Assembly: GCF_020076305.1 (NCBI RefSeq) | Contig: NZ_JAIQXE010000004.1 | Span: 1 to 64,000 of the forward strand | Direction of reading: 5' to 3' | Origin: Flavihumibacter profundi | GTDB taxonomy: Bacteria; Bacteroidota; Bacteroidia; Chitinophagales; Chitinophagaceae | Length of the DNA: 64,000 bases | Part shown: one piece after another, positions 1 through 64,000 of the stretch | How the letters are laid out: every line of letters begins with the position of its first letter | Numbering within the stretch: the stretch's first letter is position 1 | Notes under the pieces: model-generated | Seen by the model: only the letters and a program-made list of their open reading frames with translations | The model's database searches: none | What the model was told of the DNA's origin: nothing | Made by a program: the position numbers and the translations under genes

Positions 1-75
1 GCTGTACTGATTGATAATTATTGCATCTTTAGAACATAGATCGGCTGTGTCGGAATAATTATCAATCTGCACAGC
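1..75. repeat. Imperfect inverted repeat, 22-bp arms
   Basis: Arms at 1-22 and 54-75 are inverted copies that match at 20 of 22 positions (my count), both built around TTGATAATTATT; 31 bases lie between them. The outer end coincides with the window edge, so the structure may extend further left. It could be a large stem-loop, the end of a mobile element or a binding-site pair; nothing in the window decides this. Confidence 0.6.
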
Positions 76-342
76 GCATTGAAAAATAGAACTTTGAAAA
101 ATTGACACAGTTTATTTTACACTCCCCGGATACCTGGATGCCGATTTTTTAATCCAATTCAAGACATGAAAACTAATCCAGGTAGCAAAAACCAATCGAA
201 ATTTCCGGACGTGTAACTATGCAGGGAAAGTCGGAAAAGAATACTTTTTAAGAAACCATGATAATCAATCGTTCATTTATGGAATTCACTAAAACTTGGC
301 CACATAGTATTAGCATTTTTACATTTCCAACTACTTTACCCC
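76..342. other. AT-rich intergenic stretch, no gene seen
   Basis: No convincing reading frame, RNA gene or terminator was found here. It lies downstream of the minus-strand gene ending at 343 and therefore holds the 3' end of that transcript. Confidence 0.5.
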
Positions 343-1896
343 TCACCCCCTCTTCTTCTTCCCATTCTCACTTTTCCGCCTGATCACCTCCTGCACCGGC
401 ACGCCCTCTACCTTACTCTCCAGCCAGGAAATCACATCCAGGTAAGCAAAAGTCCGCGTTTCCCGCGGGTCATTCTCATAGGCTTTGATCTTCTCCAGCA
501 AATGCGCAAAGGCCGCCTTCTCTGATCCTGCAGAAAGCGCCAGGGAATTCCGCAAAAACCGGAACATCTCCTCTTCCACCGGGCTCAGGCTGTTCATCTT
601 CGCCATAAAACGGTACACCGATTTGATCAGGTATTCCAGGATCTCGGTATTGCCCAACTCGTAATGTGCTATCAGGTGCAGCAGCCGCGCGTAACACTGC
701 AGGTCGGTGCGCAAATCCACCTTCCAGTTGATGATCTTCTGCAGATAATCGATCGCACGCTCATTGTCGCCGCTGCCGAAATACAAACAGGCGATCTTAT
801 AGTAAAACACCAGCACCCGGTGCCGGTCAAGTTGCAAATGGTATTCTCCCAGCTTCTCTTCCAGGTAGGGGATCAGCTTCAGTCCCTCGGTAAAGGTCCC
901 TTTCAAAAAATGGTGGTTGATCCTTGCCAGTTGCAAGTACACAAAGGCCTGGATCCGGTTGTTATCGTTGGTCTGTACCACCTCGCTCTTCTCCAGCTCC
1001 TCGAACAAATGCAGGGTCTTCGAAAAGCCTTCTTCGTTGCGCAGGTCGAAATGCGCACTCAGGAGGTTGTGGATGCCCTTGATGTACTGCAGGGTCTCTA
1101 CCTTGATCATCTCGGGGTGCTTCTGGAAGATTTCCACCCACTTGCTCGTGTACCGGTAATACATTAAAAAATCCTGGCGGATGAAGGCATACCAGCAATA
1201 ACTCTGGCTTCGGTACAACTGCTCATAAAATCCGCGCCCCTGCTCCGACTTCTCCGGCAGGTGCTTTTCGAAAAAAGCTTCCAGTTCGGCCTCGTCCTTT
1301 TTATTGCGGGCGTGCCCGTGCCTTATATACCAGTCGTACAAGAGCAGGGACAGGTTCGAACTCCGGTTGATCCGATCGATCCGGCTGGCCACTTCCTCGC
1401 TCTCCTTTACCAGGGTTGCCGCCCGGTAATCCGAACTGCGGGTGATATGCAGGGCCTCGATTTTCTTCTCGAAAAAGATGGCCTGCATCAAAAAACTGAC
1501 CTGGTTGTGCTGGCGCGCCAGGTCCTTCAGCTTGTCCAGCAGCTTCAGCGCCTGCAGGTATAGTCCCTTGTTATAGAGTATCCGGGCAAAGCCCAGCTGC
1601 TCATGTAACTGGATATCAATGTTTTGTTCATCACGGATCAGCAAAAGGCTCGACAAGATCAGCTTGTACAAATGGGCTTTCAGGTTGGATAACTGCTGTT
1701 TTTTGATGCCCGGGGTCTTTTTCAGCAGGTTCGCTTCGTCGTATTCGGTCAGTTTGTCCAGCGCATCAAATAATTCGATCACCTTCAGCTGCTCGGCCGA
1801 GGTATTCCGGGTCACATATAGCTTAAAATTCCTCTTTTCACTCTTTTCGAGGCTTTTTACCAATTGGAACAAAGTATCTACTGATCTGTTGGGCAT
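343..1896 (-). CDS. Uncharacterised helical-repeat protein (517 aa)
   Basis: I do not recognise a named family. The protein is rich in Leu, Glu, Lys and Tyr, with amphipathic helices spaced about 35-40 residues apart (for example around residues 100-130, 230-260 and 340-400), suggesting a TPR-like alpha-solenoid. There is no signal peptide, membrane segment or enzymatic motif, so it is probably cytosolic. The C-terminus is basic (ends in KSENGKKKRG). The start at 1896 begins with MPNRSVDTLFQLV; no better internal start is seen. It is divergent from leuA with ~200 bp between the starts. The coding status is firm because the frame is long and GC-rich; the function is unknown. Confidence 0.8.
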   Translation of the reverse strand: MPNRSVDTLFQLVKSLEKSEKRNFKLYVTRNTSAEQLKVIELFDALDKLTEYDEANLLKKTPGIKKQQLSNLKAHLYKLILSSLLLIRDEQNIDIQLHEQLGFARILYNKGLYLQALKLLDKLKDLARQHNQVSFLMQAIFFEKKIEALHITRSSDYRAATLVKESEEVASRIDRINRSSNLSLLLYDWYIRHGHARNKKDEAELEAFFEKHLPEKSEQGRGFYEQLYRSQSYCWYAFIRQDFLMYYRYTSKWVEIFQKHPEMIKVETLQYIKGIHNLLSAHFDLRNEEGFSKTLHLFEELEKSEVVQTNDNNRIQAFVYLQLARINHHFLKGTFTEGLKLIPYLEEKLGEYHLQLDRHRVLVFYYKIACLYFGSGDNERAIDYLQKIINWKVDLRTDLQCYARLLHLIAHYELGNTEILEYLIKSVYRFMAKMNSLSPVEEEMFRFLRNSLALSAGSEKAAFAHLLEKIKAYENDPRETRTFAYLDVISWLESKVEGVPVQEVIRRKSENGKKKRG

Positions 1897-2009
1897 CGTA
1901 ATTCTTTTGTGCTAAAATCCTTGCCTGCACTGCGTTTCCGGGTTAAAAAACCCTGTTACCCAGTGTAATATACAGGGCATTTTAATTTCCAATCCCCCTA
2001 TTCCCGGGG

Positions 2010-2017
2010 TATTTTCG
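2010..2017 (+). promoter_or_regulatory. Possible -7 promoter box for leuA
   Basis: TATTTTCG matches the Bacteroidota -7 consensus TAnnTTTG at all but one fixed position. No convincing TTG box lies 19-21 bases upstream, so this is weak. If used, the leuA leader would be about 75-80 nt, and the upstream ATG at 2021 could not be the start. Confidence 0.25.
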
Positions 2018-2101
2018 GTTTTGCAGGTCACTGACTATCAAATTTATAGCAAGCAATTGGAAAGTCAGCGGCCTGCTTTTGTATACAAATTCACACACCA
2101 T

Positions 2102-3268
2102 ATGGATCAAAAAATCTTCATTTTCGACACCACCCTTCGCGACGGCGAACAGGTGCCCGGATGTAAGCTGAACAAAAAGGAAAAGATCGAACTGGCCCTC
2201 GAACTTGAGGCCCTTGGCGTTGATATCCTCGAAGCCGGCTTCCCTATCTCCTCACCCGGCGACTTCGATGCCGTACACGAGATCGCTACCCTGCTGAAAA
2301 AGACCGTGGTATGCGGACTTAGTCGCGCCGTGCAAAAAGATATCGAAGTAGCTGCTGCGGCCCTGAAACCCGCCGCCCGCAAAAGGATCCATACTGGTAT
2401 CGGCACTTCCGATTTCCATATCAAAGCCAAGTTTAACTCCACCCGCGAAGAGATCCTGCAGCGTGCCATACAGGCCGTTAAATGGGCGCGCAACTTCACC
2501 GACGACGTGGAATTCTACGCCGAAGACGCCGGCCGTACAGATAACGAATACCTGGCACGGGTTGTTGAGGCAGTCATCGCAGCCGGTGCAACCACGGTGA
2601 ACATCCCCGATACCACCGGTTATTGCCTGCCATACCAATACGGCGAAAAGATCGCCTACCTTATTAATAATGTCCCGAATGTAGATAAGGCCGTGCTGAG
2701 CTGCCATTGCCATAACGACCTTGGCCTCGCTACTGCCAATTCCATCGCAGGCATCATCGCCGGTGCCCGCCAGATCGAGTGCACCATCAACGGCCTGGGC
2801 GAACGCGCCGGTAACACTTCCCTCGAGGAAGTGGTGATGATTATCAAACAACACGGCCACCTGGGCTTCTTCACCGGCATCAATGCCAAAGAACTGAACC
2901 CCATGAGCCGCAAGGTTTCCGATACCATGCGCATGCCCGTGCAGCCGAATAAAGCGATCGTGGGCGCCAACGCTTTCTCGCACTCCTCCGGTATCCACCA
3001 GGACGGGTTCCTGAAAGACACGACCACATACGAGATCATCGCCCCCGAAGAAGTGGGTGCTGATAGTTCAAAAATCGTGCTGACTGCCCGCAGCGGCCGG
3101 AGCGCACTGGCTTATCGTTTCAAGAACCTGGGCCACGATTTCAACCGCAACGATATCGATTTCCTTTATGAAGAATTCCTGAAAGTGGCCGATACGCAGA
3201 AAGAAGTGTACGACGAAGACCTGGAAAAAATGGTGAAAGCCTACCAGGGAAAAGCGATCGCCGTTTAA
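2102..3268 (+). CDS. leuA: 2-isopropylmalate synthase, short form
   Basis: Condenses acetyl-CoA with 3-methyl-2-oxobutanoate, the first committed step to leucine. The HMG-CoA-lyase-like TIM barrel is complete: [10 protein letters not shown] at residues 8-17, metal-binding HCHNDLG at about 202-208, and [10 protein letters not shown] just after 230. The protein stops at 388 residues, so the C-terminal regulatory domain that carries leucine feedback in ~520-residue enzymes is missing. I chose the start at 2102 ([11 protein letters not shown]) because the 27 residues upstream, from 2021, show no family similarity. Citramalate or homocitrate synthase are related alternatives, but the neighbouring leuB supports LeuA. 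First gene of the branched-chain block; the ABC gene follows 14 bp later. Confidence 0.92.
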
Positions 3269-3282
3269 CCAATAATGAAAGC

Positions 3283-4665
3283 ATGACCCCAATCGCTTCC
3301 ATAGCCCAACAAATCACCCTGCAGCCTGGTAACCACCTGTTGGTTACCGGTCCGTCTGGCAGCGGCAAGACCCTGTTGGCTAAAGCGATCGCCGGTTTGC
3401 CCGGTACCGGTAAAAAGATAGTGCTGGTAGAACAGCATTATAATTTTACCAACCGCGCGCATGTTAACCAGTTTTACTACCAGCAGCGTTTCAACAGCAT
3501 CGATGCCGATGATTCCGCAACCGTGCAGGAAGAGCTCGATGCGCTGGATGCCGATGCTGCGGAAACCGCTACCCTGCTCGATATCTTCGGTATGTCTGCC
3601 CGCCGTTCTGCAGCCCTGCTGCACCTTAGCAGCGGCGAGCACAAGCGCTTCCAGCTGATCAAAGCATTCGGGCAGAACCCGCAGGTACTCATTCTCGATG
3701 AACCATTCACAGGCATGGATACCCGCAGCCGCGGATTACTGAAAGACTTCATGGCCCAAAAGGCCGCAGCCGGTTGCCAGTTCATCATCATCTGCCCAAT
3801 GGCAGAATGTCCTTCTTTCATAAACCAGATGCTGTCCCTCAATAAAGGCAGCATTTCGTTTTTTGGCGATATTGAAGCAGGTAAACTCATCAACGTTGAT
3901 GAAAATCCGAACGGCAGTTTCACCGCACCGGCGCACCTGCAGCCGCTTACAGCGGTTGCTGACACTATTGTCCAGCTGAACGATGCGCATATCCGGTATG
4001 GTGAGAAAGTATTACTGGAATCCATAAACTGGACGGTGAAAAATGGTGAACGCTGGTGGCTGAAAGGCGTGAACGGATCAGGTAAATCCACTTTGATCAG
4101 CCTGCTCACCGGTGATAACCCCAAAGCCTATGCGAACAACCTGGTATTGTTTGGCAGCAAAAGGGGCAGCGGTGAAAGCATCTGGGATATTAAAAAACAG
4201 ATTGGTTTTGTATCGCCCGAACTGCAATGGTATTTCGACCGCAACCAGACGGTGTTCAGCGCTGTTGCTTCCGGTTTATTTGATACGATCGGCTTGTTCC
4301 GCCAGGTCAATGAAACGCAGCAGGAGCTGGTGATGGGCTGGCTGGAAGCCTTCGGGCTGACTGCAATAAAAGGCCGCCTGCTCAGCATGTTGTCTGCCAG
4401 TGAACAAAGGCTCACACTTTTAGCCCGCGCCATGGTGAAGAACCCGCCCCTGCTGATCCTCGACGAACCCTGCCAGGGCCTCGACGACCACCAGCGCGAA
4501 GCTTTCGTTAAAATTGTGGACAGGCTCTGCGAAGACCCGAACCGCACCTTAATTTACGTAACCCACTACGAACAGGAATTACCCTACTGCATCAATAAGA
4601 AAATCGAACTGCAAAATGGCCAGGCCATTTGCTGCGCTTACCAATCTCAATTAATACCTGCTTAA
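3283..4665 (+). CDS. Tandem ABC ATPase, ModF/PhrA-like
   Basis: A soluble protein with two ABC nucleotide-binding domains and no membrane segment. Domain 1: Walker A GPSGSGKT (residues 23-30), signature LSSGEHKRF, Walker B VLILDEPFTGMD. Domain 2: Walker A GVNGSGKS (about 262-269), degenerate signature LSASEQRLTL, Walker B LLILDEPCQGLD. Length (460 aa) and architecture resemble E. coli ModF (PhrA), a double ATPase of uncertain function linked to molybdate loci. No permease or molybdate gene is nearby. It sits 14 bp after leuA and 10 bp before leuB, so it is presumably co-transcribed with them. A transport role is not shown by the sequence. Confidence 0.85.
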   Translation: MTPIASIAQQITLQPGNHLLVTGPSGSGKTLLAKAIAGLPGTGKKIVLVEQHYNFTNRAHVNQFYYQQRFNSIDADDSATVQEELDALDADAAETATLLDIFGMSARRSAALLHLSSGEHKRFQLIKAFGQNPQVLILDEPFTGMDTRSRGLLKDFMAQKAAAGCQFIIICPMAECPSFINQMLSLNKGSISFFGDIEAGKLINVDENPNGSFTAPAHLQPLTAVADTIVQLNDAHIRYGEKVLLESINWTVKNGERWWLKGVNGSGKSTLISLLTGDNPKAYANNLVLFGSKRGSGESIWDIKKQIGFVSPELQWYFDRNQTVFSAVASGLFDTIGLFRQVNETQQELVMGWLEAFGLTAIKGRLLSMLSASEQRLTLLARAMVKNPPLLILDEPCQGLDDHQREAFVKIVDRLCEDPNRTLIYVTHYEQELPYCINKKIELQNGQAICCAYQSQLIPA

Positions 4666-4675
4666 TACCACAACC

Positions 4676-5791
4676 ATGGAAAAAAAGATAGCTGTCATAT
4701 TAGGAGATGGAATTGGGCCGGAGGTTACGCACCAGGCCATCCGTGTACTGGAATCTGTAGCCATTCACTACAGGCACAAATTTTATTTTGAATATGGACT
4801 GATGGGCGCTGATGCCATCGACAAAACTGGCTTCCCCCTGCCCGATGCAACCATCGAGCTTTGCCTGAACAGCGATGCGATCTTATTGGGCACCATCGGC
4901 CACCCCAAATACGATACTGACCCAAGCCTTACGGTAAGACCCGAACAGGGTTTGCTGAAGCTGCGCAAGTCATTGCAACTTTTCGCCAATATCCGACCGG
5001 TCAGCACATCTGCTGCCTTACATCATTTATCCCCATTGAAAACAAAAGTCCTCGAAGGCGTAGACCTGCTCATCTACCGCGAACTGACAGGCGGGATTTA
5101 TTTTGGTAATAAATTCCTTTCAGATGATGGCAACCAGGCCTCTGATGATTGCATTTACTCAGCCGCGGAAATTGAAAGAATTGCGCACCTCGCTTTCAAA
5201 TCCGCGCAGCAAAGAAAGAAAAAACTCACATTGGTAGACAAAGCTAACGTGCTCGAAACCTCGCGCCTCTGGCGCAGGGTGGTGCAGGGCATGGCCTCCC
5301 AATACCCTGATGTGAAAGTTGATTTCTTATTTGCAGACAGCGCCGCCATGCAGCTCATTATTTACCCTAAACATTTTGACGTGATCCTCACGGATAACTT
5401 GTTTGGCGACATCCTGAGCGACGAAGCCAGCGTCATTACCGGTTCTTTGGGGCTACTGCCATCGGCCTCGATCGGTAATGGCGGTGCTTTGTTTAAGCCC
5501 ATCCATGGCTCTTTCCCGCAGGCGGCAGGAAAAGATATTGCAAATCCAGTGGGCTCCATATTATCTGCTGCCATGATGCTCGACCATTTCGGCTTAACTA
5601 CCGAAGCGGCCAAAGTACGCGCATCAGTGCAGTGGACCCTTGAGAATGGATTTGTGACGAAAGATATTGACCCGGTGAATTTTTATTTCACCTCAACCAT
5701 CGGTGAACTGATCAGCGACCTCGTGCAGGACAAGATCCCCACCGAATTGCATCCTGAGAATATCCAGCTCAGAAAATCGACGATTATTTAA
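4676..5791 (+). CDS. leuB: 3-isopropylmalate dehydrogenase
   Basis: Oxidises and decarboxylates 3-isopropylmalate to 2-oxoisocaproate with NAD. Family hallmarks: N-terminal LGDGIGPEV, VRPEQGLLKLRKSLQLFANIRPV, YRELTGGIYFG, VDKANVLETSRLWR, and DNLFGDILSDEASVITGSLG. The cofactor-loop segment reads KPIHGSFPQAAGKDIANP where many LeuBs have EPIHGSAPDIAGKxxANP; both families keep the HGS core, so activity is expected. Length 371 aa is slightly long for the family. It follows the ABC ATPase by 10 bp and closes the leu part of the locus. leuC and leuD, needed between LeuA and LeuB in the pathway, are not in the window. Confidence 0.93.
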   Translation: MEKKIAVILGDGIGPEVTHQAIRVLESVAIHYRHKFYFEYGLMGADAIDKTGFPLPDATIELCLNSDAILLGTIGHPKYDTDPSLTVRPEQGLLKLRKSLQLFANIRPVSTSAALHHLSPLKTKVLEGVDLLIYRELTGGIYFGNKFLSDDGNQASDDCIYSAAEIERIAHLAFKSAQQRKKKLTLVDKANVLETSRLWRRVVQGMASQYPDVKVDFLFADSAAMQLIIYPKHFDVILTDNLFGDILSDEASVITGSLGLLPSASIGNGGALFKPIHGSFPQAAGKDIANPVGSILSAAMMLDHFGLTTEAAKVRASVQWTLENGFVTKDIDPVNFYFTSTIGELISDLVQDKIPTELHPENIQLRKSTII

Positions 5792-5830
5792 AAAATAATC
5801 GGAGTTCTTTTTTTATTGGAATGGCGGCGT

Positions 5831-5838
5831 TATCTTCG
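5831..5838 (+). promoter_or_regulatory. Possible -7 promoter box for the ilv leader
   Basis: TATCTTCG resembles TAnnTTTG with one mismatch and lies about 18 bases before the GTG of the putative leader peptide. No clear upstream TTG box at the expected distance, so the site is tentative. Transcription might also simply continue from leuB. Confidence 0.25.
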
Positions 5839-5855
5839 GAGTACAAACGGCCCCC

Positions 5856-5957
5856 GTGTCAGGAAAAAACCTACATACCATTATTACTTTGATCACAGTC
5901 ATTATTGTGGTGGTGCTAGTCATTCCTGTCATTCACGGAGGTGCTTATTGTATGTAA
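5856..5957 (+). CDS. Putative ilv leader peptide (33 codons)
   Basis: A short frame starting at GTG and ending TAA. Residues 9-26 read IITLITVIIVVVLVIPVI, so 14 of these 18 codons are Ile, Val or Leu; the tail is HGGAYCM. The pattern is very like the E. coli IlvL leader, which carries a similar Ile/Val/Leu run. It lies 64 bp after leuB and is followed, 21 bases after its stop, by a strong terminator and then ilvE. I infer a transcription attenuator in which ribosome stalling on Ile/Val/Leu codons allows readthrough. The GTG start is the weakest point; no in-frame ATG exists upstream. The alternative is a small single-span membrane peptide. Confidence 0.6.
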   Translation: MSGKNLHTIITLITVIIVVVLVIPVIHGGAYCM

Positions 5958-6014
5958 AAATCTAAACAACGAATACAAACGGTCCGCCTCCAAAAAAGGC
6001 GGACCGTTTTTTTT
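5937..6014 (+). promoter_or_regulatory. ilv attenuator: terminator plus candidate antiterminator
   Basis: A perfect 11-bp stem (5979-5989 with 5997-6007, loop CCAAAAA) is followed by eight T (6007-6014): an intrinsic terminator between the leader peptide and ilvE. The segment GGAGGTG at 5937-5943, inside the last leader codons, can pair with CGCCTCC at 5985-5991 (7 bp, one G-U), which would break the terminator stem. A ribosome stalled on the Ile/Val/Leu run upstream would leave GGAGGTG free. The pairing was done by eye, without energy calculation. Confidence 0.7.
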
Positions 6015-6048
6015 ATGTCAAAATCAAACACCGCAAAAAACAACGACT

Positions 6049-6951
6049 ATGGCACATTATTATGATAAAGACACGATCCTCTACCTCGACGGGGCTTTGG
6101 TAAAAGCCAGCGAGGCGAAGATCGACCTGTACAGCCAGACCATGCATTATGGTTATGGTGTGTTCGAAGGCATCCGTTCCTACCGTACGCAAAACGGCGA
6201 AACGAGAATCTTCAAGCCGGTGGAACACTATGTACGGCTGGAGCGTTCGGCTAAACTGCTGAACCTGCCTTACACCTATAGTGTGGAAGAACTTATAGAA
6301 GCCACTTACCAGGTGCTCGATAAAAATAATTTGCAGGATGCCTATATCCGTCCGCTTGTTTACGCGCCGGCGAACATGAGCTTCGTACCCAATACAGAAT
6401 CGCATATTACCATCCAGGTATGGAAAATGGAACCCTTCCTGGGTGAAAAGCTGTTGCGCGTAATGAGCTCATCTTACCAAAGGCCCAACCCCAAAGGCTT
6501 CCATATTGAAGCAAAGGCCTGCGGGCATTATGTGAATTCCATCCTCGCCAGCCAGGAAGCCAAGGCTAACGGATATGATGAAGCGCTGTTAACCGATATG
6601 AACGGGAATATCGCAGAAGGTCCGGGTGCCAATGTATTCTACGAGAAAAACGGCCAGCTGTTTACGCCTTCATTAGGAAATATTTTGCCGGGCATCACCC
6701 GTGCTACGGTATTTGAATTAGCAGCCGGACTGGGCATCCAGGTAACAGAAAAAAGGATCACCACTGAAGAACTCAAAACCGCCGATGCGGTCTTCTTCTG
6801 TGGCACGGCCGCCGAAGTGATTGGCTGGGATAGCCTTGATGGCAGTGGCTTCGCAAAGAACTGGAACGACTCATTAGGAAGGAAAATCCAGAAAGCCTAT
6901 ATGGCTTTGGTAACAGAAACATCAATAAAAGAAACAATCAACTTAGTATAA
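6049..6951 (+). CDS. ilvE: Branched-chain amino acid aminotransferase
   Basis: Fold-type IV PLP enzyme for the last transamination to Ile, Val and Leu, using glutamate. Visible features: SQTMHYGYGVFEGIRSY (about residues 29-45), the PLP-lysine segment EAKACGHYVNS with Lys156, DEALLTDMNGNIAEGPGANVF, and the glycine-rich end of the phosphate-binding region FCGTAAEV. 300 residues, as usual for the family. I place the start at 6049 (MAHYYDKDTILYLDG); the longer frame from 5941 would run through the leader-peptide end and the terminator hairpin, which cannot be coding. First structural gene behind the attenuator; ilvD follows after 3 bp. Confidence 0.95.
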   Translation: MAHYYDKDTILYLDGALVKASEAKIDLYSQTMHYGYGVFEGIRSYRTQNGETRIFKPVEHYVRLERSAKLLNLPYTYSVEELIEATYQVLDKNNLQDAYIRPLVYAPANMSFVPNTESHITIQVWKMEPFLGEKLLRVMSSSYQRPNPKGFHIEAKACGHYVNSILASQEAKANGYDEALLTDMNGNIAEGPGANVFYEKNGQLFTPSLGNILPGITRATVFELAAGLGIQVTEKRITTEELKTADAVFFCGTAAEVIGWDSLDGSGFAKNWNDSLGRKIQKAYMALVTETSIKETINLV

Positions 6952-6954
6952 GCT

Positions 6955-8640
6955 ATGTCCAACGAACTGAACAAATATTCAAAGACGATTACGCAGGATC
7001 CAACACAACCCGCAGCTCAGGCTATGTTTTACGGTATCGGCCTTACTGACGAAGACCTCAAAAAAGCGCAGGTCGGCGTAGTGAGTATGGGTTATGATGG
7101 CAACACCTGTAACATGCACCTGAACGACCTGGCCAAAACCATCAAGCAAAGCATCTGGCAGGAGAACCTGGTAGGACTCATCTTCAACACCATCGGCGTG
7201 AGTGATGGTATGAGCAATGGTACAGATGGTATGCGTTATTCTTTGGTAAGCCGCGATATCATCGCCGATTCTATTGAAGCTGTTTGCGGGGCGCAGTATT
7301 ATGATGCCGTAATTGCCGTTCCGGGTTGCGACAAAAACATGCCGGGCTCCATCATGGCGATGGGCAGGCTGAACCGTCCTTCTATTATGGTCTATGGCGG
7401 AACCATCGCACCGGGCCATTACAAAGGCCAGGACCTGAATATTGTATCAGCATTCGAAGCACTTGGACAAAAAATTGCCGGGCAGCTCAGCGAAGCCGAT
7501 TTCAAAGGCATCGTGATGCATTCTTGTCCGGGTGCCGGCGCCTGTGGCGGTATGTACACTGCCAACACCATGTCTTCAGCGATTGAAGCATTAGGCATGA
7601 GCCTTCCCTACTCTTCTTCAAACCCAGCCTTAAGTGAAGAAAAACAACAGGAATGCCGTGATGCCGGAAAAGCCATCAAACTGCTGATGGAAAAGAACAT
7701 CCTGCCAAAGGACATCATGACCCGCAAGGCATTTGAAAATGCGCTGGTAACCATCATGGTGCTCGGCGGATCTACCAACGCGGTATTGCATTTGATCGCG
7801 ATGGCGAAATCTGTGGATGTGGTATTAACACAGGATGATGTACAGGCCGTGAGTAACCGCATCCCTGTACTCGCCGATTTCAAACCAAGTGGAAAATACC
7901 TGATGCAGGACCTGCACGAACATGGCGGGGTTCCATCAGTGATGAAATACTTATTGTCGAAAGGATTGCTGCATGGCGATTGCTTAACCGTAACCGGGAA
8001 GACCATTGCAGAAAACCTTGCCAATGTACCCGATCTCGATTTTGAAAAGCAGAAGATCATATATCCTCTTGAACAACCTTTAAAAGCAACCGGTCACCTG
8101 CAGATCCTGTACGGAAACCTTGCAGAAAAAGGCAGCGTAGCGAAGATCAGCGGAAAAGAAGGAGAAAGGTTTGTTGGTCCGGCCCGCGTTTTCGATGGCG
8201 AGCAGGAACTGATACATGGTATAGAATCAGGCCGCGTGCAGAAAGGTGATGTGGTGGTGATCCGCCAGGTTGGACCGAAAGGCGCTCCGGGAATGCCCGA
8301 AATGCTGAAACCAACATCGGCCATCATTGGGGCAGGATTAGGAAAATCCGTAGCACTGATCACAGACGGAAGGTTCAGTGGCGGCACCCATGGCTTCGTC
8401 GTCGGACACATCACTCCAGAAGCGTTTGTAGGTGGGACGATAGCGCTTGTGCATGACGGTGATACCATTGAGCTGGATGCCACAAACAACACCATCAACC
8501 TTAAGGTGAGTGATGAAGAAATCGCCAGACGCAGGGCCAACTGGAAACAGCCTGCGCTTAAAGCAACAAAAGGAATCCTGTATAAATACGCGATGTCGGT
8601 GAAAGACGCGAGCGAAGGCTGCGTAACTGATGAAGCGTAA
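6955..8640 (+). CDS. ilvD: Dihydroxy-acid dehydratase
   Basis: Dehydrates 2,3-dihydroxy-3-methyl(iso)valerate to the 2-oxo acids of valine and isoleucine; uses an Fe-S cluster and Mg. Cysteines sit in the family positions: [21 protein letters not shown], and [20 protein letters not shown]. The C-terminal part has [21 protein letters not shown], typical of IlvD/Edd proteins. 561 residues, full length. It starts 3 bp after ilvE, and ilvB follows 27 bp after its stop. The IlvD rather than Edd assignment is supported by the operon. Confidence 0.95.
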
Positions 8641-8667
8641 AATTTTTGACCATCTTATTGAATATAT

Positions 8668-10422
8668 ATGAGTACTGTAAAAGAACTGGAAAAGCAACCA
8701 CAAGCCTCAACGCCAGTGGCACCGGCAGCAACTACATCCATCAGCGGGTCAGTAGCTGTGCTGGAAGCCTTCATCGCAGAAGGTGTGGAAACAATCTTTG
8801 GGTATCCTGGCGGCGCCATCATGCCGATCTATGATGCCTTGTACGATTACAACGACAAACTGGAACATATCCTTGTCCGCCACGAACAGGGTGGCATACA
8901 CGCTGCACAGGGTTATGCCCGTACATCGGGTAAAGTGGGTGTGGTATTTGCCACCAGTGGTCCGGGTGCAACCAACCTGGTAACCGGCCTCGCCGATGCC
9001 ATGATCGATTCTACGCCACTTGTGTGTGTAACCGGCCAGGTATTCGCGCACCTGCTCGGAACAGATGCTTTCCAGGAAACAGATGTAATCAATATCACCA
9101 CGCCGGTAACCAAATGGAACTACCAGGTAACTGACGCTACTGAAATTCCGCATGTACTGGCCAAGGCCTTTTACATCGCTGCAAGTGGCAGGCCCGGTCC
9201 CGTTCTGATCGATATCACCAAGAACGCGCAGTTGCAGAAATTCGATTATGCGGGTTATCAGAAATGCACGCATATCAGGAGCTACAGGCCCAAGCCCATC
9301 ATCCGCAGGGAATTCCTGCATGAAGCCGCGAAACTGATCAACAGCGCGCAGAAACCATTTATCTTATTCGGACAGGGTGTTATCCTCGGTCGTGCTGAAA
9401 AAGAGTTCAAACAATTTGTAGAAAAATCAGGAATACCTGCAGCCTGGACCATCCTTGGATTAAGTGCATTGCCAACAGACCATCCACTGAATGTAGGCAT
9501 GCTGGGCATGCATGGCAACTACGGTCCGAATGTTCTCACCAACGAATGTGATGTGCTGATCGCCGTGGGTATGCGCTTTGATGACCGTGTAACCGGCCGC
9601 CTCGATAAATATGCAAAGCAGGCGAAGGTGATCCACCTCGATATTGATCCGGCGGAAATAGACAAGAACGTAAAAGCAACGGTACCGGTATGGGGCGATT
9701 GTAAAGAGACCCTGCCGATGCTGACCGACCTTATAGAGCAGAAAGTATATCCGCAGTGGCTTGCAAAATTCAATGAATTCAGGAAGCAGGAAGAAGAGAT
9801 CTGTATCTATCCGGAGATGCATCCGAATGATGAAACGATGAGTATGGCTGAAGTAATTAACCTTCTGAACGAGCTGACCAACGGAGACGCGGTAATGGTT
9901 ACCGATGTTGGTCAGCATCAGATGGTTACCTGCCGCTATGCAAAGTTCAACCAGTCGAAGAGCAATATCACTTCCGGCGGATTGGGTACGATGGGCTTCG
10001 GCTTACCGGCAGCCATCGGCGCGAAATACGGTGCACCCGATCGCACGGTAATCGCAATCATCGGTGATGGTGGTATCCAGATGACCATCCAGGAACTCGG
10101 CACCATTATGCAGTTTGGCGCGGCGGTGAAGATCATCATCCTGAACAACCAGTTCTTAGGCATGGTGCGCCAGTGGCAGCAGCTCTTCCACGACAAACGC
10201 TATTCATTTGTAAATATAACCAGTCCCGATTATGTCATGGTGGCCAATGGTTACCACATCCCTGCCCAGAAGGTAGAACACCGCGAGCAGCTGAGGAAAG
10301 CCCTCACTGATATGCTGGACCACGATGGTGCCTACCTGCTGGAGATCATGGTAGGAAAAGAGAACAATGTGTTCCCCATGGTACCGCAGGGATGCAGTGT
10401 GTCGGAGATCCGGCTTAAATAA
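8668..10422 (+). CDS. ilvB: Acetolactate synthase, large subunit
   Basis: Thiamin-diphosphate enzyme that makes acetolactate or aceto-hydroxybutyrate. Catalytic Glu in VRHEQGGIHAAQGYAR, FAD/pyruvate-oxidase-like middle domain, and the ThDP motif GDGGIQMTIQELGT followed by ILNNQFLGMVRQWQQLF. 584 residues; the N-terminal ~25 residues, rich in Ala, Thr and Ser, precede the domain. Full length. The stop TAA is followed at once by a 7-bp tandem repeat (10423-10493), then by ilvN. The large subunit is catalytic; feedback would act through IlvN. Confidence 0.95.
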   Translation: MSTVKELEKQPQASTPVAPAATTSISGSVAVLEAFIAEGVETIFGYPGGAIMPIYDALYDYNDKLEHILVRHEQGGIHAAQGYARTSGKVGVVFATSGPGATNLVTGLADAMIDSTPLVCVTGQVFAHLLGTDAFQETDVINITTPVTKWNYQVTDATEIPHVLAKAFYIAASGRPGPVLIDITKNAQLQKFDYAGYQKCTHIRSYRPKPIIRREFLHEAAKLINSAQKPFILFGQGVILGRAEKEFKQFVEKSGIPAAWTILGLSALPTDHPLNVGMLGMHGNYGPNVLTNECDVLIAVGMRFDDRVTGRLDKYAKQAKVIHLDIDPAEIDKNVKATVPVWGDCKETLPMLTDLIEQKVYPQWLAKFNEFRKQEEEICIYPEMHPNDETMSMAEVINLLNELTNGDAVMVTDVGQHQMVTCRYAKFNQSKSNITSGGLGTMGFGLPAAIGAKYGAPDRTVIAIIGDGGIQMTIQELGTIMQFGAAVKIIILNNQFLGMVRQWQQLFHDKRYSFVNITSPDYVMVANGYHIPAQKVEHREQLRKALTDMLDHDGAYLLEIMVGKENNVFPMVPQGCSVSEIRLK

Positions 10423-10493
10423 GTAAGCGGTGAACGGTAAGCAGTAAACGGTGGATCCCCAATGTGCTCACCGCTTACCGTTCACTGCTCACC
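10423..10493. repeat. Heptad repeat, inverted pair (ilvB-ilvN)
   Basis: Directly after the ilvB stop: GTAAGCG, GTGAACG, GTAAGCA, GTAAACG in tandem (10423-10450). The segment 10466-10493 is the reverse complement of the same family (GTGAGCA, GTGAACG, GTAAGCG, GTGAGC). The two arms can pair through GTGAACGGTAAGC, giving a 13-bp perfect stem. There is no U-tract, so a strong intrinsic terminator is unlikely, which fits ilvN being in the same operon. Confidence 0.8.
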
Positions 10494-10524
10494 TAAAAAT
10501 TAAGAACGTCAAAAACATCAGAAC

Positions 10525-11121
10525 ATGACCAAACAAGAATATACGCTCACCGTGTACACCGAGAACCAGATCGGTCTGCTTACCCGTATCGCAATTATAT
10601 TTTCGCGGCGCAAGATCAACGTGGAGAGTTTGAATACTTCACCGTCGGAGATAGAAAATATCCATCGCTTCAATATTGTGATCAATGAGACTGAAGAAGT
10701 GGTGAAGAAACTCTGCCGCCAGATTGAAAAGCAGGTGGAAGTATTGAAAGCCTATTACAGCAGCAATGACGAGATCATCTGGCAGGAGCTGGCACTGTAC
10801 AAAGTGCCTACACAGGAAGTAGCCGAGAAAATGCAGGTGGAAAGGCTGCTGCGCCAGTATGGTGCAAGAGCTGTGGTGATTCGCAGCGACTATACCGTAT
10901 TTGAGGCTACGGGTCACCGTGAGGAAACCGATAAGATCCTGGAGATCCTCGGGCCATACGGACTCATTGAATTTGTTCGCAGTGCGCGGGTAGCCATCAT
11001 CAAAAAGAGCAAAGGCTTCCATGAGAAGTTGCAGCAGTTCGAAGAAAGGCAGCCTGGTGAAGAAGTGATAGAGAATGAGTATTTGGGCGATAAGTCGGCT
11101 TCGTCGGTTTTCTCGATGTGA
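10525..11121 (+). CDS. ilvN: Acetolactate synthase, small regulatory subunit
   Basis: Regulatory partner of IlvB. The N-terminal ACT domain reads TLTVYTENQIGLLTRIAIIF followed by RKINVESLN (residues ~7-38), which in the family binds valine at the dimer interface. The remaining part matches the C-terminal domain of long small subunits (IlvH-type), with the end of the domain around GPYGLIEFVRSARVAI. 198 residues. It lies between two heptad-repeat loci: one upstream, and a short one overlapping its own stop codon. Confidence 0.93.
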   Translation: MTKQEYTLTVYTENQIGLLTRIAIIFSRRKINVESLNTSPSEIENIHRFNIVINETEEVVKKLCRQIEKQVEVLKAYYSSNDEIIWQELALYKVPTQEVAEKMQVERLLRQYGARAVVIRSDYTVFEATGHREETDKILEILGPYGLIEFVRSARVAIIKKSKGFHEKLQQFEERQPGEEVIENEYLGDKSASSVFSM

Positions 11122-11145
11122 ACGGCAAACGGTAAGAAGTAAAAT
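11118..11145 (+). repeat. Heptad repeat overlapping the ilvN stop
   Basis: GTGAACG (containing the ilvN TGA), GCAAACG, GTAAGAA, GTAAAAT: about four degenerate 7-bp units in the coding orientation, without an inverted partner. ilvC begins 38 bases later. Confidence 0.65.
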
Positions 11146-11182
11146 TTTAAAAAATATAAAATCCTTAAATCAATCTACAAAA

Positions 11183-12241
11183 ATGGCAAAGTTAAATTTC
11201 GGCGGCGTGGAAGAAAATGTTGTAACTCGTGAAGAGTTCCCGCTCGCAAAAGCACAGCAGGTATTAAAAGATGAGGTAATTGCTGTGATTGGTTACGGCG
11301 TTCAGGGTCCGGGCCAGGCATTGAACCAGCGTGATAATGGTATCAACGTAATCGTTGGCCAGCGTAAGAATTCCAAGAGCTGGGATAAAGCCGTAGCAGA
11401 CGGATTTGTTCCTGGTGTTTCCCTTTTCGATATTGAAGAAGCGTTACAACGCGGTACCATCATTTGTTACCTGCTGAGCGATGCTGCACAGATCGCTTTG
11501 TGGCCTACAGTGAAAAAACATTTAACGCCGGGTAAGGCTTTGTATTTCTCCCATGGCTTTGGCATTACATTCAAAGAGCAAACCGGTATCATTCCCCCGG
11601 CTGATGTGGATGTATTCCTGGTTGCACCAAAAGGAAGCGGTACCTCACTGCGCCGTATGTTCCTGCAGGGCCGCGGACTGAATAGTTCCTTTGCCATTTT
11701 CCAGGATGCAACAGGTAAGGCAAAAGACCGTGTAATCGCCCTCGGTATTGCTGTAGGAAGTGGTTACCTGTTCGAAACAGATTTCAAGAAAGAAGTATTC
11801 TCTGACCTGACCGGCGAAAGGGGAACCCTCATGGGTGCTATCCAGGGCATCTTCGCTGCACAATACCAGGTTCTGCGTGATAATGGGCATACCCCAAGTG
11901 AAGCATTCAACGAAACCGTTGAAGAACTCACCCAGTCATTGATGCCATTGGTAGCTGAAAATGGTATGGACTGGATGTATGCCAACTGTTCAACTACCGC
12001 ACAGCGTGGTGCATTGGACTGGTGGAAAAAATTCCGTGATGCAACTGCCCCGGTTTTCAGGGACCTATATAACAGTGTTGCAACCGGCAAGGAATCACAG
12101 CGGTCCATCGACCTGAACAGCCAACCCGACTACCGCGAAAAACTGGAAGTGGAACTGAAAGAACTACGTGACAGCGAAATGTGGCAGGCAGGAAAAACTG
12201 TACGCAGTCTGCGTCCGGAGAACCAGGCGCCAAAAGGGTAA
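11183..12241 (+). CDS. ilvC: Ketol-acid reductoisomerase
   Basis: Isomerises and reduces acetolactate to 2,3-dihydroxyisovalerate with NAD(P)H and Mg. Rossmann motif GYGVQGPGQALN, then VGQRKNSKSW, LLSDAAQ, YFSHGFGITF, LVAPKGSGTSLR, GERGTLMGAIQGIF, and NETVEELTQSL. The end, NSQPDYREKLEVEL and RPENQ, resembles fungal Ilv5 as I remember it, rather than the usual bacterial class I enzyme, which has GYGSQGHAHALN. 352 residues. Start chosen at 11183 (MAKLNFGGVEEN); the longer frame from 11075 overlaps ilvN and the repeat. Cofactor preference cannot be told from sequence alone. Confidence 0.93.
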   Translation: MAKLNFGGVEENVVTREEFPLAKAQQVLKDEVIAVIGYGVQGPGQALNQRDNGINVIVGQRKNSKSWDKAVADGFVPGVSLFDIEEALQRGTIICYLLSDAAQIALWPTVKKHLTPGKALYFSHGFGITFKEQTGIIPPADVDVFLVAPKGSGTSLRRMFLQGRGLNSSFAIFQDATGKAKDRVIALGIAVGSGYLFETDFKKEVFSDLTGERGTLMGAIQGIFAAQYQVLRDNGHTPSEAFNETVEELTQSLMPLVAENGMDWMYANCSTTAQRGALDWWKKFRDATAPVFRDLYNSVATGKESQRSIDLNSQPDYREKLEVELKELRDSEMWQAGKTVRSLRPENQAPKG

Positions 12242-12321
12242 GCGGAAAGCGGTAAGCCGTAAGCGGGAAGAAACACCTGGCTTACGGCTTCCCCGCTCAC
12301 CGCTCACCGCTTACCGCTTAC
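12238..12321. repeat. Heptad repeat, inverted pair (ilvC-ilvA)
   Basis: The first unit GTAAGCG (12238-12244) contains the ilvC stop TAA; GAAAGCG, GTAAGCC and GTAAGCG follow. The segment 12279-12321 is the inverted counterpart (reverse complement: GTAAGCG, GTAAGCG, GTGAGCG, GTGAGCG and a degenerate end). The arms can form a long GC-rich hairpin that ends 3 bases before the ilvA ATG. Confidence 0.8.
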
Positions 12322-12324
12322 TAT

Positions 12325-13575
12325 ATGCACTATTCAACCGCAGCTATATTAAACTTCCATCAAGCAGCCCTTCGCCTCAAAAAAGTGGTGAAGAAGACGC
12401 CTTTGATGCGAAACCATAACCTGTCGGAACGTTACCAGGCGAATATTTACCTGAAGCGCGAAGACCTGCAGGTGGTGCGGAGCTATAAGCTGCGGGGTGC
12501 ATACAATATGATGAGTACCCTTCCGCCTGAGCAGCTCAACAATGGCGTGGTATGCGCCAGTGCGGGCAATCATGCGCAGGGATTCGCTTACAGCTGCAAC
12601 AAGCTGAAAGTGAAAGGCGTGATCTTCATGCCGATCATCACCCCCAACCAGAAAGTGCAGCAGACCCGGATGTTTGGTAAAGACTGGATCGAGATTAAAC
12701 TGGTGGGTGATACTTTCGACGACTGCGCCATCGCTGCGAAGGCCTATACCGCTGAACGCGGGATGACCTTCATCCCGCCTTTCGATGACGATAAAATCAT
12801 CGAGGGACAGGGAACAGTTGGCGTTGAAATCCTGGAAGAACTGAGCGATATAGATTATGTGTTTATCCCGGTAGGCGGCGGCGGACTCAGTGCCGGCGTC
12901 GGGCAATACCTGAAAACCTATTCGCCAAAAACAAAGATCATTGGTGTGGAGCCGGAAGGTGCCCCATCCATGCTGAAAGCCCTGGAAGCAGGCGCCCCGG
13001 TAACCCTTGAAAACATAGAAAGATTCGTAGACGGCGCGGCGGTGAAACGCGTAGGCGATAAAACCTTCCGTATCTGTGCCGAAGTGCTCGACGATATGTT
13101 GCTGGTTCCGGAGGGAAAGATCTGCTCTGTAATCCTGAAGCTGTACAACGAAGACGCCATTGTGGTGGAACCCGCAGGCGCTTTATCGATTGCAGCGCTG
13201 GACCAGTACGCGGACCAACTAACCGGCAGGAATGTTGTTTGTATTATCAGCGGAAGCAATAACGATATCGACCGGATGCAGGAAATAAAGGAACGGTCCC
13301 TGCAATACGAAGGACTAAAGCATTTTTTCCTGATCCGCTTCGCACAGCGTCCCGGCGCCCTGAAGGAATTTGTCAATTTTGTCCTGGGCCCCAACGACGA
13401 TATCGTCCGATTTGAATACATGCAGAAGCACAACAAAGAAACGGGCCCGGCCCTGGTAGGCATTGAACTGAAGAACCGGGAAGATTATGTTATCCTTTTG
13501 AAACATATGCAGCAGTATAATATCAACTACACAGAACTGAATAAAGACGACAATCTTTTCGGCTACCTGGTGTAA
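12325..13575 (+). CDS. ilvA: Threonine ammonia-lyase (biosynthetic)
   Basis: PLP enzyme that turns threonine into 2-oxobutyrate, the entry to isoleucine. PLP lysine Lys55 in SYKLRGAYN, substrate loop SAGNHAQGFAYSC, phosphate-binding loop PVGGGGLSAG, and the serine near the pyridine nitrogen in ISGSNND. The C-terminal ~80 residues (HFFLIRFAQRPGALKEFVNF onward) form a single ACT-like domain, so allosteric control by isoleucine is likely. 416 residues. It is the last gene of the ilv operon and consumes threonine made by the thr operon found 20 kb downstream. Confidence 0.93.
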   Translation: MHYSTAAILNFHQAALRLKKVVKKTPLMRNHNLSERYQANIYLKREDLQVVRSYKLRGAYNMMSTLPPEQLNNGVVCASAGNHAQGFAYSCNKLKVKGVIFMPIITPNQKVQQTRMFGKDWIEIKLVGDTFDDCAIAAKAYTAERGMTFIPPFDDDKIIEGQGTVGVEILEELSDIDYVFIPVGGGGLSAGVGQYLKTYSPKTKIIGVEPEGAPSMLKALEAGAPVTLENIERFVDGAAVKRVGDKTFRICAEVLDDMLLVPEGKICSVILKLYNEDAIVVEPAGALSIAALDQYADQLTGRNVVCIISGSNNDIDRMQEIKERSLQYEGLKHFFLIRFAQRPGALKEFVNFVLGPNDDIVRFEYMQKHNKETGPALVGIELKNREDYVILLKHMQQYNINYTELNKDDNLFGYLV

Positions 13576-13681
13576 TTAAAAAGTTATTTGCGTATATTTA
13601 TAAGCTGCTTGCTGCATATATTAAATTCCATATAGGAAAAGGCATATTTTATTGAATAATTTCTAAACTTCGTACACAACG

Positions 13682-16600
13682 ATGGCAAGCAACCTGGGAT
13701 TATACGACCCTTCATTTGAACATGACGCCTGTGGCATAGGGTTCGTAGCAAACATCAAAAGCAACAAATCGCACCAGATCATATCTGACGCGCTCACTGT
13801 TTTGGAGAACATGGAGCACAGGGGAGCCTGTGGCTGTGAAGCCAATACGGGCGATGGCGCGGGATTGATGATCCAGACTCCCCATGAGTTCTATTTCGAC
13901 GAATGCGTGAAACTGGGTATCCACCTCCCCGCTTATGGCCGTTATGGGGTTGGTGTGATCTTCTTCCCCCGCGAAATCCGCCTGCGTGAGGAATGCCGCG
14001 ATATCTTCAACCGTTCCGCCGAGAAACTCGGGCTGGAAGTGCTGGGCTACCGCAAAGTGCCCGTAAACACCGATGGTATCGGCCCGACAGCCCTCAGCGT
14101 AGAACCGGAAATGGAGCATGTTTTCGTGGCTTGCCCCGATCACATCACCAATCCCGATGACTTCGAACGCAAGCTATTCATCCTGCGTAACTACGCCAGC
14201 CACACCATCGACAACACTGTAAAAAAAGATGCGATCGGCTTTTACATCGCGTCTTTATCCTATAAAACCGTGGTCTACAAAGGCCAGCTGACCAGCAAAC
14301 AGGTTCGTGGTTATTTCCCCGACCTGGGCGACAAACGCATGGTGAGCGCCTACGGACTGGTCCACTCCCGTTTTGCCACCAACACCTTCCCATCCTGGAA
14401 GCTAGCACAGCCCTTCCGGTATATCGCCCATAACGGTGAAATCAATACCCTGCAGGGTAACCTGAACTGGTTGCGAACCAGCGAAAAAGGATTCACCTCC
14501 AGCTTTTTCAGCAAGGAAGAAATGGATATGTTATTGCCCATCGTCACCGAAGGACAATCAGATTCAGCCTGCCTGGATAATGTGATCGAATTGCTGACCC
14601 TCACTGGCCGCTCCCTGCCCCATGTAATGATGATGCTGATCCCCGAAGCCTGGGATGGCAATGAGCAGATGGACCCGGTGAAAAAAGCTTTTTATGAATT
14701 TCACGCAGCGCTTATGGAACCCTGGGACGGCCCTGCTTCAATTTCGTTTACAGATGGCCGTATTATCGGTGCCACACTCGACCGTAACGGACTCCGCCCT
14801 TCGCGCTATTGCATAACAACGGATGACCGCGTGATCATGGCCTCTGAAACCGGCGTACTGCCTGTGGATCCGGCTATGATCAAGGAAAAAGGCCGCCTTC
14901 AGCCAGGTAAGATGTTTGTGGTAGACATGGAACAGGGCCGCATCATCAGCGACGAAGAACTGAAGCAACAGATCTGCACACAGAAACCATATGCAGAATG
15001 GTTGAATAAATACAAGATCAGGCTGGAAGAACTGCCCGAACCAAGGGTATCTTTCACCCACCTTGAACACGACCAGGTATTCAAATACCAGAAAGCATTC
15101 GGGTATTCCACCGAAGACCTCGAAAACATCATTGCGCCAATGGCAGCTGATGGTAAGGAACCGATTGGCTCCATGGGAACCGATACCCCGCTGGCCGTAT
15201 TGAGCGACCAGCCGCAGCACATCAGCAATTACTTCAAGCAATTGTTCGCGCAGGTAACCAACCCGCCGATCGATCCCATCCGCGAAAGACTGGTAATGTC
15301 GCTCGCCACATTCGTTGGTAACAACGGTAACCTGTTGCTCGAAGACCCACTGGCAGCTCACTGCCTGGCATTGAAGCACCCGGTGCTAAACAACCACGAA
15401 CTCGAAAAGATCCGCAGTATTGATACCGGTATCTTCCAGGCTAAGACCTTGCAGACCTATTTCCGTGCTGATGGAAAAGCAGGTTCATTGCAAAAAGCAC
15501 TGGACCGTCTCTGCCGGTATGCAGTAGACGCAGTCCAGGATGGATTTGAAGTATTGATTTTATCAGACCGTGCGATTGACTCAGACCATGCACCAATCCC
15601 TTCTTTACTGGCGGTTGCAGCAGTGCACCACCACCTGATCCGCAAAGGGTTCCGTGGGCAGGTCGGACTGGTTGTTGAAGCCGGCGATGTTTGGGAAGTG
15701 CACCATTTCGCCTGCCTTATCGGCTTTGGCGCAACGGCCATCAACCCTTACCTGGCACTGTCTTCCATCCGCGACATGAAGCTGATGGATAAACTGGATT
15801 CTCCACTGGATCCTGAGCACCTGAAGAAAAATTATATCAAAGCCGTGAACGAAGGCTTGTTGAAAGTATTCTCTAAAATGGGAATTTCAACCTTGCAATC
15901 CTACCAGGGTGCGCAGATATTCGAGATCATCGGTATTAATAAAACCGTTGTCGATAAATATTTCACCGGCGCCACATCGCGCATTGAAGGCATGGGCCTT
16001 GATGAGATCGCGAAAGAGGCACTGGCAAAGCACTACCTGGCCTTCAGCAAAAAAGATATCCCGGTAGATCGTTTACCCGTAGGCGGTATATACCAGTGGA
16101 AACGCAAAGGGGAATTCCACCTTTTCAATCCACAGACGATCCACCTGTTGCAGTATTCAACCAAAATGAACGACTATGCAACATTCAAGAAATATTCCAA
16201 GGTCGTAAACGACCAGTCGGAAAAAGCCTGTACGCTGAGAAGCCAGCTGCAATTTAAGGTCAACCGTTCGCCTGTTTCGATTGACGAAGTGGAACCAGCT
16301 ACAGAGATCATGAAACGCTTTGCAACAGGCGCCATGAGCTTCGGTTCTATTTCACATGAAGCACACTCCACGCTGGCCATTGCGATGAACCGCATCGGTG
16401 CAAAAAGCAATACCGGTGAAGGCGGTGAAGACGAAATGCGTTATACCCCATTACCGAATGGCGATTCCATGCGCAGTGCCATCAAGCAGGTAGCATCCGC
16501 ACGTTTTGGTGTAACCAGTCATTACCTCACTATGGCCGATGAACTGCAGATCAAAATGGCGCAGGGCGCTAAACCCGGCGAGGGCGGGCAGTTACCCGGA

Positions 16601-18199
16601 CATAAAGTTGACGAATGGATTGGTAAAGTGCGTCACTCCACACCTGGTGTTGGATTGATCTCACCGCCACCCCACCACGATATTTATTCTATTGAAGACC
16701 TGGCGCAATTGATCTTCGACCTGAAGAATGCCAACCGTGCCGCAAGGATCAGCGTGAAGCTGGTAAGTAAAGCCGGCGTAGGCACAATTGCTGCAGGTGT
16801 TGCCAAAGCCAAGAGCGACGTGATTTTGATCGCGGGCTTTGATGGCGGAACAGGTGCATCACCGGTAAGTTCTATCAAGCACGCCGGGTTACCCTGGGAA
16901 CTTGGACTGGCAGAATCGCACCAGACCCTGGTGAAAAATAAATTGCGCAGCCGCGTGGTATTGCAGGCCGATGGCCAGATGCGTACCGGCCGCGATATCG
17001 CCATCGCCACCTTACTGGGTGCAGAAGAATGGGGTATTGCAACTGCAGCGCTGGTTGTAGAAGGTTGTATCATGATGCGCAAATGCCATATGAATACTTG
17101 TCCAGTTGGTGTTGCCACCCAGGACCCGGAATTGCGCAAGCGCTTTACCGGCAATGCCGACCATGTGGTAAACTTCTTCCACTTCATTACGGAAGAACTG
17201 CGGGAAATCATGGCTGAGCTTGGCTTTAGGACCATCAATGAAATGGTGGGACAGGTTGAATGCCTGGAGCAGCGCACTGATGTAACGCATTGGAAATACA
17301 AGGGACTTGACCTTTCGCCAATATTGTACAAAGAGCCGGCCTCCATGTATACCGGCTTATACAACCGCGAAGAGCAGGATCATTTAATGAGCGAAGTGCT
17401 CGACTGGAAACTGCTGGCAGCTGCCAAGCCCGCCATCGATAACCAGTCCAAGGTATTCGCTGCATTCGATGTGAAGAATACCGACCGCACGATAGGAACC
17501 ATCCTGTCAAACGAAATCTCCAAAGTATACGGGGAAGACGGGTTGCCGGATGATACCATACATTTCAAGTTCACAGGAACAGCCGGACAAAGTTTTGGCG
17601 CATTCAATACCAATGGGGTAACCCTTGAGCTGGAAGGCGATGCCAATGACTATTTCGGGAAAGGATTGAGCGGGGCAAAACTCATCGTTTATCCATCACT
17701 GAAAGCAGCTTTTGTTCCTGAAGACAATATACTGATCGGTAATACTGCTTTCTATGGCGCAACCTCCGGAACCTCGTATATAAGGGGTAAGGCCGGTGAA
17801 CGCTTCGCTGTACGTAACTCAGGTGCAACGGCGGTTGTGGAAGGTGTTGGTGACCATGGCTGTGAGTATATGACCGGAGGTAAAGTGGTGATCCTTGGCG
17901 ATACCGGAAGGAATTTCGCCGCAGGTATGAGTGGTGGTATTGCCTATGTATATGATGTAAAAGGGCAGTTTACCACCAATTGCAATACCGAGATGGTTGA
18001 TCTAGACCCGGTATGCGATGAAGACATCAATGAACTGCAGGAGATTATCAAGCAGCATTATGAATACACAGGAAGCACTGTGGCACAATTCATCCTGAAA
18101 GACTTTGACAACCAGTTACGGAATTTCATCAAAGTGTTCCCGAAAGATTATAAGAAAGTGTTGCAGGAAAGGACGAAGGGTGCGAAGGTGGGGAAGTGA
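13682..18199 (+). CDS. gltB: Glutamate synthase, large subunit
   Basis: Transfers the amide of glutamine to 2-oxoglutarate. Domains in order: class II glutaminase with nucleophile Cys17 after a short propeptide (HDA|CGIGFVANI), a central domain, the FMN-binding synthase domain with GEGGED and PGEGGQLPGHKV, a 3Fe-4S site C1129-x5-C1135-x4-C1140, and a C-terminal beta-helix with Gly-rich repeats (GRNFAAGMSGGIAYV). 1505 residues, full length. gltD follows after 58 bp. The stop TGA lies inside a 7-bp repeat unit. Together with the amt downstream it forms an ammonium-assimilation block. Confidence 0.96.
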   Translation: MASNLGLYDPSFEHDACGIGFVANIKSNKSHQIISDALTVLENMEHRGACGCEANTGDGAGLMIQTPHEFYFDECVKLGIHLPAYGRYGVGVIFFPREIRLREECRDIFNRSAEKLGLEVLGYRKVPVNTDGIGPTALSVEPEMEHVFVACPDHITNPDDFERKLFILRNYASHTIDNTVKKDAIGFYIASLSYKTVVYKGQLTSKQVRGYFPDLGDKRMVSAYGLVHSRFATNTFPSWKLAQPFRYIAHNGEINTLQGNLNWLRTSEKGFTSSFFSKEEMDMLLPIVTEGQSDSACLDNVIELLTLTGRSLPHVMMMLIPEAWDGNEQMDPVKKAFYEFHAALMEPWDGPASISFTDGRIIGATLDRNGLRPSRYCITTDDRVIMASETGVLPVDPAMIKEKGRLQPGKMFVVDMEQGRIISDEELKQQICTQKPYAEWLNKYKIRLEELPEPRVSFTHLEHDQVFKYQKAFGYSTEDLENIIAPMAADGKEPIGSMGTDTPLAVLSDQPQHISNYFKQLFAQVTNPPIDPIRERLVMSLATFVGNNGNLLLEDPLAAHCLALKHPVLNNHELEKIRSIDTGIFQAKTLQTYFRADGKAGSLQKALDRLCRYAVDAVQDGFEVLILSDRAIDSDHAPIPSLLAVAAVHHHLIRKGFRGQVGLVVEAGDVWEVHHFACLIGFGATAINPYLALSSIRDMKLMDKLDSPLDPEHLKKNYIKAVNEGLLKVFSKMGISTLQSYQGAQIFEIIGINKTVVDKYFTGATSRIEGMGLDEIAKEALAKHYLAFSKKDIPVDRLPVGGIYQWKRKGEFHLFNPQTIHLLQYSTKMNDYATFKKYSKVVNDQSEKACTLRSQLQFKVNRSPVSIDEVEPATEIMKRFATGAMSFGSISHEAHSTLAIAMNRIGAKSNTGEGGEDEMRYTPLPNGDSMRSAIKQVASARFGVTSHYLTMADELQIKMAQGAKPGEGGQLPGHKVDEWIGKVRHSTPGVGLISPPPHHDIYSIEDLAQLIFDLKNANRAARISVKLVSKAGVGTIAAGVAKAKSDVILIAGFDGGTGASPVSSIKHAGLPWELGLAESHQTLVKNKLRSRVVLQADGQMRTGRDIAIATLLGAEEWGIATAALVVEGCIMMRKCHMNTCPVGVATQDPELRKRFTGNADHVVNFFHFITEELREIMAELGFRTINEMVGQVECLEQRTDVTHWKYKGLDLSPILYKEPASMYTGLYNREEQDHLMSEVLDWKLLAAAKPAIDNQSKVFAAFDVKNTDRTIGTILSNEISKVYGEDGLPDDTIHFKFTGTAGQSFGAFNTNGVTLELEGDANDYFGKGLSGAKLIVYPSLKAAFVPEDNILIGNTAFYGATSGTSYIRGKAGERFAVRNSGATAVVEGVGDHGCEYMTGGKVVILGDTGRNFAAGMSGGIAYVYDVKGQFTTNCNTEMVDLDPVCDEDINELQEIIKQHYEYTGSTVAQFILKDFDNQLRNFIKVFPKDYKKVLQERTKGAKVGK

Positions 18200-18223
18200 G
18201 CGGTAAGCAGTGAGCCGTGAGAA
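18196..18223 (+). repeat. Heptad repeat overlapping the gltB stop
   Basis: GTGAGCG (contains the gltB stop TGA), GTAAGCA, GTGAGCC, GTGAGAA: four 7-bp units in the coding orientation with no inverted partner. gltD starts 35 bases later. Confidence 0.75.
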
Positions 18224-18257
18224 CAAAATTTTTAAAACAAAAAACTTGATTTGAGAT

Positions 18258-19760
18258 ATGGGTAAGCCAACCGGATTTATGGAATTTACCAGGGAGTTGC
18301 CTGGCAAAAGGCCAGTGGCTGAGCGTTTACACGATTACAAAGAATTCGTGCAGCGGTATACCGACCAGCAACTGAACAACCAGGCAGCCAGGTGTATGGA
18401 CTGCGGGGTACCTTTTTGCCACAATGGATGTCCATTAGGAAATGTGATTCCCGAGTTTAATGATGCTGTATACCGCAAAAACTGGGAAGAAGCGTATGAC
18501 ATATTAAAGTCAACCAACAACTTTCCTGAATTCACCGGGAGGATTTGTCCGGCCCCCTGCGAAACAGCCTGCGTACTGGGTATTAACCAGCCAGCCATTA
18601 CGATAGAAGAAATCGAAAAGCACATTATTGAGATAGCTTTTGACAAGGGATTGGTGAAAGCGCATAAGCCTAATATGCGCACTGGGAAAAAGGTAGCTGT
18701 GATCGGTTCCGGTCCCGCAGGACTTGCAGTTGCTGCGCAACTGAACTATGCCGGTCACCAGGTAACCGTATTTGAGCGAGATGAGAAGCCTGGTGGTTTA
18801 TTGCGGTATGGCATACCCGATTTTAAGTTAGAGAAATGGGTGATCGACAGAAGGATCGCTTTAATGGAAGAAGAAGGCATTGTGTTCAAGTGCCATGCGA
18901 ATGTGGGTGTAAATGTGCGGGTGAATGACCTCTTGCGCGAATACCAGGCAATTGTACTGGCGGGCGGATCAACGGTTCCCCGTAACCTCGATATCCCCGG
19001 AAGGGAACTGAAAGGCGTGCATTTCGCGATGGATTTCCTGAAACAGCAGAACAAGCGCAATGACCATAAGGATCCGCTGGGCCATGCAGACGTGGAAAGT
19101 AATATTTATCATGAACAGCTACTGGCAGGCAAAAAGCATGTAGTAGTTATAGGCGGAGGAGATACCGGCAGCGACTGCGTTGGAACTTCAAACCGCCAGG
19201 GAGCACTTTCTGTAACGCAGTTTGAGTTGTTACCCAAGCCGCCGGAAGGCCGTACTCCCTATATGCCTTGGCCAACTTACCCGATGGTGCTGAAAACCTC
19301 CACTTCACATGAAGAAGGTTGTGAGCGCGAATGGGCTGTTGCCACAAAGAGTTTCATTGGTGATGAGAATGGCAACCTGAAAGCACTACGCATTGTGAAC
19401 CTCGAGTGGACCAGCAGTGCAGATGGCCGACCGGCGCAGTTTAAGGAAGTGGAAGGCTCTGAAAAAGAGATCCCCTGCGAATTAGCGTTGTTAGCTATGG
19501 GCTTTGTGCATCCGCAGCAGGCAGGTTTACTGGAAGAACTGGGTGTAGAATTAGACGAACGGGGCAATGTAAGGGCCACTGAGAAAGCTTACCAGACGAG
19601 CATCCCCAAGATATTTACAGCGGGGGATATGCGCCGCGGGCAGAGCCTTGTCGTTTGGGCCATCAGTGAAGGCCGGGAATGCGCCAGGAAGGTCGACCAG
19701 TTCCTTATGGGACAGTCTGTACTCGAAACAAAGGACGCAATGTTGTCTATAGCACTCTAA
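18258..19760 (+). CDS. gltD: Glutamate synthase, small subunit
   Basis: FAD and Fe-S protein that passes electrons from NAD(P)H to GltB. N-terminal 4Fe-4S cysteines CMDCGVPFCHNGCPLGN and GRICPAPCETACVLG; FAD Rossmann motif VIGSGPAGLAVAAQL; second nucleotide motif VVIGGGDTGSDCVG; C-terminal FAD contact FTAGDMRRGQSLVVWAI. 500 residues, full length. It starts 58 bp after gltB with a repeat between them, and is followed by a palindromic terminator at 19788-19815. Confidence 0.95.
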   Translation: MGKPTGFMEFTRELPGKRPVAERLHDYKEFVQRYTDQQLNNQAARCMDCGVPFCHNGCPLGNVIPEFNDAVYRKNWEEAYDILKSTNNFPEFTGRICPAPCETACVLGINQPAITIEEIEKHIIEIAFDKGLVKAHKPNMRTGKKVAVIGSGPAGLAVAAQLNYAGHQVTVFERDEKPGGLLRYGIPDFKLEKWVIDRRIALMEEEGIVFKCHANVGVNVRVNDLLREYQAIVLAGGSTVPRNLDIPGRELKGVHFAMDFLKQQNKRNDHKDPLGHADVESNIYHEQLLAGKKHVVVIGGGDTGSDCVGTSNRQGALSVTQFELLPKPPEGRTPYMPWPTYPMVLKTSTSHEEGCEREWAVATKSFIGDENGNLKALRIVNLEWTSSADGRPAQFKEVEGSEKEIPCELALLAMGFVHPQQAGLLEELGVELDERGNVRATEKAYQTSIPKIFTAGDMRRGQSLVVWAISEGRECARKVDQFLMGQSVLETKDAMLSIAL

Positions 19761-19787
19761 TAGATTATATTTTTTAAACATATCAAT

Positions 19788-19815
19788 AAAAAAAGCAGCT
19801 TAAGCTGCTTTTTTT
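19788..19815 (+). terminator. Terminator after gltD
   Basis: Perfect palindrome: seven A, AGCAGC-type arm (19788-19799), loop TTAA-type centre, arm GCTGC followed by seven T (19804-19815). It ends the gltBD transcript before amt. Confidence 0.85.
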
Positions 19816-19816
19816 G

Positions 19817-20126
19817 TTTTACGGCTTGAAAAAATAATATCATGGAATTTCCTGTCCCGTTCGTATACTTTTTTTAATATGACTTAACATGGTTAAAATA
19901 GCTTGTGATAAGCTGATATTTAGCAGATTGACAGTCAATATTTTAGGATTTCGTTAAGATTATAAGATTAAATCTGTGATATTAATAGCTCTCACCAGAA
20001 ACCATTATTAATATTAGTTTTTATTATATGTGAATATTTATGGTATACTCATACTGTTTTTATGTTTATTTTAGGTTAACGATTTCAATTATTGATTTTT
20101 TTAATGTTCACTAAAAACAAACAGAA
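19817..20126. other. AT-rich intergenic region before amt
   Basis: About 310 bases, markedly AT-rich, with no reading frame. It should contain the amt promoter. TATGTTTA at 20061-20068 is close to the -7 consensus TAnnTTTG, but no TTG box is placed correctly upstream. I saw no clear riboswitch or regulator palindrome. Confidence 0.4.
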
Positions 20127-21524
20127 ATGAGTAAACTGACAACCAAACAGGTTGCCCCCTTCCTGGTTCTGGCAGGAGTAGCAATTGCCTCTTTATTTAT
20201 TCCTTCTTTGCCAAACTTCGATGATGGTGGTAAACTGTACAATTCGGCCGACATTGCCTGGATCATTGTGGCTACAGCCCTTGTATTCCTGATGACCCCC
20301 GGACTCGCCTTCTTCTATGGAGGAATGGTTCACCGTAAAAATGTGATCTCTACTATGATTAAAAGCGTAGTAGCAGCTGGTGTGGTGAGTATCCTCTGGA
20401 TTGCAGTAGGCTTTAGCCTTTGTTTTGGTGATTCCATTGGTGGTTTTATCGGCAACCCAACCACATTCGCCTTTTTTAAAGGCGTTAGTTCTGGTGCCCC
20501 CTGGAGCCTGGCTCCTACCATTCCCCTCACCCTGTTTGCCTTGTTCCAGCTGATGTTTGCAATAATCACGCCCGGACTGGTAGTAGGTGCTGTTGCAGAA
20601 AGGATCCGTTTCACAGCCTATATCCTGTTCATAGCTTTGTTCAGCTTGCTGGTGTATGCACCAATTGCACACTGGACCTGGCATCCTGATGGATTCCTGT
20701 TCAAAATGGGGGTTCTGGATTTCGCCGGTGGTACTGTTGTACATATATCTGCCGGTTGTGCCGCCCTTGCTGGTGCACTGGTATTGAAGCGCAGGCAATC
20801 ACATATTGAAAACAGGGAAATCCCTCCTGCTAATATTCCTTATGTATTGATCGGTACCGGCCTGCTATGGTTTGGCTGGTTTGGTTTTAACGCAGGTTCT
20901 GCCCTGGGTGCAAATGCCCTTTCAGTTTCTGCTTTTGCAACAACCAATACTGCCGCTGCTGCTGCTGGTCTAAGTTGGATGTTCTTTGATGTATTGAAAG
21001 GTAAAAAACCATCTGTACTTGGATTCTGTATAGGAGCTGTAGTTGGATTGGTTGCTATTACCCCGGCCGCCGGTTTCGTAGCGATCCCTCAAAGTATTTT
21101 CATTGGTGTATTTGCTGCAATCGTTTCTAATGTAGCTGTTTACTACAAACAAAAATCTACTTTGGATGATACCCTCGATGTATTCCCTTGCCATGGTGTT
21201 GGTGGTATGGTGGGTATGCTGATGACTGGCATTTTCGCTACCAAAGCAGTAAATGGCGCTGGCGCTGATGGCCTGTTCTATGGTAACGCTTCTTTCTTCA
21301 TTACACAATTAAAAGCGCTGGCAATAGTTGTGTCTTACAGTTTCGTAATGTCTTACGGCATCTTCAAATTCATCAACTTCATCCTGCCACTTCGTGTAAC
21401 TTCTGAAGAAGAAGAAATGGGTCTTGACGAATCCCAGCACAACGAGAAATATACTCAGGGTACTTTGATCCTGTCCAAGAACGGAAAATTGCATGAAGAA
21501 GAAATGCCCGTTACCAGTTTTTAA
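20127..21524 (+). CDS. amt: Ammonium transporter, Amt family
   Basis: Inner-membrane trimeric ammonium channel. About eleven hydrophobic spans; MTPGLAFFYGGMVHRKN near residue 55, twin pore histidines in HISAGCAALAGALVLKRR and FPCHGVGGMVGML, and Trp/Phe-rich gate segments. 465 residues; an extra N-terminal hydrophobic stretch (residues 10-27) may be a signal peptide or first span. The cytosolic tail (EEEEMGLDESQHNEKY...) is acidic. No glnK (PII) gene is adjacent. It follows gltBD and precedes a porin gene that is probably co-transcribed. Confidence 0.95.
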   Translation: MSKLTTKQVAPFLVLAGVAIASLFIPSLPNFDDGGKLYNSADIAWIIVATALVFLMTPGLAFFYGGMVHRKNVISTMIKSVVAAGVVSILWIAVGFSLCFGDSIGGFIGNPTTFAFFKGVSSGAPWSLAPTIPLTLFALFQLMFAIITPGLVVGAVAERIRFTAYILFIALFSLLVYAPIAHWTWHPDGFLFKMGVLDFAGGTVVHISAGCAALAGALVLKRRQSHIENREIPPANIPYVLIGTGLLWFGWFGFNAGSALGANALSVSAFATTNTAAAAAGLSWMFFDVLKGKKPSVLGFCIGAVVGLVAITPAAGFVAIPQSIFIGVFAAIVSNVAVYYKQKSTLDDTLDVFPCHGVGGMVGMLMTGIFATKAVNGAGADGLFYGNASFFITQLKALAIVVSYSFVMSYGIFKFINFILPLRVTSEEEEMGLDESQHNEKYTQGTLILSKNGKLHEEEMPVTSF

Positions 21525-21634
21525 TTCAAATAATGAATGATGCTTATTGAAATAGAAAAAGGTACAGCTGATTGATAAACTTCTGACCAAGTTCATCGCC
21601 GTACCCTTTCCCTTAACACTTAAAATGTTCAGCA

Positions 21635-22765
21635 ATGTTACAAAAAATATTTGCAACAGGCATCGCTATAGCCTGTTCAGTCTCGGGATTCGCGCAATCT
21701 CCTGATACAGCTTCGCTGATTGCGTCTGCCTCTCAAACCACAGCTGCCCCCTTAGCCCCGGCACCCCCTGAAGACAAGAAACCGTTCCTTACAATTTCCG
21801 GTTCCGCGGATGTTTATTACCGCCTGGACTTCAGCAAACAGGCTGCTAATAACAAGACCAGTTTCACCGGTACCCACAACACGTTCGCCCTCGGGATGGC
21901 GAGCGTTAAGCTGGAACATAAAACCGATAAACTGGACATGGTTGCTGATCTCGGCTTCGGTCCCCGCGCCAAGGAATTCGCCTATACCGATGAAGGGATT
22001 ACCCAGGCTATTAAACAATTGTACATCAGCTACTCTGCTACCAACTGGCTGAAATTCACTGCAGGAACCTGGGCTACCCACGTGGGCTACGAACTGCTTG
22101 ACCCGCAACTGAACCGCAACTACAGCATGTCTTACATGTTTACAAACGGCCCGTTCTCCCATACCGGTGTGAAAGCTGAAATTTCGAAAGGCAAAAGCGG
22201 GTTCATGATCGGTGTAGCCAATGCCACCGATTACAGGACTCCGCCAGCCGGGCAAATCAACAAGAAATTCCTGATCGCCCAGTACAGTTTCGCAGCCAGT
22301 GATAACCTGAAATTCTACCTGAACTATGTTGGGGGCAAGAACCCGGATACTTCCAAAACCAGCCAGTTTGACCTGGTAGCTACCGCAAAACTGAGCAATG
22401 CATTCAGCCTTGGGTTTAATGGTACCGTAAACACTACCCAAACCTGGGATGGCAGCAAAAATGAAAGCGGTAAATCATGGTGGGGTTCTGCGTTATACCT
22501 GAACCTTGACCCTAAACCCTGGTTTGGCCTAACACTGCGCACAGAATACTTCAGCGACGAAAAACAAATGAAAATTTATACCGGCACAGATAAAGGGGCC
22601 AATGTTTTTGCCACCACCTTATCTGCCAATTTCAAAACCGGTGGGTTCATCTTTATTCCTGAATTCCGTATCGATAATTCAAGCCAGGACATCTTCATAG
22701 ATGCAAATGGCGCACCTAAAAAGTCTGCCGGCAGTTTCCTGCTCGCAGCAATATATAGCTTCTAA
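21635..22765 (+). CDS. Outer-membrane beta-barrel porin, BBP2/OmpL-like
   Basis: Signal peptide MLQKIFATGIAIACSVSGFAQS with cleavage near residue 20, then a Pro/Ala/Thr-rich linker and a barrel with alternating aromatic strands. It contains TISGSADVYYRLDFSKQ near the start, GTWATHVGYELLDPQLNRNY in the middle, and ends with FLLAAIYSF, an aromatic outer-membrane terminus. 376 residues. The family (putative beta-barrel porin 2) is common in Bacteroidota and often lies next to amt, so it may let ammonium or small nitrogen compounds through the outer membrane; that role is inference. It starts 110 bp after amt. Confidence 0.8.
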   Translation: MLQKIFATGIAIACSVSGFAQSPDTASLIASASQTTAAPLAPAPPEDKKPFLTISGSADVYYRLDFSKQAANNKTSFTGTHNTFALGMASVKLEHKTDKLDMVADLGFGPRAKEFAYTDEGITQAIKQLYISYSATNWLKFTAGTWATHVGYELLDPQLNRNYSMSYMFTNGPFSHTGVKAEISKGKSGFMIGVANATDYRTPPAGQINKKFLIAQYSFAASDNLKFYLNYVGGKNPDTSKTSQFDLVATAKLSNAFSLGFNGTVNTTQTWDGSKNESGKSWWGSALYLNLDPKPWFGLTLRTEYFSDEKQMKIYTGTDKGANVFATTLSANFKTGGFIFIPEFRIDNSSQDIFIDANGAPKKSAGSFLLAAIYSF

Positions 22766-22828
22766 TCTCTGTTTCACATATGGCAAGCAATCGTTGAGCG
22801 TCCCCTGTTTCTACAGGGGACTATCTTT

Positions 22829-24985
22829 TTAATTAAGGAACATCTCATCAACCAGCAGCAGGTGTTCATCTTTCTTTTGCTTGTGGGGTTTGGCTATAAT
22901 TTTAAGGTACGAAACACTATGCGGCTGGAAGGAGCCTTCAACAATTTTCAGGGAAGGTTTCCCGCCTTTTGCGGGAGGGGAAGGTTTGATAGTCAATAGC
23001 AGTTTGGCCTGCTTCTCATTTTCACCACCCCAAACTTCTACCAGTGCCGGCGGGTAAATGCCTGTATTTTCTTCAAGCATATAATGCAAGCCTACAGACT
23101 TCAGGGTAATGGGTTTGTTAAACAGGGAAACGAGCACCATATCCTTACTCCTTGCACCAGCCCAGTAATTGGCCCATGCAGGATTATTGGCGCCTATCAC
23201 ACCCAGTTTTTTATTAAAAAAGGTATGCGCGCCTTCAGCCTGGTGAACATCATTTAGGGGGAATAATAATTGTACGCTATCCGGTATAAAAGAATTTTTC
23301 AGGAAATCAAAAGTGGCGACATCACTGGAATACCATCCTGCTTTAAAAGCTTTTGCCTTGACCGTAGTATTTTTATTGATGACAGTATTACCGTCGAATA
23401 CCGGGGAATGGATACTGTCCGGCTCTGTACCATCTGTTGTATACCTTATCTGAACACCTTTAATCGGATGCCTTAACTGTACGGCAAGATCCTGGTCAAA
23501 AACCATCACAGCATTTTTTACCTGGGGCGGATTAAGCTTGAGCGAATCCTTACCATCGTCCCTGAATCCTTCAATGAACGTAATTTCCTTATTGCCCTGC
23601 TTTAATGCTGCAATATCAGTGGAAGCGATCCCGGTGTTCCACAAGGAAATTGTTTTCAGGTTTTTAAAGGCGGCAATCTTTTGTTTCAAACCACTATAGG
23701 TAATTTTCGTTCCGGAGAGGGAGAGCGTATGCAGGTGCTTTAAGGGGATAAGGGCATCCAGTGCCTTATCGGTGATATCAGTGAAATTCAAATCAAGCCT
23801 GCGCAGGTTTTCAAACTGGCTAACGGATTTAAGGTCTTCATCCTTCACAGGCATTTTATTCAGGTTCAATGCAACAACCTGTTTTTTTATATCACTCATC
23901 TCCTCCAGTTGCTTTACCGAGTAGGCGCTCCTGTTGTAAATATTCACATCCAGTCCGGGTGACTCGATGGCAATTGGCGCAATCGTGCGGTAAAAAGTAT
24001 TCAGCTTTGCAATTGTTTTTTCATCAGCAGCAGAAAAGTCGAATTTTTCCGTACCCTCATCTTCAGGCTTCAGCACAGCAGTGGCCATCAACCGCAATGA
24101 ATCACCAGCTTCCAGGTCGGTTACTTTTTTATGGAAGTCAGCATCATCCTTTATCCATAATGCAAGCAGGTCAATTTCCTCTTGTGTAAGCTGGGGCTTG
24201 CCTGCCGGTGGCATGTGCTTTTTTTCTTCTGGTGAAAGGTGCACGCGTTCCAGCATTAAACTGAGGTCGGGATTGCCGGGCACAAATAACTTACCTGACT
24301 TACCGCCTTTAAGCATTGACAAAGAGTCTGTCAATGCCAGTTGTCCTTTTAGTTTATTGGTATTGTGGCAGCCGGTACATTTCTTATCCAAAATAGGCTG
24401 GATAACATGCTCGAAAACAATCGCCTTTTCAATGGGTACAACGGGTGCTTTTATATTGGCGATAATAGGTTGCAGGATAAAGTCTTCCCCATGAGATAAA
24501 GTTGCGCCGTAGTGCCCGGTCATAATGAGTGCGGAAACCATTACAAAAGCGCATAGCCACGCTGCCGGGGCTTTATACCACTGCTTTTTGCTTACCATGT
24601 ATATCAAAGAAGCAATATAAAAAATAGCAACACCTGTCCATTTATGCAATACCAGTGTATCGCCTTCATAACCTTCTTCCCTGGAAAGGAATAAACCCAT
24701 AATAACGGTAATGCCGGAAAGCAATGCACCACCCAGTAAAAACCCCTCTGCATATTGCCGGTAGGGACTTGTTGCATCGCTGCCATAACTGAACCTGAAT
24801 AGTTCGAATATCATCGCCAGGATAAGGAGCACGATCGGGAAATGCAGCAGGAATGGATGCATCCTGCCTACAGGCTGCAACCAATATGGCAATACCAGTT
24901 TGTCTGCAAACAGTACCAGGAATGCGATAAATATATTGAGGACGATCAATAGCTGTTCTGCAAAGAACCTTACTTTCTTATTCAT
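22829..24985 (-). CDS. Membrane cytochrome-c protein with leucine-rich repeats
   Basis: A multidomain membrane protein of 718 residues. Residues 1-170 hold several hydrophobic spans (DUF2231-like). A planctomycete-type cytochrome c segment follows with the haem motif CTGCHNTNKLKG and a distal Met in KKHMPPAGKPQL. Next come leucine-rich repeats (LRRLDLNFTDITDKALDALI), then a chitobiase C-terminal-like domain (GVQIRYTTDGTEP), and a carbohydrate-binding-like end. Last gene of a three-gene minus-strand operon; 17 bp separate it from the DUF1501 gene. Probably an inner-membrane electron carrier facing the periplasm; the pathway is unknown. Confidence 0.8.
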   Translation of the reverse strand: MNKKVRFFAEQLLIVLNIFIAFLVLFADKLVLPYWLQPVGRMHPFLLHFPIVLLILAMIFELFRFSYGSDATSPYRQYAEGFLLGGALLSGITVIMGLFLSREEGYEGDTLVLHKWTGVAIFYIASLIYMVSKKQWYKAPAAWLCAFVMVSALIMTGHYGATLSHGEDFILQPIIANIKAPVVPIEKAIVFEHVIQPILDKKCTGCHNTNKLKGQLALTDSLSMLKGGKSGKLFVPGNPDLSLMLERVHLSPEEKKHMPPAGKPQLTQEEIDLLALWIKDDADFHKKVTDLEAGDSLRLMATAVLKPEDEGTEKFDFSAADEKTIAKLNTFYRTIAPIAIESPGLDVNIYNRSAYSVKQLEEMSDIKKQVVALNLNKMPVKDEDLKSVSQFENLRRLDLNFTDITDKALDALIPLKHLHTLSLSGTKITYSGLKQKIAAFKNLKTISLWNTGIASTDIAALKQGNKEITFIEGFRDDGKDSLKLNPPQVKNAVMVFDQDLAVQLRHPIKGVQIRYTTDGTEPDSIHSPVFDGNTVINKNTTVKAKAFKAGWYSSDVATFDFLKNSFIPDSVQLLFPLNDVHQAEGAHTFFNKKLGVIGANNPAWANYWAGARSKDMVLVSLFNKPITLKSVGLHYMLEENTGIYPPALVEVWGGENEKQAKLLLTIKPSPPAKGGKPSLKIVEGSFQPHSVSYLKIIAKPHKQKKDEHLLLVDEMFLN

Positions 24986-25002
24986 TGAAAATCGGGAAAA
25001 AG

Positions 25003-26454
25003 TTAACTAATAATACCCTTCACCACTTCACCTGAAATATCGGTGAGCCTGTAGCGACGTCCTAAGTGTTTAAATATAAGTTTCTTGTGGTCCAGCCCCA
25101 ACTGGTTTAAAACAGTTGCCTGGAAATCGTGCACATGCACAGGATCCTTAATAATATTATAGCCCAGCTCATCTGTTTCACCATATACAATTCCTGGCTT
25201 TACACCGCCACCTGCCATCCAGATACTAAAGCAGCGAGGATGATGGTCACGCCCATAATTATCCTTCTCCAGCGTGCCCTGGGTATAGCTTGTCCTGCCG
25301 AATTCGCCGCCCCATATCACCAGTGTTTCGTCGAGCAGTCCGCGTTGTTTAAGGTCAGTCACCAATGCCGCCGATGCCTGGTCTACATCTTTCGCCTGCT
25401 TTGCAATTTCAAAAGGAAGGTTACCATGCTGGTCCCATCCCTGGTGGTAAAGCTGTACAAATCGTACGCCGTTCTCTGATAATTTACGTGCCAGCAAACA
25501 GTTGGCTGCAAATGTTCCGGGTACCAGGCATTCAGGTCCGTATAACTTTACAATATCATCCGGCTCTTTGGAAAGGTCCATTACTTCAGGTACAGCCGTT
25601 TGCATACGGTAGGCCATTTCATATTGCTTCACCTTTGCTGCTATTTCGGGGTCGCCGAACTCCTGGTAAGAAAGCTCATTCAATTCAGCAATATTATCCA
25701 GCATGTCTCGCCTGGCTTTCCGGTCCATACCTTCCTGGTCGCGCAGGTACAATACGGGGTCTTCCCCTTTACTGAACTGCACACCCTGGTGTATGGAATC
25801 AAGGAAACCATTGGACCATAATTTAGAATATACGCCCTGGCCATTACCAACGCCGCGGGAAAGCAACACGGTAAAAGCAGGCAGGTTCTTATTTTCATTA
25901 CCCAGCCCGTAACTGAGCCATGCGCCCATACTAGGCCTGTTGCCCTGCTGCGAACCGGTTTGCAGGAAAGTGAGGGCCGGATCATGGTTGATCGCTTCGG
26001 TATACATTGACTTGATGATACAAAGCTCATCAGCAATTTTAGCCGTATAAGGCAAAAGGTCACTTATCCATGCACGTGAGTTACCATATTGTTTGAAATC
26101 AACAAAGGAACCTACCAGCGGGAAATGGGCCTGGTTTGCCGTCATACCGGTCAGTCGCTGGTTTCCGCGCACGGAAGGGGGCATTTCCTTGCCGTTCATT
26201 TCCCGGAGTTTAGGCTTATAATCAAAAAGCTCCTGTTGTGAAGGCGCACCATTCTGGAACAGGTAAATTACCCGCTTAGCTTTAGGCGCGAAGTGAGGTA
26301 TTCCCGGCGTTAGTCCTTCTTCTATACCACCATTACTGAACAGGTCCGGCATTAATAATGAGCCTAATGCCAGGCTGCCTACTCCCATACCCATGGTAGA
26401 AAGAAAACGTCTCCTGTTCCAACTAAAACCATGTTCTAAAATTTCTTTATCCAT
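25003..26454 (-). CDS. DUF1501 family secreted protein
   Basis: 483 residues with a twin-arginine-like N-terminus NRRRFLSTMGMGVGSLALG, suggesting Tat export. The body belongs to the DUF1501 family, distant relatives of sulfatases and alkaline phosphatases: FAPKAKRVIYLFQNGAPSQ, then a C-terminal LVIWGGEFGRTSYTQG and RDHHPRCFSIWMAGGG. No activity is established for the family. It sits between the DUF1549/1553 cytochrome gene and the DUF2231 cytochrome gene, the usual companion arrangement, and is likely secreted to the same compartment. Confidence 0.85.
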   Translation of the reverse strand: MDKEILEHGFSWNRRRFLSTMGMGVGSLALGSLLMPDLFSNGGIEEGLTPGIPHFAPKAKRVIYLFQNGAPSQQELFDYKPKLREMNGKEMPPSVRGNQRLTGMTANQAHFPLVGSFVDFKQYGNSRAWISDLLPYTAKIADELCIIKSMYTEAINHDPALTFLQTGSQQGNRPSMGAWLSYGLGNENKNLPAFTVLLSRGVGNGQGVYSKLWSNGFLDSIHQGVQFSKGEDPVLYLRDQEGMDRKARRDMLDNIAELNELSYQEFGDPEIAAKVKQYEMAYRMQTAVPEVMDLSKEPDDIVKLYGPECLVPGTFAANCLLARKLSENGVRFVQLYHQGWDQHGNLPFEIAKQAKDVDQASAALVTDLKQRGLLDETLVIWGGEFGRTSYTQGTLEKDNYGRDHHPRCFSIWMAGGGVKPGIVYGETDELGYNIIKDPVHVHDFQATVLNQLGLDHKKLIFKHLGRRYRLTDISGEVVKGIIS

Positions 26455-26481
26455 CTGGAACGCTTTGGGTTATTGTGTTTA

Positions 26482-28806
26482 TCAGGATTTTGTTATAGTT
26501 TCTTCAAGGTTGTAAATGGTTGTGACCACCCGCATAAATGCCGCAAGCTTTTGGGAATCGATGTTTGCGGGGACTGGGTACTCACCTACCGCAAGCATTT
26601 TTTCCGCTGTTGGCTGGTCAATGCTTTTTACCTCCTTGTTATAATAATTCGTCAATACTTCCATTTCCTTTGCTACCGGTTTCCTGCAAACGATTAAGCG
26701 GAACGCTTTATCAATTTTATCTTTTGTATCAGTTTTCTCCAGTAGCAATTTTGCTGCTAAAACCCGTGATGCTTCCAGCACGGTTGGATCGTTCATCATT
26801 ACCAATGCCTGCAATGGGGTATTGGTCCTTAACCTTCTTACTTCACACATATCGCGGTTGCTCGCATCAAAAATGACCATCGACGGAGGCGGTACTGTTC
26901 TTTTAATTAAGGTGTACATTCCGCGACGGTAAAGCGCCGGGCCATGGTCCTGGGTATAGATAGACAGTAAGCCGCGGCCTGATGTAGCCCCTTCCCACAA
27001 ACCCGCAGGCTGGTATGGTTTCACACTTGGCCCGCCTATGGTTGGATTCAGTAAGCCACTGCTCGACAATACCAGGTCCCTGATCAGCTCGGCAGCGATG
27101 CGGTAACGGGGGCCTCGGGAGAGTAATATATTATCCGGGTCAACTGCGAGCTTTTCTTTCGTAAGGACGGCCGATTGCCTGTAAGTTGCCGAGGTTACCA
27201 TTTGCTTCACCAGCCTTTTGATATCCCAGTTATGCTCCATGAAATCAACTGCCAGCCAGTCCAGCAATGCAGGATGGGAAGGCAGTTCACCCTGCATACC
27301 AAAATCACCCGAAGTTTTCACAATGCCCCTTCCAAAAAATTCCTGCCATAATAGATTCACGTACACCCTTGCAGTAAGGGGATTCTGTTTGTCGAATAAC
27401 CATTCAGCCAGTCCCAGCCTGTTCTTTGGGTACGCATCATTGAAAGGCAGGATGGCTTTGGGTGTACCCGGCTCCACTTCTTCTGCCGGTGCGTCATATG
27501 CACCACGGCGCAGGATATGCGTTTTACGGATAGTATCCTGGTCGCCCATTACAGAAACGATCAGCTTGTTTGTATCAGGCTTATTAATAAACGTGAGGAT
27601 ATTTTTCACATCATTGTTGCTGATCTCTATGAGCGGCTTCTTGGCATAAGTTTCCGGGCCACCGATCACCGATTCAATGCCCACTTCTTTTATGTTATTA
27701 AAAAAGGCGAACATCTGGTAATATTCCTTTTGGGAAAAAGGGTCGTATTTGTGGTCATGGCAACGTGCGCATTCCAGTGTAACGCCCAGGAATCCTTTCC
27801 CGAACAGGTCATTACGGTCTACCACATACATGGTCCTGTATTCTTCAGGTATCACCCCGCCTTCTTCAGTTATTTTATGGTTCCTGTTAAACCCTGTTGC
27901 CAGTAACTGCTCCTTGGTTGCATTGGGAAGCAGGTCACCAGCCAGTTGCCAGGTTACAAAGTCGTTGTAATGCATATTCTCATTGAACGCATGTATCACC
28001 CAATCGCGCCATGGCCATTGCGTGCGGTAACCATCATCCTGGTACCCATGTGAGTCGGCATACCTGGCAAGGTCAAGCCAGTGGATTGACATTTTTTCCC
28101 CGTAGGCTTTATCTTTCATCAGCTCATCCACCACTTTTTCATAGGCATCCTGGCTTTGGTCCGCCAGGAAGGCATCCATCATTTGCAGGGTGGGTGGTAA
28201 ACCAGTAAGGTCGAGACTGACACGCTTCAGCAACCTTTCCTTATCCGCTTGTTCATTAGGTGCTAAACCTTTTTGTTCCTGCTTCGCGAGAATAAAATAA
28301 TCAATTTCATTCCGTGGCCATTTGTCCTGGTTGACCTTTGGCAGCGCAGGTTTTTTGGGCGGGGTGAAAGCCCAGTGCTTTTCATATTTAGCCCCTTGCT
28401 GAATCCATTTTTTGATGAGGTCAACTTCACGTTGTGATAATTTCAGATTGGATGCAGGGGGTGGCATCAGGTAGGAAGTATCTTTTGAAGCGATACGCAG
28501 GTAGGCTTCTGAGAACTCCGGTTTAAAGGCAACGATAGCGTGGGCATTTGGATTTTCTTTCAGGGCACTGTAAGCACTATCAGCGATATCCATTCTTAGT
28601 CCTGCTTCGCGTTTGTTGGCATCGGGACCATGACAGGCCAGGCATTTATCGGAGAGGATGGGCCGTATATCAAAATTATAACTGACCGAATCAGGCAGCG
28701 AAGCGGATGCAATTGGGTCTGCCCCTTTGCTTTTACAGGCCTCGGACAAAGTGATGATTAAAATTACCAGAAATACCGGGTAATTTAATTTTCCGGATAA
28801 CATCAT
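26482..28806 (-). CDS. Planctomycete-type cytochrome, DUF1549/DUF1553 protein
   Basis: 774 residues. A lipoprotein-like signal (hydrophobic stretch, then LSEAC near residue 24) precedes a cytochrome c domain with CLACHGPDANKREAGLRMD. The DUF1549 domain (NEIDYFILAKQEQKGLAPN, then LDLTGLPPT) carries a second haem-like motif CARCHDHKYDPFSQKEYYQM, and DUF1553 follows (NPLTARVYVNLLWQEFFGRG to the end). First gene of the operon with DUF1501 and DUF2231 genes. The trio is frequent in Planctomycetes and Bacteroidota and has been suggested to act in polymer breakdown, but no substrate is shown here. Confidence 0.85.
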   Translation of the reverse strand: MMLSGKLNYPVFLVILIITLSEACKSKGADPIASASLPDSVSYNFDIRPILSDKCLACHGPDANKREAGLRMDIADSAYSALKENPNAHAIVAFKPEFSEAYLRIASKDTSYLMPPPASNLKLSQREVDLIKKWIQQGAKYEKHWAFTPPKKPALPKVNQDKWPRNEIDYFILAKQEQKGLAPNEQADKERLLKRVSLDLTGLPPTLQMMDAFLADQSQDAYEKVVDELMKDKAYGEKMSIHWLDLARYADSHGYQDDGYRTQWPWRDWVIHAFNENMHYNDFVTWQLAGDLLPNATKEQLLATGFNRNHKITEEGGVIPEEYRTMYVVDRNDLFGKGFLGVTLECARCHDHKYDPFSQKEYYQMFAFFNNIKEVGIESVIGGPETYAKKPLIEISNNDVKNILTFINKPDTNKLIVSVMGDQDTIRKTHILRRGAYDAPAEEVEPGTPKAILPFNDAYPKNRLGLAEWLFDKQNPLTARVYVNLLWQEFFGRGIVKTSGDFGMQGELPSHPALLDWLAVDFMEHNWDIKRLVKQMVTSATYRQSAVLTKEKLAVDPDNILLSRGPRYRIAAELIRDLVLSSSGLLNPTIGGPSVKPYQPAGLWEGATSGRGLLSIYTQDHGPALYRRGMYTLIKRTVPPPSMVIFDASNRDMCEVRRLRTNTPLQALVMMNDPTVLEASRVLAAKLLLEKTDTKDKIDKAFRLIVCRKPVAKEMEVLTNYYNKEVKSIDQPTAEKMLAVGEYPVPANIDSQKLAAFMRVVTTIYNLEETITKS

Positions 28807-29067
28807 ATGGCAGCAATACTTTTACACTTAAACAAAAGAGGCGAAAAAAGTACTGAAAAATAACAGGTTAACCGTCCTGTCCTGTCCTGAGGACATTCCT
28901 TATCTTTCAGTGCTTCAGGAATTTACGAAATAAATATTATTGAATCAACCCAATAATTAATAATCAGGCACAATAATTGATGCATACTCCGCATCCAATA
29001 TCCGATATCAAAAACTGAAAATCCAATATCAGAAAACCATTAGAAATCCACTGGCTGGTACTCTAAA
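28807..29067. other. Intergenic region between the cytochrome operon and ppc
   Basis: Holds the promoter region of the cytochrome operon, a short GTCCT repeat near 28876-28895, and an ATATTGG-type heptad run at 28991-29032. No reading frame was seen. No exact -7 consensus was found. Confidence 0.4.
28991..29032. repeat. Heptad-type repeat, ATATTGG variant
   Basis: Units such as ATCCAAT, ATCCGAT, ATCAAAA and ATCCAAT with 7-bp spacing; on the other strand they read ATATTGG and ATATCGG. The period matches the GTRARCG repeats elsewhere in the window, but the sequence differs, so the relation is uncertain. Confidence 0.4.
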
Positions 29068-29105
29068 GAAAAAAATAAGTCCCGCAATTGCGGGACCTTT
29101 TTTTT
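29068..29105 (-). terminator. Terminator after ppc
   Basis: Palindrome GTCCCGCAATTGCGGGAC (29079-29096) flanked by A-rich sequence on the left and T-rich on the right; on the minus strand a T-rich tail follows the stem. It lies 16 bases beyond the ppc stop. Confidence 0.8.
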
Positions 29106-29120
29106 ATAACATTTAAGGCC

Positions 29121-31706
29121 TTATGCAGAATTCCTGCCGGCATTGATAATACCAAATGAACACCGCATCACCAGTTTTTCATACGTCGCTTTCAAAGCTG
29201 AAGTAGCTGCCGAAGCATTTCCATTTTCCATATCACGGACTTTGGCAATGGCATATTGCTGAATTGTGGTGAGGGGCAATACAATCCTTTCACGCATTGA
29301 CACCGACAATTGCTCAACAGGGTAATCGGCCATCAATTCATTCTTGCCCGACAGTAAAAACAAATACTTGCGGGTCAGTTCATACTCGCGGTAGATCATG
29401 TTCCAGATCTCACCGAATGAAGGATGCGTGCTCAGGTGAATCGTCAGCGGGAAATAACATTTCAGCATGGCCATCTCGCAGTTATCAATAAGCGTCCGGA
29501 AAAACAGGGACTGCTGGTACATTTCTTTCACCTGCTTCCATTCCCCCCTTTGCTCCGCCTTTTGTAAAGCGGTTCCGACCCCGTAGTAACCGGGTACATT
29601 CTGTTTTAACTGGCTCCAGGCGCCTACAAACGGTATAGCCCGCAGTTCTTTCAAACTTAACCGCGACGCAGTTCCTCTTTTAGCCGGGCGTGAACCGATA
29701 TTGGTTTCGGCATAGAAACGCACCGGGCTGGCATGCGTCAGGTAATCAACAAACATGGGGTGTTCCTTCAGTTGCACATAAGATGAGAACCCGTCTTTTG
29801 CGAGGTGCTGCAGCAATTCCTGTTGTTCTTTTTCGAGCGTTGGCTTTTCAGGGTGTTTCAGGAAGCCACTTAGTCCCGCGTTCAGCAACTGTTCCATATT
29901 ATATTGGGCTGCATCGATAGTGCCGAAATTTGAGCTGATGGTTTGTCCCTGCACTGTTAACTGGATCTCCTTGCCCGACACATCATTACCCATGGAAGCA
30001 TAAAACTTCTGGGTCTTGCCGCCACCTCTTGCAGGGGGACCACCGCGGCCATCAAAGAACAGTACATCGATACCATATTTCACTGACAGGCTGGTGAGCA
30101 TTTGCTTTGCGTGCAGGATGCTGTAGTTCGCCATCAGGTAACCCCCATCTTTTGTACCATCGGAAAAGCCAAGCATAATAGTCTGGCGGTTTCCCCGGTG
30201 CTGCAGGTGTTGGCGGTAAACCGGCATACTATATAATTTCTCCATGATATCACCTGCGCGGTTCAGGTCATCAATGGTTTCAAAAAGCGGAACGATATCA
30301 ATAGTGAGTTTATCTTTTTTCCAACCCGATAACAGGAATAAGCCAAATACTTCCATCACATTCAGGGCGCTGTTGCACTGGCTGATAATATAACGGTAAC
30401 AACCTGTCTCCCCGTTCTTCTGCTGGATTTTTTCAATCGCCTTAACGGTTTCGATAGTATCAGCATGAAGCGGGTCAGTTAAAGCAGCGGTTGATTCCAG
30501 CGGCAGCAGTGTGGCCAGCACATTCATTTTCCCAACTTCATCCAGGTGGTCATATTCCTTGGGCAAGGCCACTGCATTTGCAGCAAGCACTTTATACAAA
30601 GCCGCATGCACGGAACTATCCTGGCGTACATCCAGGGATGCATAAAACAACCCGAATGCAGTCATTTTCTGGATCAGATTATCAACTATACCGGCGAATA
30701 AGCCATTGTGCTGGTATACGAGGGTATCACGGATCTGTTTCAACTGCCTGATCATATCGGGGGCGGAAAGGTTTTGCTGGATATCTTCCCCGAAAACTTC
30801 ATTGTATAACAATTTCTCGAGGTTGGCGATCAGCTGGTCGGTCTCCTTGAAAGTAAGCCTGCGTTTGAGCCTGCGCACATCCAGGTAATAAGATTTCACG
30901 ATGCTGCTCCTGAGTGCCGCAGCTACCTGCAAGGTGGTGGAAGCTGTTACAAAAGGATTGCCATCACGGTCACCGCCTGGCCAGAAACCCATTTGCAGCA
31001 AAGGCTTTTCGCTGTGCAGCCAGGGTTTCAGTTCATTATCGGTATATGTGAGTATGCGACCAACAGCAGGATAAAACACATTATCCAGATACCACACCAG
31101 GCTCATGGCTTCATCGAAAGGTGTGGGTTTTTGTTTTTTGAAGAAAGGCGTCTTACCCAGCTGCTGCAGGTAGGTATTCACCAGGCTGGTATTGTTTTCC
31201 TGCAGGGCCTTAGATAAATCGTGGATAATACCCAATACTGACCCCGGGTAAAACTGGGTAGGATGAGCCGTTAAAACCATCCGCACGCAAAATGCCTCAT
31301 CTTTTTCAGGGGGCGGAATTGGCCCCGATTGTTGTAAAAACCCTTTCAGTTGTTTTAAGGTACCTGGTCCTGATAAATCATTGATCTTACTGAATGCGGC
31401 ATCTTCCAGCGCATCAAATAAAACCACCTGCCTTTCGACATACTGGACAAAACGGAACAACAAATCAGTTTGTTCCTGTTCCAGCCGATAACTGGTATGG
31501 CTGGCGAAAAATTCATCCATGATCTGCACCGGGCTCTTCTTTTTCTTATAACCCTCCTCGCAAACATTCAGCAACATAGACAGCAATATACCCGTCTTCT
31601 CAACGCGGTGAAAAGGCAAAGACGTGAACAAACTATTGTACAGCTGAAATTTTAAGGCAACCTCACTTTTAAATTGTTGCAGGGCTGCCGGGTCCATACT
31701 AGGCAT
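29121..31706 (-). CDS. ppc: Phosphoenolpyruvate carboxylase
   Basis: Carboxylates PEP to oxaloacetate, which feeds aspartate and so the thr and ilv pathways in this window. Catalytic His in MVLTAHPTQFYPG, GGDRDGNPFV, GFSDGTKDGGYL, the glycine loop FFDGRGGPPARGGGKTQ, and RAIPFVGAWSQLKQNVPGYYG. About 861 residues from the chosen start at 31706 (MPSMDPAALQQF); the frame is open to 31778, but those 24 residues look non-coding. The C-terminus (INAGRNSA) departs from the NTG end of enterobacterial enzymes. Single gene, divergent from thrA. Confidence 0.93.
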   Translation of the reverse strand: MPSMDPAALQQFKSEVALKFQLYNSLFTSLPFHRVEKTGILLSMLLNVCEEGYKKKKSPVQIMDEFFASHTSYRLEQEQTDLLFRFVQYVERQVVLFDALEDAAFSKINDLSGPGTLKQLKGFLQQSGPIPPPEKDEAFCVRMVLTAHPTQFYPGSVLGIIHDLSKALQENNTSLVNTYLQQLGKTPFFKKQKPTPFDEAMSLVWYLDNVFYPAVGRILTYTDNELKPWLHSEKPLLQMGFWPGGDRDGNPFVTASTTLQVAAALRSSIVKSYYLDVRRLKRRLTFKETDQLIANLEKLLYNEVFGEDIQQNLSAPDMIRQLKQIRDTLVYQHNGLFAGIVDNLIQKMTAFGLFYASLDVRQDSSVHAALYKVLAANAVALPKEYDHLDEVGKMNVLATLLPLESTAALTDPLHADTIETVKAIEKIQQKNGETGCYRYIISQCNSALNVMEVFGLFLLSGWKKDKLTIDIVPLFETIDDLNRAGDIMEKLYSMPVYRQHLQHRGNRQTIMLGFSDGTKDGGYLMANYSILHAKQMLTSLSVKYGIDVLFFDGRGGPPARGGGKTQKFYASMGNDVSGKEIQLTVQGQTISSNFGTIDAAQYNMEQLLNAGLSGFLKHPEKPTLEKEQQELLQHLAKDGFSSYVQLKEHPMFVDYLTHASPVRFYAETNIGSRPAKRGTASRLSLKELRAIPFVGAWSQLKQNVPGYYGVGTALQKAEQRGEWKQVKEMYQQSLFFRTLIDNCEMAMLKCYFPLTIHLSTHPSFGEIWNMIYREYELTRKYLFLLSGKNELMADYPVEQLSVSMRERIVLPLTTIQQYAIAKVRDMENGNASAATSALKATYEKLVMRCSFGIINAGRNSA

Positions 31707-31824
31707 GATTCGTTGTTGGTTTATTGTCAAACAGTGTGTGGCAGCAATCGGGCCATGAATATAAGAAATCAGCGCCAAAGAGCGGCCCTGCAGGCCATAT
31801 CCGGAAAAAAATAAAAAACTAACG

Positions 31825-31855
31825 ATTGTTATTTATCGGATGCTTTGTAATTTCA
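31825..31855 (+). promoter_or_regulatory. Possible promoter of the thr leader
   Basis: TTG at 31826-31828, then 19 bases, then TAATTTCA at 31848-31855, which keeps TAnnTT of the -7 consensus. The spacing is right and it is placed just before the leader GTG at 31874, but the -7 end is mismatched. Confidence 0.4.
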
Positions 31856-31873
31856 ACCCTCGAAAAAAAAGTA

Positions 31874-31963
31874 GTGGCTAACCATTTTACATATATTTCC
31901 CCCGTTCCACCCGTTGTCTCTACATCGGCTACAACCACTATTACCACTACAACAACCCGTTAG
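31874..31963 (+). CDS. Putative thr leader peptide (29 codons)
   Basis: A short frame from GTG to TAG whose second half reads STSATTTITTTTTR: 9 of the last 13 codons before the stop codon are Thr, with one Ile. The first half begins MANHFTYISPVPPVV. The composition mirrors the E. coli ThrL leader, which is likewise a run of Thr and Ile codons before thrA. The stop lies 72 bases before thrA. I infer attenuation by threonine (and perhaps isoleucine) supply. The GTG start is assumed; no ATG exists in frame after the upstream stop at 31820. Confidence 0.65.
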   Translation: MANHFTYISPVPPVVSTSATTTITTTTTR

Positions 31964-31969
31964 GGTTGT
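31952..31969 (+). promoter_or_regulatory. Hairpin over the thr leader stop codon
   Basis: ACAACCC (31952-31958) and GGGTTGT (31963-31969) form a 7-bp stem with a GTTA loop spanning the stop codon. A ribosome held on the Thr codons would prevent it from forming. No U-tract follows, so it is not an intrinsic terminator by itself; it may be the switch hairpin of an attenuator acting by another mechanism. Confidence 0.5.
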
Positions 31970-32035
31970 ACATTTCCATATCACCATTGGGCCTTTGGCT
32001 ATTTATTCAACTTCATCATTTTCAGAACTTTTTAT

Positions 32036-34480
32036 ATGCAGGTATTAAAATTTGGCGGTACATCAGTAGGCAGTCCCGAAGCAATTACCCAGGTCATTGA
32101 TATCGTTACCCCGAAAAGCAGGATTGAGCCCATTATTATCGTGGTTTCAGCATTTGGCGGCACAACGGATGCCCTATTGCAATGCGGCGCACTGGCTGCC
32201 AGCGGCGATGAACAATACAAAGAACAGGTGAACAATATTACTTCCCGGCACCTGAATGCCGTGAAGCAACTGATTCCGGTGCAACAGCAGAGCAGTATGC
32301 TCAGTGCGGTTAAGAAATTGTGTAACGAGGTGGAAGACCTCTGTAATGGTATCTTCCTGCTTGGGGAAACCACGGCTCGCACCAAGGATAAACTGGTGAG
32401 CTATGGTGAACTGATCTCTTCCCAGGTGATCGCAGCAGCTTTCAAAGCCCGGGGCGAAGAAGTAGCCTGGTGGGACAGCCGCAAAATGATCCGCACTGAT
32501 TCCGGCTTTGGTAATGCAGTGGTGGATTTCAACACTACCCGCAGTAATTTTTCACAGGAGCTGGCAACATTAAAAAATGCCATTGTTGTGATGCCCGGGT
32601 TTATAGCCGCTGACGCCACAGGCACTACTACTACCCTCGGACGTGGCGGATCTGATTACACTGCTGCCATCGCTGCAGCATGTGTGGATGCCAGTGCCCT
32701 GGAAATCTGGACCGACGTAAGCGGCATGATGACTGCAGACCCGCGCTGGGTACCCAATGCTAAAGTGATCCCACAGATCTCTTACCAGGAGGCCATGGAG
32801 CTTTCACACTTCGGCGCGAAAGTGATCTACCCGCCAACCATCCAGCCGGTGATGAATAAAAATATCCCGGTATGGATCAAGAATACATTTGCACCAAATG
32901 ATGCAGGCACGGTTATTAAAAATGACAGCTACCAGAACGGGAATCCCATCAGGGGCATTTCCAGCATCAACCATCTCGCCTTACTGAGCCTCGAAGGCAG
33001 CGGTATGATAGGCGTTCCCGGCTTTTCCCGACGCCTGTTTGAAGCGCTTTCTTCCAGGAAGATCAATGTGATCCTCATCACCCAGGGTTCTTCCGAGCAC
33101 TCAATTTGCGTTGGAGTAGAGGCCGTTTCGGCTGACCTGGCAAAACTTGCTGTTGACGCGGCTTTCGAGCCGGAAATCAGCCTGCAGAAAGTGGAGCCGC
33201 TGATCGTGGAGAAAGACCTTTCCATTGTCGCCCTTGTGGGTGAACAGATGAAAAGCCATCCTGGCATAAGTGGTAAAATGTTTGGCGCACTGGGTCGCAA
33301 CGGAGTGAATGTCCGGGCCATTGCCCAGGGTTCTTCCGAAAGGAATATTTCTGCGGTTATATCTACCCGTGATGTGCGCAAAGCCATCAACTTATTACAC
33401 GAAGAATTTTTTGAATCCACCTATAAACAGATCAATTTATTCATTACTGGCGTGGGCAATGTTGGCAGCCGCCTGTTGCAGCAACTGGCCCAGCAACAAC
33501 AATATTTATTGCAGCACAGCAGGCTGCAGTTGCGGGTAGTCGGACTCGCCAACAGCAAGAAATTCCTGATCAATGAGGAAGGGATTAACCTGGCTGACTG
33601 GAAAGCTTCGATGGACAAAGCATCTGAAGGAAACGTTCACCAGTTTATTGATGGTGCTATACAGCGTAACCTCCGGAATTCCGTATTTGTAGATGTCACA
33701 GCCAGTGCTGAAGTTGCCGGCGTATATGGCAAACTGTTAGAAAAAAGTATTGCGGTTGTGGCTTGCAATAAAATCGCATGTTCATCGCCGTATGCCAGAT
33801 ACCGTTCGCTGAAAGATAAAGCACATGAATTCAATACCACATTTTTATATGAAACAAATGTTGGCGCGGCACTGCCCATTATCGGCACACTTAACGACCT
33901 GTTGAAAAGTGGCGACCGGATCCACCGGATTGAAGCAGTACTGAGTGGTACCCTGAATTTTGTGTTCAATAATTACAACGGCAGCCGGCCATTTGCAGAA
34001 GTTGTGAGGCAGGCACAGGATGAAGGCTATACAGAACCTGATCCCCGCCTCGACCTTAGCGGCATTGATGTAATGCGTAAAATCATGATCCTGGCCAGGG
34101 AAGCTGGTGAAACCCTGGAAATGGAATCCATAGAAAATACCAGCTTCATGCCTGAATCCTGCATGCAGGGTTCAGTGGAAAATTTCTATGCGGAAATGGC
34201 CCGCCACGAAGAGCATTTCAGGGCCATCTATGATGCCGCCGCAGACAATGGCTGCAAACTGAAATTTGTGGCCACCTTTGATAATGGCAAAGCGAAAGTG
34301 GGACTGCAGCAGATTGCGCCGGGCCACGATTTGTACCACCTGTATGGCAAAGACAATATCGTGTTGTTCCAGACAGACCGCTACCCACAACAACCGCTGG
34401 TGATCAAAGGTGCCGGGGCGGGTGCAGAAGTCACTGCCTCGGGTGTATTTGCTGATATCCTCAGAGCCACTTTAAATTAA
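32036..34480 (+). CDS. thrA: Bifunctional aspartate kinase / homoserine dehydrogenase
   Basis: Catalyses steps one and three from aspartate to threonine. N-terminal kinase begins VLKFGGTSVGSPEAI and includes TTTLGRGGSDYTAA and AKVIYPPTIQP. Two ACT-type domains follow (around residues 310-460: NVILITQGSSEHSICVGV and VNVRAIAQGSSERNISAVI). The C-terminal dehydrogenase starts at ITGVGNVGSRLLQQL and contains ACNKIACSSPYARY, FLYETNVGAALPII and LSGTLNFVFNNY. 814 residues, as in E. coli ThrA. Threonine inhibition through the ACT domains is expected. It heads thrABC behind the leader peptide; thrB starts 11 bp later. Confidence 0.96.
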   Translation: MQVLKFGGTSVGSPEAITQVIDIVTPKSRIEPIIIVVSAFGGTTDALLQCGALAASGDEQYKEQVNNITSRHLNAVKQLIPVQQQSSMLSAVKKLCNEVEDLCNGIFLLGETTARTKDKLVSYGELISSQVIAAAFKARGEEVAWWDSRKMIRTDSGFGNAVVDFNTTRSNFSQELATLKNAIVVMPGFIAADATGTTTTLGRGGSDYTAAIAAACVDASALEIWTDVSGMMTADPRWVPNAKVIPQISYQEAMELSHFGAKVIYPPTIQPVMNKNIPVWIKNTFAPNDAGTVIKNDSYQNGNPIRGISSINHLALLSLEGSGMIGVPGFSRRLFEALSSRKINVILITQGSSEHSICVGVEAVSADLAKLAVDAAFEPEISLQKVEPLIVEKDLSIVALVGEQMKSHPGISGKMFGALGRNGVNVRAIAQGSSERNISAVISTRDVRKAINLLHEEFFESTYKQINLFITGVGNVGSRLLQQLAQQQQYLLQHSRLQLRVVGLANSKKFLINEEGINLADWKASMDKASEGNVHQFIDGAIQRNLRNSVFVDVTASAEVAGVYGKLLEKSIAVVACNKIACSSPYARYRSLKDKAHEFNTTFLYETNVGAALPIIGTLNDLLKSGDRIHRIEAVLSGTLNFVFNNYNGSRPFAEVVRQAQDEGYTEPDPRLDLSGIDVMRKIMILAREAGETLEMESIENTSFMPESCMQGSVENFYAEMARHEEHFRAIYDAAADNGCKLKFVATFDNGKAKVGLQQIAPGHDLYHLYGKDNIVLFQTDRYPQQPLVIKGAGAGAEVTASGVFADILRATLN

Positions 34481-34491
34481 ACGTTCCCAAA

Positions 34492-35442
34492 ATGAATACT
34501 ATTAACCCTGCAGCAATTATATACGGACATACTATCCAGGTGGAATGCCCGGCAACTGTAGCCAACCTGGTTTGCGGATTTGATATTCTCGGCATGGCCC
34601 TGAACCATCCGCAGGATATTATGGAAATGACCCTAACGGATAAACCCGGTATAAGGATCACGCATACCGATGGATATGACCTGCCTTCAGACCCGGCGCA
34701 GAATGTGGCAGGTGCAGCATTGCTTGACCTGTTACAGGCTGCGGATATTTCCATTGGCATTGACCTGTCGATCACCAAAATGATCAAACCCGGCAGTGGG
34801 CTGGGTTCCAGCGCAGCCAGTTCCGCAGGCGCGGTGGTAGCAGCCAACCACTTGCTCGGCAATCCATTTTCCAAGGAAGACCTGGTGCGTTTTGCCATGG
34901 CCGGGGAAAAAGTAGCCAGCGGTGTAAAGCATGCCGATAATATTACGCCCTGTATCCTTGGAGGCGTAACCCTGATCCGGTCCATTTTCCCTTTGGATAT
35001 TGTTCAGTTGTCAGCACCACAGATGTATGTAACGGTTGTGCATCCGCAAATTGAAGTGCGCACCTCAGATGCGCGGCAGATCCTGCGCAAGGAAGTATTG
35101 CTGAAAGACGCCATTAAGCAATGGGGAAATATCGCCGGACTCGTAGCAGGATTCCTGAAAAATGATTACGGGCTGATCAGTCGTTCCCTGGAAGATGTGA
35201 TCATCGAACCGGTGCGCAGCATGCTGATTCCCGGTTTCGATGAGGTTAAGTCAAGAAGCAAGGAAGCCGGCGCATTAGGTGGTGGCATCAGTGGCTCGGG
35301 GCCTTCTATCTTTATGCTCAGCCAGCATGCCGATACCGCCGAAACCATTGCCACCATTATGCAGGAAATCTACACAAGTCTCGGTATAGATTTCAAAACC
35401 TATGTCACAACCCTGAACAACCAGGGTGTAAAAATTTTATAA
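34492..35442 (+). CDS. thrB: Homoserine kinase
   Basis: GHMP-family kinase phosphorylating homoserine. N-terminal VECPATVANLVCGFDILGMAL, ATP-binding glycine/serine loop PGSGLGSSAASSAGAVVAA, and C-terminal motif LGGGISGSGPSIFML. 316 residues, normal length. It lies 11 bp after thrA and 35 bp before thrC; an inverted-orientation heptad repeat occupies the gap to thrC. Confidence 0.94.
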   Translation: MNTINPAAIIYGHTIQVECPATVANLVCGFDILGMALNHPQDIMEMTLTDKPGIRITHTDGYDLPSDPAQNVAGAALLDLLQAADISIGIDLSITKMIKPGSGLGSSAASSAGAVVAANHLLGNPFSKEDLVRFAMAGEKVASGVKHADNITPCILGGVTLIRSIFPLDIVQLSAPQMYVTVVHPQIEVRTSDARQILRKEVLLKDAIKQWGNIAGLVAGFLKNDYGLISRSLEDVIIEPVRSMLIPGFDEVKSRSKEAGALGGGISGSGPSIFMLSQHADTAETIATIMQEIYTSLGIDFKTYVTTLNNQGVKIL

Positions 35443-35448
35443 CCATTT

Positions 35449-35474
35449 CTCACCGTTTACCGTTTACCGCTTAC
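35449..35474 (-). repeat. Heptad repeat before thrC
   Basis: CTCACC then CGTTTAC, CGTTTAC, CGCTTAC: on the minus strand GTAAGCG, GTAAACG, GTAAACG, GTGAG. It begins 7 bases after the thrB stop and ends 4 bases before the thrC ATG. Only the inverted orientation is present here. Confidence 0.75.
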
Positions 35475-35477
35475 GAC

Positions 35478-36788
35478 ATGAACTACTACAGCCTCAACCA
35501 ACAGTCACCAATAACCGACTTCAGGAACGCCACCATACTCGGGCAGGCGCCGGATGGCGGATTATATTTTCCTGAAACGGTCCCGGTGCTTAACCGGGAA
35601 TGGATCCGCAACCTTAAAAATATATCGCGCGAAGCGATTGCCTATGAAGTGATCAGGCCCTATGTGGGGGATACAATACCGGAAGACAAACTGCGCACTA
35701 TTGTTCAGGAGACAATTGACTTCCCGATACCGCTGAAAAAAATCAATGACAGCATTTATTCGCTGGAATTATTCCACGGACCAACCCTTGCTTTTAAAGA
35801 TATCGGCGCCCGGTTCATGAGCCGCTGCCTGGGTTATTTCGCGCGTGAGGGAAGTAGGCGTGTAACGGTACTGGTAGCCACTTCCGGCGATACCGGTGGT
35901 GCGGTGGCCAGTGGATTCCACAATGTGGAAGGAGTTGATGTGGTGATCCTCTACCCTTCCGGCAAAGTGAGTTCAGTGCAGGAAAAACAGCTCACAACAT
36001 TTGGCGATAATATCCATGCGCTGGAAGTGGAGGGCAACTTTGATGATTGCCAGAAAATGGTGAAGCAGGTATTCACTGATAAAGAATTGACCTCAAAAAT
36101 GTTTCTCACTTCAGCCAACTCGATCAATGTGGCGCGCTGGTTGCCGCAGCAGTTTTATTATTTCTTCGCGCTGCAGCAATGGCCTTTCGCCGAAGCGCCG
36201 GTTTTCAGTGTGCCGAGTGGTAATTTCGGTAATATCTGTGCAGGCCTTATGGCCTGGAAATCGGGACTGCCGGTGAAGCATTTCATTGCAGCCTGCAATG
36301 CCAATGATGTGGTGGTGAAGTTCCTGGAAACAGATCATTATACACCACAAAAAGCAGTGCCTACGATTTCCAATGCCATGGATGTAGGTAATCCCAGCAA
36401 TTTCATCCGCATCCTTGAAATTTTCAATCGCCAATCCGGTGAAATGAAAAAAGTATTGTCTGCCAACACCACTACAGATGATCGTACAAAAGCATTGATA
36501 AAGGAAGTATACAAAAAGAACCATTACCTTCTCGACCCACATGGCGCCGTAGGTTTTGATGCCCTGGACCATTATTTGCAAAAGTACCCTAACGATAAAG
36601 GCATTGTTTTGGAAACAGCTCATCCCATTAAATTCCTGGATGTAGTTGAGCCACTGATAGGGGAAAATATCCCCATTCCGGCAGCCATTGCAGATACTTT
36701 GAATAAAGAACAAAAAGCTACTGTCTTAAAAAATGAATATTCAGTATTAAAAAGTTATTTATTGAAAATCGCCAACAGTAATTTATAG
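35478..36788 (+). CDS. thrC: Threonine synthase
   Basis: PLP enzyme making threonine from phosphohomoserine. N-terminal MNYYSLNQQSPITDFRNATI with GQAPDGGLYFPE, PLP-lysine segment HGPTLAFKDIGARFMSR, VATSGDTGGAVASGF, VPSGNFGNICAGLMA, and ETAHPIKFLDVVEPLIG near the end. 436 residues. The last ~60 codons are noticeably more AT-rich than the rest of the gene, and a second version of this tail occurs at 42150-42278. Last gene of the thr operon. No clear terminator follows. Confidence 0.94.
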   Translation: MNYYSLNQQSPITDFRNATILGQAPDGGLYFPETVPVLNREWIRNLKNISREAIAYEVIRPYVGDTIPEDKLRTIVQETIDFPIPLKKINDSIYSLELFHGPTLAFKDIGARFMSRCLGYFAREGSRRVTVLVATSGDTGGAVASGFHNVEGVDVVILYPSGKVSSVQEKQLTTFGDNIHALEVEGNFDDCQKMVKQVFTDKELTSKMFLTSANSINVARWLPQQFYYFFALQQWPFAEAPVFSVPSGNFGNICAGLMAWKSGLPVKHFIAACNANDVVVKFLETDHYTPQKAVPTISNAMDVGNPSNFIRILEIFNRQSGEMKKVLSANTTTDDRTKALIKEVYKKNHYLLDPHGAVGFDALDHYLQKYPNDKGIVLETAHPIKFLDVVEPLIGENIPIPAAIADTLNKEQKATVLKNEYSVLKSYLLKIANSNL

Positions 36789-36984
36789 AATTTTTTATAC
36801 TATAACTGGATTTACAAAAGTTGCAAAATTGTCTGCTTTTCATGTTAAAAATGAAGGGATGAATTATAGTGAAAAGATTTTGGGCATTAAAAACAGAGGC
36901 TGCTAAATGAAAATTATATTGAACAAAAAAATCCTATTTTTAAATTCAATGAGTCCTTTCTCAATGATTTAAAAATCAATACAA

Positions 36985-37941
36985 ATGCGGAAGTCCTTTG
37001 TTTCATGGAGTGCGTTGTTGGCTTGTAACCTGATGTGGTCACTGCAATTTACCTGTATAAAACTAACACAAGATCAAATAGGTCCATTCAGTACTGTCTT
37101 TATTCCGATGCTGCTGGCCACATTGTTTATGGTTCCATTCGCTTATAAACATGCCAAGGCTAATAAAAACAGGAAACTCGGAGATTTAAAAGGATTTGCA
37201 ATACTTGCATTAATCGGTCAGTTTCCGGCACAGGTCATGATGACAATTGGCACTCAGCAATCTACTGCGAGCAATGCAGCGATCATTAATCTAACCATGC
37301 CGGTAATATCAGCGCTACTGGCTGTAATCTATCTAAAAGAAAAGATGAGCAAAGGCCGCTGGATAAGTTTTGTTATTGCGGTTTCAGGTGTTATACTCTG
37401 CTCGCTTAATGATATCTCCAATGCAAATTTCAGCATCCAATTCATGATAGGAAATGCGCTAATTTTTATGGGTGTGCTTGGCAGTGGATTTTATAATACT
37501 TATTGCAAGAAAATAGCGGATAAGTATACAGAAATAGAAATGCTATTTTATACTTACATCTTTATGGTTATTCTCCTGTTTCCGTTTGTTCTATATAATG
37601 AAGGATCCACTTTTAGAAATATACCTTTATTTACAACAAATACATGGATAGGGCTTTCACTACTAACCGTATTTCACAATTTCTTATCAATGATCCTGTT
37701 TTTTATTGCATTAAAAAAACTGGAAGCTATTCAGGTTGCCCTTTCAAATTTTTTAATCACTTTTTTTGGATTGCCCATTGCAGCAATATGGCTTCATGAA
37801 GAACTCAGTTTCCTGTCAATTGCAGGCGGTATATTGATATTAATAAGTACACTTGCCATAACAATCTGGGAATACAAACAAGTTTCTGCTGAACAGCGGG
37901 TTATAGATACGCAGAATCAGCAAGGGCTAATAATCAACTAA
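36985..37941 (+). CDS. EamA-family (DMT) transporter
   Basis: 318 residues with about ten hydrophobic helices and the internal duplication of the drug/metabolite transporter superfamily; each half ends with an EamA-like segment (AIINLTMPVISALLAVIYLKE around residues 92-112 and FLITFFGLPIAAIWLHEELS around 252-272). Substrate unknown; relatives export amino acids, metabolites or nucleotide sugars. AT-rich compared with the thr genes. Its last 15 bases overlap the end of the convergent HAD gene. It begins the cassette between thrC and the thrC-like remnant. Confidence 0.85.
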   Translation: MRKSFVSWSALLACNLMWSLQFTCIKLTQDQIGPFSTVFIPMLLATLFMVPFAYKHAKANKNRKLGDLKGFAILALIGQFPAQVMMTIGTQQSTASNAAIINLTMPVISALLAVIYLKEKMSKGRWISFVIAVSGVILCSLNDISNANFSIQFMIGNALIFMGVLGSGFYNTYCKKIADKYTEIEMLFYTYIFMVILLFPFVLYNEGSTFRNIPLFTTNTWIGLSLLTVFHNFLSMILFFIALKKLEAIQVALSNFLITFFGLPIAAIWLHEELSFLSIAGGILILISTLAITIWEYKQVSAEQRVIDTQNQQGLIIN

Positions 37942-38535
37942 TTTGTCCAACAGGCTACCAATAGGGTCAAGCCTGATGGTTTGTAACCCCATGCTTTTTG
38001 CAGCAAGGATATTAGCCTCATTATCGTCAATGAATAAACTTTCTTCTGCCTTTAAACCGGATATATCTAAAGTTTTCAGGAAAATTTCAATATCAGGTTT
38101 CATTAAACCCATTTCATAAGAAAGAAAAGGAATTTCAAAAAGCCCTAAAAAATCATGGCCTGCTGAAAGTGCCCTTTTGCTTACCTCCCTGATGTGGATA
38201 GCGTTGGTATTGCTTAGTAAAAAAATGCGATAATTACTTTTCAATTCCCTGATACGGTCCAGTCTTTCTTGCGGCATATCAAGCAATAGTTTACACCAGG
38301 CTGTATCTATCTGATCATCGGTAAGTTCGGAGCCAAAATTTTCACGGATAGAATTACGGAACCTAATATCATCTATATCTCCTTTTTCTAAAGCATTATA
38401 ATAGCCTTTGGTTTGGAAAAAATCAGCTACTTCTTTTGAAGACAGGTTCGCAAGTTCAGCAAATGCATGATATGTTTGTGGGATATCAATATCAATAATC
38501 ACATTGCCCATATCAAAAATAATGTTCCTTATCAT
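37927..38535 (-). CDS. HAD-family phosphatase, YihX-like
   Basis: 202 residues. HAD motif I FDMGNVIIDID (Asp8; DxGNV as in E. coli YihX), motif II LLSNTN, motif III Lys in GLMKPDIEIF, motif IV FIDDNEANI. A helical cap lies between motifs I and II (subfamily IA). Likely a sugar-phosphate or similar small-phosphate hydrolase. It is the last gene of a four-gene minus-strand operon with a sugar kinase, an aminotransferase and a reductase, which suggests a sugar-phosphate substrate. Confidence 0.85.
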   Translation of the reverse strand: MIRNIIFDMGNVIIDIDIPQTYHAFAELANLSSKEVADFFQTKGYYNALEKGDIDDIRFRNSIRENFGSELTDDQIDTAWCKLLLDMPQERLDRIRELKSNYRIFLLSNTNAIHIREVSKRALSAGHDFLGLFEIPFLSYEMGLMKPDIEIFLKTLDISGLKAEESLFIDDNEANILAAKSMGLQTIRLDPIGSLLDKLVDY

Positions 38536-38564
38536 TGGTTGAATGTATGTTTAGGATTAAGCAT

Positions 38565-39950
38565 TTACAAAATCACTATTCCAAATGCATCTGCACCATC
38601 AGAGCTCCCTTCAAAAAGATAGGGTTCGCCAAAACCCGCTTTGGAATAAGTTGTAAAAATTTTCTTTACCGTTTCACCGGCATTTTTATCCGCCAATACT
38701 GCTACTGTGCCTCCTGCTCCGCCGCCAGTTATTTTTGCGCCATAAATACCTTTAGCCACCCCCTCATTTTTAAAAAGGGTTACCAGGTAATCTGTAGCTT
38801 TTGCGCCTAGTCCACATTCTGTATAAGCATAATGCGATTGATACATCAATTCCCCCATCAAAATAAATGACCGCTCAGAAGGTATTATGGAAGCTCCCCT
38901 TGATAATTCTGTAAACAATTGCACACGCCAATTTTCCTCCACGGCATATTTTGTGTTAGCTTTTACATTGTATATCACATCCTCTTTGAGAGGAGAATAT
39001 GGATCAACGTGAATCAGGTTTTTTTTGAGATATTCACTTTTATGTATTTTTTCCGGAAGTAAGTTTTCGTATTTCTCATAAAAATCAGACCGGCGCATAT
39101 TGGCCAGATAACCATTCCATACCGGATCAGTATACCGTCGAATCTCACCCGAAATATCTTCAGTTACAGCGATCCCTTCAAAATCACAAATCATTTTATA
39201 ACCCATGAAAGCCGCGGCGCGAGCCGCTTCATAGGCTATGCCTGAGACCTGGTGGCTTACACCGGAATCAATGCCCCAAATCGCAAGTTCTTTCGGTAAT
39301 GCTATTAATGGTTCTGGGTTACAGGGCTGACAAACCAATGGCATCATTTGTCCTTTTTTTCCGGTAGTGACCGCTATCTGGTCCATAATACCACAGGCAG
39401 ATTCTGCAATAACATTTTCTACCCATTGACAGGCAATAGCTAAATCAATTCCAGAAAGATCAATTCCATAAGCAGCTGCAGATGCTTTCATTACCGCTAT
39501 TTCAATGGCTGCAGATGAACTTACCCCTTTGTTTAATGGAACATTAGAATCCATGTAGAGCTGTATACCTGTAGATATCTCATATTTCTTTTTAAGGTAA
39601 TAAAAAACACCTATAACATATGCTGTCCAACGTATTGAAGGTGATCGGTTCACAAGCAGCCGAACTGTATCCACATCTGACAATTCTTCCAGTGGTATCG
39701 TTATATCACCCTGCCAACCAGCATCATTAGCTGTTTTATTTTTTAATACTAACCGGCTATCTTTTCGCAATTGAGCCGCAGCATACGTAGCTTCTCTGAT
39801 AGTAGATTCAAATACCAGCCCCCCGGTATAATCATCATTACCACCCATTACATCCAGTCTTCCTGGTGCCCGTGATATATATATGGGAAGATCGGGCATG
39901 AAAACCACACCTTCCTGTTTAAGGGATCTAACAGTTTCTTCAAAATGCAT
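38565..39950 (-). CDS. GHMP sugar kinase, galactokinase/arabinokinase-like
   Basis: 461 residues. GHMP motifs: RAPGRLDVMGGNDDYTGG (residues ~27-44), VPLNKGVSSSAAIEIAVM (phosphate loop), and KITGGGAGGTVAVL near the C-terminus. The RLDVMGG-xDYTG form is closer, as I recall it, to L-arabinokinase and galactokinase-like proteins than to GalK itself, where GEHTDYN is usual. Probably phosphorylates a free sugar at C1. It follows the DegT gene by 9 bp and is 29 bp before the HAD gene. The sugar is unknown. Confidence 0.8.
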   Translation of the reverse strand: MHFEETVRSLKQEGVVFMPDLPIYISRAPGRLDVMGGNDDYTGGLVFESTIREATYAAAQLRKDSRLVLKNKTANDAGWQGDITIPLEELSDVDTVRLLVNRSPSIRWTAYVIGVFYYLKKKYEISTGIQLYMDSNVPLNKGVSSSAAIEIAVMKASAAAYGIDLSGIDLAIACQWVENVIAESACGIMDQIAVTTGKKGQMMPLVCQPCNPEPLIALPKELAIWGIDSGVSHQVSGIAYEAARAAAFMGYKMICDFEGIAVTEDISGEIRRYTDPVWNGYLANMRRSDFYEKYENLLPEKIHKSEYLKKNLIHVDPYSPLKEDVIYNVKANTKYAVEENWRVQLFTELSRGASIIPSERSFILMGELMYQSHYAYTECGLGAKATDYLVTLFKNEGVAKGIYGAKITGGGAGGTVAVLADKNAGETVKKIFTTYSKAGFGEPYLFEGSSDGADAFGIVIL

Positions 39951-39959
39951 GATAGGAAT

Positions 39960-41150
39960 TTAGGAGCGTACCGCTTTTATACTTTTAACAAGATAGGCCA
40001 ACGCTTCTTCAGTCTGGCGTGGATTAATCGGCAATGTCACCATTTCTTCACCCAATTTTTCAGCATTCGGGAATTGCCCTTTTTTATATCCCCTGTTTTT
40101 AAACGCAGTGGAATAATGCAATGGAATATAATTAAATCCAACCTTAATACCGTATTTGTGCAGCATATCGTAGATAAAATCCTCTTTGTTCATTCCAAAT
40201 TCTTTCTCATTAATCATCACCGGATAAAGATGAAAAACATGTTTGTTATAAGTACGAACAGTTGGCAATGTAAGGCCAGGAACATCTTTAAGTCCATGCG
40301 TAATGTAGGCTGCATTATTTATGCGTAGCTGATTGAGTTGATCAATCTTTTTCAGTTGTTCAATTCCCACAGCTGCCTGAATATCAGTCATGCGGAAATT
40401 ATATCCGCAGTCATCAAAATCCTGCCACCAGAATTTTTTACCTACTGGAAATTTGTCTTCATCCAGCTTACAGTACTTGGTGCTTTTACCATGCACCCTT
40501 GTGCAATGTGAACGATACAGAGCAATTTTTTCAAATACCGCGGCATCATTGGTAATGATAATACCACCTTCACCCAATGTTGAAATATTTTTCTGTTCGT
40601 GAAAACTAAAACATCCAATCTTGCCAATGCTGCCTGCTTTGCGGCCTTTATATTCTGCCCCAATGGCATGGGCGGCATCTTCAACAACAACAATATTATG
40701 CTTATCTGTGATCGTCATAATTTCATCCATATCACAGGCCTGACCATAGAGATGTACCGGGATTACAGCTTTTGTATTATTTGAAATCTTATCTTCCAAT
40801 TGGTTGGGATCAAGATTATAGGTAACCGGATCAATGTCAACAAAATCCACCTCTGCTCCAAGAGTTACCGGTGCAGCTGCACTGGCTATCCAGGTTACCG
40901 GTGAAGTGATTACCCGATCACCAGGTTTAATACCGGCTCCAATCATGGATAGAAATAAAGCGGCAGTACCATTACTAACAACTCTTGCATATTTAACGCC
41001 TGCATATTCTGCATACATTTTTTCAAACAATAAACATTCTTCCCCGCTTGTAGGAGCATTATTACGCAATACTCTTAAAACGGCATCTTCTTCTTCTTTC
41101 CCGTAAATTGTTCCAAACTTAATTTCGAGATCAAATTTAATATTGCTCAT
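39960..41150 (-). CDS. DegT/DnrJ/EryC1/StrS aminotransferase
   Basis: PLP-dependent sugar aminotransferase family, 396 residues. VSNGTAALFLSMIGAG binds PLP phosphate, VEDAAHAIGAEYKG carries the ring-stacking Asp/His region, and Lys187 in FSFHEQKNISTLGEGG is the expected Schiff-base lysine. FRMTDIQAAVGIEQL follows. Such enzymes aminate keto-sugars bound to nucleotides. It is co-transcribed with an RfbD-like reductase upstream (16 bp) and the GHMP kinase downstream (9 bp), consistent with making a modified amino sugar for a glycan or natural product. Confidence 0.88.
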   Translation of the reverse strand: MSNIKFDLEIKFGTIYGKEEEDAVLRVLRNNAPTSGEECLLFEKMYAEYAGVKYARVVSNGTAALFLSMIGAGIKPGDRVITSPVTWIASAAAPVTLGAEVDFVDIDPVTYNLDPNQLEDKISNNTKAVIPVHLYGQACDMDEIMTITDKHNIVVVEDAAHAIGAEYKGRKAGSIGKIGCFSFHEQKNISTLGEGGIIITNDAAVFEKIALYRSHCTRVHGKSTKYCKLDEDKFPVGKKFWWQDFDDCGYNFRMTDIQAAVGIEQLKKIDQLNQLRINNAAYITHGLKDVPGLTLPTVRTYNKHVFHLYPVMINEKEFGMNKEDFIYDMLHKYGIKVGFNYIPLHYSTAFKNRGYKKGQFPNAEKLGEEMVTLPINPRQTEEALAYLVKSIKAVRS

Positions 41151-41166
41151 GGGTTGATTGTGCTGA

Positions 41167-42048
41167 TTAAAAATTCATAGTTAATGCTAATCCATCAGCC
41201 AGGGACAACATGGGTGTTGACAATACCTTTCTGGCTTTTGAATTATCAAGGGAAACATCATTAGGTCTTGGTGCCCTTCCTGCCATTTTAGATGAGTCGG
41301 TCTTAACAATAAGTTCTTCTGATAAACCCAATGCGTCTGCAATTTGTTTTGCCATTTCAAATCTGTTAATACGGGTATTACCCGCCAAATGAATAAGGCC
41401 ACCAAAATCGTTACCTGCAAGTTCAATCAAGGCATTCCCAAGTGTTATAACATCAATGGGAGTACGAATTTCATTTTCAGGAAATTTCACCTGTTCGCCA
41501 TTCTTCAATTTTGAAATAGTATCTGCCAAAAAAGAATTTCCTCTTCCCAAAACAGGTAAACCCATTACGAGAGAAAGCCTTGCAACAACGTTTCTACTAC
41601 CCGCTGACAATACTTCCTGTTCTGACTTTATTTTAGTTGATGCATAAAAATTAACCGGGTGTGGTATATCAGTTTCAGTGTAGTAACCTTTGCTGCCATC
41701 AAAAACTGTATCTGTTGAGCAAAAAATCAACCTGGCACCTTCATTTTTGCATATAGCACAAAGATGAGCAGTAATACCTGTATTAACCTGTTCAGCGATA
41801 TCTTTATTAATCTCACAGTAATCAATATTTGCCATTGCTGCAGTATGAATAACAACGTCGGGCTTAATACTTTGTAATAATCCAGGTAATTTTTCCCTAT
41901 CCAGCATATCGAGCTTGTGATAAACAATATTGTTCCCCCTGGGAATTTCTTTTGTCCTGGATAAACCATGTACCTGCCAATGAGAGGGGCAATTTGCCAA
42001 TATACTCCCTGCAACAAATCCATTTGACCCCGTAACCAGTAGTTTCAT
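41167..42048 (-). CDS. NAD-dependent sugar reductase/epimerase, RfbD-like
   Basis: 293 residues of the extended SDR superfamily: Rossmann motif LVTGSNGFVAG (residues 3-13), DVVIHTAAMANIDYCE, catalytic Tyr and Lys in NFYASTKIKSEQEVL, and an end resembling dTDP-4-dehydrorhamnose reductase (MAGRAPRPNDVSLDNSKARK). I chose the start at 42048 (MKLLVTGSNGF); the longer frame from 42222 runs through the putative promoter and the thrC remnant. First gene of the minus-strand cassette operon. Confidence 0.85.
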   Translation of the reverse strand: MKLLVTGSNGFVAGSILANCPSHWQVHGLSRTKEIPRGNNIVYHKLDMLDREKLPGLLQSIKPDVVIHTAAMANIDYCEINKDIAEQVNTGITAHLCAICKNEGARLIFCSTDTVFDGSKGYYTETDIPHPVNFYASTKIKSEQEVLSAGSRNVVARLSLVMGLPVLGRGNSFLADTISKLKNGEQVKFPENEIRTPIDVITLGNALIELAGNDFGGLIHLAGNTRINRFEMAKQIADALGLSEELIVKTDSSKMAGRAPRPNDVSLDNSKARKVLSTPMLSLADGLALTMNF

Positions 42049-42087
42049 AACTAAATAATCTGAAATATGTATCGCTACCTTGAAAAA

Positions 42088-42104
42088 TAAAGATAGCAAA
42101 TGTA
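42088..42104 (-). promoter_or_regulatory. Candidate promoter of the sugar cassette
   Basis: On the minus strand TACATTTG (42104-42097) matches the -7 consensus TAnnTTTG exactly, and TATCTTTA (42095-42088) matches with one mismatch. Either would give a leader of roughly 30-40 nt before the start at 42048. A TTTG lies 16 bases above the second box, shorter than the usual 19-21. Confidence 0.4.
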
Positions 42105-42149
42105 ACTTTTTCAAATTGTACCCGGGCATTTGCAATTTCATTTTCTGCA

Positions 42150-42278
42150 TGCCCCCAATTAATTGTTCCCCTCGTTGAAGCGCCTGGCATTGCAGGCGCT
42201 TTATTAAAAGAAAAAGCAGCAACCCTTATTACTAATGAGTATGCTGCTCTGAAGGACTATTTATTATTGGGTAATTGA
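42150..42278 (+). pseudogene. Remnant of a threonine synthase C-terminus
   Basis: Read on the plus strand, codons 42177-42278 give EAPGIAGALLKEKAATLI, then TNEYAALKDYLLLGN and a TGA stop. The intact ThrC ends with PAAIADTLNKEQKATVL, then KNEYSVLKSYLL; IA, L, KE, AT, NEY, LK and YLL align without gaps. Further upstream the similarity fades (CPQLIVPLV from 42150). The piece has no start codon or body. It lies on the far side of the AT-rich cassette from thrC, so it looks like an older thrC 3' end displaced by insertion, or a partial duplication. Confidence 0.6.
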
Positions 42279-42280
42279 GA

Positions 42281-42300
42281 ACCGTTTACCGTTAATGGCC
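42281..42300 (-). repeat. Partial heptad repeat after the OmpA gene
   Basis: ACCGTTTACCGTTAATGGCC; on the minus strand GGTAAACGGT with degenerate flanks. It directly follows the stop codon of the minus-strand OmpA-family gene. About two units only. Confidence 0.5.
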
Positions 42301-43194
42301 TTATTTTTTCGCTGCTGGTTCCAGGAGTTTAAAAAACTGGTCGAGTTCCGGCAAAATAATAATTCTTGTCCTGCGGTTCAGGGCCCTTCCTTCCTTAGTA
42401 TTATTATCCACTAAAGGCCTGTACTCACTGCGGCCTGCAGCTGATATTTTTGCCGGGGTCATTCCGTAGTCTTTTTGCAGGATCCTGACAACGGAAGTTG
42501 CGCGTTTCACGCTAAGGTCCCAGTTATCCAGCAATACATCCCTGTGGTAAGGAACATTATCGGTATGGCCTTCCACCATAAACTCAATATCAGGCTGATT
42601 TTTCAATACCATTGCCACTTTTCCCAATACCGCTTTTGCTTTGTCGGTAACTGTATAACTTCCGCTTTTAAATAACAGCTTGTCAGAAATATCAATATAT
42701 ACAACCCCCTTATCAACTTTTATATTGATGTCTTTATCATCCATGTTACCAATAGCACCTTTCAGGTTCATCACCAGTGCCATATTCAGCGAATCCTTGT
42801 AAGCCATTTGCTGCTGCAGTGTCTGGATATAAGCATCTTTTGCACCAATGTTTTCCATCGATTGTTTTATGCTTTCAGACTGCTGTTTGCTGATAACCGA
42901 CATACTCTCTAATTGAGACAATGCCTGGGTACTATTTTCTTTCAGGAATGCATTCTGGCTCTGAAGGTCTTCTATCCGCTTGTTCAGTAACCCGTTTTCA
43001 TTTTCAAGCGAGGCTTTTTGGCTGGTCAGGGTTGCTTTATCTGAATTACAGGTCGAGAGGGAAGATTCAAGTGATTTAGCCCTGCTTTCGGAATCTGTAT
43101 ACTGTGATTGCAGAGTTTTGTATTTTTTACTGCTGACACAGGAGATCAGCATGAAAGGAAGGACCATTGCTACAATAATGTTTCGGGTTTTCAT
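42301..43194 (-). CDS. OmpA-family peptidoglycan-binding lipoprotein
   Basis: 297 residues. Lipoprotein signal with lipobox LISC near residue 19, then a long coiled coil (residues ~25-140, heptads rich in Ser, Gln, Leu and Lys), then an OmpA C-terminal domain: VEGHTDNVPYHRDVLLDNWD, SVKRATSVVRIL, and GRSEYRPLVDNNTKEGRALN-RR. Expected to be anchored in the outer membrane and to bind peptidoglycan. Monocistronic, with its own promoter upstream at 43248-43278. Confidence 0.88.
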   Translation of the reverse strand: MKTRNIIVAMVLPFMLISCVSSKKYKTLQSQYTDSESRAKSLESSLSTCNSDKATLTSQKASLENENGLLNKRIEDLQSQNAFLKENSTQALSQLESMSVISKQQSESIKQSMENIGAKDAYIQTLQQQMAYKDSLNMALVMNLKGAIGNMDDKDINIKVDKGVVYIDISDKLLFKSGSYTVTDKAKAVLGKVAMVLKNQPDIEFMVEGHTDNVPYHRDVLLDNWDLSVKRATSVVRILQKDYGMTPAKISAAGRSEYRPLVDNNTKEGRALNRRTRIIILPELDQFFKLLEPAAKK

Positions 43195-43247
43195 CTTGTT
43201 TATTTTGATGTTAACGTATAGATACCGTTTATTGCAGTGGCTCTTTG

Positions 43248-43278
43248 TAAAGTTAACTCTTTTCCCGTCTATTTCAAA
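43248..43278 (-). promoter_or_regulatory. Promoter of the OmpA-family gene
   Basis: On the minus strand TTTG (43278-43275), 19 bases, TAACTTTA (43255-43248): a near-perfect Bacteroidota promoter. It overlaps the stop codon of the upstream S9 peptidase gene and would give a leader of about 45-50 nt. Confidence 0.6.
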
Positions 43279-45245
43279 TACTTATCAAACCAGGCAATAT
43301 GCCGCTTATAGCGATCCACCAGGTAACTCGGTACAACAATACCGTGGTTCTGCCCCGGATAGATGATCAGCTCAGTTGGAACACCCAGTGTTTTCAAGGC
43401 CTGGTACATTTGTTCTGCGCCGATCACAGGAACATTGAAATCATTCTGGCTTGCCATAAAAAGGGTCGGTGTTTTTATACGATCTGCCTTCAAAAACGGA
43501 TAGGACAAGGCCAGCCATTTTTCTGTATTCTTCCAGGGATAGCCCAATTCCTTTTCATATTGTGAGATATACTGGTCACTACCATACATGCTTAGTTGCA
43601 GTGAACTACCTGCACCACTTACAGCTGCTTTAAACCGCTGGTCGGTAGCAATAGTATAATTAGTGGTGATCCCGCCGTAACTCCATCCCGCCAGTCCCAT
43701 CCGGTTTCCATCCACTACCCCTGAGGCTATCAGGTAGTCTGCAGCACCCAGTACATCCATCACTTCCTTATTTCCCCAATCGCTGTAAATGGCTTTGGTA
43801 TAAGCCACACCCCGGCCACTGCTACCCCGGTAATTGACGGCGGCAACAGCATAACCAGCCGATGCATAAACCAGGCGGGTCATATCAAATTCATATTCAT
43901 CCTGGTCTACCGGTCCTCCGTGTATAAAAATGACCAGGGGTAATTTTGTGTTTGCGGCAGTATTAGCAGGGCGATACAATATGCCACCCACTATGGTACC
44001 ATCCTTGCTTTTACTCCGGAACCCTTCAACCTTTGGCAGTGCCAGGGGCGCCAGGAAGGAATCCTGCACATTGGTGAGTTTTCTCTGTTGCGTTCCTTCG
44101 ATAGCATATATTTCTCCCGGTGTAATTGGGGTACTCATCACCGTTACCCAGCCGTTTTTTGCCTTATTGGTTTCAAGTGTATTAAAACTTTTTTCACCCG
44201 TAACAAGTCGTGTCATTTTTCCGGAAGCCGCATCAAAAGCAACAACCTGCCCCTCCCGGTCATCCTGCATAAGGGCAGCAATCTGCTTACCATCACTGCT
44301 CCACCTGAAATTCTTTACCGGCCTGTCAATCTGAGCCGACAAAATCCTTACTTCCCCACCTGCTGCAGGGACCAGTGCCAGCTGGGTTTGTCCATACATG
44401 GTAAATGTTTCATCGCTGCTGCTTTGGGAATAGGCGATCAATTTGCCATCCGGGCTCCATACGGGATGCATATCTTCACCGGCCCATTTGGTAAGCTGCA
44501 TGGGAACCGCACCGGCTTTTGCTTCCATTACAAATATGTCGGTGTTGTCATTTTTATCCGGCATTTCAGTGCGGTTACTTACAAAAGCAATACGGTTGCC
44601 ATCGGGTGAAAACACAGCCTGTGTCTCATTATAAATACCCCTGGTGAGTGTATCGAGCTTTTTGGTAGCAAGCGTGTACACATAGAGGTGAGTAGCGGTG
44701 CTATCCAGGTAACCCTGGTAGTCTTTCTTGAATTGGTAACGGTCTATCACATAGGGCTTCCTGATTTTTGTAGCTGAGGTATCTGCGTAATTAAGGTCCT
44801 TAATACTCAGCAATAATTGCTGGCCATTGGGCGACCAGTCGTAATCATCAATCTCACCTTTTATATTGGTCAGCTTTTTGGCTTCGCCACCTCTTCTATC
44901 CAACAGGTATAACTGGCTTTGTTTGTCATCGCCACGTGTAGCTATAAACGAAATATATTTCCCATCCGGACTAAAATGCGCATTGCCCTCACTGCCCGGG
45001 TCAAAGGTTAATTGCACCTGTTCCTTGCCATCCCAGCTGACCATCCACAAATCAGTGGACGATTTGTCTTTGGCACTGTCTACAGAGCTCAGGTCGTACA
45101 CAACCCATTTACCATCGGGTGAAACCTTTGGGGATGAAGGTTGTTGCAGTCGGTAAACATCAGAAGGGGAAATCGGGCGTTTGGCCTGCGCCGAAGCAAG
45201 CAATACCATACCAGCGGCGAATACCGTCAGGAAAAAAGACTTCAT
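43269..45245 (-). CDS. S9 family prolyl-oligopeptidase-type peptidase
   Basis: 658 residues. Signal peptide MKSFFLTVFAAGMVLLASAQA, then a TolB/WD40-like propeller with repeated SPDGK motifs (KVSPDGKWVVYDLS, HFSPDGKYISFIA, VFSPDGNRIAFVS, VWSPDGKLIAYSQ), then an alpha/beta-hydrolase domain. Nucleophile Ser522 in GLAGWSYGGITTNY, acid Asp in SQNDFNVPV, His in YPGQNHGIV. Likely a periplasmic dipeptidyl or acylaminoacyl peptidase. Start set at 45245, where the signal peptide begins; the longer frame from 45362 crosses the rpoB terminator. Confidence 0.9.
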   Translation of the reverse strand: MKSFFLTVFAAGMVLLASAQAKRPISPSDVYRLQQPSSPKVSPDGKWVVYDLSSVDSAKDKSSTDLWMVSWDGKEQVQLTFDPGSEGNAHFSPDGKYISFIATRGDDKQSQLYLLDRRGGEAKKLTNIKGEIDDYDWSPNGQQLLLSIKDLNYADTSATKIRKPYVIDRYQFKKDYQGYLDSTATHLYVYTLATKKLDTLTRGIYNETQAVFSPDGNRIAFVSNRTEMPDKNDNTDIFVMEAKAGAVPMQLTKWAGEDMHPVWSPDGKLIAYSQSSSDETFTMYGQTQLALVPAAGGEVRILSAQIDRPVKNFRWSSDGKQIAALMQDDREGQVVAFDAASGKMTRLVTGEKSFNTLETNKAKNGWVTVMSTPITPGEIYAIEGTQQRKLTNVQDSFLAPLALPKVEGFRSKSKDGTIVGGILYRPANTAANTKLPLVIFIHGGPVDQDEYEFDMTRLVYASAGYAVAAVNYRGSSGRGVAYTKAIYSDWGNKEVMDVLGAADYLIASGVVDGNRMGLAGWSYGGITTNYTIATDQRFKAAVSGAGSSLQLSMYGSDQYISQYEKELGYPWKNTEKWLALSYPFLKADRIKTPTLFMASQNDFNVPVIGAEQMYQALKTLGVPTELIIYPGQNHGIVVPSYLVDRYKRHIAWFDKYLK

Positions 45246-45290
45246 AAATGAAAGAGTGTGTTTGCAGTTAAGGTTATAATTAAAGATAAC

Positions 45291-45324
45291 AAAAAAGCCA
45301 CCCGGATGTTCTCCGGATGGCTTT
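45291..45324 (-). terminator. Terminator after rpoB
   Basis: On the minus strand AAAGCCATCCGGA, loop GAACA, TCCGGGTGGCTTTTTT: a long stem with one or two G-U/mismatch positions followed by a T-run. It lies 31 bases past the rpoB stop, so rpoB transcription ends here, with no rpoC following. Confidence 0.85.
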
Positions 45325-45354
45325 ACAATTATGATCGGCCCGAAGGCGTAAGCA

Positions 45355-48300
45355 TTAATCAAATTTCAGGTCTAGACCTAAACCCCTCAATTCGTGGATC
45401 AACACGTTGAAAGATTCCGGAACACCTGCTTTTGGAATATTGTCGCCTTTAACGATGGCCTCATAGGTCTTAGCGCGACCAATGATATCATCAGACTTAA
45501 TAGTGAGCAATTCCTGCAGGATATTAGATGCACCATATGCTTCCAGTGCCCAAACCTCCATCTCACCGAAACGCTGTCCACCGAACTGGGCTTTACCACC
45601 CAGGGGTTGTTGCGTAATGAGGGAGTATGGTCCGATTGAACGGGCGTGCATTTTGTCATCAACCATGTGGTGCAGTTTGATCATGTAAATGATACCCACT
45701 GTAGCCTTCTGGTGGAAACGATCGCCGGTTTCACCATCATAAAGATGCGTGTGACCCATCATCGGAATACCAGCCTGTGTGCAATAGTTTTCAATTTCTT
45801 CTGTAGTGGCGCCATCAAAAATCGGGGTAGCGAATTTAACGCCCAGTTTCTCACCGCACCAGCCAAGTACTGTTTCATAGATCTGGCCGAGGTTCATACG
45901 GCTTGGTACCCCAAGTGGGTTCAGCACGATATCAACTGGTTCGCCATTTTCCAGGAAAGGCATGTCTTCAGCACGAACGATTTTCGCAACGATACCTTTG
46001 TTACCGTGACGGCCCGCCATTTTATCACCCACTTTCAGCTTACGCTTAACTGCGAGGTAAACTTTTGCCAGTTTCAATACACCTGCCGGTAATTCATCTC
46101 CAATAGAGATATTGAATTTCTCGCGCTTATAGCGACCCAGTTCTTCGTTGTATTTGATGCTAAAGTTGTGCAGCAGAACATTGATCTGGCTATCGACTTT
46201 CTCATCACCTGTCCATCCCAATGGATTGATGTTCAGGTAATCGAGTCCGGCAAGGTTTTTAGCTGTGAACTTCGCGCCTTTACCGATCTGCATTTCACCA
46301 AAGTTGTTGCTAACGCCAGCTGATGGTCTTTCCTTCAGCAGGGTTTGCAGTTTACTCAGGAGAACTTCCTGCAGGTCAGATTCGTTCTTCTCGTGTACTT
46401 TCTCTACTTTCTCCAGGGCTGCCTTTTCGCGAACTTTGGTATTCTTATCTTTCTTTGCACGCTGGAACAGTTTCTTATCGATCACCACACCTTCCACACC
46501 ATTCGGTGCTTTCAGGGAAGCATCTTTAGCATCACCGGCTTTATCACCGAAGATGGCACGAAGCAGTTTCTCTTCAGGAGTAGGATCGCTTTCACCTTTT
46601 GGTGTGATCTTACCAATAAGGATATCCCCTTCCTTTACATGAGCCCCTACGCGAATAATACCATTCTCATCGAGGTCTTTTGTTGCTTCTTCAGAAACGT
46701 TTGGAATATCCGGTGTCAGTTCTTCTTCACCAAGTTTGGTATCGCGCACTTCCAGTTCATATTCAGAAATATGTATAGAAGTGAAGAGGTCTTCACGAAC
46801 AACTTTTTCGTTGATCACGATAGCATCCTCAAAGTTGTAGCCTTTCCATGGCATGAAGGCCACTTTCAGGTTACGACCAAGCGCTACCTCACCACCTTGT
46901 ACCGCATAACCTTCTGTAAGGAATTCGCCTTCTTTCACATGCTGGCCTTTCTTAACGGCAGGCTTCAGTGTGATAGAGGTTTCCTGGTTGGTTTTCTGGT
47001 ATTTGGTGAGCTTATAAATGATCAGGTCTTCTTCAAAACTTACCAGGCGTTGCTGTTCGTTGCGTTCGTAACGGATATGGATTTCATTACCGTCAACATA
47101 TTCTACAACACCATCTCCTTCAGCAAGGATCTGCACACGTGCATCACGGGCAGCTTTGGCTTCAAGGCCGGTACCAACGAAAGGCACCTGTGGTTTGATC
47201 AGCGGTACAGCCTGGCGTTGCATGTTTGATCCCATCAGCGCGCGGTTGGCATCATCATGCTCCAGGAACGGAATCAATGATGCACTCAATCCAACAATCT
47301 GGTTAGGAGCAACGTCCATATATTCAACATCTGCCCTATCGAGGATCGGGAAGTCACCGGTTTCGCGGCTTACTACTTTTTCCTCCATAAATTCACCCTT
47401 TTCACTTAATGGTGAGTTGGCCTGGGCGATCTTGGCGCTATCTTCTTCTTCAGCACTCAGGAAGGTGAGTTCCTTCATGTTTACTTTACCATTCTCAACT
47501 TTGCGGTAAGGTGTTTCAATAAAGCCCATCTCATTGATCTTCGCGTGTACGCAAAGGGTAGAGATCAGACCAATGTTCGGACCTTCCGGGGTTTCAATGG
47601 TACAAAGGCGACCATAATGGGAATAGTGTACGTCACGTACTTCAAACCCTGCACGCTCACGGCTCAAACCACCTGGTCCGAGTGCAGAAATACGACGCTT
47701 GTGCGTGATTTCAGACAAGGGGTTGGTTTGGTCGAGGAACTGTGACAACTGGCTCGTTCCGAAGAAAGAGTTGATCACAGATGAAAGTGTACGGGCATTG
47801 ATAAGGTCAACCGGTGTGAAGACCTCGTTATCACGTACGTTCATCCTTTCACGGATAGTACGCGCCATACGGGCCAATCCAACACCGAATTGTGCATACA
47901 ACTGCTCACCCACGGTACGAACCCGACGGTTGCTCAGGTGATCGATATCATCGATCTCTGCTTTCGCGTTGGTAAGGCGTACCAGGTATTTAATGATTTC
48001 AATAATGTCTTCCTTCGTTAATACCTTATGATCCAGGGGATAATTCAGGTTCAGTTTGCGGTTAATCTTATAACGGCCAACTTCACCTAGGTCATAACGC
48101 TTATCAGAGAAGAACAGTTTGTCGATGATTCCGCGGGCGGTTTCATCATCGGGTGCATCAGCACCACGCAACTGGCGGTAGATGTGCTGAACTGCTTCCA
48201 GTTCACTGTTCGAAGTATCTTTATTCAGGGTATTGTAGATGATTGCATAATCACCACCAACGTCTTCACGCTGCAGGAAAATGCTTTTCACATCCATGTC

Positions 48301-49158
48301 AACCACCATGTCAATGGCTTCTTCATCAAGGATGGTATCACGCTCCAATACCACTTCATTCCTTTCGATGGAAACAACTTCCCCGGTATCTTCATCCACG
48401 AAATCTTCTACCCATGTCCTTAATACGCGGGCAGCGAGTTTCTTACCAAGGAATTTCTCCAGTGCTTTCTTTTCACCCTTCACTTCGTCGGCCATGCCGA
48501 AAAGTTCCAGGATGTCTTTATCTGTTTCAAAGCCGATGGAACGCAATAATGTCGTTACAGGGAACTTTTTCTTACGGTCAATGTAGGCATACATCACGTT
48601 GTTGATGTCTGTCGCAAATTCCATCCATGCACCTTTGAAAGGGATCACACGGGCAGAATAGATCTTGGTACCATTCGGGTGAATGGACTGTCCAAAGAAC
48701 ACACCGGGTGAACGGTGTAACTGCGATACCACAACACGCTCAGCGCCATTGATCACGAAAGTACCACGGGGGGTCATGTATGGGATATTTCCCAAAAACA
48801 CGTCCTGTACAATAGTCTGGAAATCAACGTGCTCTTCGTCATTACAACTCAGGCGCAGTTTTGCTTTCAGGGGAACAGCATAAGTAAGACCACGTTCCAT
48901 ACACTCTTCGATCGTATAACGGGGAGGATCAATGAAATAATCAAGGAACTCCAATACGAAAATGTTGCGGGTATCGGTGATCGGGAAGTTTTCCTTGAAC
49001 ACCTTGAACAAACCTTCGTTGTTACGTTTGTCGGGAGTAGTTTCTAATTGGAAGAAGTCTTTAAACGATTGAATCTGCACTTCCAGCAGGTCAGGAGCTT
49101 CAGCGAGGTGTTTGATCTTACCAAAGTTGATCCTGGTGTTCTGTTTAGTTGAAGACAT
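45355..49158 (-). CDS. rpoB: RNA polymerase beta subunit
   Basis: 1267 residues, full length for Bacteroidota. Recognisable parts: the N-terminal protrusion, the rifampicin region [31 protein letters not shown] (split here as [15 protein letters not shown] and [13 protein letters not shown]), the flap and switch region [15 protein letters not shown], and the end [26 protein letters not shown]-type segment (shown as [15 protein letters not shown]). It normally follows rplL and precedes rpoC; here the DAR-type cluster lies between rplL and rpoB, and a terminator and an S9 peptidase gene follow. It has its own promoter at 49317-49347. Confidence 0.97.
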
Positions 49159-49316
49159 ATGTATTTTAAACCGGTTTTAAAGCTTTTTAATAAACGTCGA
49201 CAGTATATATCCGTTGGGTAAATAGGTCCCCAGTGCGCTGATTGTAAGGAAGTTACATAAAAATGGCCATTTCATAACCTCCCCAGATAATTAGCCGAAC
49301 ATATTAAAACGGACGG

Positions 49317-49347
49317 CAAAGGTAGGGATTTGGGGAGATAAGAACAA
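49317..49347 (-). promoter_or_regulatory. Promoter of rpoB
   Basis: On the minus strand TTG (49347-49345), 20 bases, TACCTTTG (49324-49317), an exact -7 consensus at correct spacing. It predicts a ~150-nt leader before the rpoB ATG at 49158. This explains how rpoB is transcribed despite being cut off from rplL. Confidence 0.7.
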
Positions 49348-49360
49348 GAAATTTTGTGGT

Positions 49361-49430
49361 GTGAATAGTGAATTGTGAATGGTAAATAGGAGGAGCCTGC
49401 ACATTTAACATTCACAATTCACCATTCACC
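49361..49430. repeat. Heptad repeat, AT-rich inverted pair
   Basis: GTGAATA, GTGAATT, GTGAATG, GTAAATA (49361-49388), then the inverted arm 49400-49430, whose complement reads GGTGAATG, GTGAATT, GTGAATG, TTAAATG. On the minus strand the repeat starts right after the TAG stop of the ABC permease, so it lies between the secondary-metabolite operon and the rpoB promoter. Confidence 0.8.
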
Positions 49431-50726
49431 CTACTGCTGCCTCCCGCTCTCCACCAGGCCGGCAATGGTTACAAAAACCGCCGAAAAGCCTAAAAGGATA
49501 GCAAGGTTGGTCCAGACCGCCGGAAGCCCGCCATTACGGAGGAAAATGGTATTGATAGCATCAAGGGCCCAGTGTAGGGGCGAAACTTTGGCCAGTTGCT
49601 GCAACCCGGCGGGTAAGATTTCCACAGGAACCCAGATTCCGCCAATGGCTGACAATATCACAATGGATATTGCCCCGAATGGCAGGGCCTGGTTAGGGGT
49701 TTGGAACAGGGCGCCAATACAAACCCCATAAGCTGTTGCAGTAATGGCAATGACCATGGCAGTCACCAAAAGTGTCAGCGGGGCCTGGCCCATATACAAA
49801 TGCGGTAGACCCAGTTTCGGCAAAATGGCCCAGCCTGCCAGCAGCATACCGTAAAACTGGGCAACGCCCAGCAATACATAAAAAGACAACCTGCCAAACA
49901 GGATGGAAAAATAGGAACCGGGTATCAGCCTGATCCGCATCAGGCTCCCCTCTTCGCGCTCCCTGATCGTATTCCCGGCAATGGGTATGATGATAAAAAA
50001 CAGTCCGAATATGGCCCAGGCCGGTACATTATGCTGTACCGAATTGGTGTTCAGGTTCACTTTGCTCTGCCGGTCGGCAGAAAATTCTTTAATACTGACT
50101 GCCTGCATTTTTTGCTGCAGGTCAAATTCAGGCGATGGACTGCTGTCGCCACCGGCGCTATTCATTCGGTCCGACAGGCGGCCCATGATCATCTCAGCCT
50201 GCACTTTGGTCAGCTGCTTATCCAGTGCGTTCAACAGTGAAAGTTTCATGGCCTGTTTGGTGACCGGGTCAAAATATATCTCCAGGTTGGCGGAACGCGT
50301 TTCACGCTCGGGCAATTTGCCGGCCGCCCCTAATCTTTTACCCATATCATTGGCTACCTGGTTGGCGCTGTTCACGACTTCGGCAGTAATGCCTTCCGGA
50401 ACGATAATGGCGATTTTGAAAGTGCCGGATTGTACCAGTTCCCTGGCCTTGATTTCATCCAATGGTTTGTTCTCATAACTGCTCACCAGCCTGAATTGCG
50501 GGATGGACATAAGTCCATCTTTCATTTTCTCGGCAAGCCGGCCATTATCCTTATTTACCCAAAGCACATCAAACCTGATATCCTGGTATTCCCTGAAGGG
50601 TGCGTCCTGAATCAAAGCCATGATAATGGTTAGGACCAGGGGCATCAAAAATAATAACGCCACTCCCGCCAGGTCTTTCCGGAACAGGCGGAACTCATTG
50701 ATCAGTGTGGCGATAATCTTGCGCAT
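49431..50726 (-). CDS. ABC-2 type transporter permease
   Basis: 431 residues. One N-terminal membrane span (LAGVALLFLMPLVLTIIMALI), a large extracytoplasmic domain (residues ~45-235), then five hydrophobic spans beginning AWAIFGLFFIIIPIAGNTI. GSLMRIRLIPGSYFSILFGR and AIGGIWVPVEILP are typical of the ABC-2/YhgE-NatB permease group. It forms an exporter with the ATPase one base upstream. Last gene of the six-gene minus-strand operon; likely exports the product of the DAR-like pathway or an acylated derivative. Confidence 0.88.
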   Translation of the reverse strand: MRKIIATLINEFRLFRKDLAGVALLFLMPLVLTIIMALIQDAPFREYQDIRFDVLWVNKDNGRLAEKMKDGLMSIPQFRLVSSYENKPLDEIKARELVQSGTFKIAIIVPEGITAEVVNSANQVANDMGKRLGAAGKLPERETRSANLEIYFDPVTKQAMKLSLLNALDKQLTKVQAEMIMGRLSDRMNSAGGDSSPSPEFDLQQKMQAVSIKEFSADRQSKVNLNTNSVQHNVPAWAIFGLFFIIIPIAGNTIREREEGSLMRIRLIPGSYFSILFGRLSFYVLLGVAQFYGMLLAGWAILPKLGLPHLYMGQAPLTLLVTAMVIAITATAYGVCIGALFQTPNQALPFGAISIVILSAIGGIWVPVEILPAGLQQLAKVSPLHWALDAINTIFLRNGGLPAVWTNLAILLGFSAVFVTIAGLVESGRQQ

Positions 50727-50727
50727 A

Positions 50728-51462
50728 TTAATCTCTTACGGTATAACCGGTAAGGTGAAGGAATACCTGTTCAAGGCTGCTGCACTGGTTCTTTTCCATC
50801 AGTTCTGCCGGATTGCCTTTCACCACAAGTTTACCATGGTCTATGATGGCTATTTCATTACAGAGCTGCTGGGCTTCCTCCAAAAGGTGCGAAGTATATA
50901 AAATCGAGTGACCCTGCCCGTGATATTCCTTCAGGAATTGCAGGATCATGTTCCGCGACTGCACATCAACACCGGCTGTCGGCTCATCCAGTATAAGCAA
51001 CCGGGGTTCGTGCAACAGGGCTGCTATAATATTGGCCCGCCTTTTCATGCCGCCGGAAAAATGGCGGATTGCTTTATGCGCACTTTTCTCCAATCCGAAC
51101 AGGTGCAGGTAGCGGCCTGTTTTCTGCCTGATGGCTGCATTCGTTAACCCGTATAATTTACCTATGTATTCCAGGTTCTCTGTGACCGTTAAGGTGGGAT
51201 AGAGCGCAATGGATTGGGGGACTACGCCGATTCTTTTTTTTATCTCTTCCTTGTCTTCTGCGATATCATAGCCCAGAACTTTTACACTGCCGCTATCGGC
51301 TTTCACCAATCCGCATAAGATAGAAATGGTTGTCGTTTTACCGGCACCGTTAGGTCCGAGTAAACCGGCAATAATATTTCCCGGGAAATCGATGGTCAAA
51401 CCGCTTAAGGAAGGCTCTGAGGCCTGGCGGTAAGTTTTATACAATTGGCTGATCGCTAACAT
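50728..51462 (-). CDS. ABC transporter ATP-binding protein
   Basis: 244 residues. Walker A GPNGAGKTTT (about residues 36-45), Q-loop in GVVPQSIALYPTLTV, signature HFSGGMKRR, Walker B LLILDEPTAGVD, and the H-loop region ILYTSHLLEEAQQLC. CcmA/NatA-type ATPase for ABC-2 exporters. It begins 19 bp after the BtrH-like gene and is separated by one base from the permease gene. Confidence 0.92.
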   Translation of the reverse strand: MLAISQLYKTYRQASEPSLSGLTIDFPGNIIAGLLGPNGAGKTTTISILCGLVKADSGSVKVLGYDIAEDKEEIKKRIGVVPQSIALYPTLTVTENLEYIGKLYGLTNAAIRQKTGRYLHLFGLEKSAHKAIRHFSGGMKRRANIIAALLHEPRLLILDEPTAGVDVQSRNMILQFLKEYHGQGHSILYTSHLLEEAQQLCNEIAIIDHGKLVVKGNPAELMEKNQCSSLEQVFLHLTGYTVRD

Positions 51463-51481
51463 AAGGCAGTGGACTGCACGC

Positions 51482-52483
51482 TTACAGTAGTTTTTTTAAC
51501 CGGGTAAAGAAGTCTTTTTCTTTTGCAGAAATTGCGATGAGCATATCACCGAGTTCATTGTAAGAGGACCGGTTACCCGATCTGTCTTTCATAACCCTTG
51601 CAGCAGCATAAGCAAAATTCCTCCACTCGTCGCCAATCTTCGTCATTTCTGCTGACATAGCCAATAATGCATCATTTTTAGTGATGACTGCAGCTTCCTG
51701 CAAAAAGGCCGCATATAAGAAACGGAATCCTGCGCCGCCGGTCCCGATCTCTTCCTGCATCCTGATGATATTACCGGTAAACAATGCTGCCCTCCGGGCA
51801 TCGAGTTTCTGCGGATAAGTTTTTATCCGCCTGCCTAAGAAGGCAATACCCCTGTACCCAAAAAATGGCGGTGGTGACTGCAGCATGAAAAAACAGGTTT
51901 TCTTCATCCCGCTGACAATTGCGGCTGACAGGTCTTTTTTGCCGGATGCCTTCACGGGGTAATACATTTTACCGTTTGGGGCTGGGAACCCTTTCGCGAA
52001 ACGGGCTTTCTCCAGGTCTTCTGCGGAAAGCCTTGTAGCAGTTTCCATTACAGGGTCGCTGATCAGGTATTCATTGTTTTCCTTGCCATAGGCAATTAAG
52101 TTGTGCCCATTAAAATGAAAGCGAAATGCCGGTGGAAAATAACTCAGGTAATACACGCTCGATTGCATGCCAACGGGTTTATTCGCTGCAAGTGCATCAT
52201 CAAGAGCAGCCATTCCTTTTTCGGGTGAAGAAAAGGAGTCCACCTTCATGGTTATGCCCAGCTCCTTACAAACCCTTTTGAAAATATAACCGGGCCAGAT
52301 CCTGAATGTGGTACCTGGTACACCGTTCACTTTTATAAAAGGAAGGTGCCCGAAAAACAAACCTGCACCGATGCCGAAAATCAGTGGTTCGGTTAACTCA
52401 ATGCCGTAATGTCGAAGCAGGCTAAGGGTTACACCACTTTCACAGTGTGCAGATTGCTGGTGGCTAAAATTCTCAATTTTCAT
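51482..52483 (-). CDS. BtrH-like acyltransferase-type protein
   Basis: 333 residues. N-terminal region CESGVTLSLLRHYGIELTEP matches the BtrH N-terminal domain as I remember it; a Cys (residue ~14), then His of FNGHNLIAYGKENNEYLISDP and the following Asp suggest a cysteine-protease-like catalytic set. The C-terminal half resembles DUF4872. BtrH in butirosin biosynthesis moves an acyl group from a carrier protein to its acceptor, so a similar ACP-to-acceptor transfer is plausible here next to ACP and ketosynthase genes. The reaction is inferred, not shown. Confidence 0.72.
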   Translation of the reverse strand: MKIENFSHQQSAHCESGVTLSLLRHYGIELTEPLIFGIGAGLFFGHLPFIKVNGVPGTTFRIWPGYIFKRVCKELGITMKVDSFSSPEKGMAALDDALAANKPVGMQSSVYYLSYFPPAFRFHFNGHNLIAYGKENNEYLISDPVMETATRLSAEDLEKARFAKGFPAPNGKMYYPVKASGKKDLSAAIVSGMKKTCFFMLQSPPPFFGYRGIAFLGRRIKTYPQKLDARRAALFTGNIIRMQEEIGTGGAGFRFLYAAFLQEAAVITKNDALLAMSAEMTKIGDEWRNFAYAAARVMKDRSGNRSSYNELGDMLIAISAKEKDFFTRLKKLL

Positions 52484-52501
52484 TGTGGGTAACCGGTTGC
52501 A

Positions 52502-52915
52502 TTATTGCTGTCCGGGAAAATGCTCGAGGTCTTCAACTGGTATGTTGAAAACGGAAGCATATTGCTGCAATTTTTTTTTGGATAATTTCTTAAACGAAGC
52601 GGGCTGGAGGTGGCGTTTGACAAAAAACTTCCAGATGCCTACATACTGCGCAAGCGTTGACAAGTCCATTAAACTTTTCTCCATGTAATAAGCAATCGGG
52701 CTCAGTTCCCCGGAGATTACTTTTTTGCGGGTTTGTTCAATTTTATCATCAATATCATCCCAGGCCTGGCTCATTGCCAGGTTTTCAGCATCCCAGCCGG
52801 CATACTTGGTGGTTTCATATTTACCGCTTTGGTCAGTTACATACAAAACCTTCACCAGGCTGTTGTCCTGGCCATGAATGATTTTCCTGTCTTGCGGAAC
52901 TTCGTCTTTATTCAT
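52502..52915 (-). CDS. Uncharacterised small protein in the DAR-like operon
   Basis: 137 residues, family not recognised. Hydrophilic, no signal or membrane span; central helix QAWDDIDDKIEQTRKKVISG and a basic region KFFVKRHLQPASFKKLSKKK. Located between DarB-like (5 bp) and BtrH-like (18 bp) genes on the same strand, so it is a likely accessory protein of the pathway. Confidence 0.75.
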   Translation of the reverse strand: MNKDEVPQDRKIIHGQDNSLVKVLYVTDQSGKYETTKYAGWDAENLAMSQAWDDIDDKIEQTRKKVISGELSPIAYYMEKSLMDLSTLAQYVGIWKFFVKRHLQPASFKKLSKKKLQQYASVFNIPVEDLEHFPGQQ

Positions 52916-52920
52916 AGTAA

Positions 52921-54057
52921 TTAAACTACAGTAAAGTGTGCATATATATAAGAAAATCTCGCACTTTCCGGTATCATCACCAAAAGAGTATCCCCTTTTT
53001 TCAGTTTGCCTCCATTGAACATTTCTTCCAGCATCAGGAAAGGGGAAACACTGCCTACATTTCCTACCCGGGTCAGGTTAGTAAACCATTTTTCAGAAGG
53101 TACGGGTAGCCCTATTTTTTCCTGTTCTTTCATGATGATATCACGGAAATATTCTGAAGACAAATGCGGAAGGTACCAGGTGATGCCTTCAACAGTCAGC
53201 TTATGTTTCTCAAATACTTCTTTCATGAACAATCCGCCCATTGGCACAATTTTCACTCCCAGTAATCGGGTATCCTGCTTGAAAGAAAAAATACTCTGGT
53301 TGCCCCACTCTTCAGGAGTAAACTCGGGGAAACCGGTAAGTGTACCATTCGGATTGCGGATTGCGCCTGAATACATACAGGTGGGCAGTTCATTTGCATA
53401 TGACTTGATATCTATGAAATCAACCCGCAGGGAAAGGCCTTCTTTATTTGGTGCATTTTGCACCAATGCCGCCCCGGCCCCATCGCTCAGCATCCAGCGC
53501 ATGAAGTCTTTTTCAAAGGCGATGATAGGGTTGGACTCCAGCTCTTTCAGTTTTTCCGCTTCAGCATCAAACTTATCATGGCGAAGCCAGGTAGATACTT
53601 TTTCAGAAGCAAATGCTACCGCGTTATTAATGTCGCCGTTCTTTACAGAAAGGAAGGCATATTTCAAGGCCTGGAAACCCGAAGCGCAGGAACTGCTGAG
53701 GGAAGCAATTTCAATGGGCGGGCAGCCAAGCTCACCATGCACCATAGCAGTATGGCTTGGCAACAACTGTTCAGGCGACATAGTGCCGCCTGTTAATAAT
53801 TCAATATCATTTTTAGTAATAATGTCATCAAATAATCCTTCGATAGCCTTTGCAGCAAGCTGTGCATTGGTATGGGTACTTTTTCCATTTTTATCAATGG
53901 CATAATAACGGGAAGTGATCTTATTATTTCCAAGGATTTTCAGTCTTGCGCGCGAAGGTTTGCCATCCACCATTCCCAGGTAAAGTTCTATATCATCATT
54001 ACTAACCGGATCATTGGGTAAAAACTTTGACAACCTGTTTACATACACATCTCCCAT
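52921..54057 (-). CDS. darB: DarB-like ketoacyl-ACP synthase III
   Basis: 378 residues, thiolase fold. Full KAS III triad: Cys124 in SLSSSCASGFQALKYA, His298 in WYLPHLSSEY, Asn333 in TRVGNVGSVSPF. The length, the N-terminal VNRLSKFLPNDPVSNDDI segment and the adjacent flavodoxin-like DarA match DarB of dialkylresorcinol pathways (flexirubin clusters of Bacteroidota, DarB of Pseudomonas), which condenses two 3-oxoacyl thioesters. The DarB name is from memory of the family; a plain FabH-like enzyme is the alternative. It follows darA by 44 bp. Confidence 0.75.
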   Translation of the reverse strand: MGDVYVNRLSKFLPNDPVSNDDIELYLGMVDGKPSRARLKILGNNKITSRYYAIDKNGKSTHTNAQLAAKAIEGLFDDIITKNDIELLTGGTMSPEQLLPSHTAMVHGELGCPPIEIASLSSSCASGFQALKYAFLSVKNGDINNAVAFASEKVSTWLRHDKFDAEAEKLKELESNPIIAFEKDFMRWMLSDGAGAALVQNAPNKEGLSLRVDFIDIKSYANELPTCMYSGAIRNPNGTLTGFPEFTPEEWGNQSIFSFKQDTRLLGVKIVPMGGLFMKEVFEKHKLTVEGITWYLPHLSSEYFRDIIMKEQEKIGLPVPSEKWFTNLTRVGNVGSVSPFLMLEEMFNGGKLKKGDTLLVMIPESARFSYIYAHFTVV

Positions 54058-54101
54058 AATTGGTTCAAATTTGGATTCTTCTGCAATATTAAATAGTCAT
54101 T

Positions 54102-55025
54102 TCAGATAACCCCACTTTCATAGCGAATACCTTTAAAATAATTTAGCTGCCGGCGGAATGTCTTCTTCTTAAACAAGCTGATAAGCCTTGCAGTTAATCC
54201 GGATATGGGGGAAAGAACAAAGATTCCTGTCAGCAATAATCTTTTAAAGAGTTTTACGCGGGGCATCCTTGCAGGATTTCCCCTTTCCCCTTTTTCACGG
54301 ATATAAGTAGCGAATTTCCTGAAATTGGTAATTGCTCTTTTTTCAAGTACGATAAGGGTTGGCTTTAGATGCACTGCGCCCGAATCGAGCAGTTTTTGCT
54401 GCAAATTATCAAATTGGCCGGTTTTAAGTGCATCCAGTATAATTGGGCCGAAACGGCTGGCGCCTTCGATATCACGTGTTTGTACACCAGCTTCTGGCAG
54501 CAGGCCTTTTGCCTCTTTCCGCCCGGTGAAAGTCCACCGTATTATTGTAAACAGGCTGATTAAATTGTGGTTGGTATCGGCCAGGACGATATTGCCTACA
54601 TGCCGGGCCCCGATTTTTTGCAAAGCACCTTTTACTTTTTCCTGGGCATTGAGCCACATATTACGAGAGCCGACAACAGTAATGACCGGTTTACCCGAAA
54701 GTACTGCTGCATAGCTGCTTTGCAGGAAGCTGGATGTTGGGATGGATGGCGATAAAAACCAGGGCTGGTACCCAAATATTACCAGGTCATAGGTTTTATC
54801 AGGAATTTGCAGGGGTTTTAATTCAACCGGAATTTCCTTTACACACTCGGGCATAGCATCAAAGAATTGCTCTGAGGTCCAGGGAAAAGGAAAATCCTGC
54901 ACCGGTTTATATTCAACTGTGGTTATCTCGGCTTCATTTGAAACAAGTTTCAGCATATTCCGGATAATATCACTTAATTGCCCGCTTTGTGTATAATAAA
55001 TAACTAAAATATTCTTCGATGCCAT
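54102..55025 (-). CDS. darA: DarA-like flavodoxin-fold protein
   Basis: 307 residues. Flavodoxin-like N-terminus ILVIYYTQSGQLSDIIRNML (residues 5-24) and a second strand pair DLVIFGYQPWFLSPSIP; VITVVGSRNMWLNAQEK follows. The C-terminal region has a hydrophobic stretch (LLLTGIFVLSPISGLTARLI) and a basic tail, so membrane attachment is possible. Such proteins next to DarB are annotated as the dialkylresorcinol condensing/aromatising enzyme DarA. First gene of the minus-strand operon, divergent from the ACP gene. Confidence 0.72.
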   Translation of the reverse strand: MASKNILVIYYTQSGQLSDIIRNMLKLVSNEAEITTVEYKPVQDFPFPWTSEQFFDAMPECVKEIPVELKPLQIPDKTYDLVIFGYQPWFLSPSIPTSSFLQSSYAAVLSGKPVITVVGSRNMWLNAQEKVKGALQKIGARHVGNIVLADTNHNLISLFTIIRWTFTGRKEAKGLLPEAGVQTRDIEGASRFGPIILDALKTGQFDNLQQKLLDSGAVHLKPTLIVLEKRAITNFRKFATYIREKGERGNPARMPRVKLFKRLLLTGIFVLSPISGLTARLISLFKKKTFRRQLNYFKGIRYESGVI

Positions 55026-55122
55026 AGATCATTATATAACTGCCCAAGTTAAATAATTCCATGGTTTCCCCCCATCCATTACATTTTTTTTTCCTGCAGG
55101 GCACGCTAATACTAAATATGGC

Positions 55123-55130
55123 TATTTTTG
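55123..55130 (+). promoter_or_regulatory. -7 promoter box for the ACP-ketosynthase operon
   Basis: TATTTTTG fits TAnnTTTG exactly and lies 24 bases before the ACP start at 55155. No TTG box is seen at the right distance upstream. Confidence 0.4.
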
Positions 55131-55154
55131 AGAACATTAATCAAAACGCCTTGA

Positions 55155-55412
55155 ATGGAAGATTTTAAACGTGCTTTGAAACTGCAGATAATTGAAGCAC
55201 TTAGCCTGCAGGGTATGCAACCTGAAGAGATAGACGATGATGCACCCCTGTTTGGCGACGGACTTGGTTTAGACAGTATAGATTCCCTTGAAATGATTGT
55301 ATTACTGGAACGCAATTATGGAATTAAAATAGAGGATCCGCGCGAAGGTCGCCGTGTATTTGAATCAATACAGGTAATGGCAGATTATATCCAGGCCAAC
55401 AGAAAAAAATAA
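55155..55412 (+). CDS. Acyl carrier protein
   Basis: 85 residues. Phosphopantetheine attachment Ser41 in GLGLDSIDSLEMIVLLE; acidic helices and a length typical of type II ACPs. Start at 55155 (MEDFKRALKL). It opens the plus-strand operon with two ketosynthase-type genes, 3 bp before the first. It corresponds by position to DarC or flexirubin-cluster ACPs, not to the housekeeping AcpP, whose usual neighbours (fabF, fabD) are absent. Confidence 0.9.
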   Translation: MEDFKRALKLQIIEALSLQGMQPEEIDDDAPLFGDGLGLDSIDSLEMIVLLERNYGIKIEDPREGRRVFESIQVMADYIQANRKK

Positions 55413-55415
55413 GAC

Positions 55416-56624
55416 ATGCGCAGCGTGTATGTGACTGGTATGGGAATTATTTCCGCCTTGGGAATTGGCGTAACTGAAAACCGGTCTGCGTTATTAGCCA
55501 TGCAATCCGGCATTTCGCATTCGAGCCACCTGAACAGTCTACTGAAAGACAAATTGCCGGCAGCAGAGATAAAAGAAGATACTGCGACCTTACATAATTT
55601 ACTCAGGTACCCTGGTCAATTATTTCCCAACCGGTTGGTCAGTATGGCCGCACTAGCTATGGAAGAGGCGCTCGGTGAAACTGCATATCAACCAGGAATG
55701 GGTAAAATGGGTTTCATCAACGCAACATCTGTTGGTGGCATGGCCGATGTTGAAGACCATTACACTGAATTGGTCGATCCTTCAAAAAGCGAAGCAGCTA
55801 TTAACCTGCTTGGTGATACACTCGATTGCGGACACTGCACAGAGGAACTAGCCCGGCATTTTCACCTGGCCAGGTTTATCGGAACCGTCAGTACTGCCTG
55901 TTCTTCTTCAGCTAACGCGCTGATGTATGGCGCCCGGCTGATCAGGAACGGAGTATTGGATGGTGCAATTTGTGGTGGCGCAGATACCCTCACCCGCTTT
56001 ACCCTGAACGGCTTTAACAGCCTTAAAAATATTGACAGGAACCCATGCAAACCATTTGATGCCAACAGGAACGGACTTAATCTTGGTGAAGGTGCGGCTT
56101 ACCTGGTTTTGGAATCAGAAGAAATGATGTACGCATCGGGTCGGAAACCGCTTGCGGTATTCAGCGGATTCTGCAATTACAATGAAGCCTTTCACCCGAC
56201 ATCACCATCACCCGAAGGAGAAGGCGCCTACCGGGCCATGAAAGGTGCCATTGAAATCGCCCAATTAAAAACCAGTGATATTTCCTACATCAATGCACAT
56301 GGTACAGCTACCATCAACAATGATATTGCTGAAGCTATAGCCATGAAAAAATTGTTTGGGGAAAATATGCCTGCGTTCAGTTCTACAAAATGTTATACGG
56401 GTCATACCCTGGCAGCCGCGGGAGCCATTGAAGCCATATTTTCAGTATTCAATATCCGGCATAATGAGTTGTACCCGGTTTTAAATTTTGAAACACCAAT
56501 GCCTGAGATAAAGCTATTACCCCTGACGGCAGTAAAAGAGCATACCTCAATTGAACATGTGTTAAGTAATTCATTTGGATTTGGCGGCAATAATGCCAGC
56601 CTCTTATTCAGTAAATATGCTTAG
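55416..56624 (+). CDS. FabF-type ketosynthase
   Basis: 402 residues. Complete condensing-enzyme triad: Cys162 in STACSSSANALMYGA, His295 in NAHGTATINND, His330 in STKCYTGHTLAAAG (with Lys325). It begins VYVTGMGIISALGIGV and ends in the KS signature SNSFGFGGNNASLLF. Type II elongation enzyme, likely acting with the ACP 3 bp upstream. The downstream KS-like gene overlaps it by 8 bases, the arrangement of KS-alpha/KS-beta pairs. Confidence 0.9.
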   Translation: MRSVYVTGMGIISALGIGVTENRSALLAMQSGISHSSHLNSLLKDKLPAAEIKEDTATLHNLLRYPGQLFPNRLVSMAALAMEEALGETAYQPGMGKMGFINATSVGGMADVEDHYTELVDPSKSEAAINLLGDTLDCGHCTEELARHFHLARFIGTVSTACSSSANALMYGARLIRNGVLDGAICGGADTLTRFTLNGFNSLKNIDRNPCKPFDANRNGLNLGEGAAYLVLESEEMMYASGRKPLAVFSGFCNYNEAFHPTSPSPEGEGAYRAMKGAIEIAQLKTSDISYINAHGTATINNDIAEAIAMKKLFGENMPAFSSTKCYTGHTLAAAGAIEAIFSVFNIRHNELYPVLNFETPMPEIKLLPLTAVKEHTSIEHVLSNSFGFGGNNASLLFSKYA

Positions 56625-57687
56625 CCCGGTTTATATACGATCTGCCCGTGCGATCTGCGCACAAGACACCTTCGGCAATAATGATTTGCCCGGGGAACTG
56701 ACGGAAGCAACAGGCAACAGTTTACATTACCTGCACCCGGATTACAGTAAATATTTTACGATCATGCAGCTGAGGCGAATGAGCCGTGTAACACGCACGG
56801 GCCTTGTTGCGGCAATTGAGAGTCTTGCTGATGCCGGCATAAAAAAACCTGAAGCAATCATCACAGGAACCGGTAAGGGCAGCATTTATGATACCGAAAA
56901 ATTCATCCAGAATATCCTCGAATTCCATGAAGGCACATTAAATCCCACCCCGTTTATCCAGTCAACTTATAATTCATTAAACGGATTAATAGGATTGCAA
57001 TACGGTGCAAGTTGTTACAATACAACTTATGTCCATCGTGGATTTTCGCTGGAGCTGGCCCTTACCGATGCAATGATGCTTTTACAGGAAGGGGAAATTG
57101 AACAGGCACTTGTAGGATGTTTTGAAGAGATATCCCCGGAACATTATATCATTAAGCAAAAACTGGGTGCATGGAAAAAGGAACCGGTTTCCTGCAGGGA
57201 ATTGATTGCGTCAAAAACTACAGGCAGTATAGCCGGCGAGGGTACATTCTTTTTTGTAGTACAAAAAAACAAAGCGGGTGCGCTGGCAAAACTGAGTGGA
57301 TTACGGATGTTATTTGAGCCAACAGTTGCTGCAGTTTTAGATGAACTGACCAGCCTGTTAAAGGAGCACCACCTGCGAAGGGAAGATATTGACCTGGTTA
57401 TACTGGGATATAACGGGGATGTGCGGCATAATCATTACTACGATGCAGTATTGGCTGCCAGTGATACCAGCACTTGCATACAATGCTTTAAACCTGCCTG
57501 CGGGGAATTTGACACTGCGGTTGGTTTTGCAGTATGGATGGCAGCTTGGGCAGCCCAACGCCAACAGGTTTTTCCCAGCCTTACCATCAGGCCCGCAATG
57601 AAGGGTCCCATAAAAAATATAATCATCTACAATCATTACCAGGCAAAGGACCATGTGCTTTACCTGCTGCAGCAGACAGAAGATTAA
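56617..57687 (+). CDS. Ketosynthase-like partner lacking the active site
   Basis: 356 residues from the start at 56617 (MLSPVYIRSARAICA), overlapping the KS stop by 8 bases. The fold is ketosynthase-like (GYNGD where HGT is expected, GEFDTAVGFAVW where GHT is expected), but the nucleophile position reads YVHRGFS with His140 in place of Cys, and the two catalytic His are absent. It is therefore probably a chain-length-factor-type (KS-beta) partner, not a condensing enzyme. The longer frame from 56575 only adds residues inside the KS gene. Confidence 0.8.
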   Translation: MLSPVYIRSARAICAQDTFGNNDLPGELTEATGNSLHYLHPDYSKYFTIMQLRRMSRVTRTGLVAAIESLADAGIKKPEAIITGTGKGSIYDTEKFIQNILEFHEGTLNPTPFIQSTYNSLNGLIGLQYGASCYNTTYVHRGFSLELALTDAMMLLQEGEIEQALVGCFEEISPEHYIIKQKLGAWKKEPVSCRELIASKTTGSIAGEGTFFFVVQKNKAGALAKLSGLRMLFEPTVAAVLDELTSLLKEHHLRREDIDLVILGYNGDVRHNHYYDAVLAASDTSTCIQCFKPACGEFDTAVGFAVWMAAWAAQRQQVFPSLTIRPAMKGPIKNIIIYNHYQAKDHVLYLLQQTED

Positions 57688-57698
57688 GATCCAGGACA

Positions 57699-57729
57699 CA
57701 AAAAAAGCCGCAATAAAATTGCGGCTTAA
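57699..57729 (-). terminator. Terminator after rplL
   Basis: AAGCCGCAA (57705-57713), loop TAAAA, TTGCGGCTT (57719-57727); on the minus strand a run of about seven T follows. It ends the ribosomal-protein transcript 20 bases past rplL, so rplL and rpoB are not in one transcription unit. It may weakly serve the convergent ketosynthase operon too. Confidence 0.85.
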
Positions 57730-57748
57730 TTATTCAGGTTGAACAGGA

Positions 57749-58120
57749 TTAGTTGATTTCTACATCAGCACCTGCTTCTTTCAGTTTGTTAGCGATATCA
57801 TCAGCTTCTGCTTTAGATACACCTTCTTTAACTGCTTTAGGAGCACCGTCAACTAGTTCTTTAGCTTCTTTCAGTCCAAGACCAGTAAGGTCTTTAACGA
57901 TTTTCACTACGTTCAGTTTAGAAGCACCACCGCTTTTCAGGATTACATTGAAAGCAGTTTTTTCTTCTACAACAGCTGCGCCAGCGCCTTCTGCTGCTAC
58001 TACTACTGCAGCTGCAGCAGGTTCGATACCGTACTCGGATTTCAGAAAATCAGCCAGTTCCTGTACTTCTTTTACAGTGAGGCTTACCAGTTGTTCAGCT
58101 AATACTTTTACGTCTGCCAT
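57749..58120 (-). CDS. rplL: Ribosomal protein L7/L12
   Basis: 123 residues: N-terminal dimerisation helices ([20 protein letters not shown]), Ala-rich hinge ([20 protein letters not shown]), and the conserved C-terminal domain with [20 protein letters not shown] and [14 protein letters not shown]. Stalk protein recruiting translation GTPases. 106 bp after rplJ. Normally followed by rpoB; here a terminator follows. Confidence 0.97.
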
Positions 58121-58226
58121 GGTTTAAAATTTTTACCGTCTTCACAGCCTGTTGCTCCGACGGCAGGTTTTAAAAAAATTCTAAAATACACCCCTTCAGG
58201 CAGGGGAATTATTTGTTGTTAAAAAA

Positions 58227-58793
58227 TTATTCTGCAGGTGCAGCAGGTGCTTCCGGAGCAGCTGGTGCTTCAGGTGCTGGTGCAGCTTCTGCAACAACAT
58301 CCGCTTTTTTACCTTTTTCGAGCAAAGCAGCGATAACGCGCTGTGCAGGAGCTTGCAACAGGCCAATAACCTCACCAATGAGTTCATTTTTGGTTTTGAT
58401 TTTGGTCAGGGCTTTCAGTTGGTCATCGCCGATATATACATCTCCGTTGATAAAAGCTGCCTTCAATACCGGACGTTCAGTCTTACTTGACGTACGGAAT
58501 GAAGTGATGATCATCGCCGGATCTTTGGGATTTTCACTGAATAACAATGCAGTTACATTGTTCAGTGCTTCATAAACACCGCTGTATTTTTCAGCGTCCA
58601 GTGATTCCAGTGCCTTTTTGATCAGGGTGTTCTTAGCTACTTTCATTTCCACCTGCTTATCAAAGCAATGGCCACGAAGCTTAGTCACCTGTGCAACGGT
58701 AAGGCTTTCTGTATCGGTGATATAAAAATTATTGTATTGAGAGAACTTGCTTTTCAGCAGTTCAATCACTTCTTGTTTTTGATCTTTAGTCAT
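58227..58793 (-). CDS. rplJ: Ribosomal protein L10
   Basis: 188 residues; LRGHCFDKQVEMKVAKNTLI and NPKDPAMIITSFRTSSK are typical of L10, which anchors L7/L12 dimers on 23S rRNA. The C-terminus is an Ala/Glu/Pro-rich tail (EAAPAPEAPAAPEAPAAPAE). Spacing to rplA is 45 bp, too short for the long L10 leader known from other bacteria. Confidence 0.96.
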   Translation of the reverse strand: MTKDQKQEVIELLKSKFSQYNNFYITDTESLTVAQVTKLRGHCFDKQVEMKVAKNTLIKKALESLDAEKYSGVYEALNNVTALLFSENPKDPAMIITSFRTSSKTERPVLKAAFINGDVYIGDDQLKALTKIKTKNELIGEVIGLLQAPAQRVIAALLEKGKKADVVAEAAPAPEAPAAPEAPAAPAE

Positions 58794-58838
58794 ACCGCAA
58801 AATTTATTTCTGCCTCTTAAAGGAGAACGGTTTGTAAA

Positions 58839-59531
58839 TTAGTGAATGAATGTTTTGGTGTCGATGATGATACCCGGACTCATTGTGCTGGCCATGCTAA
58901 CGCCTTTCAGGTAAGTACCTTTGGCAGTAGCTGGTTTCAGTTTAATGATAGCGTTGATCAGCTCCTGGCTGTTCTCGGCAATTTTATCCGGACCAAAACT
59001 TACGCGACCGATGGAAGCGTGAACGATACCTGCTTTATCAACCTTGAAAGCAATTTTACCGCCTTTCACTTCATTAACTGCGCCAGCAACATCGTTGGTA
59101 ACTGTACCGGTCTTAGGGTTCGGCATCAGGTTACGTGGTCCGAGTACTTTACCCAGTTTACCGATTTTCGGCATCACTGAAGGCGTAGCGATGATTACAT
59201 CGATATCCGTCCAGCCGCTTTCAATCTTCTGGATAAACTCATCTAAACCAACCAGGTCAGCACCTGCTGCTTTAGCATCGTTCTCTTTATCTGGGGTACA
59301 AAGTACAAGTACACGTTTTGTTTTACCTGTACCATGCGGAAGGGTAACTGTACCGCGAACAGCCTGGTCGGCTTTCTTCGGGTCAACACCCAAGCGGATA
59401 TGCAGGTCAACAGAAGCATCGAACTTTGCGATATTCACTTCCTTCACGAGTGAAGAAGCTTCTTTCAGTGAATAAATTTTATTGGAATCAACCTTAGGGT
59501 TAACTGCTTTTCTTTTTTTAGTGATAGCCAT
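58839..59531 (-). CDS. rplA: Ribosomal protein L1
   Basis: 230 residues; [20 protein letters not shown] at the N-terminus and [20 protein letters not shown] in the second domain. Binds 23S rRNA at the L1 stalk and may repress its own operon in other bacteria. 26 bp after rplK. Confidence 0.97.
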
Positions 59532-59557
59532 TGCTCAAAAGTTTTTGTGTTTCACAA

Positions 59558-60001
59558 TTAATTTTCCCATGGAGCAACACCATCAACAGTGATGCCCATG
59601 CTACGTGCTGTACCGGCTACCATTTTCATGGCACTTTCCACGGTGAAGCAGTTCAGGTCAGGCATTTTATCCTTCGCAATTGCTTCTACCTGGGCCCAGG
59701 TAACTTTTCCAACTTTTGAACGGTTAGGCTCTTTAGAACCACTCTGCAGTTTAGCAGCTTCCAGTAATTGAACAGAAGCGGGAGGGGTCTTAATAATAAA
59801 GTCAAATGACTTGTCGGAGTACACTGTAATTAATACAGGCAGTACTTTCCCCATTTTGTCCTGGGTTCTTGCATTGAACTGCTTGCAGAACTCCATAATG
59901 TTCACGCCCTTAGAACCGAGGGCTGGACCGATGGGGGGTGCAGGGTTGGCTTGTCCGCCTTTACACTGCAACTTTACGAAACCGGAGATTTCTTTTGCCA
60001 T
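59558..60001 (-). CDS. rplK: Ribosomal protein L11
   Basis: 147 residues from the start at 60001 ([20 protein letters not shown]); a frame open to 60037 only adds residues outside the family. [20 protein letters not shown] and [11 protein letters not shown] are conserved. GTPase-centre protein. First gene of its own transcription unit, with a promoter at 60120-60150. Confidence 0.97.
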
Positions 60002-60119
60002 TGTAATATGTTTTTTTGGTGATAGCGCCTTTCTCAAATAAACTGTAAGTAATTGACTAACAGCTTCTAAGGATTGGCTCCCAAATCCAATTCGAAAAAA
60101 GAACTAATGATTGGGGACG

Positions 60120-60150
60120 CAAAGTTAAGCAAATAACCAGATTTGACAAA
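60120..60150 (-). promoter_or_regulatory. Promoter of rplKAJL
   Basis: On the minus strand TTTG (60150-60147), 19 bases, TAACTTTG (60127-60120): both boxes exact and the spacing canonical. It abuts the terminator after nusG. Confidence 0.75.
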
Positions 60151-60177
60151 TAAAAAAGCCACCATCAGGTGGCTTTT
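60151..60177 (-). terminator. Terminator between nusG and rplK
   Basis: AAAAAGCCACC, loop ATCA, GGTGGCTTTTT; symmetrical, with a T-run on the minus strand. It lies about 18 bases past the nusG stop and directly before the rplK promoter. Confidence 0.85.
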
Positions 60178-60194
60178 TCTGGTATTATGATCAA

Positions 60195-60761
60195 TCAGGA
60201 TAGTTTCTCTACCTGCATATAATTAAGTTCAACCGGTGTAGACCTACCGAAGATCTTAACAGTGACTTTCAGTTTTTTCTTCTCGTCGTTCACTTCTTCG
60301 ATAATACCGTTGAAGTCATTGAATGGACCTTCAATGATCTTAATGGTTTCTCCGACGATGAATGGTTCGCTCATGCTCATACCTCCTGCTTCGCTCATCT
60401 CGTCCATTTTACCCAGCATCTTGTTCACTTCTGCCTTACGGAGAGCAATAGGGTTTTCCTTTCCAAGGAAATGGATTACATTACTGGTATTCTTGATGGT
60501 ATCGCGCAGGTCATCACTCAATTTTCCTTCAACGATTTCGATCATTACATAGCCAGGGTAATAGTTACGTTCGCGCATTACTTTTTTACCGTTCTGCACT
60601 TTATATACTTTTTCCACCGGAAGAAAGACCTGCCTAACCACTTCACTCCATCCACCGCGGCTGATTTCCTTATCCAGGTATTCTTTGACCTTACGTTCCT
60701 TGCCGCTTACGACACGCAGCACATACCATTTGGTCTCTTGTTGGTTAACGATTTCTTCCAT
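60195..60761 (-). CDS. nusG: Transcription antitermination factor NusG
   Basis: 188 residues from the start at 60761 (MEEIVNQQETKWYVLRVVSG). NGN domain with RNYYPGYVMIEI; KOW motif GETIKIIEGPFNDFNGIIEE near the C-terminus. The start ATG overlaps the secE stop in TAATG, a coupled pair. Confidence 0.95.
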   Translation of the reverse strand: MEEIVNQQETKWYVLRVVSGKERKVKEYLDKEISRGGWSEVVRQVFLPVEKVYKVQNGKKVMRERNYYPGYVMIEIVEGKLSDDLRDTIKNTSNVIHFLGKENPIALRKAEVNKMLGKMDEMSEAGGMSMSEPFIVGETIKIIEGPFNDFNGIIEEVNDEKKKLKVTVKIFGRSTPVELNYMQVEKLS

Positions 60762-60955
60762 TATGCAAAGAATGAATAGATGAGTTTCAATAAAGAATTT
60801 GAAGCGAAGTCCATCAGCCAAACGATCAGGGTGATCAGCAGCGATGCTACCAATACAATAATGGTAGATTGTTGCAGTTGAATCCAGGTAGGCCAGGTCA
60901 CTTTTTCAACCAGCTCCTTATAAGACTCGCTGAAGTATGAAGTTATTTTATTCAT
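60761..60955 (-). CDS. secE: Preprotein translocase subunit SecE
   Basis: 64 residues: amphipathic N-terminus (YFSESYKELVEKVTWPTW) and one membrane span (STIIVLVASLLITLIVWLMD). The short one-span form of the SecYEG stabilising subunit. Its stop overlaps the nusG ATG. Confidence 0.93.
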   Translation of the reverse strand: MNKITSYFSESYKELVEKVTWPTWIQLQQSTIIVLVASLLITLIVWLMDFASNSLLKLIYSFFA

Positions 60956-61080
60956 TCAAAAAAATTTTATGGCTCGGTTTCAGGATACCAGATTATGAAT
61001 ATAAGTTAACAGAAACAAAAGAACTCAATAAGCCGGAGACTTATTGAGCCGCTGCAAAGTAATGAATTACTGTCAACTTG

Positions 61081-61151
61081 CACGGGCAACAGGATTCGAA
61101 CCCGTATCAAAGGTTTTGGAGACCTCTATTCTACCATTGAACTATGCCCGT
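61081..61151 (-). tRNA. trnW: tRNA-Trp (CCA)
   Basis: On the minus strand: acceptor ACGGGCA/TGCCCGT, D-loop GTTCAATGGTAG, anticodon loop CTCCAAA (CCA), T-loop GGTTCGAATCC. 71 bases, no encoded CCA end. It lies between tuf and secE. Confidence 0.95.
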
Positions 61152-61157
61152 AAAATG

Positions 61158-61226
61158 AAAGTCAAAAGTAAAAATTCAAAAGTAAAGAGGGGTTTAACCT
61201 CTTTTACTTTCAAATTTTTACTTTGT
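61158..61226. repeat. Heptad-type AT-rich hairpin between tuf and tRNA-Trp
   Basis: GTCAAAA, GTAAAAA, TTCAAAA, GTAAAGA then GGGG, with the inverted arm CCTCTTTTACTTTCAAATTTT. The central stem pairs AAAGTAAA-GAGG across a GTTTAA loop. The repeat period and symmetry match the other heptad loci, with A/T replacing G/C. Confidence 0.6.
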
Positions 61227-61239
61227 ATTATGCTGAAAA

Positions 61240-62427
61240 TTACTTCAGGATTTCAGTTACCTGTCCGGCACCTACGGTACGGCCACCTTCGCGGATAGCG
61301 AATTTCAGACCTTTTTCCATAGCAATCGGTTGAATCAGGGTAACTTTCAGGTTGGTGTTATCACCAGGCATCACCATTTCAGTTCCTTCAGCAAGTGTAC
61401 ACTCACCAGTTACGTCAGTTGTACGGAAGTAGAACTGAGGGCGATACTTGTTAAAGAACGGAGTGTGACGGCCACCTTCTTCTTTGCTCAGTACGTATAC
61501 TTCACCACGGAATTCAGTGTGCGGGGTAATTGAACCTGGCTTACAGATTACCATACCACGACGGATTTGTGATTTTTCAATACCGCGGAGCAGCAGACCG
61601 GCGTTATCCCCAGCTTCACCTTCATCCAACAGTTTTTTGAACATCTCAACACCGGTAACGGTAGAAGTCATGGCAGCTGGCATAAGACCTACGATCTCAA
61701 CACCTTCACCAACTTTAATACGACCGCGCTCGATACGACCGGTAGCAACAGTACCACGACCTGTGATAGAGAATACATCCTCTACAGACATCAGGAATGG
61801 CATATCAACCGGGCGAGGAGGCAATGGAATATAGCTGTCAACAGCTTCCATCAGCTCATCGATTTTCTTAACCCACTTTTCTTCTCCAGCCAATGCGCCG
61901 GTAGCAGAACCCTGGATGATTGGGGTATTGTCACCATCGAATCCATAAGAACTCAACAGGTCACGGATTTCCATTTCAACCAGTTCCAGCAATTCAGGAT
62001 CATCAACCAGGTCAACTTTATTCATGAATACAACGATCTGAGGTACACCTACCTGGCGGGCCAGTAGGATGTGCTCTTTCGTTTGAGGCATTGGACCATC
62101 GGTAGCAGCCACAACCAGGATCGCGCCGTCCATCTGAGCAGCACCGGTAATCATGTTCTTCACATAATCAGCGTGACCAGGACAGTCAACGTGAGCATAG
62201 TGACGGTTAGCTGTCTGATATTCAACGTGTGCAGTATTAATAGTGATACCACGCTCTTTTTCTTCGGGCGCACCATCAATTTCATCATACTTCTTCGCTG
62301 TAGCCAATCCTTTAGCTGCAAGGATAGAAGTAATAGCTGCTGTCAAGGTGGTTTTACCATGATCAACGTGGCCAATAGTACCTACGTTAACGTGGGGCTT
62401 TTCCCTCTTAAAGGTCTCTTTTGCCAT
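61240..62427 (-). CDS. tuf: Elongation factor Tu
   Basis: 395 residues. G1 GHVDHGKTT (about 18-26), switch I with [13 protein letters not shown]3 DCPGHADY, G4 NKVD, then the beta-barrel domains 2 and 3 ([20 protein letters not shown]). Follows four tRNA genes, as in the E. coli tufB operon. Confidence 0.98.
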
Positions 62428-62494
62428 TTTATTTGTTTTTAAGTTGTCTTTTAAAATTGGAAGTCCCGAGGGCCTTCATATAATTTTGTGCCTG

Positions 62495-62502
62495 CAAAGA
62501 TA
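62495..62502 (-). promoter_or_regulatory. -7 promoter box upstream of tuf
   Basis: On the minus strand TATCTTTG fits the consensus exactly, about 68 bases before the tuf ATG. No TTG box at 19-21 bases was seen. tuf may use both this and the tRNA promoter. Confidence 0.35.
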
Positions 62503-62619
62503 CAGAATAGCAACCGCATAGCCTGCCTGGCACATTTCAACATTTTGATTCAACTGACCCCCGAAAAATTGCTACACTTCACAAAGCATATAAGAACAGT
62601 TCGGTTTTCAGCTCTTAAG

Positions 62620-62691
<72 letters not shown>

Positions 62692-62728
62692 GTAAAAACG
62701 GTTAGTTGTGGTCGCAAACTAAAATCTG

Positions 62729-62801
62729 AGCGGAAGACGAGTCTCGAACTCGCAACCTATAGCTTGGAAGGCTATCGCTCTACCAATTGAGCTACTTCCG
62801 C
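62729..62801 (-). tRNA. trnG: tRNA-Gly (TCC)
   Basis: Acceptor GCGGAAG/CTTCCGC, anticodon loop CTTCCAA (TCC), T-loop AGTTCGAGACT. 73 bases. Confidence 0.96.
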
Positions 62802-62901
62802 TTATTGTTTTCCTTGTCAACACCTGAAAAACTAAATGCACTCCCGGGAATGCTGTAAAGAACTTTTGCCTCCGCCCTTGCATTTACAAGGATTGGAAAC
62901 G

Positions 62902-62984
62902 TGGGCAGGAGAGGATTCGAACCTCTGAAGTCGAAAGACAGCGGATTTACAGTCCGCCCCATTTGGCCGCTCTGGAACCTGCCC
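62902..62984 (-). tRNA. trnY: tRNA-Tyr (GTA)
   Basis: Acceptor GGGCAGG/CCTGCCC, anticodon loop CTGTAAA (GTA), long variable arm, T-loop GGTTCGAATCC. 83 bases, class II tRNA. Confidence 0.96.
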
Positions 62985-62995
62985 TATTTTACGAG

Positions 62996-63068
62996 AGCCA
63001 CTTGTCGGAATCGAACCAACGACCTACTGATTACAAATCAGTTGCTCTACCAGCTGAGCTAAAGTGGC
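62996..63068 (-). tRNA. trnT: tRNA-Thr (TGT)
   Basis: Acceptor GCCACTT/AAGTGGC, anticodon loop TTTGTAA (TGT), T-loop GGTTCGATTCC. 73 bases. First gene of the tRNA-tuf unit. Confidence 0.96.
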
Positions 63069-63114
63069 GCATAAAAAAACAGAAAAGAACTACCCCTTTT
63101 TTGATTCGGGATGG

Positions 63115-63142
63115 CAAAGGTAAAAGAATTTAAGAAATACAA
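63115..63142 (-). promoter_or_regulatory. Promoter of the tRNA-tuf unit
   Basis: On the minus strand TTG (63142-63140), 17 bases, TACCTTTG (63122-63115). The -7 box is exact; the spacing is slightly short. It lies ~47 bases before the first tRNA. Confidence 0.5.
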
Positions 63143-63217
63143 AAATTTTGAAAACCTTTTTTTTAAAAAAACAGGAGAACACAGGCCAGGCAAGCATTTC
63201 CACAGAAAAATAGGCAC

Positions 63218-63262
63218 AAAAAAAAAGGTGTCTGACTCTTTTTGGGGGTCAGACACCTTTTT
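63218..63262 (-). terminator. Terminator after the hibernation factor gene
   Basis: GGTGTCTGAC (63227-63236) and GTCAGACACC (63248-63257) with flanking A and T runs; on the minus strand a T9 tail follows the stem. It lies 12 bases past the stop at 63274. Confidence 0.85.
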
Positions 63263-63273
63263 GGGGGCTTTTT

Positions 63274-63576
63274 TTATACCGCGTATTGTTTTTGTTTTTT
63301 ACGTTTAATCTGGTTTACCAGGGAATCAAGCGCACAGTCAAATGACTCTTCAAATGATTTAGAACTTGCTTTAACAAAGAAATCGTGTTTCGGCACGTGC
63401 ACCCTGATCTCCGCTACCTTGTCTTTAATGTTATGCACTACATTGTCTAATTTCAAATAAACATCCACTTTAATAATCCGTTCATGAAATGTTTCCAGTT
63501 TGCTTAATTTGTTGGTAACATACTCCACGAGTTTTACATCTGCATCAAAGTGTACAGTTTGAATGTTAACGTTCAT
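63274..63576 (-). CDS. hpf: Ribosome hibernation-promoting factor, short form
   Basis: 100 residues from the start at 63576 (MNVNIQTVHFDADVKLVEYV). HPF/YfiA fold: alternating strand-helix pattern, EIRVHVPKHDFFVKASSK, and a basic C-terminal tail (IKRKKQKQYAV). No dimerisation domain, so the short type. It lies downstream of xerC with 177 bp between them and before the tRNA-tuf unit. Confidence 0.9.
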   Translation of the reverse strand: MNVNIQTVHFDADVKLVEYVTNKLSKLETFHERIIKVDVYLKLDNVVHNIKDKVAEIRVHVPKHDFFVKASSKSFEESFDCALDSLVNQIKRKKQKQYAV

Positions 63577-63753
63577 AGCAATCACGTTTTTACGAGTGAA
63601 CAATAAATAAAAGAGCTTTCTGAATATTTTTGTTATCCATTGGCTATTGGTTCTGTTGCTATGAAGATAATATAATGATCCCCATTTTCCAAGAATGCCT
63701 GCTTATTTTTTTTATTTCACAAACCATTCACATACAACAAATTAGATTAATGT

Positions 63754-64000
63754 TTAGCCCTTGGGGTGAGCCTTTTTGTGGACTTCCTTCAGTTTGCCGA
63801 TAGTTGTATGCGTATACACCTGTGTTGCAGCTAAACTGGCATGCCCCAGCAGTTCTTTTACAGCATTCAGTTCCGCACCGTTATTGAGTAAATGGGTGGC
63901 AAAACTGTGTCGCAGGATATGCGGGCTCCGTTTACTCAGGGTAGTGAAATTGCCCAGGTAGCCTTTTACAATGCGGTATACATATTGGGCATAAAGGGGT
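63754..64000 (-). CDS. xerC: Tyrosine recombinase XerC/XerD, C-terminal part
   Basis: The last 81 codons are visible; the gene runs off the right edge. [19 protein letters not shown] gives the HxxR motif, [19 protein letters not shown] gives LGH and the nucleophile Tyr. The end is basic ([13 protein letters not shown]). The close setting before hpf and the translation machinery suggests a housekeeping chromosome-dimer recombinase, not a phage integrase; XerC versus XerD cannot be told from this part. Confidence 0.88.

Follow-up and report, generated by a model that had tools for sequence, protein, structure and literature searches.

Probable multi-step dissolution of the rplKAJL-rpoBC gene string, with an rpoB promoter preceding the break, in several Chitinophagaceae lineages

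In Flavihumibacter, a genus of soil bacteria in the Chitinophagaceae, the rplKAJL-rpoBC string is cut on both sides of rpoB, with a biosynthetic module between rplL and rpoB, and rpoC far removed from rpoB. This arrangement probably reflects an old, multi-step dissolution of the string, which has been repeated in several lineages of the family and in which the rpoB promoter preceded the break. To our knowledge, the adjacency of rpoB and rpoC is close to universal in bacteria, the usual explanation being that co-assembling subunits must be made in equal amounts. No published report of an rpoB/rpoC split in Chitinophagaceae was found in a search that mostly excluded subscription journals.

The window, a stretch of 64,000 nucleotides from Flavihumibacter profundi (contig C4), contains the features listed in Table 1; all promoters, terminators and leaders named here are predicted from sequence. 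rplL and rpoB, the latter present as a single copy with no second copy found in the genome, are separated by 8.6 kb and nine open reading frames (49431-57687). A sequence-only reading of this stretch had described the linkage as broken by nine genes, which the ORF positions and family searches bear out, and had placed a terminator and an S9 peptidase, instead of rpoC, behind rpoB, together with a promoter of its own for rpoB and a terminator for rplL, all of which stand. A repeat-mediated break at 49364-49436 was also considered and rejected, the one 15-mer tested occurring once in the genome.

Table 1. Features of the rplL-rpoB stretch (window positions).
Feature	Position	Strand	Basis
S9 prolyl oligopeptidase, downstream of rpoB	43269..45245	-	Pfam PF00326, 1.8e-48; start 45245 inferred from signal-peptide-like N terminus
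Intrinsic terminator after rpoB, 13-bp stem	45294..45324	-	terminator scan
rpoB, RNA polymerase beta subunit	45355..49158	-	NCBIfam TIGR02013, 1827 bits (cut-off 801)
Predicted rpoB 5' leader, ~150 nt	49159..49316	-	alignable within genus
Palindrome AAACCGGTTT just ahead of rpoB start codon	49168..49177	-	sequence
Predicted rpoB promoter, Bacteroidota sigma-A type, TTG-N20-TACCTTTG	49317..49347	-	sequence prediction; similar motif in relatives
ABC-2 permease, dar module	49431..50726	-	PF12698, 2.9e-31
ABC ATPase, dar module	50728..51462	-	PF00005; best NCBIfam DrrA, below its cut-off
DarH, BtrH-related acyltransferase	51482..52483	-	NF053550, 461 bits (cut-off 300)
DarG	52502..52915	-	NF053545, 176 bits (cut-off 170)
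DarB-like ketosynthase	52921..54057	-	NF005293, 532.5 bits (cut-off 450); NF053539, 549.5 (cut-off 550)
307-aa protein, probable DarA	54102..55025	-	position beside darB
Acyl carrier protein	55155..55412	+	PF00550; NF006617, 76 bits (cut-off 70)
Beta-ketoacyl-ACP synthase	55416..56624	+	PF00109, PF02801
Second ketosynthase-like protein	56608..57687	+	PF13723, 3.7e-11
Intrinsic terminator after rplL, 10-bp stem and T run	57705..57727	-	terminator scan
rplL	57749..58120	-	TIGR00855, 118.5 bits (cut-off 84.4)

The sequence-only reading had also called for rpoC to be located, and it was found, apart from rpoB and without a second copy in the genome, on contig C1 (114557-118720). Over its first 20 kb, the window runs collinear with part of the closed congener G013. 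The first 20 kb of C1 align with the adjoining part of G013 at three short places (188, 147 and 515 bp), which are collinear in reverse order; some 12 kb of G013 that separate the two sets of matches have no counterpart in these contig ends. Since the ends of C4 and C1 match adjoining stretches, this synteny would place rpoC downstream of rpoB on the same strand, about 45 + 114 kb away (~160 kb), the distance in G013 itself being 141 kb. The start of the window at a contig end and the presence of rpoC on another contig could suggest that a misassembled or chimeric contig produces the split, but this explanation can be dismissed, as it is refuted by closed congeners. The two genes are apart in the single-contig genomes G007 and G013, the 8.6-kb insert is also present in G013 and G012, and both contig ends match G013 in order.

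The break in rplL-rpoB-rpoC is thus real, but it is not peculiar to this genome, and the comparison with neighbouring genera that the sequence-only reading had proposed showed a split common to the genus and repeated in the family. rpoB and rpoC are apart in all 12 scorable Flavihumibacter genomes (G006 and G011 not scorable, G002 fragmented), with gaps of 32-141 kb in the 11 that carry both on one contig. Across the Chitinophagaceae they are apart in 29 of 66 scorable genomes, 12 of these splits being measured on one contig and 17 resting on different contigs (count by eye; G171, G186, G188 and G191, four of 70, not scorable; gaps up to ~1.1 kb taken as adjacent and the 4.2 kb of G160 as apart). 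Among the other families of the order, 4 of the 20 genomes that could be scored have the pair apart (G037, G042, G050 and G057, all on different contigs; G041, G049 and G051 not scorable). Outside the order, 69 of 71 visible pairs are adjacent and 2 apart, in a count by eye with 14 genomes with an unlisted second match and two without a match lying outside the 74. Split distances in several lineages range from 4 kb to 1.6 Mb, and the rpoB tree, with 77 scored rows, requires at least seven changes of state (L003, L008 and L028 left out; the rpoC link is unscored in four rows and the rplL link in ten; L035 counts as split on only 2.2 kb of downstream sequence).

The nine genes between rplL and rpoB are a dialkylresorcinol/flexirubin (dar) module. 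The DarB-type ketosynthase is recognised via NF005293, the score for NF053539 falling half a bit below its cut-off, and DarG and DarH both exceed theirs. The 307-aa protein, without a Pfam or NCBIfam match, is probably DarA, as inferred from its place beside darB, while a role of the second ketosynthase-like protein as chain-length factor (CLF) is a guess. PMC3992019 gives darB and darA of Chitinophaga pinensis consecutive locus numbers and places them away from the polyene (flx) cluster; the DarB, DarG and DarH families are recognised in the window, where, unlike the C. pinensis locus, the module sits between rplL and rpoB. Among 13 congeners searched, darB was found in 11 (10 between rplL and rpoB, one on the rplL contig) and the module is absent from two. 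In G022, from the sister genus, the module is cut in two, with rplL-CLF-KS-ACP-darA-darB on one contig and darG-darH-ATPase-permease on the rpoB contig, upstream of rpoB. The two breaks are separate events, because G007 and G001 have rpoB and rpoC apart with rplL-rpoB tight, apparently following loss of the dar module. The biosynthetic cluster named by the sequence-only reading as the cause of the break therefore accounts for the rplL/rpoB gap, but not for that between rpoB and rpoC.

Bacteroidota sigma-A promoters have a TTG upstream of the -7 box, and rpoB of the window is preceded by TAnnTTTG with a TTG within the 17-22 nt spacing range upstream of it, the predicted promoter beginning 189 nt ahead of the start codon. 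PMC9723704 gives TAnnTTTG as the -7 box; according to it, F. psychrophilum has a median 5' UTR of 24 nt and B. thetaiotaomicron one of 32 nt, compared with predicted Flavihumibacter leaders of ~150 nt. A scan for sigma-70-type promoters, whose consensus differs from that of the phylum, was set aside (38 found vs 29.3 +- 5.4 in shuffles). Where rplL is apart from rpoB or outside the view, 50 of 52 rpoB rows carry the TAnnTTTG box, against 11 expected (two genomes enter twice, L008/L027 and L028/L107, rplL is merely out of view in some, and L001-L003 were skipped; 350 nt were searched in apart rows and only the shorter gap in adjacent rows, a difference for which the expected counts allow). By tree row, it is present in 40 of 40 apart and 15 of 31 adjacent rows. 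Chitinophaga lacks the box at rpoB, and an intact, Sediminibacterium-like relative carries it. It is absent from rpoB of G042, a split genome from another family of the order. A paired comparison of promoter presence with the rplL break, based on only three independent contrasts, was not significant.

Palindromes of at least 10 bp precede the start codon in 43 of the 61 promoter-bearing rpoB rows of the family, against 3.5 expected (L003, L013, L027, L028 and L107 left out; the rows kept are still related to one another). Their sequence is variable, and they occur at most promoter-bearing rpoB genes and some split rpoC genes, not at the window's own rpoC; ahead of other genes they are at chance level. 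The rpoB leader matches no Rfam family at the gathering threshold (only tRNAs were found in 43000-64000), no consensus fold emerged from RNAalifold on the rpoB leaders, and single-sequence folding z-scores are modest (mean -1.3 for rpoB and -1.6 for rpoC leaders). Of the 20 family loci with rplL and rpoB adjacent, 12 have a terminator after rplL, where shuffling predicts 0.0; of the loci with the two apart, 21 of 23 have one, in a count without shuffle control. L055 was skipped, L077 entered the 'other' group despite its Chitinophagaceae title, and one of the 23, L087, belongs to Saprospiraceae. Since promoter and terminator are both found in some relatives with rplL and rpoB adjacent, they look like preconditions and not repairs.

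Upstream of rpoC the box is present in 5 of 71 cases where rpoC adjoins rpoB (2.9 expected), in 27 of 31 genomes with a split rpoC (27 of the 29 family splits, without G009 and G160, plus G005, G007, G012 and G042) and in 19 of 20 in the subset with shuffles (2.1 expected). In the window genome it lies 168 nt upstream of rpoC, without the full motif with TTG. The rpoC leader of G024 matches its own rpoB leader (score 75 vs 22, 0 of 300 shuffles), and such a plain copy was seen in G024 only, most pairwise leader tests being non-significant. In a profile test of 17 rpoC leaders, only those of Flavihumibacter, which are related sequences, scored above controls (5-10 bits, E 0.008-0.2), and the 7 from other lineages did not. 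An own-genome pattern for a shared rpoB/rpoC leader motif carries no weight, because besides both leaders it retrieved four copies of an unrelated repeat and 5 control hits. A hairpin in the rpoC leader shows covariation across 11 Flavihumibacter genomes (0 of 2000 permutations; 11 of 12 leaders, the window's own, L004, being left out, and 9 after dropping two close relatives), and palindromes of at least 8 bp were not found in Flavihumibacter rpoC leaders. The gene ompH lies 3' of rpoC in all 11 Flavihumibacter genomes that show this stretch, as well as in G022, G031 and G154 and in many intact relatives; it was not found there in G021 and G023.

Taken together, the comparison suggests that rpoB would first have had a sigma-A-type promoter and a leader of ~100-160 nt, as in most sampled family members outside the Chitinophaga group, often with a terminator after rplL even in some genomes with the genes still touching. 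With rpoB already a separate transcription unit, insertion of DNA between rplL and rpoB would have been harmless, and the dar module may have entered before Flavihumibacter and its sister genus diverged; later a ROK/SusC block would have been gained in some species and the dar module lost in two. rpoB and rpoC would have parted in a separate event, in which rpoC of the Flavihumibacter lineage kept its downstream neighbour ompH. rpoC would have acquired a promoter and long leader of its own, in another lineage, that of G024, clearly as a copy of those of rpoB; this copy would indicate that the rpoB front end, or rpoBC as a whole, was duplicated and the copies then differentially lost. Beta and beta' would then be balanced in trans via separate promoters and leaders instead of one mRNA. 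The string could thus likely be cut because rpoB already had its promoter, leader of ~150 nt and upstream terminator.

Neutral operon decay, in which gene order shuffles and promoters arise after each break as a rescue, is a possible but less probable account. It fits the breaks in several lineages over very different distances, the failure of the paired test to show promoter before break, and the rpoC promoter, which is not seen in intact genomes and must therefore have arisen together with the break; the boxes and terminators already borne by about half of the still-adjacent rpoB rows and by most adjacent rplL loci, respectively, argue against it. Acquisition of rpoC, or of the rplL-dar-rpoB segment, from another lineage seems very unlikely: recombination might in principle carry a dar module to one and the same site in two genera, and G022, a neighbour of Flavihumibacter by rpoB, clusters with L041 and G160 by rpoC, yet L041 and G160 are fast-evolving rows, trees of either gene alone keep Flavihumibacter together with G007 branching first, rpoC retains its common neighbour ompH, and only single copies of rpoB and rpoC exist. 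It is also doubtful that the dar module was placed for growth-linked expression, by reading on into rpoB or by using the activity of the ribosomal operon. Six dar genes point toward rpoB, no terminator in that direction appears in the scan between the permease gene and rpoB, and most congeners share the position, but the rplL terminator, rpoB's own promoter and the two congeners devoid of the module speak against this.

The preferred reading, a stepwise dissolution with the rpoB promoter in place beforehand, can be set beside the E. coli rif/beta operon, which has the same gene set and the same rplKAJL order. In E. coli, according to PMC4670729, an attenuator between rplL and rpoB decouples the ribosomal proteins from rpoBC, and rpoBC is itself under autogenous control, as stated in PMC10931766. 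In Flavihumibacter, by contrast, the decoupling looks like a terminator, a new promoter and a leader, and both joints are physically cut. More speculatively, and with low confidence, a dimeric regulator or a dimerising RNA might recognise the leader palindromes and balance beta and beta' in trans, replacing the shared mRNA; if true, a portable regulatory cassette would render one of the most conserved bacterial operons breakable. A family with the split in several lineages, alongside intact relatives, constitutes a natural experiment, which allows one to ask what the linkage is for, be it stoichiometry, co-translational assembly or regulation, and what must exist before it can be abandoned.

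The broken rplL-rpoB-rpoC linkage described by the sequence-only reading is confirmed, including by the comparison of gene order across genus and family for which that reading had asked. In Flavihumibacter, rpoB and rpoC are apart in all 12 genomes in which both can be placed, with 32-141 kb between them in the 11 genomes that carry both on one contig; of the remaining compared genomes (G numbers), the fragmented G002 agrees, and G006 and G011 are too incomplete. Among 70 Chitinophagaceae genomes from 69 genera, scored by eye, the two genes are apart in 29, adjacent in 37 and not scorable in 4. For twelve of these 29 splits a single contig carries both genes and gives the distance, from 4.2 kb to 1.6 Mb; in the other 17 the two genes fall on separate contigs, and a few of these may be artefacts of assembly. 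No rpoC lies within 10 kb of rpoB in the split Hydrotalea sandarakina and Pollutibacter soli, the distance in Hydrotalea being 37 kb. The split is not confined to this family: elsewhere in the order 20 genomes could be scored, and in 4 of them (G037, G042, G050 and G057) the genes are apart, each time on different contigs. Of the 74 genomes with both ends among the matches listed in a class-wide draw, 71 have them adjacent, and they are apart in the window's genome and in a single further genus, of which two genomes have them on different contigs; without the three family members, 2 of 71 among the matches listed are apart. No earlier account of the separation in this group was found in the literature searched.

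The window covers the opening 64 kb of contig C4 in a genome of 4.87 Mb and six contigs. Its rpoB shares 97% identity, in the best segment, with the gene of Flavihumibacter stibioxidans and 96% with the F. cheonanensis gene, on which its assignment to Flavihumibacter (Chitinophagaceae) is based. A search elsewhere in the genome had been asked for, and the single-copy rpoC was located on another contig, C1, which upholds the claim that it does not follow rpoB. In the closed congener G013, one stretch is collinear with the window's first 20 kb, and the stretch adjoining it takes three short matches, running in reverse, from the first 20 kb of C1; about 12 kb of G013 between the two has no match. 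As the contig ends fall on adjoining stretches, this synteny would place rpoC roughly 160 kb downstream of rpoB on the same strand; the distance is 141 kb in G013 and 33 kb in the single-contig G007.

Nine genes separate rplL from rpoB in the window (Table). The set looks like the dialkylresorcinol (dar) part of flexirubin synthesis, in which the 307-aa protein is probably DarA. It resembles the dar locus of C. pinensis, where, according to an excerpt of PMC3992019, darB and darA likewise lie away from the polyene genes. An imperfect inverted repeat (GTGAATGGTGAATTGTGAATG ... CCATTCACAATTCAC), a 15-mer of which occurs once in the genome, is also found in this region. Elsewhere in the window, a segment with a G+C content of 0.37-0.40, against about 0.43-0.50 in its flanks, is possibly foreign or mobile.

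Table. Coordinates of the features discussed (L numbers are loci in the analysed genomes)
Feature	Coordinates	Position
Segment of lower G+C	window 36000-43000	
rpoB	window 45355-49158 (-)	
Palindrome	window 49168-49177	before the rpoB start codon
Imperfect inverted repeat	window 49364-49436	between permease and rpoB
ABC permease, ATPase, DarH, DarG, DarB-type ketosynthase, 307-aa protein		one strand of the rplL-rpoB gap
Acyl carrier protein, ketosynthase, second ketosynthase-like protein		opposite strand of the rplL-rpoB gap
rplL	window 57749-58120 (-)	
ROK/SusC block	L010:9199-17424	between dar permease and rpoB
rpoC leader of the window's genome	L004:13355-13514	

In a tree of rpoB plus rpoC, G007 branches first in Flavihumibacter (support 100/100) and G001 stands beside F. 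stibioxidans (94/96; 99/98 with codon positions 1 and 2). Both have an rplL-rpoB gap of 0.28-0.29 kb, yet rpoB and rpoC are apart, and neither shows a darB above background. The other ten placed genomes carry darB at the rplL-rpoB site (G004 from coordinates only), and the fragmented G002 has it on the rplL contig. In G005, G008, G010 and G014, a block made up of a ROK-family gene, the gene of a SusC-type receptor and those after it lies between the dar permease and rpoB, and G003 has a ROK block there with distant SusC/D-like genes; the gene after the receptor, without an NCBIfam match, is from its position inferred to be SusD. G022 is the sister of Flavihumibacter in rpoB trees (99; 99/96) and groups with the fast-evolving rows L041 and G160 in joint and rpoC trees. 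In G022 the break in the dar module falls between darB and darG, with the halves on two contigs (L151 and L152): one reads rplL, second ketosynthase-like gene, ketosynthase, acyl carrier protein, darA, darB, and the other darG, darH, ATPase and permease upstream of rpoB.

Because the dar gene order is the same in both genera, the simplest reading would be one insertion before the genera split, followed by loss in G007 and G001 and the cut in G022. Two insertions and one loss would take an equal number of insertion and loss steps, but would require the same module to have arrived at the same place twice. An 81-row family tree demands at least 7 changes of the rpoB/rpoC link and at least 9 of the rplL/rpoB link. 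The start of the G158 rpoC leader closely resembles that of the Flavihumibacter and G022 leaders, but its tree position is outside the group with weak support, so any age given to the rpoB/rpoC split in this lineage would be tentative. With regard to where the cut fell, ompH follows rpoC in each of the 11 Flavihumibacter genomes where this stretch is visible, as well as in G022, G031, G154 and many intact relatives (it was not found there in G021 and G023), which places the cut of the window's lineage in the rpoB-rpoC gap.

The rpoB promoter and the terminators claimed from the sequence are indeed present. Of the 52 rows in which rplL is apart from rpoB or lies outside the visible stretch, 50 have the -7 box TAnnTTTG upstream of rpoB (11 expected) and 33 the full motif, with its upstream TTG (1.5 expected). 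Where rplL is adjacent, 18 of 60 rows have the box (9.1 expected), 14 of these clearly Chitinophagaceae; upstream of rpoC adjoining rpoB it occurs in 5 of 71 (2.9 expected) and the full motif in none. Among the tree rows, the rpoB box is found in 40/40 apart and 15/31 adjacent. Furthermore, of 20 Chitinophagaceae loci that still have rplL next to rpoB, 12 carry a terminator after rplL (0.0 expected). So do 21 of 23 loci with the two genes apart and, among other Bacteroidota, 10 of 39 (0.3 expected), several of the last being Saprospiraceae with a different-looking hairpin. The presence of box and terminator in still-adjacent loci suggests that rpoB seems to have been separated in transcription before the genes were; a paired test of promoter against rplL-rpoB break, with only 3 contrasts, was not significant. 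In the Saprospiraceae loci L065-L069 and L084, the hairpin between adjacent rplL and rpoB is of the GGCTTAGCC...GGCTAGGCC type and is perhaps an attenuator.

In 31 split genomes, the box lies 60-230 nt upstream of rpoC in 27 and of rpoB in 30, and among 20 rpoC rows compared with shuffled sequence, 19 had the box against 2.1 expected. The full motif precedes 9 of 22 apart rpoC genes (0.4 expected), the window genome's rpoC having the box alone. The predicted leaders, of about 150 nt, are long for the phylum, an excerpt of PMC9723704 giving median 5' UTRs of 24 nt in F. psychrophilum and 32 nt in B. thetaiotaomicron. In G024, another split lineage (L133 and L134), the rpoC leader is plainly related to its own rpoB leader (score 75; shuffles 22 ± 4, 0/300 reaching it), while the matches in G154, G180 and G005 (9, 12 and 15 of 300 shuffles) are little above chance for 31 tests. 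A profile of 53 rpoB leaders was given 17 rpoC leaders (10 Flavihumibacter and 7 others), 33 promoter-following decoys and 170 shuffles. The top ten places all went to the Flavihumibacter rpoC leaders (5.4-10 bits, E-values 0.008-0.2), nine of them aligned from the leader 5' end; the best decoy reached 0.8 bits and the best shuffle 2.2, and the other seven, including G022 and G024, scored at most -1.2 or had no match. As the ten sequences are related and the E-values are of this size, the profile is a hint, not proof, that these leaders may likewise be related to rpoB leaders. The Flavihumibacter rpoC leader contains a hairpin whose top stem varies in sequence yet stays paired. Across 11 congeners of the window's genome, native arms gave -6.8 kcal/mol against -3.8 when swapped (0/2000 permutations; same result with 9 genomes). 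RNAalifold on a MAFFT alignment of rpoC leaders returned 16 pairs, 4 with double changes, but a covariation term of only -0.14. The rpoB leaders have modest folding scores and gave no consensus fold, and the rpoB leader of the window matches no Rfam family.

The 34 nt ahead of the start codon were compared for perfect palindromes of at least 10 bp. Among Chitinophagaceae rpoB rows, 43 of the 61 that bear a promoter have one (3.5 expected) and 1 of the 9 that do not (0.4 expected); for rpoB of other Bacteroidota the count is 1 of 38 (1.4 expected). Such a palindrome is found at 12 of 31 split rpoC (2.4 expected), 3 of 59 rpoC adjoining rpoB (4.0 expected) and 15 of 397 other genes, with the first ATG as start (15.8 expected); when the threshold is lowered to 8 bp, split rpoC genes exceed expectation by little (12 observed, 7.4 expected). 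By descent, 24 of the 43 rpoB palindromes share a AAACCGGTTT core, others being AAAAGCGCTTTT, AAAACGTTTT and TAAAAGCTTTTA, and 8 of the 12 rpoC palindromes share ATTGCAAT. The G022 rpoC leader ends in AATCTGCAGATT; those of Flavihumibacter end in, for example, AATCTGCAGTATATCT, symmetric over 6 bp only, so the feature is not present at the window's own rpoC. Symmetry kept while the sequence changes suggests a putative symmetric binding site or paired RNA.

The mechanism proposed here for the split, drawn from sequence comparison, would be a reasonable one. The separation of rpoB and rpoC undoes an almost universal linkage, is old and has happened repeatedly, and it appears to come with an unexplained regulatory feature, the palindrome, attached.
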